37,128 nt of DNA from Bacteroidota bacterium (GTDB taxonomy: Bacteria; Bacteroidota; Bacteroidia; Flavobacteriales; Flavobacteriaceae): contig JAJRQR010000132.1 in assembly GCA_024280145.1 (NCBI GenBank), positions 1-37,128 on the forward strand, written 5' to 3'. This document shows positions 1-37,128 of the stretch, piece after piece. A program made the translations under genes and the position numbers. A model generated the notes under the pieces. It was not told where the DNA came from and did not search any database. It saw only the letters and a list, made by a program, of their open reading frames with translations. The number at the start of each line of letters is the position of its first letter. Positions within the stretch are counted from its first letter, which is position 1.

Positions 1-2
1 AC

Positions 3-270
3 TTTCAAGTAGAAAATGAGTTTATAAGAACATTTTATATTGGAGCGCAAAAGTTAATATTCATCTTATGTATCAAAGGAATAAAATGAATGATAAAATT
101 GAAGAATCAGAAAAGAGCAGAAATAATTTATTAAAAAATTTGGAATTAGTAAGAGGTATTTAGAACTTACCAACCCTAAAGGAGGCGGATGGAAATCTGA
201 AATAACATAGTTTAATTTCCTATTTCAAAACGATAAAATTATAATCGAGTTTACTACTCTAGAAATTTAA
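3..270 (+). pseudogene. Possible decayed relative of the gene at 5403-5873 (left-edge relic)
   Basis: No intact ORF covers the first 306 bases. Frame 3 from the window edge reads about 28 residues with the string FYIGAQKLI, which resembles FYYGAQKVL in the protein encoded at 5403-5873; flanking residues (acidic before it, a K-x-I pattern after it) also line up. Further on, the stretch ending at 270 reads KSEIT, then an in-frame TAG, then FNFLFQNDKIIIEFTT, comparable with KKVTYSFLLKEGKIASFTI near the end of that protein. The two matching stretches lie in different frames and are closer together than in the intact gene, so deletion plus frameshift is needed. A short ORF at 68-163 in the middle has no recognisable relative. 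This was matched by eye only; chance similarity cannot be excluded. Confidence 0.3.
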
Positions 271-306
271 TTTTCAAAGTAGTACCTTACTTTTTTAATA
301 ATATAA

Positions 307-891
307 ATGGTACTAAAAGAAACCTTTTTTTTAAAAAATATGTTTAGCAATAATTGTGCTAAGCTTATTGAATATGTTCTTAATGAAAAAGAGGGAATCA
401 CTATCATTTCAATCGAGTTAGGGAAGTTAATAGTAGAATATAATAATACTCTTGTAAGTAAGGAGCAAATTGGATTTTGGTTAGACGAATTAGGTTTTGG
501 GATAATTATAGATCCAAATCAAGAAATAGTAGAAAAAACAAAACTTGCTGCATTCGATTTAATTTTTAAGTCATTAAACACAAACTCATTAATAAGAAAT
601 TCTGATTATATAAGTGAAATTTTACAACTCCCTTACGATAAAATAAGTCGTGTTTTTTCACAAGTAACAGGTGTCAAATTAGAAAAGTATATCATTCTTT
701 TAAAGATTGAAAAAATAAAAGAATTGCTTATTGAAAATGAATATAGCCTCAGTGAAATTGCTTTTATAATGGATTATAGTAGCGTACAATATTTTAGTAA
801 TCAATTTAAAAATATAGTAGGTATTACCATAACGAAATATAAAGAGAATCCTCAAAAATATAGGAGGTCTATTGATAGTTTTATTATATAA
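307..891 (+). CDS. AraC-family transcriptional regulator with an HMA-like N-terminal domain
   Basis: The last ~100 residues are an AraC-type DNA-binding domain with two helix-turn-helix units; the second has the usual pattern SLSEIAFIMDYSSVQYFSNQF followed by a GIT-x-KY motif. The first ~65 residues have the strand-helix-strand pattern of a heavy-metal-associated (HMA) domain. Bacteroidetes AraC proteins of this design normally carry M-x-C-x-x-C; here the matching string is MFSNNC, so the first cysteine is Ser and only the second remains. This alignment favours the ATG at 307 over the internal ATG at 340, which would remove the first strand. The gene lies 113 bases upstream of the PqqD/ATP-grasp operon on the same strand and is its likely local regulator, but no binding site was identified. 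Metal sensing is doubtful given the missing cysteine. Confidence 0.8.
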   Translation: MVLKETFFLKNMFSNNCAKLIEYVLNEKEGITIISIELGKLIVEYNNTLVSKEQIGFWLDELGFGIIIDPNQEIVEKTKLAAFDLIFKSLNTNSLIRNSDYISEILQLPYDKISRVFSQVTGVKLEKYIILLKIEKIKELLIENEYSLSEIAFIMDYSSVQYFSNQFKNIVGITITKYKENPQKYRRSIDSFII

Positions 892-972
892 AAATAAGAA
901 ACGATAGTCTTCTTCCCGGAAAATTATAAATTTTTTACAAAAAAGTGTAACATCAGATTAAACTTATTCAGA

Positions 973-980
973 TAACTTTG
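973..980 (+). promoter_or_regulatory. -7 promoter box (TAACTTTG) for the PqqD/ATP-grasp operon
   Basis: TAACTTTG fits the Bacteroidetes -7 consensus TAnnTTTG and lies 24 bases before the ATG at 1005. No good -33 box is visible at the usual spacing, which may point to activator dependence, for example on the AraC protein just upstream. The rest of the gap 892-1004 shows no terminator or clear inverted repeat. Confidence 0.5.
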
Positions 981-1004
981 TTCATATATTATAAACCATT
1001 AATT

Positions 1005-1250
1005 ATGAATATTAAAAAAAACATAGCGATAAGTGATTCTGGGTTCCTTTTTAATCCTTCTACTGGAGATTCCTACACTTTGAATCCCGTTGGTCAAGAA
1101 ATCTTAAAATTGCTAAAAGATGGTAATAATGACGAAGGTGTTATAGAGTACATCCTAAAGAATTATATGACCGACAAAGATGCTGTTGAAAAGGATTTGT
1201 ACGATTTTAAAAATATGCTCAAAAATTTTAAATTAATTGAAGATGAGTAA
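1005..1250 (+). CDS. PqqD-family protein (RRE-like)
   Basis: This 81-residue protein has the PqqD-family layout: short beta strands in which NPSTGDSYTLNPVGQEILKL replaces the usual leader-strand/helix segment, then helices ending in a D-F-x-x-x-L-x-x-x-x-L-I motif. PqqD domains bind peptides (the RiPP recognition element) and normally deliver a precursor to a modifying enzyme, often a radical SAM protein. No radical SAM gene is present; the next gene is an ATP-grasp ligase, whose ATG at 1243 lies inside this gene's last codons (overlap 1243-1250), so the two are probably translated together. A TTG at 978 is in frame but lies within the -7 box, so the ATG at 1005 is chosen. No clear precursor peptide ORF was found nearby. 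Confidence 0.75.
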   Translation: MNIKKNIAISDSGFLFNPSTGDSYTLNPVGQEILKLLKDGNNDEGVIEYILKNYMTDKDAVEKDLYDFKNMLKNFKLIEDE

Positions 1251-2292
1251 GCCCATCTATACAATTGCAGTTACAGGATTAAACGCCATTGACAGTCCTG
1301 GTCCTGGATTAGCAGTAATAAGATCCTTACGTGATGCCGAAAGTTTTGATGTCCGTATTATTGGGCTTTCCTATGAAACTATGGAGCCTGGAATATATAT
1401 GCATGATTTGGTTGATAAAACCTATCAAATCCCCTACCCTTCATCAGGGCAAGGTGTTTTAATGGAGCGTTTTCAGTTTATCAATTCTGTTGAAAATTTA
1501 GATTTTATGTTTCCAAATTTTGATGCTGAATTATTCAACTTCATTAAAATTCAAAATCAATTTGAAAAAGAATTAGGTATAAAAATGGTGCTTCCAACAC
1601 TCGATCAATTTGAAGCAAGACATAAAGTAAACCTTTATGATTACGGTATAAAACATGATATAAAAGTTCCGATTGCTAAAATGATTTTTAGTACGAATGA
1701 AATTCTAAAAATCACTGAAGAATTTGGATTTCCAATGGTTATTAAAGGGAAGTTTTATGATGCAAAAATTGCTTATTCGGTAGACCAAGCAGCACAACAT
1801 TTTAATAAGATTAGTGCTCAATGGGGATTACCAGTAATTATTCAAGAATTTGTTCACGGCTCTGAAGTGAATGTTTGCGGAATTGGTGATGGAGAAGGTA
1901 ATTTATTAGGTGCTGTTCCTATGCGAAAGCTTTATATCACCGATAAAGGAAAAGCTTGGGCAGGAGTTACATTAGATGATGATAAACTGATAAAAATCAC
2001 TAAAAACTTGGTAAAAGAAACCAATTGGCAAGGCCCTTTTGAATTGGAGTTTATGAAAACCACTAATGACGAATATTATCTTATTGAAATAAACCCTCGT
2101 TTCCCAGCTTGGTGTTATTTAACGGTTGGTGCTGGTCAAAATCAAGTAGAATCCTTAGTAAATCTTGGAATGAATATTCCAGTAGAACCCTTCACAGATT
2201 ATGAAATTGGAAAAATGTTTATTCGTTATTCCAACGATATGATTGTAGATATGGAAGAGTTTGAAAAAATTTCAACTTTAGGGGAATTATAA
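1243..2292 (+). CDS. ATP-grasp ligase (PylC/CarB-like type)
   Basis: This 349-residue protein has an N-terminal Rossmann-like region (TIAVTGLNAIDSPGPGLAVIRSLR at residues 7-30) typical of the PylC or carbamoyl-phosphate-synthase-like branch rather than the RimK branch. The ATP-grasp fold follows: nucleotide-binding lysine in VIKGK (166-170), the hinge QEFVHGSEVN (201-210) and metal ligands ELEFM (267-271) and EINPR (282-286). Such enzymes activate a carboxylate with ATP and join it to an amine or thiol. The substrate is unknown; the overlapping PqqD-like gene and following PLP-enzyme gene suggest an amino acid or a peptide-bound group. The ATG at 1243 is preferred to the TTG at 1237. A 52-base gap follows before the next gene, with no terminator. 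Confidence 0.8.
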   Translation: MSKPIYTIAVTGLNAIDSPGPGLAVIRSLRDAESFDVRIIGLSYETMEPGIYMHDLVDKTYQIPYPSSGQGVLMERFQFINSVENLDFMFPNFDAELFNFIKIQNQFEKELGIKMVLPTLDQFEARHKVNLYDYGIKHDIKVPIAKMIFSTNEILKITEEFGFPMVIKGKFYDAKIAYSVDQAAQHFNKISAQWGLPVIIQEFVHGSEVNVCGIGDGEGNLLGAVPMRKLYITDKGKAWAGVTLDDDKLIKITKNLVKETNWQGPFELEFMKTTNDEYYLIEINPRFPAWCYLTVGAGQNQVESLVNLGMNIPVEPFTDYEIGKMFIRYSNDMIVDMEEFEKISTLGEL

Positions 2293-2344
2293 AATTATTA
2301 ATATACCATCGGTTGAGACATAATCGATTTCAAAATAAATTATT

Positions 2345-3703
2345 ATGGACAAAAAACAATATGAAAGACCCATCATAAAATCATTAAACAATGGGGTGAT
2401 GAATAAATTTGGAACTCGAAACGAATATGCTGCATTAACGCATATTGAAGGTGTTCCAGTGAAAAGTTTATTACAAGAATATGGTTCTCCTTTATTTGTT
2501 ATTTCAGAAAGAAAAATAAGAGAAAACTACCGCAACGCAAAACGTATTTTTGAAACTAGATATCCTAAAGTGCAATTTGCTTGGTCGTATAAAACCAACT
2601 ATTTAAATGCAGTTTGTAATACATTTCATCAAGAAGGATCTTGGGCTGAAGTGGTTTCTAGATTTGAATATGAAAAAGCCATCAAAAACGGAGTTCCGGG
2701 AGATAAAATTCTTTTTAATGGTCCTGACAAAACCGATAGCGACCTTCGTTTATCCATTAAAAATAACTCTCCTATTCATATAGATCATTTAGATGAATTA
2801 TACCGCCTAACTGAGATTGCAACTGGTATGGATAAAAAACCAAGAGTAGCCATAAGAGTAAATATGGATACGGGTATTTATCCAATGTGGGATCGTTTTG
2901 GTTTTAATTATGAAAACGGACAAGCTTGGGACGCTATTAATAAAATTATGGCTTCAGGTAAACTGAACTTGGTTGGATTACACTGCCATATTGGAACTTT
3001 TATGTTAACACCAAGCGCTTACGGAGTTGCTGCTAGCAAGCTTTCAGAATTAGCTTTAAGCATTAAACATCAATATAATAAAGATATTACCTATTTAGAT
3101 TTAGGAGGTGGATTTGCTTCAAAAAATACTTTAAAAGGATCCTTATTACCAGGTTCAGATTCTGTTCCAGAAATTTATGAGTATGCTGAGGCAATCACAA
3201 CGGCTATTCTAAATGCAGGATTCCAACCAGATGATTTACCTTATTTATATTTAGAAACAGGAAGAGCATTGGTAGATGACGCTGGTTTCTTATTAGGAAG
3301 TGTAATTTCCAATAAAAGATTATCAGACGGGAGACGTGCAACTATTATGGATTTTGGAGTAAATATTATGTTTACTTCTTTTTGGTACGATCATAAAATA
3401 TCTCCAGCTCAAGAATTTGGACAACATACCGAGGACACTATACTTTATGGACCTTTATGTATGAATATTGATGTGGTTAGAGAAAACATCACCTTACCTC
3501 CTTTAAAACCAGGAGATCAAGTGGTAGTCCACCATATGGGGGCTTATAATATTTCACAATCGATGCAATTTATATCTTTACGTCCAGCAATAGTGATGAT
3601 TGATAATGATAAAAAAGTTCATCTAATTAAAGCTGCAGAAACTTTAGAAACGCTGGAAAAAGGGGAAGTTCTACCTGAATATTTAAAAGAATTTAATATC
3701 TAA
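2345..3703 (+). CDS. Fold-type III PLP-dependent decarboxylase-like enzyme
   Basis: A full-length (452 residues) member of the diaminopimelate/ornithine/arginine decarboxylase family. Visible landmarks are the PLP lysine in SYKTNY (K83), the His of GLHCHIGT (residues 211-218), the phosphate-binding loop DLGGGF (252-257), ETGR (304-307), and YGPLCMNID (368-376) whose Cys372 is in the position of the active-site cysteine from the partner subunit. It is not lysA itself: it has a ~35-residue N-terminal extension and a divergent substrate region, and it sits in a specialised operon. It probably decarboxylates, or possibly racemises, an amino acid or an amino-acid conjugate made by the ATP-grasp enzyme. 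The stop codon is two bases before the next start. Confidence 0.8.
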   Translation: MDKKQYERPIIKSLNNGVMNKFGTRNEYAALTHIEGVPVKSLLQEYGSPLFVISERKIRENYRNAKRIFETRYPKVQFAWSYKTNYLNAVCNTFHQEGSWAEVVSRFEYEKAIKNGVPGDKILFNGPDKTDSDLRLSIKNNSPIHIDHLDELYRLTEIATGMDKKPRVAIRVNMDTGIYPMWDRFGFNYENGQAWDAINKIMASGKLNLVGLHCHIGTFMLTPSAYGVAASKLSELALSIKHQYNKDITYLDLGGGFASKNTLKGSLLPGSDSVPEIYEYAEAITTAILNAGFQPDDLPYLYLETGRALVDDAGFLLGSVISNKRLSDGRRATIMDFGVNIMFTSFWYDHKISPAQEFGQHTEDTILYGPLCMNIDVVRENITLPPLKPGDQVVVHHMGAYNISQSMQFISLRPAIVMIDNDKKVHLIKAAETLETLEKGEVLPEYLKEFNI

Positions 3704-3705
3704 TT

Positions 3706-5427
3706 TTGAACACTAACAATTCTAATACACTACTGAAGGTTTATGGGAATGGCTTATTGAATAGCTATTCTCAAATTTTCTTTTCTAATAATAAGACTTT
3801 TGCTGTCTTGTTATTAATCATTAGTTTTTTTGATCTTGGTGCTGGATTAAGTGGTGTGTTAAGTGTTATTATTTCTCAAATTACCGCAAAACTATTTAAT
3901 TTCAATGAAGAATTAATTAAAGACGGTACCTATACATACAATACTTTAATGGTAGGTATTGCCTTAGGAATGTTTTACGATTTTAATTTTTCCTTTTTTG
4001 TAATTTTAGTCATTACTTCAATTTTAACTTTATTTATTACTATTTGGTTTATTACAGTTTTAGCAAAAAAAGGATTGCCCTTTTTAAGTCTTCCGTTTTT
4101 ATTTGGAATTTGGATTATCATTCTTGGAGCGCCTAATTTTTCAGCTCTTCAATTAAACCCAAAAGAAATATTATCGCTTGCTAAATGGTTTCCTGAATTG
4201 TTTTCTTCTGTTACAAATAGTATTGGCTCATTACCTTTTGCAGATGTAATTCATTTATACTTTAGATCCTTAGGAGCTATATTTTTTCAGTATAATGATC
4301 TAGCAGGACTCATTATAGCAATAGGAATTTTAATTTATTCTAGAATTGCTTTTGGACTATCCATCGTAGGTTTTAGCATTGGTTTTGCATTTTACCATTT
4401 TTTCGGTGGAGACTTCTCTCAATTGATTTATTCCTACATTGGTTTTAATTTTATTTTAACAGCGATTGCCTTAGGTGGATTTTTTGTGGTTCCTTCAAAA
4501 AAATCTTATTTAATGCTGTTTTTTATTATTCCAGTCATCGCTTTATCTATCAGCTCATTACATACTTTGTTTTCTTATATAGGTCTTCCATTATATTCTT
4601 TGCCATTTAATATTATTACAATTATTTTCTTGGCAACTATGGCAACAAGAAGTAAGGATTCTGGAATAACTTTAGTAACTCTTCAGCAGTTTTCTCCCGA
4701 AAAAAATCATTACAAGCATTTAAATTCTGTAAATAGATTTAAAAACAATACTTATTATCACCTACACCTTCCTGTGATGGGCGAATGGCATATTTCACAA
4801 GGTCATAACGGAGTAATAACCCACAAAGAAGATTGGCAATACGCTTGGGATTTTGATGTGTTGGATGAAGATAAAAAATCCTATCAATCTCCTGGCAATG
4901 ATTTAAAAGATTATTTTTGCTATGATTTACCTGTTGTTGCTTCTTCTGAAGGATATATTGTTGAAATATTCGATGGAATTGAAGACAACAAAATAAATGA
5001 GGTTAATTTAAAAAAAAACTGGGGAAACACCATTATCATCAAACACGGCGAGCACTTTTACACTAAACTATCACATATTAAAAAAGGTTCTTTCAAAGTT
5101 AAAAAAGGTGATTATGTAACTAAAGGACAAGTAATCGCGTCTTGTGGAAGTTCAGGAAGATCACCAGAACCACACCTTCATTTCCAGTTACAAACTACAC
5201 CTTATATAGATTCTAAAACTATTGAATTTCCTTTAGCATATTATCTTCGAAAAGAAAATAATAAATATCATTTTCATTGTTTTGATATTCCGAAAGAAAA
5301 CGAAATAGTTTCAAATGTAAAAACAACAAAACTATTAACAGAAGCCTTTGATTTTGTTCCCGGAAAGACATTTTATTTCAACTATAAAGGGAAAAAAGTA
5401 AAATGGGAAGTATTACCAACGCAATAA
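3706..5427 (+). CDS. Urea-transporter-like membrane protein fused to an M23 peptidase domain
   Basis: Residues 1-310 are hydrophobic with about ten membrane segments and look like the urea transporter (UT) family: YSQIFFSNN near the start, YTYNTLMVGIALG (76-88), and the paired LPF motifs SLPFLFGIW (128-136) and SLPFN (298-302) expected from the internal duplication. After a ~35-residue linker comes an M23 (lysostaphin-type) metallopeptidase domain: H373 and the AWDFD segment (380-384), IIIKHG, SHI with H457, and HLHFQ (490-494), so the zinc and catalytic residues appear present. UT proteins carry urea or similar small amides; M23 domains usually cut peptide cross-bridges outside the membrane. 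The start is a TTG at 3706; the next in-frame ATG would delete two membrane segments. The last 25 bases overlap the next gene. Confidence 0.75.
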   Translation: MNTNNSNTLLKVYGNGLLNSYSQIFFSNNKTFAVLLLIISFFDLGAGLSGVLSVIISQITAKLFNFNEELIKDGTYTYNTLMVGIALGMFYDFNFSFFVILVITSILTLFITIWFITVLAKKGLPFLSLPFLFGIWIIILGAPNFSALQLNPKEILSLAKWFPELFSSVTNSIGSLPFADVIHLYFRSLGAIFFQYNDLAGLIIAIGILIYSRIAFGLSIVGFSIGFAFYHFFGGDFSQLIYSYIGFNFILTAIALGGFFVVPSKKSYLMLFFIIPVIALSISSLHTLFSYIGLPLYSLPFNIITIIFLATMATRSKDSGITLVTLQQFSPEKNHYKHLNSVNRFKNNTYYHLHLPVMGEWHISQGHNGVITHKEDWQYAWDFDVLDEDKKSYQSPGNDLKDYFCYDLPVVASSEGYIVEIFDGIEDNKINEVNLKKNWGNTIIIKHGEHFYTKLSHIKKGSFKVKKGDYVTKGQVIASCGSSGRSPEPHLHFQLQTTPYIDSKTIEFPLAYYLRKENNKYHFHCFDIPKENEIVSNVKTTKLLTEAFDFVPGKTFYFNYKGKKVKWEVLPTQ

Positions 5428-5873
5428 ATCAAACTTACATTTATTGTCAAGAAAGTAAGAGTACTGCCTATTTTGTAAATAATGGAACGGTTTTCTATTT
5501 CACAGATTATTTTGGCGAAGATGATTCCCTATTACACCATTTCTATTATGGTGCACAAAAGGTTTTATTGGGATATTATAAAGACATTCAATTAAAAGAT
5601 GAATTAATGATCGATGGGTTTTTTAATAAATTCATCACTAATTTACACGATTTTACTGCACCATTTTTTCATTATTGCAAGGTAAAATATCATTTCTCTT
5701 TTAATACATGTGATAACGAGCATAATCCTACAGAAATATCTTTCCAAACCAGTTGTATTGCAACTATCGGAAAAAAAGAATATAAAAAAGTTACTTATTC
5801 ATTTCTTTTAAAAGAAGGAAAAATTGCCTCATTTACTATCAATAACAACCAAACTGCAGTATGCGAAAATTAA
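5403..5873 (+). CDS. Unrecognised 156-residue soluble protein of the PqqD/ATP-grasp operon
   Basis: I do not recognise this protein. It has no signal peptide or membrane segment. Predicted character is helix followed by alternating strands: a conserved-looking FYYGAQKVLLGYYKDIQ segment (residues 47-63), several aromatic and His residues in the middle (FFHYCKVKYHF), and a C-terminal strand pair (KKVTYSFLLKEGKIASFTI). The layout would suit a small ligand-binding or cyclase-like alpha+beta barrel, but that is a guess. Its ATG lies 25 bases inside the upstream UT-M23 gene and its end overlaps the next gene by 13 bases, so it is translationally coupled to both. A decayed relative may lie at the left edge of the window. 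Confidence 0.65.
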   Translation: MGSITNAINQTYIYCQESKSTAYFVNNGTVFYFTDYFGEDDSLLHHFYYGAQKVLLGYYKDIQLKDELMIDGFFNKFITNLHDFTAPFFHYCKVKYHFSFNTCDNEHNPTEISFQTSCIATIGKKEYKKVTYSFLLKEGKIASFTINNNQTAVCEN

Positions 5874-7150
5874 TAATGATACTTATTTTTTCGATAGGGA
5901 TTCAATCGTATTCACAAAAGGCTTCTATAACAGAAGTGGATGCACAAACCTATAAGTTATTTACTGCTGAACAATGGAAAGATTTGATTGTTTATGGTGA
6001 AGAAAACGCACAAAATTCCTATTACTACAATGTTAGAATGGGAGTTGCCTATTTCAATGAAAGAGAATATTATTCTGCAGAAAAACACTTAAAAAAAGCA
6101 ATCGAACAAGGAAATACTGATTTTGCTAAAGAATATTTATTTTGGGCTTATTATAATCTTGGAGAATCCTTTTTAGCAGAGCAAGCGTATGACCAACTAT
6201 CAACAGAAGCAAAAAAGAGTGTTGACCTTAAAAAAACTGCTATTGAATCTGTTTATATTGAAGTGGGAATAAAAAGCCCGAATACAAATGAAGTGGAAAA
6301 CACCTATTACGGGAATATAATTTTAAAGCACCGCTTGGGAAAAAATATTCGAATATTACATTCTGTAAACACTTTTATTCAAGATCAGTCTGCTCAAGAT
6401 TTTAATAGTTTTCAATATCATATTTCGGGCGCTTATTTTATTAATACTTCATCCATAAGTATAGGCGCAATATTTAATGAAAGTGAATTTAACTCTTTAA
6501 CAAATGAAATTATTATAGATGATTTTGGGAATAATTTAATAGAAGAATTTATAAGTAACAGTAAAGGCAATACTTATAGTTTTTACGCAAATTTCAATAA
6601 AAGGTTTAATAGATTTAGATTAAATGCCAACTTTAATTATATAGCACAAAATTCTACTATAAAATCCATTGATAAAGTAACATTAGAATCTGATGGGGCT
6701 ATTATTTCTGAAGAATTTAGTAAAACAAAAAATAAGGAAACGGTCTATATCCCCTCTGTTGGAGTGATGTACACTCCTAAATTCACGAAAGACCGCATTT
6801 CTATTGGAGCAGATTTCTTTTTTCCAATTACTGAAATAGAAACTAACATTGTTTTTAAACCGTATTTAAACATTTTTATATTAGATCAATTTTGGCTTAA
6901 CACCAGTTATCTTCAAGTAGAAGACTTTTTATTTGCTGATTATTCAAGTGAAATACTTTATAATACACCAGATCTTTCAGTAAAAAGATTTGTATCAACA
7001 ATTAACTATGCCTTTTCTAAAAAATTAATTACCAAATTAACTTACACTTTTGAAAATTATAAATTTAATACTACAGCCCTTGTGTACGATATTAACTCTA
7101 TATTTTGGGAGTACAATATAAATTTTAACTTATGTCTCGTACTTTTATAA
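5861..7150 (+). CDS. Exported TPR protein with probable outer-membrane beta-barrel
   Basis: An N-terminal signal peptide (MRKLIMILIFSIGIQSYS, cleavage likely before QK) is followed by about 100 residues of TPR-like helices (YYYNVRMGVAYFNEREYYSA, AEKHLKKAIEQG). From about residue 145 the sequence changes to alternating hydrophobic/polar strands with many aromatic residues and short turns (HRLGKNIRILHSVNTF, FQYHISGAYF, FMITKLTYTF-like repeats), ending in NINFNLCLVLL, as in a Bacteroidetes outer-membrane barrel of 12-16 strands. It is probably the outer-membrane part of this operon, for release or uptake of the pathway's substrate or product. Start and end both overlap neighbouring genes (13 and 19 bases). 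Function is inferred from context only. Confidence 0.65.
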   Translation: MRKLIMILIFSIGIQSYSQKASITEVDAQTYKLFTAEQWKDLIVYGEENAQNSYYYNVRMGVAYFNEREYYSAEKHLKKAIEQGNTDFAKEYLFWAYYNLGESFLAEQAYDQLSTEAKKSVDLKKTAIESVYIEVGIKSPNTNEVENTYYGNIILKHRLGKNIRILHSVNTFIQDQSAQDFNSFQYHISGAYFINTSSISIGAIFNESEFNSLTNEIIIDDFGNNLIEEFISNSKGNTYSFYANFNKRFNRFRLNANFNYIAQNSTIKSIDKVTLESDGAIISEEFSKTKNKETVYIPSVGVMYTPKFTKDRISIGADFFFPITEIETNIVFKPYLNIFILDQFWLNTSYLQVEDFLFADYSSEILYNTPDLSVKRFVSTINYAFSKKLITKLTYTFENYKFNTTALVYDINSIFWEYNINFNLCLVLL

Positions 7151-7734
7151 CTATCGCTCTGTTATTTTCTTTCCCTATTCTGTTTGGGCAAAATTTAGTT
7201 TCTGAAGCATTTTCTCAAAGCTATCACTCCGAATATAATAAAGAATATTCAAATGCTATTTCCGAAATAGACCAAATTTATTCAACAGATTCTTACGAAA
7301 TTAATCTACGTTTGGGCTGGTTATATTATTTGAATGGAGATTATGTAAAGTCTAATAATTATTATAAAAATGCCATTAAAATTCAACCTAAATCAATAGA
7401 AGCTAAACTAGGTCTTGCCTATCCTGTAAGTGCATTAGAGAGTTGGGATGATTTAATTAATATCTATAATGATATTTTGAAAATAGACCCATTTAATTAT
7501 ACGGTAAACTTAAGAATGGCAACTATTTACTATTATCGAAAAGATTTTCAAAAAGCTGAAACTTATGGTGAAAAAATAAGTAGTCTCTATCCGTTTGATT
7601 ATAGTTATAATTTAATTCTCGGAAAAATAAATTTGAGTTTAGGAAATATTATTCACGCAAAAGAGCATTTAAATATTGCTTTATTATACGATCCAACTGC
7701 CACTGAAGTATTGGATTTATTAAAAGCTTTGTAG
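7132..7734 (+). CDS. Exported TPR-repeat protein
   Basis: This 200-residue protein has a signal peptide (MSRTFITIALLFSFPILFG) and then about five TPR-like helix pairs, the clearest being LRLGWLYYLNGDYVKSNNYY, IEAKLGLAYPV, LRMATIYYYRKDFQKAETYG and LILGKINLSLGNIIHAKEHL. It resembles the N-terminal part of the preceding barrel protein and is likely a periplasmic scaffold that works with it. It is the last gene of the operon. Its TAG stop (7732-7734) is directly followed by the stop codon of the convergent MFS gene, so there is no spacer and no room for an independent terminator. Confidence 0.7.
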   Translation: MSRTFITIALLFSFPILFGQNLVSEAFSQSYHSEYNKEYSNAISEIDQIYSTDSYEINLRLGWLYYLNGDYVKSNNYYKNAIKIQPKSIEAKLGLAYPVSALESWDDLINIYNDILKIDPFNYTVNLRMATIYYYRKDFQKAETYGEKISSLYPFDYSYNLILGKINLSLGNIIHAKEHLNIALLYDPTATEVLDLLKAL

Positions 7735-8940
7735 TTAATTATTTTGCATTCTAAACTTGATAATTACAGATGAAAATATAGTCAGAATTCCAATAGTTAA
7801 AATAGCATATTCCAAACCAAAAACATCAGCAATTAGCCCAGATAAAAATGCTCCAATAGCATAACCCAAATCTCGCCATAATCTGAAGACTCCTATACTT
7901 TCAGGACGTTGAGAAGGCGTGGTGTTTTTAGCAATGACCACCAAAAATGTAGGATAAACCAAAGCAGTTCCTAATCCGAGTACCACACATAACGCAATAT
8001 ATTCTATGGGAGAACCTGCCCATATTAAAGTTGAAATAGCAATTCCTTGTAGTAACATTCCGTAGAATAAAATCTTTTTATTATTGTATAAATCGGCAAA
8101 TCTTCCTGTGAATAATTGTCCCAATCCCCATACCAATGGATAAGTAGCTGTAATAATTCCAATACTATCTTTTCCAAAGTTTTCACTTAATAAGAGTAAA
8201 GGTAAAAGTCCCCAAATCATTCCATCGTTTAGGTTATTAATCAATCCAGCTTGGGTGGTGGCACTTAGGTTGGGGTTTTTAAAAGTAGTATTCCAAAAGA
8301 CATTCTTTACTTTTTCATTATTGCTTTCATTTGTTTCAATCGCTACGTGATGTCGAGTATCTTTCACCAAAAATATAGAAAATAGCAATCCTAAAACCGA
8401 AAGTCCAATTCCGAGGTAAAAAGGATAGGGTCGTAATCCATATTTTTCAGCAATAACTGCCGTTAAAAATGTAATTAAGCCCACTGCAAAATAACCAGAA
8501 AATTCATTAAGCCCCATGGCGAAACCTCTGTCCTTCTCTCCTACCAAATCTATTTTCATTACCACCGTGCTCGACCAGGTCAAACCTTGATTGATACCCA
8601 ATAAGATATTTGCAAAAATCACGACATTCCAACTTTCTGCATAAATCAAAAGTAAAGGAATGGGCAAGGCAAACAACCAACCAATGACCAATAGATTTTT
8701 TCTGCCCCATTTATTGGCGAGTTTTCCTGTAAAGTAATTGGTAATTGCTTTGGTGATTCCAAAGGCAATGATAAATGATAAAATTGCGGTATTGCTATCA
8801 ATTAGAAATTCTTTTTCGGCAATTTCGGGTAAAATAGAACGCTCCAACCCTACTATACCACCAACAAAAGCATTGACCAATACCAATATCCAAAACTGGG
8901 AAGCGTTTTCTTTTAGACCATGTTTAATGGTTTCTTTCAT
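7735..8940 (-). CDS. Major facilitator superfamily exporter
   Basis: A 401-residue membrane protein with about twelve hydrophobic segments and a central hydrophilic loop (around residues 195-215). The loop after the second segment has the MFS signature TGKLANKWGRKNLL (G-x-x-x-D-R-x-G-R-R type), repeated in the second half as TGRFADLYNNKKIL. An R-G-F-A-M-G-L-N-E stretch lies in the first half. The substrate is not clear; the position as last gene of a metal-efflux island, 41 bases after the adaptor gene, suggests metal or metalloid export, but drug export is also possible. Confidence 0.8.
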   Translation of the reverse strand: MKETIKHGLKENASQFWILVLVNAFVGGIVGLERSILPEIAEKEFLIDSNTAILSFIIAFGITKAITNYFTGKLANKWGRKNLLVIGWLFALPIPLLLIYAESWNVVIFANILLGINQGLTWSSTVVMKIDLVGEKDRGFAMGLNEFSGYFAVGLITFLTAVIAEKYGLRPYPFYLGIGLSVLGLLFSIFLVKDTRHHVAIETNESNNEKVKNVFWNTTFKNPNLSATTQAGLINNLNDGMIWGLLPLLLLSENFGKDSIGIITATYPLVWGLGQLFTGRFADLYNNKKILFYGMLLQGIAISTLIWAGSPIEYIALCVVLGLGTALVYPTFLVVIAKNTTPSQRPESIGVFRLWRDLGYAIGAFLSGLIADVFGLEYAILTIGILTIFSSVIIKFRMQNN

Positions 8941-8981
8941 ACTAAAAAATAAGTCTAAAGATAATCATTCCCGCTTTGATA

Positions 8982-10124
8982 TTATTCGCTTATCAAACTA
9001 AATGCTCCTTTGGTTAAAAACTCATCTTCTTCAGAAAAATCAGCAGTATTTTTAATTTCTGTAAATCCGCTATAAGAATCACCAATTTCAACTTTCACCT
9101 GATCAAAATGATAATTATCATCATCACTTTTAATCATTTTTAAAGCATAATACTTCCCGTCCAAATCAACAATAGCATCGGTTGGCAACGATTTTTGATT
9201 TACTTTATCAGTAATTATTTTTGCTTCAATAAACATTCCTACTAAAAAATGCTGTTGTGATTCTTCATTAAGATGGCCATGTACTTTTATGGTTCTATTT
9301 TCATCTATGGAAGTCCCAATAAGATGCACTTCAGCTTTAAAAACTTCATCGGAAGCTTCTGGGATTTTAAAATCTATTTCTTGTCCTTTCTTTAGTTTTA
9401 GAATGTCTTTTTCGAATACAGACAATTCTAAATGTAAATGGTCATTATTAATAATTTCCATAATAGCCATTGCTGGCGAAACAAAAGTCCCGATAGAGAT
9501 ATTCACTTTTGTTATACTTCCAGAAATAGGGGCGTAAATCCTTGCAACCGAAGTGAAGTTTCCGCTTTCAGCATTCTGAGTAGAAATATTCAACATTTGA
9601 AGTTGCTTTTTATACCCTGAATATTTAGCTTTTGTAGTCTTGTAATCACTTTCAGATTTTAAATATTTTTTTTGCGAAGTAATATTCTCCTCAAACAATA
9701 TTTTTTGTCTGTCAAACTCAGATTTTAAATAGGTGAGTTGCTCTTTTACTTCCACATATTCTTGCTGTAGCGTAACAAAGTCAGGATTTTCAAGCGTAAC
9801 CAATACCTGCCCTTTTCGCACCTTATCTCCCACCAACAAAGGGGCTGTTTTAATATAACCTCCCATTGTAGCATTGACAATTGCTTTGTTTTCTGGCGGA
9901 ACATCAATGGTTCCTGTAGCTTGAATCACTTTTGAAAAAGGTCTTCCCGTTAGTGGTTCCATCTTCATATTATTTTGCTTAAACTGCTGTTTTGATAAAA
10001 CAATTCCTGTTTCTTCGGCTACTACAGTTTCTTCTTTTAGCGTTGCATCATTTTTTTCAGAATTTTTACAGCTATACAAACTGAAAATTGAGAAAATGAC
10101 AACTATATATTTATTAAATTTCAT
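8982..10124 (-). CDS. RND efflux periplasmic adaptor (CusB/CzcB family), lipoprotein
   Basis: This 380-residue protein begins with a lipoprotein signal (IFSIFSLYSC, lipid on Cys19) and has the usual membrane-fusion-protein order: half lipoyl domain (GGYIKTAPLLVGDKVRKGQV), alpha-helical hairpin (about residues 115-180), second half lipoyl (ISGSITKVNISIGTFV), and beta-barrel (KKGQEIDFKIPEA). It would link the inner-membrane pump to the outer-membrane channel. Its partner is the broken czcA-czcC fusion ten bases upstream, so it may be orphaned unless it works with the second pump at 20350-23520. The adaptor itself looks intact. Confidence 0.88.
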   Translation of the reverse strand: MKFNKYIVVIFSIFSLYSCKNSEKNDATLKEETVVAEETGIVLSKQQFKQNNMKMEPLTGRPFSKVIQATGTIDVPPENKAIVNATMGGYIKTAPLLVGDKVRKGQVLVTLENPDFVTLQQEYVEVKEQLTYLKSEFDRQKILFEENITSQKKYLKSESDYKTTKAKYSGYKKQLQMLNISTQNAESGNFTSVARIYAPISGSITKVNISIGTFVSPAMAIMEIINNDHLHLELSVFEKDILKLKKGQEIDFKIPEASDEVFKAEVHLIGTSIDENRTIKVHGHLNEESQQHFLVGMFIEAKIITDKVNQKSLPTDAIVDLDGKYYALKMIKSDDDNYHFDQVKVEIGDSYSGFTEIKNTADFSEEDEFLTKGAFSLISE

Positions 10125-10134
10125 AGGAATTGTA

Positions 10135-13100
10135 TTAAAGTGTTAAGTGATTTAGTTTTATAATGGTCTGGTTTAATTGATTTAAATTGCTGAGGTAATC
10201 AATTTTAATTTCAAAAGCATTTTCTATACTTTGAATATATCTAAAAAAGTCAATCTCCCCATTTTTGAAGCTACTACTGGCAGTTTTCACTATTTCATCT
10301 GAAAGTGATGTTCCTTCAATTTCGTAGTATTCCAAGGCTTTTTGATTTTTATTTAGATTTGATAATAGTTCTTGCTGATAGTCCTCAAAACGATATTTAT
10401 ATGCTTTTGAAAGTTCAACAGATTCATCTAAAGCAATTTTTGAAGCTTTAATTTGCGATGACTGACCACTAAATAATAAAGGAATTTTTAATCCAACTTG
10501 AAAACCATATAAATTGGTGGGTCAAGTGGAATTGCTTCCTTGAAAATATTCCAAACTTATATCGGGCAATAATTGTTGTTTTTCGAGATTATTCTTTGCT
10601 TTATACAACGCCTCTTGACTTTGAAAATAAGCAAGTTCAGCACTGGTTTCAATATCTAATTGTTGAAGTAACAACTTGTTAATAGGAATTAATTGTATTT
10701 CAAAATCTTCTTCTGATTGAACGACATTCTTAATCTTATTAAAAGAAATACGTGTTTCTTGTTTGGCTTCTTCTAGCTTAACTTTTATCTTTTTTTGCTT
10801 GGATTGCGCTGTTATTTTTTCCAAATAATTGGTCTCTCCCAATTCAAAACGCCGCTTTGCCGAAGATGCAAAATTTTCATACAAACTATCCAAACTCTTA
10901 TAAATTCGTTCCTTTTCGTTTGCGAATAAATATTGGTAATAATCTGCAATCACCTCTCTTTCCAAATTCTTTTTCTGAATTTCTAAATTGATATTTGCAC
11001 TGTTTAAATTCTCAGCGGAAACCTTTTTCGCTGCAAAATAAACTGTTGGAAATAGAAAAGTTTGTTGAATTCCAAAGATGTTTAAGGGTTCATTATTAAA
11101 GGCTACGTTATTTTCATCGTAACTATAATAGACTTCCGTTTTATCGAAATTTAAGGATGAAGAAATCAAAGCAGAAGCCTTTTCTGTTTGTAAAGTAGAA
11201 GCTTTTAAATTCGCATTATTTTCAAAAGCCAACACTTGTAATTCTTCTAAACCTAATGTTGGAGTTTGGGCGTTTATTCCTAATGAAAACAGAATTAACA
11301 AACCTGTAATGACTCCTCCTTTTTTGTTTTTAAGGTGAAATCTTTTACGTTCTCTTTTACTATCGAAAATGGCATAAAGTATAGGCAAAACCATTAATGT
11401 TAGTAAGGTAGATGTTATCAAACCACCTATAACTACAGTTGCTAAGGGACGTTGCACCTCTGCTCCTGCTCCGTTTGAAATCGCCATAGGCAAGAACCCT
11501 AATGCTGCTGCTAAAGCGGTTAATAAAACAGCTCGTAATCTGCTTTCTGCTCCAAATATTATTAGTTCATCATCAGGCTTCATTCCGTTGTGTTTTAATT
11601 CTTTGAATTCTTCAATTAATACAATACCGTTAAGCACTGCAATACCAAAAAGTGCAATAACTCCTACTCCTGCAGAAATACTAAAAGGTAAATCTCGCAA
11701 CCATAAAAATAGAATTCCTCCTACTGCAGCAAAGGGAATGGCTGAGTAAATAATCAATGCTTCTTTAGCCGATTTGAATGCGAAATACAATAATATAAAT
11801 ATGAGTATCAAGGCAATAGGAACGGCAACAGCTAATCGTGCTTTGGCAGATTGTAAGTTTTCAAACTGACCACCGTAAGTAATTGAATAGCCCACAGGAA
11901 TCGTGATTTCTGCATTAATCACTTTCTTTAAATCATCTACCACCGACTGTAAATCACGATTTCGAACGTTAACTCCTACAACCACTCTTCGTCTGGTATT
12001 ATCTCTTGAAATTTTTGCTGCACCTTTTGTGTAAGTAATAGTTGCCAATTCACTTAAAGGAATTTTTAATCCCGTTGGCGTGTCTACATACAAATTTTGT
12101 AAGTCTGAAATATCTTGACGTTTATCTTTATCCAAACGAAGTACTAAATCGAATTTCTTTTCTCCTTCAAAAATACTTCCTGCGGTATGACCCGAAAAAC
12201 CCATTGCTATCATTTCATTCAAATCGCTGATATTCAAACCATATCTTGCGATTTTACTTCTGTTGAACTTCACATTCATCTGTGGCAATCCAGCGGTTTT
12301 TTCAACGGTAATATCCGCTGCACCTTCAATATTTGAAATTACTCGTTTAATTTCATTCGCTTTTTTATTTAGTAAATCGAGGTTATCTCCATAGATTTTT
12401 ATGGCAATATCAGACCGTACTCCCGAAATTAATTCATTAAAACGCATTTCGATAGGTTGGGTGAATTCCACTTCCATATTCGGAATAATTTCCAAGGCTT
12501 TTTTAAACTTATTTGCCAGTTCATCTTTTGTTTCAGCAGTTGTCCATTCTCCCTTCGGAATCAAAGTAACAATCACGTCACTTTCTTCCATAGACATTGG
12601 ATCTGTAGGTACTTCAGCAGCTCCAATTCTACTTACTACTTGTTTTACTTCTGGAAATTCTTTTAAAATTTGTTCAATTTTGGTCGTAATTTCCACGGTT
12701 TTCTTTAATGAAGTTCCTGTTTTTAAAACCGGCTGAATTACAAAATCACCTTCATCTAATGTCGGAACAAACTCTGCTCCCATTGTTGAAAAAAGATAAA
12801 ATGAGGATAATAAAATCACAACCGAGGCAGATATTACCAAGTTTTTTGATTTTAATGCCCAACGAATAGAAGGTTCGTATAAACTGGTTAAAAAATTCAT
12901 TATTCTAACTGAAATATTCTTATCGGAAAGAACAATAGGCTTTATTACCATTGATGCCATTGCAGGAACATAGGTCAATCCAAAAATCATTGCGCCAATT
13001 AATGCAAAGCTGAATGTCATTGCCATCGGCTTAAACATTTTTCCTTCAACACCACCTAATGTAAGAATAGGAATAAATACAATTAAAATGATAATCTGTC

Positions 13101-14466
13101 CGAAAATAGCAGAGGACATCATTTTTGAAGCGGCCCCAAAAGTAACATCGTCTCTCACAGCTTGTGCTTGGATTTTCGTAAGATTTTTAAAGTCTTCAGA
13201 TTTTGAAGTAATTTTGAAAGCTACAAATTCTACAATAATTACAGCTCCATCTATTATTATCCCGAAGTCAATCGCTCCCAAACTCATTAAATTGGCATCC
13301 ACACCAAAAATATACATCATAGAAAGGGTAAACATCAATGCCAAAGGAATAACCGAAGCCACTACCAATCCTGATCTCCAATCACCTAAAAGTAAAACCA
13401 CGATAAAAATTACGATTAAACTTCCAAGAATTAAATTTTCATAAACGGTAAAGGTTGTTTTGGCAATCAATTCACTTCTATCTAAAAAACCATTGATATA
13501 AACGCCTTCTGGTAAGGATTTTTCAATTGATTTTACCCGTTCTTTTACTGCTTCAATTACCTTCTTGGAATTGCCGTTTTTCAGCATCATTACTTGTCCT
13601 AGTACTTTTTCACCTTCGCCATTAGCAGTAATGGCACCAAATCGCATTGCCGACCCATAACCAACTTTTGCAATATTTTTAATTAGAATTGGAATTCCGT
13701 CTTTAATAATAACCACCGTGTTTTCAATATCTTCTAAAGAGGTCATCAATCCTTCTCCTCTAATAAAATACGACTGATTTGTCTTTTCAATATATCCACC
13801 ACCAGCAACACTATTATTTTTTTATAAGGCAGTGAAAATATCTGAAGCTGTGATATCCATCGCATTCAGCTTGTTGGTATTTATAGCAACTTCATATTGC
13901 TTTAAAAAACCACCCCAAGTATTCACTTCAACCACTCCTTTAATTCCGGAGAGTTGCCGTTTTACAATCCAATCTTGAATGGTTCGTAATTCTGTGGCGG
14001 TGTAGCTTCCTTTATAATCCTCTTTTACATCGAGTATGTATTGGTAAATTTCTCCCAGACCTGTCGTAATAGGTCCCATCTCTGGAGAACCAAATCCTTC
14101 TGGAATTTTTTCTCTTACTGAAGTCAGTTTTTCAGCAATTAATTGTCTTGGTAAATAGGTGCCTATGTTTTCTTCAAAAACAATAGTTACTACCGATAAA
14201 CCAAATTTAGAAATGGACCTAATTTCCATAACTCCAGGAATATTTGCCATTTCTAATTCTACTGGATAGGTTATAAATTGCTCAATATCTTGAGTGGATA
14301 AATTTTGTGAAGTAGTAATCACTTGCACCTGATTATTAGTGACATCAGGTACAGCTCCGATAGGAATTTGAGTTAGAGAATACACTCCATATCCAACAAC
14401 AAACGAGGTGAAAAGTAGAACAATAAACTTGTTCTTAATACTAAAATTAATAATATGTGAAAGCAT
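10135..14466 (-). pseudogene. czcA: CzcA-type RND pump fused to CzcC-type outer-membrane channel, interrupted by two in-frame stops
   Basis: A single reading frame of 1443 codons runs from the ATG at 14466 to the stop at 10135. Codons 1 to about 1030 are a heavy-metal RND pump (PDVTNNQVQV, DFGIIIDGAVIIVEF, EFVPTLDEGD, AVLNGIVLIEEF). A hydrophobic linker (GVITGLLILFSLGINAQ) leads into a TolC/CzcC-like channel domain (LPDISLEYF, YGFQVGLKIPLLF). Two codons are stops: TAA at 13822-13824 (codon 215), where the paralogue at 20350-23520 has Glu in ALEKNNS, and TGA at 10522-10524 (codon 1315) inside the channel domain. There is no frameshift, and translation reads sensibly straight through both. The first stop would remove most of the pump. 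The segments 13822-14466, 10522-13749 and 10135-10335 are therefore not separate genes. The cause may be recent decay or base-call errors. Confidence 0.85.
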
Positions 14467-14566
14467 AAATTTTGCGTTATTCTATTAAAATAATATTCAG
14501 AATAATAAATTAATGATCCTCTGATAAACTTCAGATATAATAAATTATTTGAATTTAATTGGCTTC

Positions 14567-14583
14567 TTCCTAATAATTAGGAA
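14567..14583. promoter_or_regulatory. Palindrome upstream of the czcA-czcC fusion
   Basis: A perfect dyad with arms TTCCTAAT around one central A. It lies just after the stop of the small His-rich gene and about 100 bases before the start of the pump gene. The loop is too small and no T-run follows, so a protein-binding site fits better than a terminator. No second copy was found in the window. Confidence 0.3.
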
Positions 14584-14589
14584 ATAGAA

Positions 14590-14988
14590 TTACGCAAATT
14601 TAGGAGGCTGAAATACTCCTTTATCGTGAATTGAAGAATAGGTGTTTTGGTAATAAAAATTCGTTTCAGAACAATCTGAGTGTTCCAGTTTTTGTTTTTC
14701 AAAAGGATTTTCATCCACTATAAAAACCAATACTGAAGCTAATTGAGAATGCTGCTGAAAGGGTAATTCTTCGTGATCAGATTTTTCTTCTTGGTGCTTT
14801 TTATGATGTTCATCTTTTAAATCACCATAATGTTTAGCGATAAAAACAAAGAAACTATCTCCATATTCTTGTATATGAAATTGAGCGTGTTCAACAAGCT
14901 CATCCAATTGTAAAGCATCGCCATTATTAACATTTACACTTTGTGCAAGAATTAAAAAAGAAAATAATATGGAAAACAGTTTTATCAC
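14590..14988 (-). CDS. Small exported His/acid-rich protein of the metal-efflux island
   Basis: This 132-residue protein has a signal peptide (MIKLFSILFSFLILAQS) and a middle part rich in His, Asp, Glu and Lys (DEHHKKHQEEKSDHEE), suited to loose metal binding in the periplasm. The C-terminus is VFQPPKFA, similar to the ILQPPRV end of the small protein at 23647-23958, which also precedes a czcA gene. The start is GTG at 14988: a TAnnTTTG box ends exactly four bases before it, as for other genes in this window. It lies 123 bases upstream of the broken czcA-czcC gene; that gap has a 17-base perfect palindrome at 14567-14583 (arms TTCCTAAT), which could be an operator. Probably an accessory or sensing protein of the pump. 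Confidence 0.7.
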   Translation of the reverse strand: MIKLFSILFSFLILAQSVNVNNGDALQLDELVEHAQFHIQEYGDSFFVFIAKHYGDLKDEHHKKHQEEKSDHEELPFQQHSQLASVLVFIVDENPFEKQKLEHSDCSETNFYYQNTYSSIHDKGVFQPPKFA

Positions 14989-14992
14989 CTTA

Positions 14993-15000
14993 CAAAACTA
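14993..15000 (-). promoter_or_regulatory. -7 box (TAGTTTTG) of the small His-rich protein gene
   Basis: TAGTTTTG matches TAnnTTTG and is followed by TAAG and then the GTG start at 14988. The transcript would begin at or very near the start codon, so the mRNA would be leaderless. The TGCAC-N5-TTGCAA motif seen at two other promoters of this island is not present here. Confidence 0.5.
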
Positions 15001-15076
15001 TAAAAATATTTCTCTATTAATTACAAATCTAATTATTTATAAAAATAGGTCAATCAATATTCTTTATACTAAGGTA

Positions 15077-17026
15077 TTATTTAAACTCCATTCGCTGTAT
15101 TCTTACTGAATTTAATATAGCCAACAAAGCCACTCCAACGTCTGAAATTACAGCTTCCCACATCGTCGCCATTCCCATTGCTCCGAGAATGAGTACTAAG
15201 ATTTTAACTCCCAAAGCCAAGATTATATTTTGCCAGATAATTTTATTAGTAGCATTTCCAATCTGAATTGCCGTAGCAATTTTTGAAGGCTGATCGGTTT
15301 GTATAATCACATCAGCAGTTTCAATCGCAGCATCACTTCCCAAACCTCCCATTGCCATTCCTACATCCGATAAGGTAATTACGGGCGCATCGTTAATTCC
15401 GTCACCAATAAAAGCTATGGTATTTCCTTGGGCTTTTAATTTTTCAACTTCAGTAATCTTTCCTTCTGGTAAAAGTCCGCCAATGGCAGTATCTATTCCC
15501 AATTCTTTGGCAACCTTATCTACTACTGCTTGTTTATCGCCAGAAAGCATCACGATATTGGTTATTTTAGGAATTTTATGGAGTGCGATAATCGCTGCTT
15601 TCGCATCTTCCTTTATGGTATCTGCAATGGTAATATAACCTGCATATTTTTTATTTATAGCAATAACTACAATGGTTTCTGTGATTTTTTCAATAGCAGC
15701 ATCAAAAGGAATAGCAAACTTTTTTAGTAGCTTTGTGTTTCCTGCTAGCACCTCAAACTCTCCTATTTTTCCTTTCATTCCGTGTCCCGAAATCTCTTCA
15801 ACTTCCGTGCTTTTATTTTCTGAAGGAGTTGAATTTTCTTTGGAATAATTCACTATAGCTTCAGCAATAGGATGAGTTGAATTACTCTCTAAAGCAGCAA
15901 CCAACTGAAGTATTTTATCTTTATCAAAGTCTATTGAAACTACTTCTTGCACTTCAAAAACACCTTTGGTCAGCGTTCCTGTTTTATCCATTACCACCGT
16001 ATCCACCTTGGTCATTATATCGAGATAGTTAGAACCTTTAAAGAGAATTCCGTTGCGAGAACCCGCTCCAATTCCTCCAAAATAACCTAAGGGAATCGAA
16101 ATCACCAAAGCACAAGGACAAGAAATCACCAAGAAAATTAAGGCACGCTGAAACCACATCTGAAACTCATAATCTCCTCCCAAAAAGAAATAAGGAATGA
16201 TTACCAAAGCCACTGCCAACCAAAAAACAATAGGCGTGTAAACTTTTGCCAAACGACTAATTAATTGTTGTGTTTTAGCTTTTCTACCAACGGCTTCTTG
16301 AACTAATTTTAATATTTTAGAAAGCTTAGTATCTTCATATTTACTGGTAACTTTTACTTGAATAAGTGTATTTAAATTCACCATTCCCGCCAAAACAGTG
16401 TCGCCTTTTTTCTTAGAATCTGGAGCAGATTCACCAGTAAGTGCTGCAGTATTTAAAGAAGCATATTCAGAAACTAATTCACCATCCAGCGCTATTTTCT
16501 GTCCTGGTTTTACTTGAAATAACTGTCCGATTTTAAGTTCGCTTGGATGCTTAATCACCAGATTATCATTTTCTAAAACGGTTACTTCTTCCACTTGAAC
16601 TTTAAGCAAAGCTTCAATAGAGCGTTTTGCTTTATTTACGGCAGCTTCTTGAAATAATTCTCCCACCACATAAAACATCATTACGGCTACTCCTTCTTCA
16701 TAAGAACCAATAGCAAAGGCACCCAGAGTGGCAACCGACATTAATACAAATTCATTATAAACATCTCCTTTTACAATGAGGTTTAAGGCTTTTAAAACGA
16801 TAGGCCCACCAACAGCAATGTATATAATCCCGAACCACATAATTGGAATTGGATTTGTAAAAAATGAAACTTCAGAATAATCAAAGGCAATTCCCATCAC
16901 TAAAAAAACAAAGCCAAGTAGGGGAATAATATATTCCTTATTAAAACTTACTTTTTCTTTAGGAGCTGCATCTTGCGTATAATCTATGGCACAAGCACCG
17001 TCTTTGCAATCATCTTCGTTGGACAT
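15077..17026 (-). CDS. zntA: Heavy-metal-translocating P-type ATPase (Zn/Cd/Pb type)
   Basis: A 649-residue P1B-type ATPase that pumps metal ions out of the cytoplasm. Visible: TGES in the actuator domain (197-200), the metal-binding membrane motif SCPCAL (CPC at 303-305), the phosphorylation site DKTGT (347-351), the P1B-specific HPIAEAI, and GDGINDAP. There is no full HMA domain at the N-terminus; instead a short Cys-containing leader (DDCKDGACAID) may bind metal. CPC together with the Fur-family neighbour favours zinc or cadmium over copper. It has its own promoter and probable operator in the 68-base gap after the Fur-family gene. Confidence 0.88.
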   Translation of the reverse strand: MSNEDDCKDGACAIDYTQDAAPKEKVSFNKEYIIPLLGFVFLVMGIAFDYSEVSFFTNPIPIMWFGIIYIAVGGPIVLKALNLIVKGDVYNEFVLMSVATLGAFAIGSYEEGVAVMMFYVVGELFQEAAVNKAKRSIEALLKVQVEEVTVLENDNLVIKHPSELKIGQLFQVKPGQKIALDGELVSEYASLNTAALTGESAPDSKKKGDTVLAGMVNLNTLIQVKVTSKYEDTKLSKILKLVQEAVGRKAKTQQLISRLAKVYTPIVFWLAVALVIIPYFFLGGDYEFQMWFQRALIFLVISCPCALVISIPLGYFGGIGAGSRNGILFKGSNYLDIMTKVDTVVMDKTGTLTKGVFEVQEVVSIDFDKDKILQLVAALESNSTHPIAEAIVNYSKENSTPSENKSTEVEEISGHGMKGKIGEFEVLAGNTKLLKKFAIPFDAAIEKITETIVVIAINKKYAGYITIADTIKEDAKAAIIALHKIPKITNIVMLSGDKQAVVDKVAKELGIDTAIGGLLPEGKITEVEKLKAQGNTIAFIGDGINDAPVITLSDVGMAMGGLGSDAAIETADVIIQTDQPSKIATAIQIGNATNKIIWQNIILALGVKILVLILGAMGMATMWEAVISDVGVALLAILNSVRIQRMEFK

Positions 17027-17058
17027 AATTTGGTTTCAGTTTTAATATTTCAAGCTTT

Positions 17059-17094
17059 CAAATTTAATTAAATAAGTATTGCAACAATAGTGCA
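17059..17094 (-). promoter_or_regulatory. Promoter and candidate metal-regulator operator of the P-type ATPase gene
   Basis: The -7 box TAAATTTG occupies 17059-17066. Twelve bases upstream, at 17079-17094, is TGCACTATTGTTGCAA (- strand), an imperfect dyad containing TGCA-N7-TGCA. The same TGCAC-N5-TTGCAA pattern occurs eleven bases upstream of the -7 box of the small gene at 23958. The site lies between the -33 and -7 positions, where a repressor would block RNA polymerase. The upstream edge touches the stop codon of the Fur-family gene. Confidence 0.55.
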
Positions 17095-17511
17095 TTAACT
17101 GGTACTGCATTTATCACAAATACCCTTTACCACTAAATTAATATTTTCGGCAATAAAGCCTTCTGGTAAATTTATCTGTGGAATCTTATGTTCGGTTAAA
17201 CAAGTCGTTTCTTCGCATTTGGTGCAGTGAAAATGAAGATGCAAATCGGTTTCAATCTCACACTCGCAATTTTCCTCACAAAGTGCGTATTTAGTCACTC
17301 CTGTCCCATCATCAATTTGATGTACTAATCCTTTTTCTACAAAGGTTTTAATTGTTCGGTAAATGGTAGTTCTATCAGCATTATCGAAATAGTTTTCTAA
17401 CTGACTTAAGCTTAAAGCTGTTTTTTTTCGTAAGATAAATTGTAAAACCAACAGTCGCATTGCTGTTGGCTTTACTTTATTATTTTCTAATATTTTTTCT
17501 AAAGTTTTCAA
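17095..17511 (-). CDS. Fur-family metal-responsive regulator (Zur-like)
   Basis: A 138-residue Fur-family protein: winged helix with DNA-recognition segment DRTTIYRTIKTFVEKGLV, then a dimerisation domain with the metal-binding residues HLHFHCTKCEETTCL and a C-terminal CDKC pair, the structural zinc site of the family. A Cys-rich insert (CEENCECE) is unusual and may add a sensing site. It lies 12 bases after the PII-like gene and directly before the ATPase promoter, so a role in controlling this island is likely. The repeated TGCAC-N5-TTGCAA motif is the best candidate binding site. Whether it senses zinc or another ion cannot be read from the sequence. Confidence 0.85.
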   Translation of the reverse strand: MKTLEKILENNKVKPTAMRLLVLQFILRKKTALSLSQLENYFDNADRTTIYRTIKTFVEKGLVHQIDDGTGVTKYALCEENCECEIETDLHLHFHCTKCEETTCLTEHKIPQINLPEGFIAENINLVVKGICDKCSTS

Positions 17512-17523
17512 AATCTTAAATTA

Positions 17524-17850
17524 TTAATTTAAAGATTTACAAGTTTTAATTTTGAAAGCTTCAATAACATCAGTTACATAAATTATCCCATCTCCAGACG
17601 AGGGAGTTGAGGCATTTTTACATATTATTTGAACTATTTCATCCGTTTTCTCATCTTGACAAACTATCTCTAGTTTAATAATTTTACTATCTGTAAAATG
17701 GAATTTTAAAGATGGTGAAGAGTCTTCTCGTTTGTATGAACCTGTCCCTTCACATTCGGATAAAGTTACACAATCAAAACCTTTTTCTCTTAAGGCCTCA
17801 ACTACGTTTCCTAGTCTTTTTGGTTTTATAAATGCTTTTATTTCTTTCAT
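17524..17850 (-). CDS. PII-like signalling protein in a metal-efflux operon
   Basis: This 108-residue protein aligns with the PII (GlnB/GlnK) fold along its length: MKEIKAFIKPKRLGNVVEAL at the N-terminus, a T-loop region (residues 35-55) lacking the uridylylation Tyr context, and the C-terminal signature GDGIIYVTDVIEAFKIKT (GDGKIFV type). The ATG at 17850 gives the normal PII start; an in-frame ATG at 17886 would add twelve unrelated residues and overlap czcB. The gene sits between czcB (10-base gap) and the Fur-family gene (12 bases). A divergent PII group is known near RND metal-efflux genes, so it probably modulates the pump or senses a nucleotide or metal rather than controlling nitrogen metabolism. 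Confidence 0.78.
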   Translation of the reverse strand: MKEIKAFIKPKRLGNVVEALREKGFDCVTLSECEGTGSYKREDSSPSLKFHFTDSKIIKLEIVCQDEKTDEIVQIICKNASTPSSGDGIIYVTDVIEAFKIKTCKSLN

Positions 17851-17860
17851 AATAGTAATT

Positions 17861-19090
17861 TTAATGTTCATGTTCTTCAAATTCACCTTTGTTTAATTCG
17901 GCATTTACATAATAAGCACCTTTTATAACAACGATGGTGTCCTTGTGATTTTGTTTGATAAATACCACTTCGGAATAACCTAAATCAGATTTTCCACGAT
18001 TTACTTGAATTCTTTCTAACTCTACATCGTCTGCATCTCTGCTTTTCTGAATAAAAATATAATCCAGTCCTTTTTCAGTAACAAACGCTTCATTTGGAAG
18101 TGCATCAACCTTTTTAGATTTTGTAATTACACGAGCATCTACAAACATTCCAGTTAATAATCCATCGTGATCTCCTACTATTTTAGCGTGAACTTTTACG
18201 GCTCTTGTTTGCATATCGAAAGCTTTTCCTACTGCAAATATTTCAGCATTATAAATTTTATCAGGCCTAGTAGTTAATGAAAATGTTACTTTCTGTCCTA
18301 TTTCAACTTGATCGATATCTTTTTCAAAAACTTTTAACCCTAAATGAAGATACTCATTATCAACAATTTCGAACATTTCTTGTTCTGGTGAAACAAATTT
18401 ACCAATATTAATTTCCACAATCTGAATATGTCCGCTAATAGGAGCAATTACTGGAATCGTTGCTACAATAGTACCTTTTTCTAGAGTAGAAATTGAAACA
18501 CCCATTAATTGCAATGTTGCTTTAGAAGCACTCAATGTTGCTTTCCCATTAAAATAAGCTGCTTCCGATTGTTGAAACGATTTAGAGGAAGTAATCCCAT
18601 CTTTTAACAATTCCTTTTTACGTAAAAAATCGTTTTCTAAATATGAAATATTACTTTTTGCAGAAAGATATTCTTGTTGCATTCTAATAAATTCTGGATT
18701 ACTAAGATGTGCAATTACTTGCCCTTTTCTAACTTTATCACCTTCAATAACATCAACACTTTGCACTCTACCTCCAATTAATGCGCTAACACTTGCCATA
18801 TTTTGAGGTGGCAATTCTAACTGTCCATTTACTTTTAATTTGGCTCCTAAACTCACCTCGGTTATGGTTCCAATTTCAATATTCATTACTTCCAACTGTT
18901 TGGTTTCTAAAGTAATTTTATTGCTCACTTCCTCTTCTCCGTGTTCATCACCTTGTTCATCATGTCCAGCTTCTGCCTTTTCTTCGTGTCCGTGTTCGTC
19001 GCCAGTTGCTTTAGTTTCAGAAGTGTTTCCACAACTTACCAAAAGTAAGACGAAAAGTAAAGTTGCAGCTATTTTATATATATGTTTCAT
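17861..19090 (-). CDS. czcB: CzcB-type RND efflux adaptor, His-rich lipoprotein
   Basis: A 409-residue membrane-fusion protein with a lipoprotein signal (LLFVLLLVSC, Cys20). Directly after it is a His/Asp/Glu-rich stretch (GDEHGHEEKAEAGHDE and onward, residues 30-55), a common metal-binding tail in Czc adaptors. The lipoyl halves (GGRVQSVDVIEGDKVRKGQV; ISGHIQIVEINIGKFV), helical hairpin and beta-barrel follow in normal order. It should bridge the CzcA pump at 20350-23520 and the CzcC channel at 19130-20353, 39 bases upstream. It is similar throughout to the adaptor at 8982-10124, so the two efflux sets look like old duplicates. Confidence 0.88.
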   Translation of the reverse strand: MKHIYKIAATLLFVLLLVSCGNTSETKATGDEHGHEEKAEAGHDEQGDEHGEEEVSNKITLETKQLEVMNIEIGTITEVSLGAKLKVNGQLELPPQNMASVSALIGGRVQSVDVIEGDKVRKGQVIAHLSNPEFIRMQQEYLSAKSNISYLENDFLRKKELLKDGITSSKSFQQSEAAYFNGKATLSASKATLQLMGVSISTLEKGTIVATIPVIAPISGHIQIVEINIGKFVSPEQEMFEIVDNEYLHLGLKVFEKDIDQVEIGQKVTFSLTTRPDKIYNAEIFAVGKAFDMQTRAVKVHAKIVGDHDGLLTGMFVDARVITKSKKVDALPNEAFVTEKGLDYIFIQKSRDADDVELERIQVNRGKSDLGYSEVVFIKQNHKDTIVVIKGAYYVNAELNKGEFEEHEH

Positions 19091-19129
19091 TTTTATTTAT
19101 TTTAAAATTTGAATTTTATAATGATTGAT

Positions 19130-20353
19130 TTAATATTTTCCAGTTAAATAATTAATCTCGTTAATGGTTTGATTGTACAAATTTAGGCGATCTAAATAAT
19201 CGTTTTTTATTGAAATTGCCTGCTCTAAAGTGGCAATATATTCTACATAACCAATCTCTCCTTCTTTATAGGCTTTATTTGCTGAAAAGAATAGTTTATC
19301 TGAAAGTTGTAAACCTTGAGATTCATAATAAATTAAAGAAGCTTGGTGCTTTTCAAACTCTTGAATATTGCTTTTTAAAGCCGAATTCATATCTAATTTT
19401 GTTTGCTCAAAATTTAGTTGTGCAATTTCTGAATTTACTCTTGCTGCTTTTGCTTTTCCGTCTTGTGCCCATAAAAATATTGGAACTTTTACTCCCACCT
19501 GAAAACCTGAAAAATTCTTAATTCCTTCAATTTGTTGATTGAAATATCCTGCTGAAATATCGGGTAGAAACTGAGCTTTTTCTAGTTTATGTTCTCTTTC
19601 TGAAATAGCAACTCTTTTTTCTTGCATCATTAAAATTGGACTTTCATTTGAAACGCTATCCACTTTAATAAAATCTGATTTTGTTAATTCTGCTTCAGAA
19701 ATAGTTACAGCTTCCTCAACATTTAACAACAGTTGAAGCTGACGCTGTAGGTTTTCTACATCCAACTGCGATTCAGATTTTAATAACCGAATCTCTTCTC
19801 GTTTTCCTTTCGCTGACATTTTTTCAATCAAATTGGTTTCCCCAGTTTCAAAACGTTTTTCAGCGATTACTGCAAAGTTTTTGAATTCATTTTCCAATTC
19901 CTCAATCAATTGCAGTTTACTTTTAGCGTATTGCAATTGCATATAAACCGCTCGTACTTGACGTTCTAAATTGTTTTTCTTTAGAATTAGCGATGTTTCA
20001 CTCAATGCAATTCTATCGTTTTGCAATTTAGATTGTGTTCCGTATACCGTTGGAAATTTAAAATCTTGTGAGATTTCCCATTGGTAATCAACGGCATCAC
20101 TATTAATTTGTCCACGAGTATAGGAAACCGATGTTTTTTCAAAATCAATTGCTGAGCTCTTTAAGTTTTGCTGTTTTTCAATTTCAAAACTAGCGGCTTT
20201 TAAACTCGGGTTGTTTTCAAAAGCAATGGTTAAAGCATCTTCCACCGTTAAATTCTGAGTACTGATAACAGGTTCTTCTTGTGCCATTGTAGTTTGACTT
20301 CCTATAAAACTTAGAAATCCAATTACTAAAAGGCTTGCCAATTTTTTATTCAT
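19130..20353 (-). CDS. czcC: CzcC-type outer-membrane efflux channel (TolC family)
   Basis: A 407-residue protein with a signal peptide (ending TTMAQE) and the internal twofold repeat of TolC-family channels: LTVEDALTIAFENNPSLKAA at the start of the first half, and LPDISAGYF, GFQVGVKVPIFL and YVEYIATLEQAISIKNDYL in the second half. It forms the trimeric outer-membrane duct of the Czc pump. Its ATG overlaps the stop of czcA by four bases (ATGA), so the two are translationally coupled. The channel domain of the broken fusion at 10135-14466 is its closest relative in the window. Confidence 0.88.
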   Translation of the reverse strand: MNKKLASLLVIGFLSFIGSQTTMAQEEPVISTQNLTVEDALTIAFENNPSLKAASFEIEKQQNLKSSAIDFEKTSVSYTRGQINSDAVDYQWEISQDFKFPTVYGTQSKLQNDRIALSETSLILKKNNLERQVRAVYMQLQYAKSKLQLIEELENEFKNFAVIAEKRFETGETNLIEKMSAKGKREEIRLLKSESQLDVENLQRQLQLLLNVEEAVTISEAELTKSDFIKVDSVSNESPILMMQEKRVAISEREHKLEKAQFLPDISAGYFNQQIEGIKNFSGFQVGVKVPIFLWAQDGKAKAARVNSEIAQLNFEQTKLDMNSALKSNIQEFEKHQASLIYYESQGLQLSDKLFFSANKAYKEGEIGYVEYIATLEQAISIKNDYLDRLNLYNQTINEINYLTGKY

Positions 20354-23300
20354 TTTTCTTGTGTGTCTTTTTCGGTTCTTGTTTCAAAAACATAGTATAA
20401 AACAGGTACTACCAAAAGGGTTAATAAAGTAGATGATATCAATCCGCCAATTACTACGGTTGCTAATGGTCGTTGCACCTCTGCTCCTGCTGATGCAGAA
20501 ATTGCCATCGGTACAAATCCCATAATTGCTGCAACTGCAGTTAGTAAAATCGGACGTAAACGTTCTTTGGTTCCTAGTAAAATTCGGTCTTTTAAATCGG
20601 TATGTCCTTCTTCTTTTAGACTGTTAAATCTACTTACCAATACCAGTCCGTTTAGTACGGCAACTCCAAATAACACTACAAATCCGACCCCTGCCGAAAT
20701 ACTAAAAGGCATTCCTCTTAAGGACAGACTAAATATTCCTCCAATGGCTGCTAATGGAACTGCCATATAAATCATGGAAGCTTGTGAAATGGAATTTAAA
20801 GCAAAATAAAGTAGAATGAATATCAAGAATAATGCGATTGGCACTACGATTGAAAGGCGCTCTTTTGCACGTTTTAAATTTTCGAAAGAACCTCCATATT
20901 CTATAAAATATCCTTCAGGTAATTCTAATTCTGCATCCAAACGCTCTTGAACTTCTTCCACCATCGACTCTACATCACGTCCTCTAACATTAACCCCTAC
21001 GGAAACTCTTCGATAGGTATTATCTCTAGATATCTGCATTGGACCTGGTTTGTAACTAATTTCGTCCAATTCTTTTAAAGGAATCATTGCCTTTTCGTTA
21101 GGAAGGTCTACAAATAAGTTTTTTAAATCGTCTATGCTTTGTCGGTAGGTATCTGAAAAACGGACTACTAAATCGAAGCGTTTTTCTCCTTCAAAAATAA
21201 TTCCCGCATCTGCTCCGGAGAACGCTGCACTTACATAACTATTTAGTTTATCGATAGTCAACCCATATTTCGCTAATTTTTCACGTTGATAAATAACCGT
21301 AATTTGAGGCAGTCCATCGGTAGCTTCCGCGCGAACATCTGCAGCACCATCTATAGTTTGAATGATTGCCGCCATTTCTTCCGCTTTTACAGCCAAGACA
21401 TCTAGATCGTTTCCGTATAATTTAATCGCTACATCTTCTCGAACACCCGTTAATAATTCATTAAAACGAAGCTCCACCGGTTGTGTGAAAATAAAATTAG
21501 CTCCTACAATCACTTTCAGTTTATCTTGCATTTTTTCGATTAATTCTGCTTTCGTTGAAGCCGAAGTCCATTTATCCATATCTTTTTCAAGAATAATAAA
21601 ACAATCGGCAATATCCATTGGCATTGGATCGGTAGGTATTTCAGCAACACCAATACGAGCTACCATCGTTTTTACTTCTGGGAAGTTTTCGTTAATTATA
21701 TTTTCAACTTGCTCCGAAACTTTTATAGATTCTGTTAATGAAGAACCCGGTTTCATAATAATTTGCATTGCCATATCTCCTTCATCTAATTTCGGGATAA
21801 ATTCTCCACCCATTCTTGAGAAAACAAAACCTGCAACTACAAATAGTAAAACAGCTACTAAAATTACAATGGTTCTTACTTTTAAAGCTCCATTAATTAA
21901 AGGTTTGTATGCTTTAAAGATGGCTCCCATTGTTTTGTCGCTTATTTTGGTAAGCCAATCTTCTACATTGGTAAACCATGTTCGTTTTTTCTGAGAAGTA
22001 GGTTTCATAAACAAGGTTGCCATTACAGGAACGTAAGTCAAACAAAGTAATAAAGCTCCTAAAACCGCATAACCGAATGTGAACGCCATAGGTCTAAACA
22101 TTTTTCCTTCTACTCCTGTTAAGAATAAAATAGGTGTAAAAACGATCAAAATAATTAACTGTCCGAAGAAAGCCGAATTCATCATCATACTACTCGATTT
22201 GTAGGTGAGTTCGTCCATTTCTTCTGAAGTGAAATCAGTTTTGTTTTTCTTAATCCTTTCCTGAATATGATGGACAGTTCCTTCGACAATAATCACGGCT
22301 CCATCGACTATAATTCCGAAGTCAATAGCTCCTAAAGACATTAAGTTTGCCCAGACTCCTGTTGCCTTCATTAAGATAAAAGCAAACAGTAATGATAATG
22401 GAATAATGGAAGCTGTAAGTAGTCCACCACGGATGCTTCCTAATAAGAAAACCAGTACAAAAATTACAATTAAAGCACCTTCTAAAAGGTTTTTTGTAAC
22501 GGTACTTGTGGTACGCGCAATTAAATCGCTTCGGTCTAAGAAAGGGCGAATTTCCAATCCTTCTGGAAGTGATTTCTGAATGCTTGCAATACGCTTTTTT
22601 ACATTTTTTATAACTTCATGTGGATTTTCACCTTTCAGCATTAATACTTGTCCTCCAACAGATTCTGCTCCGTCTTCCGTAAAAGCACCAAAACGAACCG
22701 AAGCCCCGTATTGTACTGCATCAGCCACATCTTTTATTAATATAGGGGTGTTATTATTGTTTTCTATTACGATATTTTCGATGTCTTCGATGGTTCTTGC
22801 CAAACCTTCACCACGAATAAAATTAGCTTGATGGTTTTTTTCAATATAAGCACCACCCGTATTTGAATTGTTTTTCTCCAAGGCTTCAAAAACTTCGCTA
22901 ATACTAATTCCCATACTGTTTAAACGGTTTGGATTTAGAGCGATTTCATATTGTTTTACGTGTCCACCAAAGGAATTAATTTCAACCACACCCGGTACCA
23001 AAGCCATTTGTCGTTTTACAATCCAATCTTGAATGGTTCTTAATTCTGCTGGCGAATATTTATCTTCGAATCCTTCTTTTGGCACTAACGAATATTGGTA
23101 AATTTCTCCCAATCCTGTTGCTATTGGTGCCATAAATGGTTTTCCGAAGCCAGCAGGAATATCCTCTTGGATTTCGGTTAGCTTTTCTTGTACTAATTGT
23201 CTTGGAAGGTAAGTTCCCATATCGTCTTTAAATACAATGGTTACTACAGAAAGCCCGAAACGTGATACCGATCGCAACTCTATCACACTAGGTAAATTTG

Positions 23301-23520
23301 CCACGGCAAGCTCTACGGGATAGGTTACAAATTGCTCAATATCTTCGGTTCCTAAGTTAGGTGCTACGGTAATGACTTGTACCTGATTGTTGGTTATATC
23401 TGGTACAGATCCCAACTTAATGGTCATCATAGAGTAGGTTCCAGCACCTATAAGTACGAGAACCATCAGTCCTATGATGAACTTATTGTTTATAGAAAAG
23501 TTAATGATTTTATTAATCAT
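20350..23520 (-). CDS. czcA: CzcA-type heavy-metal RND efflux pump
   Basis: A 1056-residue, apparently intact inner-membrane proton/metal antiporter. It has the HME-type signature DFGIIVDGAVIIVE in the fourth membrane segment region, whose two Asp residues are those expected in Zn/Co/Cd exporters. Other landmarks are PDITNNQVQV near the N-terminus, PSVIELRSVSRFGLS, GGEFIPKLDEGD after segment 7, and VLNGLVLVSRF in the second half. Two groups of six membrane segments and two large periplasmic loops are present. With czcC and czcB it makes a complete tripartite pump. The 126-base gap upstream holds only a weak inverted repeat, so expression may depend on the promoter of the small gene at 23958. 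Confidence 0.92.
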   Translation of the reverse strand: MINKIINFSINNKFIIGLMVLVLIGAGTYSMMTIKLGSVPDITNNQVQVITVAPNLGTEDIEQFVTYPVELAVANLPSVIELRSVSRFGLSVVTIVFKDDMGTYLPRQLVQEKLTEIQEDIPAGFGKPFMAPIATGLGEIYQYSLVPKEGFEDKYSPAELRTIQDWIVKRQMALVPGVVEINSFGGHVKQYEIALNPNRLNSMGISISEVFEALEKNNSNTGGAYIEKNHQANFIRGEGLARTIEDIENIVIENNNNTPILIKDVADAVQYGASVRFGAFTEDGAESVGGQVLMLKGENPHEVIKNVKKRIASIQKSLPEGLEIRPFLDRSDLIARTTSTVTKNLLEGALIVIFVLVFLLGSIRGGLLTASIIPLSLLFAFILMKATGVWANLMSLGAIDFGIIVDGAVIIVEGTVHHIQERIKKNKTDFTSEEMDELTYKSSSMMMNSAFFGQLIILIVFTPILFLTGVEGKMFRPMAFTFGYAVLGALLLCLTYVPVMATLFMKPTSQKKRTWFTNVEDWLTKISDKTMGAIFKAYKPLINGALKVRTIVILVAVLLFVVAGFVFSRMGGEFIPKLDEGDMAMQIIMKPGSSLTESIKVSEQVENIINENFPEVKTMVARIGVAEIPTDPMPMDIADCFIILEKDMDKWTSASTKAELIEKMQDKLKVIVGANFIFTQPVELRFNELLTGVREDVAIKLYGNDLDVLAVKAEEMAAIIQTIDGAADVRAEATDGLPQITVIYQREKLAKYGLTIDKLNSYVSAAFSGADAGIIFEGEKRFDLVVRFSDTYRQSIDDLKNLFVDLPNEKAMIPLKELDEISYKPGPMQISRDNTYRRVSVGVNVRGRDVESMVEEVQERLDAELELPEGYFIEYGGSFENLKRAKERLSIVVPIALFLIFILLYFALNSISQASMIYMAVPLAAIGGIFSLSLRGMPFSISAGVGFVVLFGVAVLNGLVLVSRFNSLKEEGHTDLKDRILLGTKERLRPILLTAVAAIMGFVPMAISASAGAEVQRPLATVVIGGLISSTLLTLLVVPVLYYVFETRTEKDTQEK

Positions 23521-23592
23521 GAATTTTGGGTTTAAAATGTTTGAATAGATAATGTGTACTCGCCAGTAAAGTTGGGAGTATTAAATAATGAG

Positions 23593-23643
23593 ATTCCTGC
23601 TTTGCTCTTCCGCTAAAGCTTCAGCAGCACGTGGATCAGGAAT
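23593..23643. repeat. Imperfect inverted repeat between the small exported protein gene and czcA
   Basis: Outer arms ATTCCTG (23593-23599) and CAGGAAT (23637-23643) enclose inner arms GCTTT and AAAGC. There is no T-run on the - strand. It may be a processing or attenuation element in the transcript, or a copy of a dispersed flavobacterial repeat; only one copy is in this window. Confidence 0.35.
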
Positions 23644-23646
23644 TAG

Positions 23647-23958
23647 TTAAACCCGAGGGGGTTGGAGAATGGAATTAGGAATATCTTTTCCTAAATTATC
23701 GAAATGAAAAAATACTTCTGAAGATATTTCAGTAGTAAGAGCTGTAAAATCAATCATATCAACACCTTCTGCGTGTACTTGACAACATTGACAATGACAA
23801 AAAGGAGAACACAAATCTGAAGCATTATGATCGTGATCAAAATCATTGATTTGCGCTAATTCTGTATTTGTAGGGTTATCAAAAGCAGTACTATCTTCAC
23901 AAGGCGTAAAGTTGAGTGCTAAAATATAAATAGATAATATGAATGCTAAAATTTTCAC
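23647..23958 (-). CDS. Small exported Cys-rich protein (HYC_CC_PP-like)
   Basis: From the GTG at 23958 this gives 103 residues: a signal or anchor segment (VKILAFILSIYILALNF), a Cys/His cluster (CSPFCHCQCCQVH) and the C-terminal ILQPPRV. The layout fits a small Bacteroidetes family named for an HYC..CC..PP pattern, usually next to czcA genes. The GTG is chosen over the in-frame TTG at 23988 because a TATATTTG -7 box ends five bases before it; the TTG would lie within the putative operator upstream of the box. It is the first gene of the metal island and likely binds metal in the periplasm, but its exact role is unknown. Confidence 0.65.
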   Translation of the reverse strand: MKILAFILSIYILALNFTPCEDSTAFDNPTNTELAQINDFDHDHNASDLCSPFCHCQCCQVHAEGVDMIDFTALTTEISSEVFFHFDNLGKDIPNSILQPPRV

Positions 23959-23963
23959 AGCGA

Positions 23964-23998
23964 CAAATATACAATTTATTAGTTGCAATGGTTGTGCA
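23964..23998 (-). promoter_or_regulatory. Promoter and candidate operator at the head of the metal-efflux island
   Basis: The -7 box TATATTTG is at 23964-23971. Eleven bases upstream, at 23983-23998, is TGCACAACCATTGCAA (- strand), matching the TGCAC-N5-TTGCAA motif of the ATPase promoter at 17079-17094. The spacing to the -7 box differs by only one base between the two promoters. Confidence 0.55.
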
Positions 23999-24032
23999 AA
24001 AAAAAGAATCTATAACAATTGTTATAGATTCT
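23998..24032 (-). terminator. Rho-independent terminator after tRNA-Ser
   Basis: A perfect 28-base palindrome at 24005-24032 (arm AGAATCTATAACAA on each strand) follows the tRNA on the - strand and is followed by a run of eight T. It lies seven bases beyond the tRNA 3' end. It would keep the tRNA transcript out of the metal island; the first candidate operator begins where the T-run ends. Confidence 0.8.
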
Positions 24033-24039
24033 ATAGTTG

Positions 24040-24124
24040 CGGAGAAAGAGGGATTCGAACCCCCGGAGGTGTGACCCTCAACAGTTTTCAAGACTGCCGC
24101 ATTCGACCACTCTGCCATTTCTCC
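24040..24124 (-). tRNA. tRNA-Ser (anticodon UGA)
   Basis: Read on the - strand, the 7-base acceptor stem GGAGAAA pairs with TTTCTCC, with discriminator G. The anticodon loop is CTTGAAA with anticodon TGA. There is a long variable arm, as in type II tRNAs, and the T-loop is TTCGAAT. The CCA end is not encoded. Length is 85 bases. Confidence 0.95.
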
Positions 24125-24178
24125 AGTGGTATGCGTTTACAAAGAAGTTAATAACTATATTTCCTCCTTTAGCGGTGG

Positions 24179-24186
24179 CAAATATA
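24179..24186 (-). promoter_or_regulatory. -7 box (TATATTTG) of the tRNA-Ser gene
   Basis: TATATTTG fits the Bacteroidetes -7 consensus and lies 54 bases upstream of the mature tRNA 5' end, leaving a short leader for RNase P. No clear -33 box was seen. Confidence 0.5.
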
Positions 24187-24241
24187 AAACCCTTTTTTTA
24201 TTTAATAAAACTTTAATGCCTATTAATTAGTAATTTTTTTA

Positions 24242-25570
24242 TTAAAATTCTACATTTAAAATCTGCCCACTTAACTGTAAGAGTTTTAACTCTATGAGCT
24301 TGGTTTCATACATCGTATTTGTTAAATCTGTTTGAGAATTTAATAAATTTACTTGTGCTAATCTGAAGTCTATAGAGTTTATCTGGCCCAGTTTGTACTT
24401 TTCTACTGATCTATCAAAATTATTTTGATTAGTAGTTACGTTTTTTTCCTGAGCTTGAAGGATAAACAATTTGTTCGTGTATTCCTCACTCGTATTTTTT
24501 AATAAATTCTCTAAAGTTTCTACCTGTTGTTGTTTCACAATTTCTTGATTATCCAATGCTATTTTGGCATTTGAAACTCTTGTTTTTGTACTTCCTCCAT
24601 CAAATAAGTTCCAAGAAACATTAAGTCCTGCTCTAAATCCAGTAATGGTACTCCCTGCAAAGAATGATGTCGAAGGATTATCGCTTTCATTCCAACCATA
24701 AGAACTTGATAAACCCACTCTCGGAAGGTAATTACCTTTATTTACTCTAATATTATATTCGCTCATCAAAATATTTTTTTCTTGCTGCTTTAAAACAACA
24801 TTGCTCTCTAATGACATAGAAAGTAATTCTTCATAAGACAAAAGAGTAAGGAAATCTACTTCGGTTTCAACTTCATAATTTTCTTCTAATTGGATACCTA
24901 AAATAATATTCAAATCCCGTTTTGAATTTATATATTGTTGTCTGGTATTGATATAATTAATACTATCGTTATTTACATCTACCTCTGCATTTAGCAATTC
25001 TAATTTACTAGATTGTCCATAATCATTTTGATACTGAATTCGTTCTAATCTAAGTTTTGAAATCGCTAAAGTTTCTTTTAAATTATTTGTGTTTTTAGAT
25101 AATCGTGCAATTTGAAAATAAACCGTAAATAATTGCAAGTAGGTGTTTTCAATGGTTTCTCTGGCTTGTAATTCGGAAAGATTATAGTTTTCTTTAAGCA
25201 ATTTATAATTGTATTTTCTTCCTAAACCATCAAAAATAGTATAGTTTAAATCTAAGGAGGCATTATAGCTTTTGGTTTCTGCGCCAGTAATTTCAGTGAT
25301 AGTACCATCTTGTCTTTCAATTTCCTGATTACTAATATCGTAATTAGCTCCGCCATTTGCTGAAATAGAAGGCAGATATCCCGTATTGTAAATACTCGAA
25401 TTATTTTTCGCTATTTCAATATTATTTTCAGCGACTTTTATGCCATAATTATTCTCTAAAGTAATCTGAATCGCCTCTTTCTTCGTCAATATCCTTTGTG
25501 CATTTACAGCAAAAGATAGGCTTACAAAAACCAAGCTTATCGCTAATTTAATGTAATTCATCATTCTCAT
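24242..25570 (-). CDS. TolC-family outer-membrane channel of a drug-efflux operon
   Basis: A 442-residue protein with a signal peptide (LAISLVFVSLSFAVNAQ) and the TolC duplication: ILTKKEAIQITLENNYGIKV in the first half, and GFRAGLNVSWNLFDGG plus YKLGQINSIDFRLAQVNLLN in the second. It would form the outer-membrane exit duct for the pump encoded just upstream. The first of three close ATG codons (25570, 25564, 25561) lies within the end of the pump gene, overlapping it by up to 23 bases; which one is used is uncertain. It is the last gene of the marR operon, and no terminator is obvious between it and the tRNA-Ser promoter. Confidence 0.88.
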   Translation of the reverse strand: MRMMNYIKLAISLVFVSLSFAVNAQRILTKKEAIQITLENNYGIKVAENNIEIAKNNSSIYNTGYLPSISANGGANYDISNQEIERQDGTITEITGAETKSYNASLDLNYTIFDGLGRKYNYKLLKENYNLSELQARETIENTYLQLFTVYFQIARLSKNTNNLKETLAISKLRLERIQYQNDYGQSSKLELLNAEVDVNNDSINYINTRQQYINSKRDLNIILGIQLEENYEVETEVDFLTLLSYEELLSMSLESNVVLKQQEKNILMSEYNIRVNKGNYLPRVGLSSSYGWNESDNPSTSFFAGSTITGFRAGLNVSWNLFDGGSTKTRVSNAKIALDNQEIVKQQQVETLENLLKNTSEEYTNKLFILQAQEKNVTTNQNNFDRSVEKYKLGQINSIDFRLAQVNLLNSQTDLTNTMYETKLIELKLLQLSGQILNVEF

Positions 25571-28500
25571 AATTTAATTCGATTATTGCTCTTTCTACTT
25601 CTTCTTTTGTTACTTTTTTTCCGGTTCGCATCCATTTAAAAAATACTTTAATTGAATTTGAAACCGATAACAATAACGGTAACATTACTAGGGTTAATAC
25701 GGTTGCAATTCCTATTCCGTAAGAAATTGAAATTGCCATAGGTATTAAAAACTGTGCTTGTCTGCTGGTTTCTAACATTAAGGGAGCCAATCCGGCTATG
25801 GTAGTTAATGATGTTAAAAATATTGCTCTAAATCTAGATTTTCCAGCTTGAATTAAGGCTTCATCATAGTCCATTCCTTCCTTTAAATAGAGATTAAATT
25901 TTCCTATTAATACCAATCCGTCATTTACCATAATTCCTATTAAAGCAATGATTCCCAACCACGATAAAATGTTAATCTGAAAATGATGAACATAATGTCC
26001 TAAAACCACACCTATCATACTAAAAGGAATCATAAGCATTAATAGCAAAGGCTGACTATATGTTCTAAATGTGAAAGCAATTACTATATAAATAAGAATT
26101 AAAATGATGGGACCTACAACTTTAACGGACTTCATCGTTTTTTGTGCTTCTCTATTTTGCCCTTCATATAATGCTGAAACGGTAGGGTATTTTGAAGTAA
26201 TTCCTGGCATAATCTGCTCTTTTATATCCTCTATAATATCCGAACCACTATCTTCTACCGACTTTAAATCTGCTGTTATCTGAATCTCTCGTTTTCCCTC
26301 TAAATGGTTTATTGCAACATCTCCACGAGTAATAGAATAGCTGGCAATTTCAGAAAAAGGAACTTTACTACCTAAAGGGGTGCTAATCCACATATCGTCT
26401 AAATCTTTGATAGAAGAACGGTCACTTTTTTGATAACGCACCCAAACTCGTATTTCATCCTGTCCTCTTTGAAATCGTTGTGCTTGAAATCCGAAAAAGC
26501 CAGAACGAACTTGCTCCATCACACTTCGTAAGTTTAAACCGAGGATGTTCGCCTTATCTTTTAGCTGAATCTGAATTTCTTTAATTCCAGCAGGATCATT
26601 ATCCGACATATCTTTTAAGGCTACTATCTCTGACATTTTAGATTTTAATTCATCTTTTGCAGCTTTAAGTTCTGTGATATTATTTCCTAACAAAGCAACA
26701 GCCACAGGGCTTCCTCCAAAATTTGAATTGGAACCGAAGGTTAAACTCTCAACTCCATTTACCATTCCAACTTGTTCACGTAGCGCTTTATTAATTTCTG
26801 AAGAAGCAAAATCTCGAGACTCTCCTGGCAATAAATTTATTGTTAGTGTCGCATTGGAAGTGCCTGGCCCTATTCTTTTAATAACATTCTGAACCACTTC
26901 CAGATTTCCCGTTTGCTTTTTAGTGAATTCTTTATTTATAACCCAAACTTTTTCTTCAATACTAGATATAATTGAATCGGTAATTAATTCGTTGGTTCCT
27001 TGCGGCATTTTAAGATTTACTGAAATCCGATCACTAGCAATTCTAGGAAAAAAAGAAGTCCCTACAATTCCGCCACCAATAGCTCCAATACTAAAAATTA
27101 ACAGAGCTATTGGAATTGCAAATCCCAAGAATTTATTTTTCAGAAAAAATCGCAAATACGGTACATAAACATTATCTCTAAATTTCATTAACCATTTATC
27201 TGCAAAAAGGTTTATTTTTTCAAAAAACTGGTCCATACGACCTTGTGTTTTTCCTTTACGATGCAACGCTTTAGAATGAGCGATATGCGCTGGTAATATG
27301 ATTAACGCTTCAATCATAGACACCAATAAAGTTAAGATAACAACTGTGGAAACTTCACTAAAAAAGTCTCCCATTCTTCCGTCTATAAAAAAGAAGGTAG
27401 AAAAAGCAATCATATTGGTTAATAAAGCTGAAACAACTGGTGGCAACACCTCAATGGTTCCATCTATTGCTGCTCTTATTGGTGATTTTCCTTTTTCGTA
27501 ATGATGAAATATATTTTCTCCAATTACAATTCCATCGTCAACCAAAATACCAATAACGATAATCATTCCGAAGAGTGACAATACATTAATTGTTACTCCC
27601 AATTGGGCAGCAAAAATAAACATTCCAAAAAACGCAATTGGAAGTCCTGCTGCAACCCAAAAAGCCAATCGCGCATTTAAAAACACGGCTAATAATAGCA
27701 AAACTAATATAAAACCTAGAATTCCATTTTCGGTTAATAATTTTGTTCTTCCTACTAATGTTATAGAGGAATCACTAGAAATATCTAGATTAACATTATC
27801 GTACTCTTGATTAAATTGATGAATGTATTCTTTTACTTTTTCTGCGGAAGAAATTAAATCTTCATTATTAGTATTACTTACCGTTATGTTAATGGCTTTA
27901 TTTCCGTTAAAGAAAACTCGATCGGGAGCTTCAGACCAAGTATCACGTACGTCGGCAACGTCGTTTAATCTAATAATATTTCCGTTAGATGCCGCTCTTA
28001 CTATAATATTTAATAATTCATTTCCGTAATAAGATCGATTACTTGCTCTTATTAAATAGTCTTCTTCATTGGTTTTTATATTCCCTCCAGTGATTAGAAT
28101 ATTGGAATTACTAACCGCATTTGCAACCTCTAAAAAAGATAAATTATAAGCTCTTAAATCATTTTCTCTTACTGAAATAGCAATTTCTTCAGCCGGAAAT
28201 CCCGATAGAGCAACCTGAGAAATACCATCAATACCGCGTAAATCATTTTCTATAGTTCTAGCATATTGCTTTAAAGTTACCAGCGGAATATTCTCTCCAC
28301 TCAGGGTGAAACTAATGGTGGGTCTCATTGTTTCAATCTTTGCAATTACGGGAGGTTCCAATCCTGATGGAAACGAAGGAACTCTATCTACTGCATTTTT
28401 AACATCTGCTAAAACAACATCTATATTTTTACCTTGTTCAATTTCAACATTAATTGAGGCTGAGTTTTCTTTTGAAACGGAAGTTACTCGATCAATACCT

Positions 28501-28727
28501 ACGGTTCCTTTTAAATTATCTTCAATTTTAAGTACGACCCCTTCTTCCATTTCAGCAGGAGAAGCGCCGGGATAGAATAAATCTATTTTAATTAGTTTTG
28601 AATCTGTTAATGGAAAAAAGGAGGATAACATAGATTTTGCTCCTATAAAACCAAAAATGATAAATGCAAAAATAAAGACGTTAACTGCAACCGGAAACTT
28701 TATAAAATAACTAATCAGTTTTTTCAT
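25548..28727 (-). CDS. RND multidrug efflux pump (HAE1/AcrB-like)
   Basis: A 1059-residue inner-membrane RND transporter with the drug-type (not metal-type) signature: FPLTDSKLIKIDLFYPGASP near the start, VDDGIVIGENIFHHYEKG in segment 4 with the two Asp residues for proton relay, MVNDGLVLIGKFNLYLKEG in segment 10, and LTSLTTIAGLAPLMLETS. Twelve membrane segments and two large periplasmic loops are present. It follows its adaptor gene by five bases and is followed by its channel gene. Likely substrates are drugs, bile-type detergents or similar hydrophobic compounds, in exchange for protons. Confidence 0.9.
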   Translation of the reverse strand: MKKLISYFIKFPVAVNVFIFAFIIFGFIGAKSMLSSFFPLTDSKLIKIDLFYPGASPAEMEEGVVLKIEDNLKGTVGIDRVTSVSKENSASINVEIEQGKNIDVVLADVKNAVDRVPSFPSGLEPPVIAKIETMRPTISFTLSGENIPLVTLKQYARTIENDLRGIDGISQVALSGFPAEEIAISVRENDLRAYNLSFLEVANAVSNSNILITGGNIKTNEEDYLIRASNRSYYGNELLNIIVRAASNGNIIRLNDVADVRDTWSEAPDRVFFNGNKAINITVSNTNNEDLISSAEKVKEYIHQFNQEYDNVNLDISSDSSITLVGRTKLLTENGILGFILVLLLLAVFLNARLAFWVAAGLPIAFFGMFIFAAQLGVTINVLSLFGMIIVIGILVDDGIVIGENIFHHYEKGKSPIRAAIDGTIEVLPPVVSALLTNMIAFSTFFFIDGRMGDFFSEVSTVVILTLLVSMIEALIILPAHIAHSKALHRKGKTQGRMDQFFEKINLFADKWLMKFRDNVYVPYLRFFLKNKFLGFAIPIALLIFSIGAIGGGIVGTSFFPRIASDRISVNLKMPQGTNELITDSIISSIEEKVWVINKEFTKKQTGNLEVVQNVIKRIGPGTSNATLTINLLPGESRDFASSEINKALREQVGMVNGVESLTFGSNSNFGGSPVAVALLGNNITELKAAKDELKSKMSEIVALKDMSDNDPAGIKEIQIQLKDKANILGLNLRSVMEQVRSGFFGFQAQRFQRGQDEIRVWVRYQKSDRSSIKDLDDMWISTPLGSKVPFSEIASYSITRGDVAINHLEGKREIQITADLKSVEDSGSDIIEDIKEQIMPGITSKYPTVSALYEGQNREAQKTMKSVKVVGPIILILIYIVIAFTFRTYSQPLLLMLMIPFSMIGVVLGHYVHHFQINILSWLGIIALIGIMVNDGLVLIGKFNLYLKEGMDYDEALIQAGKSRFRAIFLTSLTTIAGLAPLMLETSRQAQFLIPMAISISYGIGIATVLTLVMLPLLLSVSNSIKVFFKWMRTGKKVTKEEVERAIIELNYENDELH

Positions 28728-28732
28728 GAGAC

Positions 28733-29848
28733 TTAATTATTATTGTTATAAATTTTCACATTCATTCCCTCATAGGCTCCGGGTACTGTTTTAGAAAGCA
28801 ATAAAGTTCCGTTCTCAATTCCTTTTAAAACAACTGTTTCTGCAGAAAAATATACTGGAGTAACATCGATAAGGTTTAATATCGAATCACGAACAGCAAA
28901 TACCTGTTTGTTATCTATCAATAATTTTCGGGATATTTCGATGGCGTTTTTCTCAGATTTTGCCGTTAAATTGGCTTCTAAAAACATTCCTTCTTTTAAT
29001 TCATCATGTGCAACTTGAATATAAGCTTTAATCGTCTGTGAGGTAATATCTACCCTTCCATTTATTCGTATAACTTTTCCTTCAAATTCTTTCGTTTTTT
29101 CTAAATTATTTAAATTAACTAAATTTCCTTTTTTCAATAAGTTGGCAAATTGAGCATTAACAGAAACTTCTATTTCATAAACACTAGGATCTATAAATTC
29201 TCCTAGTTTTTGCCCAACTCTTACCAATGTACCAGAAGTCACTAAAGCCTCTGTCACAACTCCTTTATAAGGAGCTCGTAAGTTATATTTAGCAAGTTTA
29301 ACTTCTAAGTTTTTTACATTAAAATAAGCGGTATTAATACCTCTTCCAGCTATAAAATACTTTTCTTTTTCTGAAGAAATTTTAGGCAAAATTGGAGTAG
29401 TCTTATTGATATCGAAATTGTCCAAATAATTTTGCCATTTTTGATATTCTTCAGGATAATCAAAACGTATATCAGGCATTATTCCGATAATACTATTGTA
29501 AAAATTGCTTTTTTGTGATTGCAAATTGGCATAAAACTCATCGCTGTTAATACTCAAGATCAATTCTCCCTTTTTATAAGTTGTACCTGCTTTAAACTCT
29601 TTTGTTGAATGTTTTAAAACACCTTGAACTTCAGCAAATATTTCAATTTTATGTTTTGCACTTAAATTTCCACTTGCTGTTATTACAATTGGAATTTCTT
29701 TGTTAACAACCTCCTTTACAAAAACAGTTTTTACTATTTTCTCAAAGGTAGGTTTAGGCTTATTTTTATTTCCTATTAAATATTTTGAAATGAATATGGC
29801 TCCTACTAGTAATAGTACTCCAAAGACAATTGATATTATTTTTCTCAT
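28733..29848 (-). CDS. RND efflux periplasmic adaptor (HlyD/AcrA-like)
   Basis: A 371-residue membrane-fusion protein anchored by an N-terminal membrane segment (IISIVFGVLLLVGAIFISKY). It has the two lipoyl halves (AEVQGVLKHSTKEFKAGTTY; APYKGVVTEALVTSGTLVRV) separated by a short helical section with an aromatic-rich insert (FDYPEEYQKWQNYL), then beta-barrel and membrane-proximal domains. It starts nine bases after marR and ends five bases before the pump, as in a typical marR-adaptor-pump-channel operon. Confidence 0.88.
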   Translation of the reverse strand: MRKIISIVFGVLLLVGAIFISKYLIGNKNKPKPTFEKIVKTVFVKEVVNKEIPIVITASGNLSAKHKIEIFAEVQGVLKHSTKEFKAGTTYKKGELILSINSDEFYANLQSQKSNFYNSIIGIMPDIRFDYPEEYQKWQNYLDNFDINKTTPILPKISSEKEKYFIAGRGINTAYFNVKNLEVKLAKYNLRAPYKGVVTEALVTSGTLVRVGQKLGEFIDPSVYEIEVSVNAQFANLLKKGNLVNLNNLEKTKEFEGKVIRINGRVDITSQTIKAYIQVAHDELKEGMFLEANLTAKSEKNAIEISRKLLIDNKQVFAVRDSILNLIDVTPVYFSAETVVLKGIENGTLLLSKTVPGAYEGMNVKIYNNNN

Positions 29849-29857
29849 TTTTAATTA

Positions 29858-30322
29858 TTAAATATGCCCTGGATTTGAGCTAAGATTTTGTTGAATTTTT
29901 TTTAATGTTTTTATGATGTTCTGTTTTTCTTGATCTGAAATATTCTTGTCAATTTGCATTATTAAATCACCAATAACTGGTTTTGTTTTTTCAAATACAT
30001 CTCTTCCTAATTGACTTATATAAACTTTATTAATTCGTTTATCTTTAAGAGACTGTTTGCGGGTTATGTACTTTTTGTTTTCCATTTTGGTCAACAAACG
30101 AGGCAATGAAGATTTATCACGTAAAGTTAAAAAAGCCAGCTCGTTCTGATTTAAGCCATCTTGGTCGTGGAGCTTTTTTAAAACAATCATTTGTTCTTTG
30201 GTAAGGTTTAAATCAACTTTATTAAGTGACTCTTGCAAAAAATAATCTACTATTTTCACCGTCTTCCCTAACCAAGGGCCAATCGAATTTTCAAAATCTA
30301 TAAAATTATTCTCAGAATTCAT
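29858..30322 (-). CDS. MarR-family repressor of the efflux operon
   Basis: A 154-residue MarR protein: winged helix with GLNQNELAFLTLRDKSSLPRLL as the recognition region and the wing KKYITRKQSLKDKRINKVY (D-x-R motif), flanked by long dimerisation helices. The ATG at 30322 is chosen; an in-frame start at 30382 would add 20 residues that run across the operator and the -7 box. That start puts the -7 box TATCTTTG four bases before the ATG, so the mRNA is probably leaderless. The gene heads the adaptor-pump-TolC operon and very likely represses it by binding the palindrome at 30347-30368, being released by a drug-like ligand. Confidence 0.88.
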   Translation of the reverse strand: MNSENNFIDFENSIGPWLGKTVKIVDYFLQESLNKVDLNLTKEQMIVLKKLHDQDGLNQNELAFLTLRDKSSLPRLLTKMENKKYITRKQSLKDKRINKVYISQLGRDVFEKTKPVIGDLIMQIDKNISDQEKQNIIKTLKKIQQNLSSNPGHI

Positions 30323-30326
30323 CTTG

Positions 30327-30368
30327 CAAAGATACAAGATTAAACAATTAGTTGCATATGCAACTAAT
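30327..30368 (-). promoter_or_regulatory. Promoter and MarR operator of the efflux operon
   Basis: The -7 box TATCTTTG (- strand) is at 30327-30334. A perfect 22-base palindrome with half-site ATTAGTTGCAT lies at 30347-30368 and covers the expected -33 position, where a bound MarR dimer would exclude RNA polymerase. Such long perfect dyads are typical MarR operators. Confidence 0.75.
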
Positions 30369-30380
30369 TTAAAAAAAACC

Positions 30381-30424
30381 AAAAAAAAAAGGTCGCCTAA
30401 AAAACCAACTATTTAGACGACCTT
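30381..30424 (-). terminator. Strong rho-independent terminator upstream of marR
   Basis: On the - strand the arms AAGGTCGTCTAAA and TTTAGGCGACCTT (one mismatch) form a stem of about 13 pairs, followed directly by ten T (30381-30390). It ends transcription arriving from the glycosyltransferase side or from a small transcript in 30425-30660, thirteen bases before the MarR operator. Confidence 0.8.
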
Positions 30425-30477
30425 ATGCACATTTGCACTAAACTTTGAATTGTGCATTATAAAAATATGAAAAGTAT

Positions 30478-30543
30478 TTACTTATTTGTTCTATTGACTA
30501 ACAGAACAATAATAAGGTTATGCAAAATAAAATTCTTTTTCAT
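30478..30543 (-). CDS. Possible 21-residue hydrophobic peptide upstream of a terminator
   Basis: ATG at 30543 reads MKKNFILHNLIIVLLVNRTNK and stops. The charged start and hydrophobic middle resemble a leader or small membrane peptide. The rest of 30323-30663 holds the marR promoter, the strong terminator, a possible hairpin (TTATGCACA at 30423-30431 with its partner near 30451-30461) and a weaker hairpin at 30621-30638. I recognise no riboswitch. A chance ORF is quite possible at this length. Confidence 0.25.
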   Translation of the reverse strand: MKKNFILHNLIIVLLVNRTNK

Positions 30544-30620
30544 AGCAATTTATTTTTTAAATTAACCTTTATGAATAACTTTCATAGTGTAAATAAACGT
30601 TGAAAAGTATCATAAAGAAT

Positions 30621-30638
30621 AAACCCCGATAAGAGTTT
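30621..30638 (-). terminator. Weak hairpin terminator after the glycosyltransferase gene
   Basis: Arms AAACTC and GGGTTT with a short loop lie 26 bases past the stop codon of the glycosyltransferase. The - strand T-run is poor (TTTATTCTTT); the + strand has a better one (TATTTTTT), so it may work in either direction. Confidence 0.35.
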
Positions 30639-30663
30639 ACTATTTTTTAATTTATTACACCTT

Positions 30664-31674
30664 CTAACAAAAAAAGAAATAATCCTTATTTACCGTATAT
30701 TTTAGTTGGCTAAAATAACTTGCAATTTCGTTTTGAGCATTCGGATTAGCAACAGTAATAATACTTTGAGAGTTTTCTATTTGTTCTAAAGCTGTAAATG
30801 GAAGCATCTCAACAGCATAAATATGCTTACCTACTTTTTTAGGATTGTCACAAATCCAATAAAATCCAATTTTCTTTTCAATTAGCAATTTTGCTAAATT
30901 TTTACCCTTTGCTCCTGCTCCCCAAATCACTAATTTTTTTGTTTTATCGTAATCCAACTTCAGAAAATAATTAATTTTAATTTGCATAAAAGTATTATCT
31001 GCATAATGAATATGAGTTCGCGAAGTTCGGGTAGAGTAATCTCGCCAATGATGCAAAACTTTTTTACAAGGAATTGGTTTCATTTCATTTTGATAAAATC
31101 GAAAGGCTAAATCGTAATCTTCAGGATAATCGTTGGGTCGAAATGCTTCAGATTCTTCAAAATCATTCCTATATACCATCCAACAAGGCGAAGGAATTAC
31201 ACATTCTTTATAAATTCCCTTAAAATTAGTTCCTTCAGAAATTAGAGAATTCAACCAAGTTTCATAATTTTTAAAACCATCGCCTAAAGGTTTTTCTGAA
31301 AAATACTTCACCAAACCCAATGAGATATGTCCATTTCCTGAAATTAATAAATGCTGCTTTAGAACCTTCAATTTATCCAAACTCATAATATCATCGGAGT
31401 CCATTCGATTAATAAATCCGCCATTACTTTTTGAATATGCCAATCGTAAAGCTTCAATAATTCCGCTACCTGTATTATTAAAAACCGATATCCGGTTATC
31501 TTTTAAAGCAAAATCCTCCAAAATTGAAAGGCTATTATCGGAAGATCTATCATTCACCGCTATCAATTCCCAATTCTTTTCTTCTTGATTTACAATAGAT
31601 TCCAAGCATTCTACTAAAAACTGTTCTGTGTTTTTAACAGGCATTACTATAGAAATAAGCATATTTTCCTTCAT
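30664..31674 (-). CDS. Family 2 glycosyltransferase with C-terminal Rossmann-like domain
   Basis: This 336-residue protein begins with a GT-A domain of family 2: SIVMPVKNTEQFLVECLESI, NDRSSDNSLSIL, and the metal/nucleotide-binding MDSDD (about residue 96). Residues from about 250 (KLVIWGAGAKGKNLAKLLIE) form a second, nucleotide-binding-like domain seen fused to some bacterial sugar transferases. It has no membrane segments and so works in the cytoplasm. It transfers a sugar from a nucleotide donor to an unknown acceptor, perhaps a surface polysaccharide or lipid. It is not in an operon. A TATATTTA box ends four bases before the ATG, again suggesting a leaderless mRNA. Confidence 0.82.
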   Translation of the reverse strand: MKENMLISIVMPVKNTEQFLVECLESIVNQEEKNWELIAVNDRSSDNSLSILEDFALKDNRISVFNNTGSGIIEALRLAYSKSNGGFINRMDSDDIMSLDKLKVLKQHLLISGNGHISLGLVKYFSEKPLGDGFKNYETWLNSLISEGTNFKGIYKECVIPSPCWMVYRNDFEESEAFRPNDYPEDYDLAFRFYQNEMKPIPCKKVLHHWRDYSTRTSRTHIHYADNTFMQIKINYFLKLDYDKTKKLVIWGAGAKGKNLAKLLIEKKIGFYWICDNPKKVGKHIYAVEMLPFTALEQIENSQSIITVANPNAQNEIASYFSQLKYTVNKDYFFFC

Positions 31675-31778
31675 AAGGTAAATATAATCAGACCCTTTCT
31701 ATAAATGAACTTTTCACAAAACTTTCACATTTAACCTAAATAGTTAGCTTATATTTATGCCTCAAAAAATACAATTTT

Positions 31779-32792
31779 ATGATTCGTTTATTATTAGTGA
31801 TTGCTGTAGTTCTCACGGTTTCTTGTAACTCTGCACAAAATGCTACTTCAGCTAAAAAAATGACTGCTCAAGACTATGCAAACACCATTACTGCTGAAGA
31901 TTTAAAAACACACTTATACATTCTTGCCGATGATAATATGGAAGGAAGAATGACTGGTGAAAACGGAAATAATAAGGCTGCGGAGTATATTCGTAACTAT
32001 TATATGGATCTTGGAATTGACTCTCCAATTGAAAAAAACAACTACTATCAACCAATTCCAGCCGAATTTTTTAATGGAGCTACCAACGGAAACCCATCAC
32101 AAAATGTTGTGGCTTTTATTAAAGGAAGTGAAAAACCAGAAGAAATCATTGTGCTTTCTGCACATTACGATCACGTAGGAGTGAAAAAAGGAGAAGTCTA
32201 TAACGGTGCTGATGACGACGGAAGTGGTACAGTTTCGATGTTAGAAATGGCACAAGCCTTTCAAAAAGCTGCGAAAGAAGGAAATGGACCTAAGCGTTCT
32301 ATTTTAATTCTACACGTTACGGGCGAAGAAATTGGTTTGTATGGTTCTAAATATTACACAGAAAATCCATTATTCCCTCTTGAAAATACCGTGGTAAACT
32401 TAAATACCGATATGATTGGAAGAATCGGTTCTGAAAAAGAAGGAAACGAAAATTACATTTACTTAATTGGAAGCGATAAATTAAGTCAGGAATTACATGA
32501 TTTATCGGAAGCAGTAAATAAAAAATATACAAACATTGAATTAGATTACACCTATAATGATGAAAATGATCCCAATCGTTTTTACTACCGAAGTGACCAT
32601 TATAACTTCGCAAAAAATAACATCCCAGTAATATTTTATTTTAACGGAACTCACGACGATTATCATCAAGCAAGTGATACTCCCGATAAAATTGAATACG
32701 ATTTAATGGCAAAAAGAGCACAACTCATATTTTTAACTGCTTGGGAAATTGCAAATCGAGAAGGAAGAATTACTGCTGATAAATTGAAGTAA
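31779..32792 (+). CDS. M28-family metallopeptidase, lipoprotein
   Basis: A 337-residue zinc peptidase with a lipoprotein signal (LLLVIAVVLTVSC, Cys16). All five M28 zinc ligands are visible: His in LSAHYDH, bridging Asp in NGADDDGSG, the catalytic and ligand Glu pair in TGEEIGLYG, Asp in LNTDMIGR, and the final His in DDYHQASDT. It should remove amino acids from peptides in the periplasm or at the outer membrane. The gene stands alone; a TATATTTA box lies about 20 bases before the ATG, and an inverted repeat with a T-run follows the stop at 32828. Confidence 0.88.
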   Translation: MIRLLLVIAVVLTVSCNSAQNATSAKKMTAQDYANTITAEDLKTHLYILADDNMEGRMTGENGNNKAAEYIRNYYMDLGIDSPIEKNNYYQPIPAEFFNGATNGNPSQNVVAFIKGSEKPEEIIVLSAHYDHVGVKKGEVYNGADDDGSGTVSMLEMAQAFQKAAKEGNGPKRSILILHVTGEEIGLYGSKYYTENPLFPLENTVVNLNTDMIGRIGSEKEGNENYIYLIGSDKLSQELHDLSEAVNKKYTNIELDYTYNDENDPNRFYYRSDHYNFAKNNIPVIFYFNGTHDDYHQASDTPDKIEYDLMAKRAQLIFLTAWEIANREGRITADKLK

Positions 32793-32827
32793 GTTGTAAA
32801 ACCATTAAGAAATTAAGTTTTTTAGAT

Positions 32828-32894
32828 AGACCTAACAGGTTTCTCTCTTACGCATAAAAGCTTCGAAGAACAAAGGAAACCTGTTAGGTCTTTT
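32828..32894 (+). terminator. Long-stem terminator or dispersed palindrome after the M28 gene
   Basis: A perfect 16-base inverted repeat (left arm AGACCTAACAGGTTTC at 32828-32843, right arm 32876-32891) encloses a 32-base loop and ends in TCTTTT. It can terminate the M28 gene on the + strand. Stems built on CCTAACAGGTTT are, from memory, a recurring element between genes in Flavobacteriaceae, so it may be a repeat used as a terminator. Confidence 0.6.
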
Positions 32895-32955
32895 AGGATT
32901 ACAAAGTTTTTTCCACAAAAAAAGCTCCTCCATTATAGAGAAGCTCTTGCTTTTG

Positions 32956-33030
32956 GGTGGAAGACGGGATTCGAACCCGCGACCCTCGGTACCACAAACC
33001 GATGCTCTAACCAACTGAGCTACAACCACC
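32956..33030 (-). tRNA. tRNA-His (anticodon GUG)
   Basis: Read on the - strand: encoded G-1 at 33030, acceptor GTGGTTG, D-arm GCTCAGTTGGTTAGAGC, anticodon loop TTGTGGT with anticodon GTG, T-arm GCGGG-TTCGAAT-CCCGT and discriminator C. The acceptor 3' strand is CTTCCAC, which pairs with the 5' strand except at 5-68 and 6-67, where both pairs are U-U. CCA is not encoded. Confidence 0.93.
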
Positions 33031-33058
33031 ATTTAATTTTTCGCTTATTAAGCGGCTG

Positions 33059-33089
33059 CAAATATAATTCATTTCAATTCGTTTCGCAA
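33059..33089 (-). promoter_or_regulatory. Promoter of tRNA-His
   Basis: The -7 box TATATTTG (33059-33066) and a -33 TTG (33087-33089) are separated by 20 bases, the expected Bacteroidetes spacing. A short palindrome (CGCTTATTAAGCG, 33041-33053) lies in the 5' leader before the tRNA. Confidence 0.65.
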
Positions 33090-33107
33090 TAGAGAAATGA
33101 AAGATTT

Positions 33108-33824
33108 TTAAATAATATCGTATAAAGATTCAACCGCCACATAACGCTCCACTGTAAATCCTTCACCGTGTTCTTTTCCAATTAATCGTCCTAAATCTTG
33201 TGCTCGATAGGTAATACTATCTTTAAAATTGGTGGTTGAAATAGGAGTTACTGGTTCGCTAGAACCTTGTTGATGAAATTGAGTCTTATAAGCTAAAACA
33301 GATTCCAATTTTTTATTGATAAATCCTGAAACATCAACCACAAAATCAGGTTCTATATTTTTCCATTGTATATAATGATAGACATGTTTTGGTCGCCAAG
33401 CTTCTTGGTTTTTTCCTTCTGAAGTGGTTTCAATTTTTCGCAATCCACTTAAAAAGCAAGAATCACTTACCAAACTACTTCCTTTTGGGTGGTCTATATG
33501 GCGGTCATCAATTGCGTTACATAGTACAATATCCGGTTGGTATTTACGAATCATCTCAATTAATTTCAATTGATGTTCTTTATCATTCAAAAAAAATCCA
33601 TCGGCAAATTCCATATTTATTCTGAAGCTAGCTCCAAGAATATTTTTGGCATCTTCTGCTTCTTTATCTCTAGTTTCAGCGGTTCCTCTGGTTCCTAATT
33701 CACCTCGAGTTAAATCAATAATTCCAACCCTTTTTCCGTTGGCAATTTCTTTAGCAATGGTTGCTCCTGCTCCTAATTCTATATCGTCTGGATGTGCGCC
33801 AATGGCAAGTATGTCTATTTTCAT
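33108..33824 (-). CDS. bshB1: Bacillithiol biosynthesis deacetylase BshB1
   Basis: This 238-residue LmbE/PIG-L-family zinc hydrolase removes the acetyl group from GlcNAc-malate, the second step of bacillithiol synthesis. Zinc and catalytic motifs are AIGAHPDDIELGAGA (His-Pro-Asp-Asp) and DRHIDHPKGS; DLTRGELGTRGT is also characteristic of BshB1. Length and both ends fit the family. Bacillithiol is the main low-molecular-weight thiol in this group, which fits the trans-sulfuration (cysteine/methionine) gene 15 bases upstream. A TACCTTTA box ends four bases before the ATG, so the gene may also be transcribed alone as a leaderless mRNA. Confidence 0.93.
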   Translation of the reverse strand: MKIDILAIGAHPDDIELGAGATIAKEIANGKRVGIIDLTRGELGTRGTAETRDKEAEDAKNILGASFRINMEFADGFFLNDKEHQLKLIEMIRKYQPDIVLCNAIDDRHIDHPKGSSLVSDSCFLSGLRKIETTSEGKNQEAWRPKHVYHYIQWKNIEPDFVVDVSGFINKKLESVLAYKTQFHQQGSSEPVTPISTTNFKDSITYRAQDLGRLIGKEHGEGFTVERYVAVESLYDII

Positions 33825-33839
33825 TTGGTAAAGGTAAGT

Positions 33840-34994
33840 TTAATTCTTACTTTTTTCAAAGGCTTGCTCTAAATCTGAAATAATATCTTTTCGATCTTCA
33901 ATTCCTACAGACAATCGTAACAATCCTTCTGCTATTCCTTGTTTTTTTCGTTCTTCTTCCCCTAATAAAGCGTGAGAAGTTTTTGAAGGTGCTAAAATTG
34001 TGGACTCCACTCCTGCCAAGCTCATCGAAGGTTTTATTAGTTGTAATTCTTTTAAAAACCTAGGTGCATCTACTTTTTCAGACAATTCAAAAGACAACAT
34101 TCCTGTAAACCCTTTCATCTGTTTTTTTGCTAATTTATAACTGGGATGTGTTTTTAATCCTGGATAATATACTTTATCAACCAAATCGTTTTTCTCTAAC
34201 CATTTAGCTACTTTTCTTGCATTTCGATTATGAGATTTCACTCTAATTGCCAAGGTCTTCATACTTCTTTCTAACAACCAAACAGTGTATTCACTTAAAC
34301 TTCCACCGAGATTTTTCCCTACATTCCAAATCTTTTTAATATGTTCTTCGGAAGCAGCCACTGCACCAGCACAAATATCACTATGACCTCCCAAATATTT
34401 GGTAGCACTGTGTATCATCACATCTATCCCAAAATCGATGGGGGTTTGATTAATGGGTGAAGCAAAAGTATTATCAATCATAGAAACCAAATTATTCGCC
34501 TTTGCAATCTTAGAAATCATTTCTAAATCAGTGATTTTCATCAAAGGATTCGAAGGTGTTTCCACATAAATCACCTTTGTATTATCTTTTATTTTTGAAG
34601 TAAATTCTTCTTCCGAAAAACCGTCGGTAAAATCGAATTCAATTCCGAATTTAGGAAATTCTTCTACCATAAAATTATAAGCACCTCCGTAAATAGTTTT
34701 TTGAACCACTACGTGATCGCCTTTACTTAAAAAAGCTAACAAGGATGTACTTACTGCTGCCATTCCGCTTCCGAGGATCAATCCCGCTTCCGTTTTCTCT
34801 AAAGCGGCAATCTTTTTACACAATGCTTCTTGATTGGGTGTGTTCATATATCGAGGATATCTCAACACTTCCTCATCTTCATAAGCATAGGAATTGCTCA
34901 TAAACAAAGGTGAAATCGCACCTTTAAATTGTTTATCTTCTACCTCTCCAACGTGAACACAAACCGTGTTGGTTCCTAATTTTATATTCTTCAT
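33840..34994 (-). CDS. Trans-sulfuration PLP enzyme (cystathionine gamma-synthase/lyase family)
   Basis: A 384-residue fold-type I PLP enzyme of the Cys/Met metabolism family. The PLP lysine is in MIHSATKYLGGHSD; GSGMAAVSTSLLAFLSKGDH and VIYVETPSNPLMKITDL are family landmarks, and GVESTILAP near the C-terminus fits the usual G-x-x-E-S motif. The normal YSRxxNPT segment is YPRYMNTPNQ here, a small divergence. It could be cystathionine gamma-lyase, cystathionine gamma-synthase or methionine gamma-lyase; the sequence alone does not decide. The ATG at 34994 begins the family-typical MKNIKLGTNTVCVHVG; an upstream in-frame start at 35066 would add 24 unrelated residues and run into hutI on the other strand. 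Confidence 0.87.
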   Translation of the reverse strand: MKNIKLGTNTVCVHVGEVEDKQFKGAISPLFMSNSYAYEDEEVLRYPRYMNTPNQEALCKKIAALEKTEAGLILGSGMAAVSTSLLAFLSKGDHVVVQKTIYGGAYNFMVEEFPKFGIEFDFTDGFSEEEFTSKIKDNTKVIYVETPSNPLMKITDLEMISKIAKANNLVSMIDNTFASPINQTPIDFGIDVMIHSATKYLGGHSDICAGAVAASEEHIKKIWNVGKNLGGSLSEYTVWLLERSMKTLAIRVKSHNRNARKVAKWLEKNDLVDKVYYPGLKTHPSYKLAKKQMKGFTGMLSFELSEKVDAPRFLKELQLIKPSMSLAGVESTILAPSKTSHALLGEEERKKQGIAEGLLRLSVGIEDRKDIISDLEQAFEKSKN

Positions 34995-35044
34995 TTTATA
35001 ACATTTTTTATAGAAACACAAGATACAAATTCCTTTCAATATTT

Positions 35045-35052
35045 TATCTTTA
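35045..35052 (+). promoter_or_regulatory. -7 box (TATCTTTA) of hutI
   Basis: TATCTTTA is one base off TAnnTTTG and ends four bases before the hutI ATG. The divergent 62-base gap to the trans-sulfuration gene (34995-35056) must hold both promoters. Confidence 0.45.
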
Positions 35053-35056
35053 CCAA

Positions 35057-36292
35057 ATGAAAACACTTCTCACCAACATAAAAGAACTGCTTCAAGTTCG
35101 TGATATCGCCACAAATAAAGTAAGTGGAGCTGAAATGAAAGAACTTCCAACTTTAAAAAATGCTTGGTTACTATTGGAAAATGAAATCATTTTAGACTTC
35201 GGAGAAATGGAAAACCTTCCAAATATTGAAGCTAATAACATCATTGATTGTACTGGAAAGATAGTCTTACCAACTTGGTGCGATTCACATACACATATCG
35301 TTTACGCTGGTAATAGAGAACAAGAATTTGTGGATAGAATTAACGGATTATCATACCAAGAAATTGCAGATAATGGCGGTGTAATTCTTAATAGCGCCAA
35401 GAAACTTCAGCAAACTTCGGAAGAAGATTTATTTACACAATCGGCAACTCGATTGATGGAAGTTATGAAATTAGGAACCGGAGCTATCGAAATTAAATCG
35501 GGTTACGGACTCACGACCGAAGCAGAATTAAAAATGCTTCGAGTTGCTAAAAAACTAGGCGAAACATTTCCCGTAAAAGTAAAAACTACTTTTTTGGGAG
35601 CACACGCAGTTCCTTCAGAATTTAAAGATGACAAGCAAGGCTTTATGGATTATGTTTGCAACGAAATGCTTCCAAAAGTAGCTGAAGAAAACCTAGCAGA
35701 TTACGTAGATATCTTTTGTGAAAAAGGATATTTTACAGTAGAAGATACCCATCAATTGCTTTCCTAAGCCAAAAAATATGGATTGATTCCTAAAACACAT
35801 GTCAATCAGTTTCACGCTATTGGTGGTGTAAAGGCAAGTGTGGATCATCAGGCTTTAAGTGTAGACCATTTAGAAGTGATTACGGATGAGGATATTTCAG
35901 TTTTAAAAAATTCTGAAACGATGCCAGTAGCGCTTCCCTCCTGCTCGTATTTTTTAAGTATTCCATACACACCGGGAAGAAAAATTATTGATGCTGGACT
36001 TCCACTAGCCTTAGCAACCGATTATAATCCGGGTTCCACACCCAGCGGAAATATGAATTTTGTGGTAGCAACTGCTTGTATAAAAATGAAACTTACTCCC
36101 GAAGAGGCAATCAATGCAGCAACCATTAACGGAGCCTACGCAATGGGAATTTCAGAAACTCACGGAAGCATCACCAAAGGAAAATCTGCTAGTGTAATTA
36201 TTACTAAAGAAGTTCCTTCTTATGGTTATTTACCTTATGCTTTTGGTAGTAATTTGATTGATATGGTTATTGTTGCTGGGGAGGTGGTTTAA
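35057..36292 (+). pseudogene. hutI: Imidazolonepropionase, interrupted by one in-frame TAA
   Basis: The frame of 411 codons encodes imidazolonepropionase, the third enzyme of histidine degradation (opens 4-imidazolone-5-propionate to N-formimino-L-glutamate). Metal and active-site motifs are CDSHTHIVYAG, IEIKSGYGL, FLGAHAVP, HVNQF, and LATDYNPGS with the catalytic metal-ligand Asp. Codon 237 is TAA (35765-35767), between TVEDTHQLLS and AKKYGLIPKTHVNQF; the frame is unbroken on both sides and total length equals that of intact HutI. The first part (236 residues) lacks HVNQF and the Asp ligand and should be inactive; 35783-36292 is its second half, not a separate gene. No other hut genes are in the window. 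Sequence error is a real alternative to gene decay. Confidence 0.88.
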
Positions 36293-36314
36293 TAGTAACA
36301 ACCTGCACCCTTAT

Positions 36315-36443
36315 CCGTACCCTTCGATAAGATTTTCTTTGGAAAATCACTCAGGGTACTTTACTCAAAGGTAAATGACAAACTAAATCTAAGGTTGCTG
36401 AGTGATTGCGTTTTTTAGCAATCGTATCGAAGTAACCGAATCG
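36315..36443. repeat. Cloverleaf-like palindromic repeat, copy A
   Basis: Outer arms CTTCGATA (36322-36329) and TATCGAAG (36425-36432) enclose a hairpin GATTTTC/GAAAATC (36331-36348), inner arms ACTCAG (36349-36354) and CTGAGT (36398-36403; extending as AATCACTCAG/CTGAGTGATT), and a second hairpin GATTGC/GCAATC (36404-36423). Folded, this gives a four-way, tRNA-cloverleaf-like figure. It begins CCGTAC and ends near AACCGAATCG. A second copy in the same orientation lies at 36785-36887, on the other side of the GIY-YIG gene. Confidence 0.75.
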
Positions 36444-36452
36444 AAAATAAAA

Positions 36453-36749
36453 TTACATCTTTTTTGAAAATATCTTCTTAGAAAGCTTAGGTAACAAATG
36501 AGTTTCTCCTTTCATTAATGCTTCTTTCTTTTTACGACTCCAACCTTGAATTTGTTTTTCTCTATTAAAAGCATAGTCAATCCGATCATATTCTTCAAAA
36601 TAGATTAAAACAACTGGAAGCTTCTTTTTGGTATAATTAGCTCCAATACCTTTGTTGTGTTCTTCTATTCTTCGATCTATAAATTTTGTACTTCCTGTAT
36701 AATAAGTATCATCACAACATTTTAATATGTACATAAACCCTTTAACCAT
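36453..36749 (-). CDS. GIY-YIG nuclease-domain protein (URI-type)
   Basis: This 98-residue protein is almost only a GIY-YIG domain: MYILKCCDDTYYTGST supplies the two motif segments (Y-I ... Y-x-G), RRIEEHN the catalytic Arg and His region, and AFNREKQIQGWSRKKKEALM the Glu and the conserved K-Q-I-K-x-W-like segment. Such single-domain proteins are common in Bacteroidetes and mostly uncharacterised; they are predicted to nick DNA with one metal ion. The gene lies between two copies of a cloverleaf-like palindromic repeat, with only nine bases from copy A to its stop. A TAATTTTA box ends four bases before the ATG. Confidence 0.85.
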   Translation of the reverse strand: MVKGFMYILKCCDDTYYTGSTKFIDRRIEEHNKGIGANYTKKKLPVVLIYFEEYDRIDYAFNREKQIQGWSRKKKEALMKGETHLLPKLSKKIFSKKM

Positions 36750-36784
36750 AAAGTAAAATTAATGAATTTATTCGTATTCTCAAA

Positions 36785-36887
36785 CCGTACTCTTCGATAC
36801 AGCTTCCTACGTCAGCTACTCAGAGCACTTTACTAAAGATTACTGAGTGATGCGAGGCACGAACATTGTATCGAAGTAACCGTATCG
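36785..36887. repeat. Cloverleaf-like palindromic repeat, copy B
   Basis: Outer arms CTTCGATAC (36792-36800) and GTATCGAAG (36868-36876), inner arms ACTCAG (36818-36823) and CTGAGT (36843-36848). The two side hairpins are weaker than in copy A (AGC...GCT and a short one around 36851-36866). It shares with copy A the blocks CCGTAC, CTTCGATA, ACTCAG, CACTTTACT or TACTTTACT, CTGAGTGAT and TATCGAAGTAACCG, in the same order and orientation. The stop of the M3 peptidase gene follows at 36894. Confidence 0.75.
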
Positions 36888-36893
36888 CTTTCC

Positions 36894-37128
36894 CTATTCA
36901 AACCCTTTCTTCTTTAATAAAGGAGTGATTTCAGGGTCTCTACCTATAAAATCTCTATACAATTCAACTCCCGTTTTTGTTCCTCCCGAAGCTAACATTT
37001 CACGGTACTTTTTAGCTAATTCTTTATTGAATATATCTCCTGTTTTTTTGAATTCAGTAAAAGTATCTGCATCCAAAACCTCACTCCACATATAACTGTA
37101 ATATCCAGCCGAGTAACCACTTGCAAAA
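36894..37128 (-). CDS. M3-family metallopeptidase, C-terminal part (runs off the window)
   Basis: The last 77 codons of a gene entering from the right edge: FASGYSAGYYSYMWSEVLDA followed by ADTFTEFKKTGDIFN, RDFIGRDPEITPLLKKKGFE and stop. GYSAGYYSYMWSEVLDAD is the conserved C-terminal block of M3 oligopeptidases (peptidyl-dipeptidase Dcp / oligopeptidase A), where the Tyr residues contribute to substrate binding. The HExxH zinc site would be beyond the window. An ATG within this stretch (37091) is not the start. These enzymes cut short peptides, in Dcp two residues at a time from the C-terminus. Confidence 0.85.
   Translation of the reverse strand, partial: FASGYSAGYYSYMWSEVLDADTFTEFKKTGDIFNKELAKKYREMLASGGTKTGVELYRDFIGRDPEITPLLKKKGFE

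Follow-up and report, generated by a model that had tools for sequence, protein, structure and literature searches.

Six co-directional and tightly packed genes, recognized as ORFs and by their Pfam families, form an operon at positions 1005-7734 that is real and conserved in Bacteroidota. The window, i.e., the whole stretch of DNA analyzed, covers positions 1-37,128 of the forward strand of contig JAJRQR010000132.1 (GCA_024280145.1, a MAG). The operon encodes a PqqD-family protein, an ATP-grasp ligase, a PLP-dependent decarboxylase, a urea transporter (UT) homologue fused to an M23 domain, a TPR-bearing outer-membrane barrel, and a separate TPR protein. Gene content, co-occurrence, family membership, and active-site differences are directly established. 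From these we infer, tentatively and at somewhat short of even confidence, a dedicated and co-inherited synthesis-and-export system of Bacteroidota, together with the order of its steps, its product, and its direction.

Gene content and co-inheritance of the operon

All six genes lie on the plus strand. The first (1005-1250) codes for an 81-aa protein of the PqqD family (PF05402, 37.3 bits, cut-off 23.4), and its stop is overlapped by the ATG at 1243 of the ATP-grasp ligase gene (1243-2292; PF15632 and PF02655 above cut-off). It is followed by a fold-type III PLP decarboxylase (2345-3703), which is FslC-like and not LysA. The N-terminal part of UT-M23 (3706-5427) comprises a UT channel domain at about 3754-4635 (PF03253, 196.5 bits, cut-off 25) and an M23 domain at about 4738-5280 (PF01551, 61.9 bits, cut-off 28.7). 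The TPR-barrel protein is encoded at 5861-7150, and the last gene (7132-7734) codes for a 200-aa exported TPR protein (PF07719, 47.9 bits); in both, a signal peptide was recognized by eye. No protein of the window was assigned to a curated equivalog model (NCBIfam). Just upstream of the operon, at 307-891 on the plus strand, lies the gene of an AraC-type protein (HTH_18, 51.8 bits, cut-off 33.6) whose HMA-like N-terminal domain has a match of 19 bits, below cut-off; it is a possible operon regulator, and in 34/115 loci a member of its family is no more than seven genes away.

The original prediction counted seven genes. Its co-directional packing stands, and its additional gene for a 156-aa protein (5403-5873) is the UT-M23 C-terminal domain, read in a different frame, with 93% identity to the 722-aa protein of the relative L032. 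The frame breaks at 5410-5416, near 5412, where the window reads gaagtattacc and L032 reads gaagtctttacc, the window having one base fewer. In the same window, hutI (35057-36292) and one cusA (10522-14466) are likewise split between ORFs, and therefore the break likely results from sequence error in the MAG, a true lesion being a conceivable alternative.

Co-occurrence of the families was followed in 395 evenly drawn Bacteroidota genomes. The ATP-grasp and UT-M23 genes have identical presence sets (34/395 genomes) and lie in one operon in 34/34; under independent placement the chance of identical sets of 34 genomes is about 10^-49, a figure that ignores shared ancestry. Among 80 further loci, 55 contain all six families and 76 contain UT-M23 or part of it. 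Thus, as anticipated in the original prediction, the families are found together well beyond the window. In three of these 80 loci (L109, L122, and L171), UT-M23 was not found beside PqqD-ATP-grasp-PLP in the available sequence, which for L171 stops 1.1 kb past the PLP gene. The ATP-grasp gene of the operon occurs at at least 581 places in a species-level collection. The idea of plasmid-borne copies was rejected, as the 15 records matched were all below 60% identity, with 20-29% for the ten listed. By their record titles, three of the 80 loci fall outside Bacteroidota (L117, Competibacteraceae; L120, Bifidobacterium; L177, Melainabacteria), and these are taken as putative mis-binned sequences.

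The neighbourhood counts omit L033, a close relative of L032, and L105, which duplicates the locus L073 and is the other end of the contig of genome G180. PqqD lies directly upstream of ATP-grasp in 112/115 loci, as counted with a PqqD profile to which some of these loci had contributed. The spacing is at most 30 bases between PqqD and ATP-grasp in 94/96 cases, between UT-M23 and the TPR-barrel gene in 74/77, and between the latter and the TPR gene in 72/74. Packing is looser between ATP-grasp and PLP (60/113) and between PLP and UT-M23 (77/111), the last two being separated by about 700 bases in G180. The TPR protein family is present in 97/115 loci. A barrel-like protein of about 280 aa, judged by eye and with no Pfam match, occurs in 17 loci, mostly where the TPR-barrel gene is absent.

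A probable ligase and a probable decarboxylase of conjugated amino acids

The pathway would begin in the cytoplasm, where the PqqD-like protein may present or position the substrate. A role as LysW-like amino-group carrier was rejected, as such carriers are small proteins with a conserved C-terminal acidic residue and the C-termini of the PqqD proteins vary. The ATP-grasp enzyme, in which K170, E271, E284, N286, and R288 are invariant in an alignment of 18 sequences, would join a carboxylate to an amine. It is plausible, as originally proposed, that the products of the first three genes make a small amide or a modified peptide. A similar reaction belongs to the E-64 pathway, where an ATP-grasp enzyme forms an amide independently of NRPS and a PLP-dependent decarboxylase is also named. 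That pathway is fungal, however, its second ligase is an amide bond synthetase, and the available part of its description includes neither channel nor barrel (PMC12568646).

The PLP enzyme belongs to the Orn/DAP/Arg decarboxylase type of Pfam and scores below the cut-offs of both NCBIfam models in question, FslC (237 bits, cut-off 500) and lysA (227.6 bits, cut-off 297.9). The original prediction had pointed to orthology with an enzyme such as LysA as what would speak against a dedicated system. The enzyme is not LysA: a separate LysA above cut-off is present in 14/18 operon genomes, and the active-site residues differ. In the operon enzymes, Met373, Ile375, and Gln405 are each found in 110/110 sequences and Thr344 in 105/110, whereas LysA from the sampled genomes has Glu at 373 and Arg at 344, each in the 8/8 sequences available (8/16 loci yielded an ORF passing the filter). 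No LysA above cut-off was detected in G180, which is 99% complete, nor did the genome of the window or two further operon genomes of its genus show another LysA. A function of the PLP enzyme as LysA replacement was rejected, since 14/16 same-genus genomes without detected UT-M23, several of them incomplete, also have no LysA above cut-off, and since its active site differs.

The best PDB chain for the enzyme is 7kh2 (1e-60), an N-citrylornithine decarboxylase. Operon enzymes and FigC have in common a Cys-Met signature in the catalytic loop, Met standing in FigC in place of the acidic residue after the catalytic Cys (PMC7857480). According to the same work, FigC decarboxylates a conjugated amino acid, docking puts H357 and R387 near the citryl group, and the FigC clade likely serves specialized metabolites, e.g., siderophores (PMC7857480). 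When the FigC numbering is mapped by hand onto the operon enzyme, H357 corresponds to Ile375 and R387 to Gln405, and therefore a non-acidic conjugate would be expected. The likeness to FslC/FigC and SbnH (PMC7857480) thus concerns the fold type, the catalytic loop, and the closest structure; the citrate-contacting basic residues are replaced, the FslC score stays below cut-off, and no NIS synthetase was found in the operon gene set (115 loci; flanks inspected by eye). In the proposed route, the FslC/SbnH-like enzyme would remove the alpha-carboxylate from a conjugated amino acid and leave a product with a neutral, amide-like far end.

A proposed route from the inner-membrane channel to the outer membrane

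The UT-family channel, with a pore unlike that of urea channels, may carry this product across the inner membrane. In a model of the relative L114, the UT fold matches 3k3f with Z 35.7, and the M23 domain gives Z of about 15. The score against the NCBIfam urea transporter model (137.7 bits) is below the cut-off of 274.6. As in dvUT (3K3F), the hydrophobic filter positions are largely kept, but both central Thr positions are mostly changed: by motif-based mapping, the Thr130 position is Ser in 90/97 operon UTs, and the Thr294 position is Ser in 62, Val in 16, Thr in 12, and Ala in 7 of the 97. At the position of Glu187, Ala occurs in 72/97 and Leu in 11/97, whereas plain UTs have Glu or Gln in 8/8 (from ten fetched loci, leaving out L045, with an internal stop, and L048 of genome G063, with a split UT-M23). 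The urea-like substrate of the original prediction is therefore doubtful. UT channels are passive, and thus export would need a gradient.

A further difference from dvUT is the fusion of M23 and C-terminal domains to the channel. The positive-inside rule places both in the cytoplasm in 96/97 sequences, and the same bias was seen in 8/8 plain UTs. The M23 domain is thus predicted on the cytoplasmic side and is therefore probably no wall hydrolase. The span from cytoplasm to outer membrane claimed originally holds, with the M23 part predicted on its cytoplasmic side, and trimming by M23 outside the inner membrane is not supported. Residues H373, D382, H457, H490, and H492 (L032 numbering), which we take to be the zinc ligands and catalytic His residues, are invariant in 25 sequences, and their equivalents are invariant in 52. 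The L114 model is close to LytM/Csd/ShyA domains; the operon domain shares fold and ligand-type residues with the LytM/M23 metallopeptidases and differs from them in its predicted cytoplasmic location and in its His-Asp pair (H373-x8-D382), the canonical M23 spacing being shorter than x8. M23 and C-terminal domains together contain 1.16 Cys per 100 aa, compared with 0.33 in 27 other M23 proteins collected by blastp (these replaced a narrow-motif set of four, with 0.91) and 0.25 in the exported TPR proteins of the operon, a comparison tempered by the values of just 0.07, 0.44, and 0.75 in its PqqD, ATP-grasp, and PLP proteins, respectively, which are cytosolic.

For the C-terminal domain, neither a Pfam match above cut-off nor an NCBIfam match was obtained with 5403-5873 or with the same part of L114. 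The fold search of the full L114 model was filled by UT and M23 matches, so that residues 525-728 were barely probed; a LolA-like fold is a guess from strand order. At the cytoplasmic face of the channel, the M23-like and C-terminal domains may serve to process or release the substrate or to gate its passage.

The AF2 model of the TPR-barrel protein (pLDDT 90.6) has 14 long strands (DSSP) and resembles most closely the TodX, FadL, and CymA barrels (Z 19-22), on which basis a 14-strand outer-membrane channel is predicted. At E 0.01, the matches of the 47 TPR-barrel members included no YaiO, PgaA, or BcsC model, and those of the separate TPR gene to PgaA and BcsC are weak and lie well under cut-off. 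The product would leave the cell through this TPR-bearing barrel, aided by the periplasmic TPR protein.

Other readings of the operon and its significance

The same components have been weighed against four other explanations. In lasso peptide logic, a PqqD-type B1 protein, a protease, and an ATP-dependent ligase act together, and a RiPP-like leader-peptide pathway would resemble it here: PqqD would bind a precursor encoded elsewhere, ATP-grasp and PLP enzymes would modify it, the cytoplasmic M23 domain would cut the peptide, and the small product would exit via the UT domain. We consider this unlikely. The PqqD protein has its best NCBIfam match in a lasso PqqD model (34.5 bits, well short of the cut-off of 70), PqqD and ATP-grasp genes adjoin almost throughout, as in PQQ, lasso, and HPr-rel-A systems, where a small PqqD-family protein adjoins an ATP-using ligase, and the invariant ligand-type residues of a predicted cytoplasmic M23 domain would suit a peptidase. 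However, a pore of the UT type offers little room for peptides, and the operon gene set differs from the known systems in having no radical SAM enzyme (115 loci; recurrent flanks read by eye), asparagine-synthetase-like ligase, or precursor peptide. The original prediction had noted the missing radical SAM enzyme and precursor in the single locus, and the comparison extends both observations: none of the short ORFs lying up to 1.5 kb from the operon proved widely conserved, the sole cluster of them being confined to three related loci (L084, L085, and L091), and a more distant precursor is conceivable.

Direction is the point at issue in an uptake-and-use reading, according to which a small amide-like nutrient enters through barrel and UT domain, is split by the cytoplasmic M23 domain, and is converted by the two enzymes, ATP-grasp and PLP. 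UT channels conduct in both directions, and a barrel like the FadL, TodX, and CymA uptake channels fits import equally well as export. The reading is nonetheless rather improbable, as an ATP-consuming ligase suits synthesis more than breakdown, and no catabolic gene set was recognized by eye among the first 35 flanking clusters listed (each present in at least four of 115 loci).

A metallophore or siderophore pathway, in which the decarboxylase would contribute to a metal-binding conjugate under HMA-type AraC control, could be argued from the similarity of the PLP enzyme to N-citrylornithine decarboxylase, its nearest relative of solved structure, and from its putative membership in the FigC clade, likely devoted to specialized metabolites, siderophores among them (PMC7857480). 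Metal efflux genes adjoin the operon in the window, and the AraC family with the HMA-like domain is a neighbour in 34/115 loci. Against this stand the replacement of FigC H357 and R387 by Ile and Gln, the operon gene set with neither NIS synthetase nor TonB receptor, the absence of CxxC from 10/14 AraC N-termini examined, and the recurrent neighbours, among which (clusters listed, by eye) the only metal-type one is an RND-like transporter in 4/115 loci. Such a pathway seems quite improbable. Peptidoglycan or envelope maintenance by a periplasmic M23 hydrolase with UT as a mere anchor, to which the LytM/Csd/ShyA-like fold, the envelope location of the TPR and barrel partners, and weak matches of 6/47 TPR-barrel proteins to the Vi polysaccharide transport model VexE could be referred, is very improbable given the cytoplasmic prediction for M23 and, weakly, its Cys content.

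Synthesis and export is the reading that we prefer. In its fullest form, this would be a new trans-envelope natural-product system: PqqD, ATP-grasp, and decarboxylase would make an amide or peptide-derived product, and a UT homologue, its pore retuned and its M23 domain cytoplasmic, would export it via the operon's own barrel. This stronger claim is possible and somewhat more speculative. No published description of the operon was found in the openly licensed literature. The newness lies in the system as a whole and in none of its folds. We know of no earlier UT-family channel dedicated to a non-urea substrate, nor of an M23 domain acting in the cytoplasm, and the operon would, if the proposal is true, be the first case of both. 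An as yet undescribed metabolite is suggested by the coupling of a ligase/decarboxylase pair with a homologue of urea channels and a pore in the outer membrane. With the operon, it becomes testable whether UT channels serve non-urea substrates and what role an M23 domain may play in the cytoplasm.

Operon layout and conservation

Six families make up the operon at 1005-7734. The PqqD gene (1005-1250) overlaps the ATP-grasp gene, whose ATG lies inside it at 1243, and the PLP decarboxylase gene follows on the 3' side at 2345-3703. The fusion of a urea-transporter-type channel with Peptidase_M23 and a C-terminal domain (UT-M23) begins with TTG at 3706, two bases past the PLP stop, and is followed by the TPR-barrel gene (5861-7150) and the TPR gene (7132-7734). 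The open frames, families and spacing of the original prediction hold, except that its separate 156-aa gene at 5403-5873 is the C-terminus of UT-M23. The equivalent stretch ends a single 722-aa protein in relatives G011, G015 and G036 (loci L032, L033 and L034), and comparison with the UT-M23 of relatives shows the window to be one base shorter near 5412. Since hutI and one cusA of the window are likewise broken between ORFs, sequence error is the likely source of this break; a real lesion is possible. The hutI gene (imidazolonepropionase, 35057-36292) is covered by two ORFs at profile positions 4-203 and 213-377. The cusA gene (10522-14466) is split into a 214-aa and a 1075-aa ORF, the second of which continues, by eye, into outer-membrane factor-like sequence, a further sign of frame errors.

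Among 395 evenly drawn Bacteroidota genomes, 45 carry UT domains, which in 34 of them form part of a UT-M23. In 33 of these 34 the UT sits in an open frame of 535 aa or more, counting the window's broken frame of 576 aa; in genome G063, UT and M23 lie on two ORFs. Surroundings were fetched for the 33 UT-M23 genomes other than the window, and ATP-grasp, PLP enzyme and UT-M23 follow in this order on one strand in every fetched locus (33/33). In genome G180 the PLP and UT-M23 genes stand about 700 bases apart, with a short ORF in between. A second search of the 395 genomes, with the ATP-grasp alignment as query (E 1e-60), found the enzyme in 34, a set identical to that of UT-M23. When the ATP-grasp alignment was run against a species-level collection of genomes, at least 581 places were confirmed; in the best 80, which were analysed, all six families occur in 55 and a whole or partial UT-M23 in 76, and some of the remaining 25 loci run into a contig end. 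By profile search, 112 of 115 loci have PqqD upstream of ATP-grasp; L079, L113 (contig edge) and L164, which has no called ATP-grasp ORF, gave no match. The operon is almost certainly a dedicated system. Loci L109, L122 and L171 hold the first three genes without UT-M23 in the DNA covered, so this enzyme module may be able to stand alone; in L161 the DNA stops too early to judge.

Gaps of at most 30 bases separate PqqD from ATP-grasp (94/96), ATP-grasp from PLP (60/113), PLP from UT-M23 (77/111), UT-M23 from TPR-barrel (74/77) and TPR-barrel from TPR (72/74). This suggests translational coupling, also between inner-membrane and outer-membrane genes. Four loci (L169, L179, L180, L181) carry an extra IF-2B-fold protein of about 250-318 aa between PLP and UT-M23; the one scanned, from L181, matches IF-2B (PF01008) with 71 bits. 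This fold is common to sugar-phosphate isomerases. In L141 and L146 the same place holds a 191-aa sigma-70-like factor (by eye). An AraC protein with an HMA-like domain accompanies 34 of 115 loci, and CxxC is absent from 10 of the 14 AraC N-termini inspected; proteins resembling response regulators (11/115) and kinases (8/115) were named by eye.

Several neighbours were also observed. In nine loci, e.g. L086 and L101, a secreted protein of about 280 aa with an apparent C-terminal sorting domain (by eye) is encoded two genes before ATP-grasp, upstream of PqqD. The operon adjoins a metal-efflux region (7735-23520) with two CusA/CzcA-type RND pumps, one P1B-type ATPase and, by eye, an MFS transporter and a Fur-like regulator. 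G011 and G015 have an ArsR-like regulator upstream of the operon (by eye). Full-text searches of openly licensed papers yielded no title on the operon or a UT-M23 fusion.

The cytoplasmic enzymes

The ATP-grasp protein is closest to carbamoyl-phosphate-synthase-like ligases, and its K170, E271, E284, N286 and R288 are invariant in 18 sequences. PqqD members share an N-terminal hairpin and differ at the C-terminus. Against the FslC and LysA models the window's PLP enzyme reaches 237 and 228 bits, respectively, each below the model's cut-off, and its top PDB chain is 7kh2, N-citrylornithine decarboxylase (FigC/FslC). According to PMC7857480, FigC has Met355 in place of the acidic residue beside the catalytic Cys, its specificity helix bears Thr and Tyr where relatives have Asp and diaminopimelate decarboxylase (DAPDC) Arg, and H357 and R387 may be used deeper in the pocket. 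With FigC numbers transferred by alignment, the operon enzymes share the Met (110/110) and mostly Thr344 (105/110), but the H357 and R387 positions are invariably Ile and Gln. These features suggest an alpha-amino acid substrate whose side chain bears a neutral conjugate. The same paper considers FigC clade members that are neither DAPDC nor D-ODC likely to serve specialised metabolites.

Identity with LysA was rejected, and it is nearly certain that the enzyme is not LysA: it falls below the cut-off, and its active-site residues differ from those of eight LysA proteins of the sampled genomes, which have Glu and Arg at the Met and Thr344 positions. A separate LysA scores above cut-off in 14 of 18 operon genomes and none does in the other four (G000, G011, G015, G180). 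In the window's genus, 17 of 19 genomes, several of them incomplete, lack a LysA above cut-off, and dapA is present in the window's genome; one possibility is lysine uptake alongside continued DAP synthesis for the cell wall.

The channel fusion and the outer-membrane pore

The AlphaFold2 model of UT-M23 (pLDDT 92.6, alignment of 52 relatives) matches the bacterial urea transporter dvUT over residues 1-337 (Z 35.7, rmsd 2.6, 311 aligned) and M23 domains over residues about 344-524 (best Z 15.0). The dvUT filter positions, taken from PMC4357013, were placed on the alignment by motif. Gln24 is mostly retained (85/97), whereas three positions are mostly altered: Glu187 is replaced by Ala in 72 and by Leu in 11 of 97, Thr130 is Ser in 90 of 97, and Thr294 is Ser in 62, Val in 16, Thr in 12 and Ala in 7. 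In plain Bacteroidota UTs these are Glu or Gln, Thr and Thr, respectively (8/8 each).

With loops delimited from the model, the UT face bearing both termini has 9.0 K+R and 2.5 D+E, and the opposite face 2.5 and 6.1; K+R is higher on the termini face in 96 of 97 UT-M23 (one tie) and in 8/8 plain UTs. No extra hydrophobic helix was seen by eye between UT and M23. The termini of mammalian UTs are cytoplasmic. The M23 domain is very probably located in the cytoplasm. Its cysteine content, taken with the C-terminal domain (1.16 per 100 aa in 95 proteins, compared with 0.33 for 27 further M23 proteins of relatives and 0.25 for exported TPR proteins), favours this placement weakly, because the cytosolic PqqD (0.07), ATP-grasp (0.44) and PLP (0.75) proteins are also low. 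Loci L039 and L040 (genomes G015 and G000) encode a second M23 protein of about 305 aa, which shares 34-36% identity with the M23 domain of the operon and has, by eye, several hydrophobic stretches in its N-terminal region.

The TPR-barrel model (pLDDT 90.6) comprises a signal peptide, seven helices and 14 long strands. Its closest structures are TodX, CymD, TbuX and FadL, which it matches at Z 19-22 with about 10% identity, together with CymA (Z 19) and OmpG (Z 14-18.5). Among 47 members, TPR models are the commonest family matches; NCBIfam PrsT matches 10, PilW 10, MamA 9 and VexE 6 of the members, and the barrel models BBP2_2 and DUF2490 match once each. A barrel-like protein of about 280 aa (by eye) occurs in 17 loci, mainly those without the TPR-barrel gene, so an outer-membrane pore seems to be needed, its type being variable.

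Proposed function

A RiPP-like pathway, in which a peptide would be cut in the cytoplasm, is kept as a less probable rival, since peptides are the usual ligands of PqqD domains and a cytoplasmic M23 domain could cleave them. Synthesis of a decarboxylated, neutral-ended amide, which the same system would then export, is tentatively the best-supported reading as a whole. The direction of transport is probably export rather than import.
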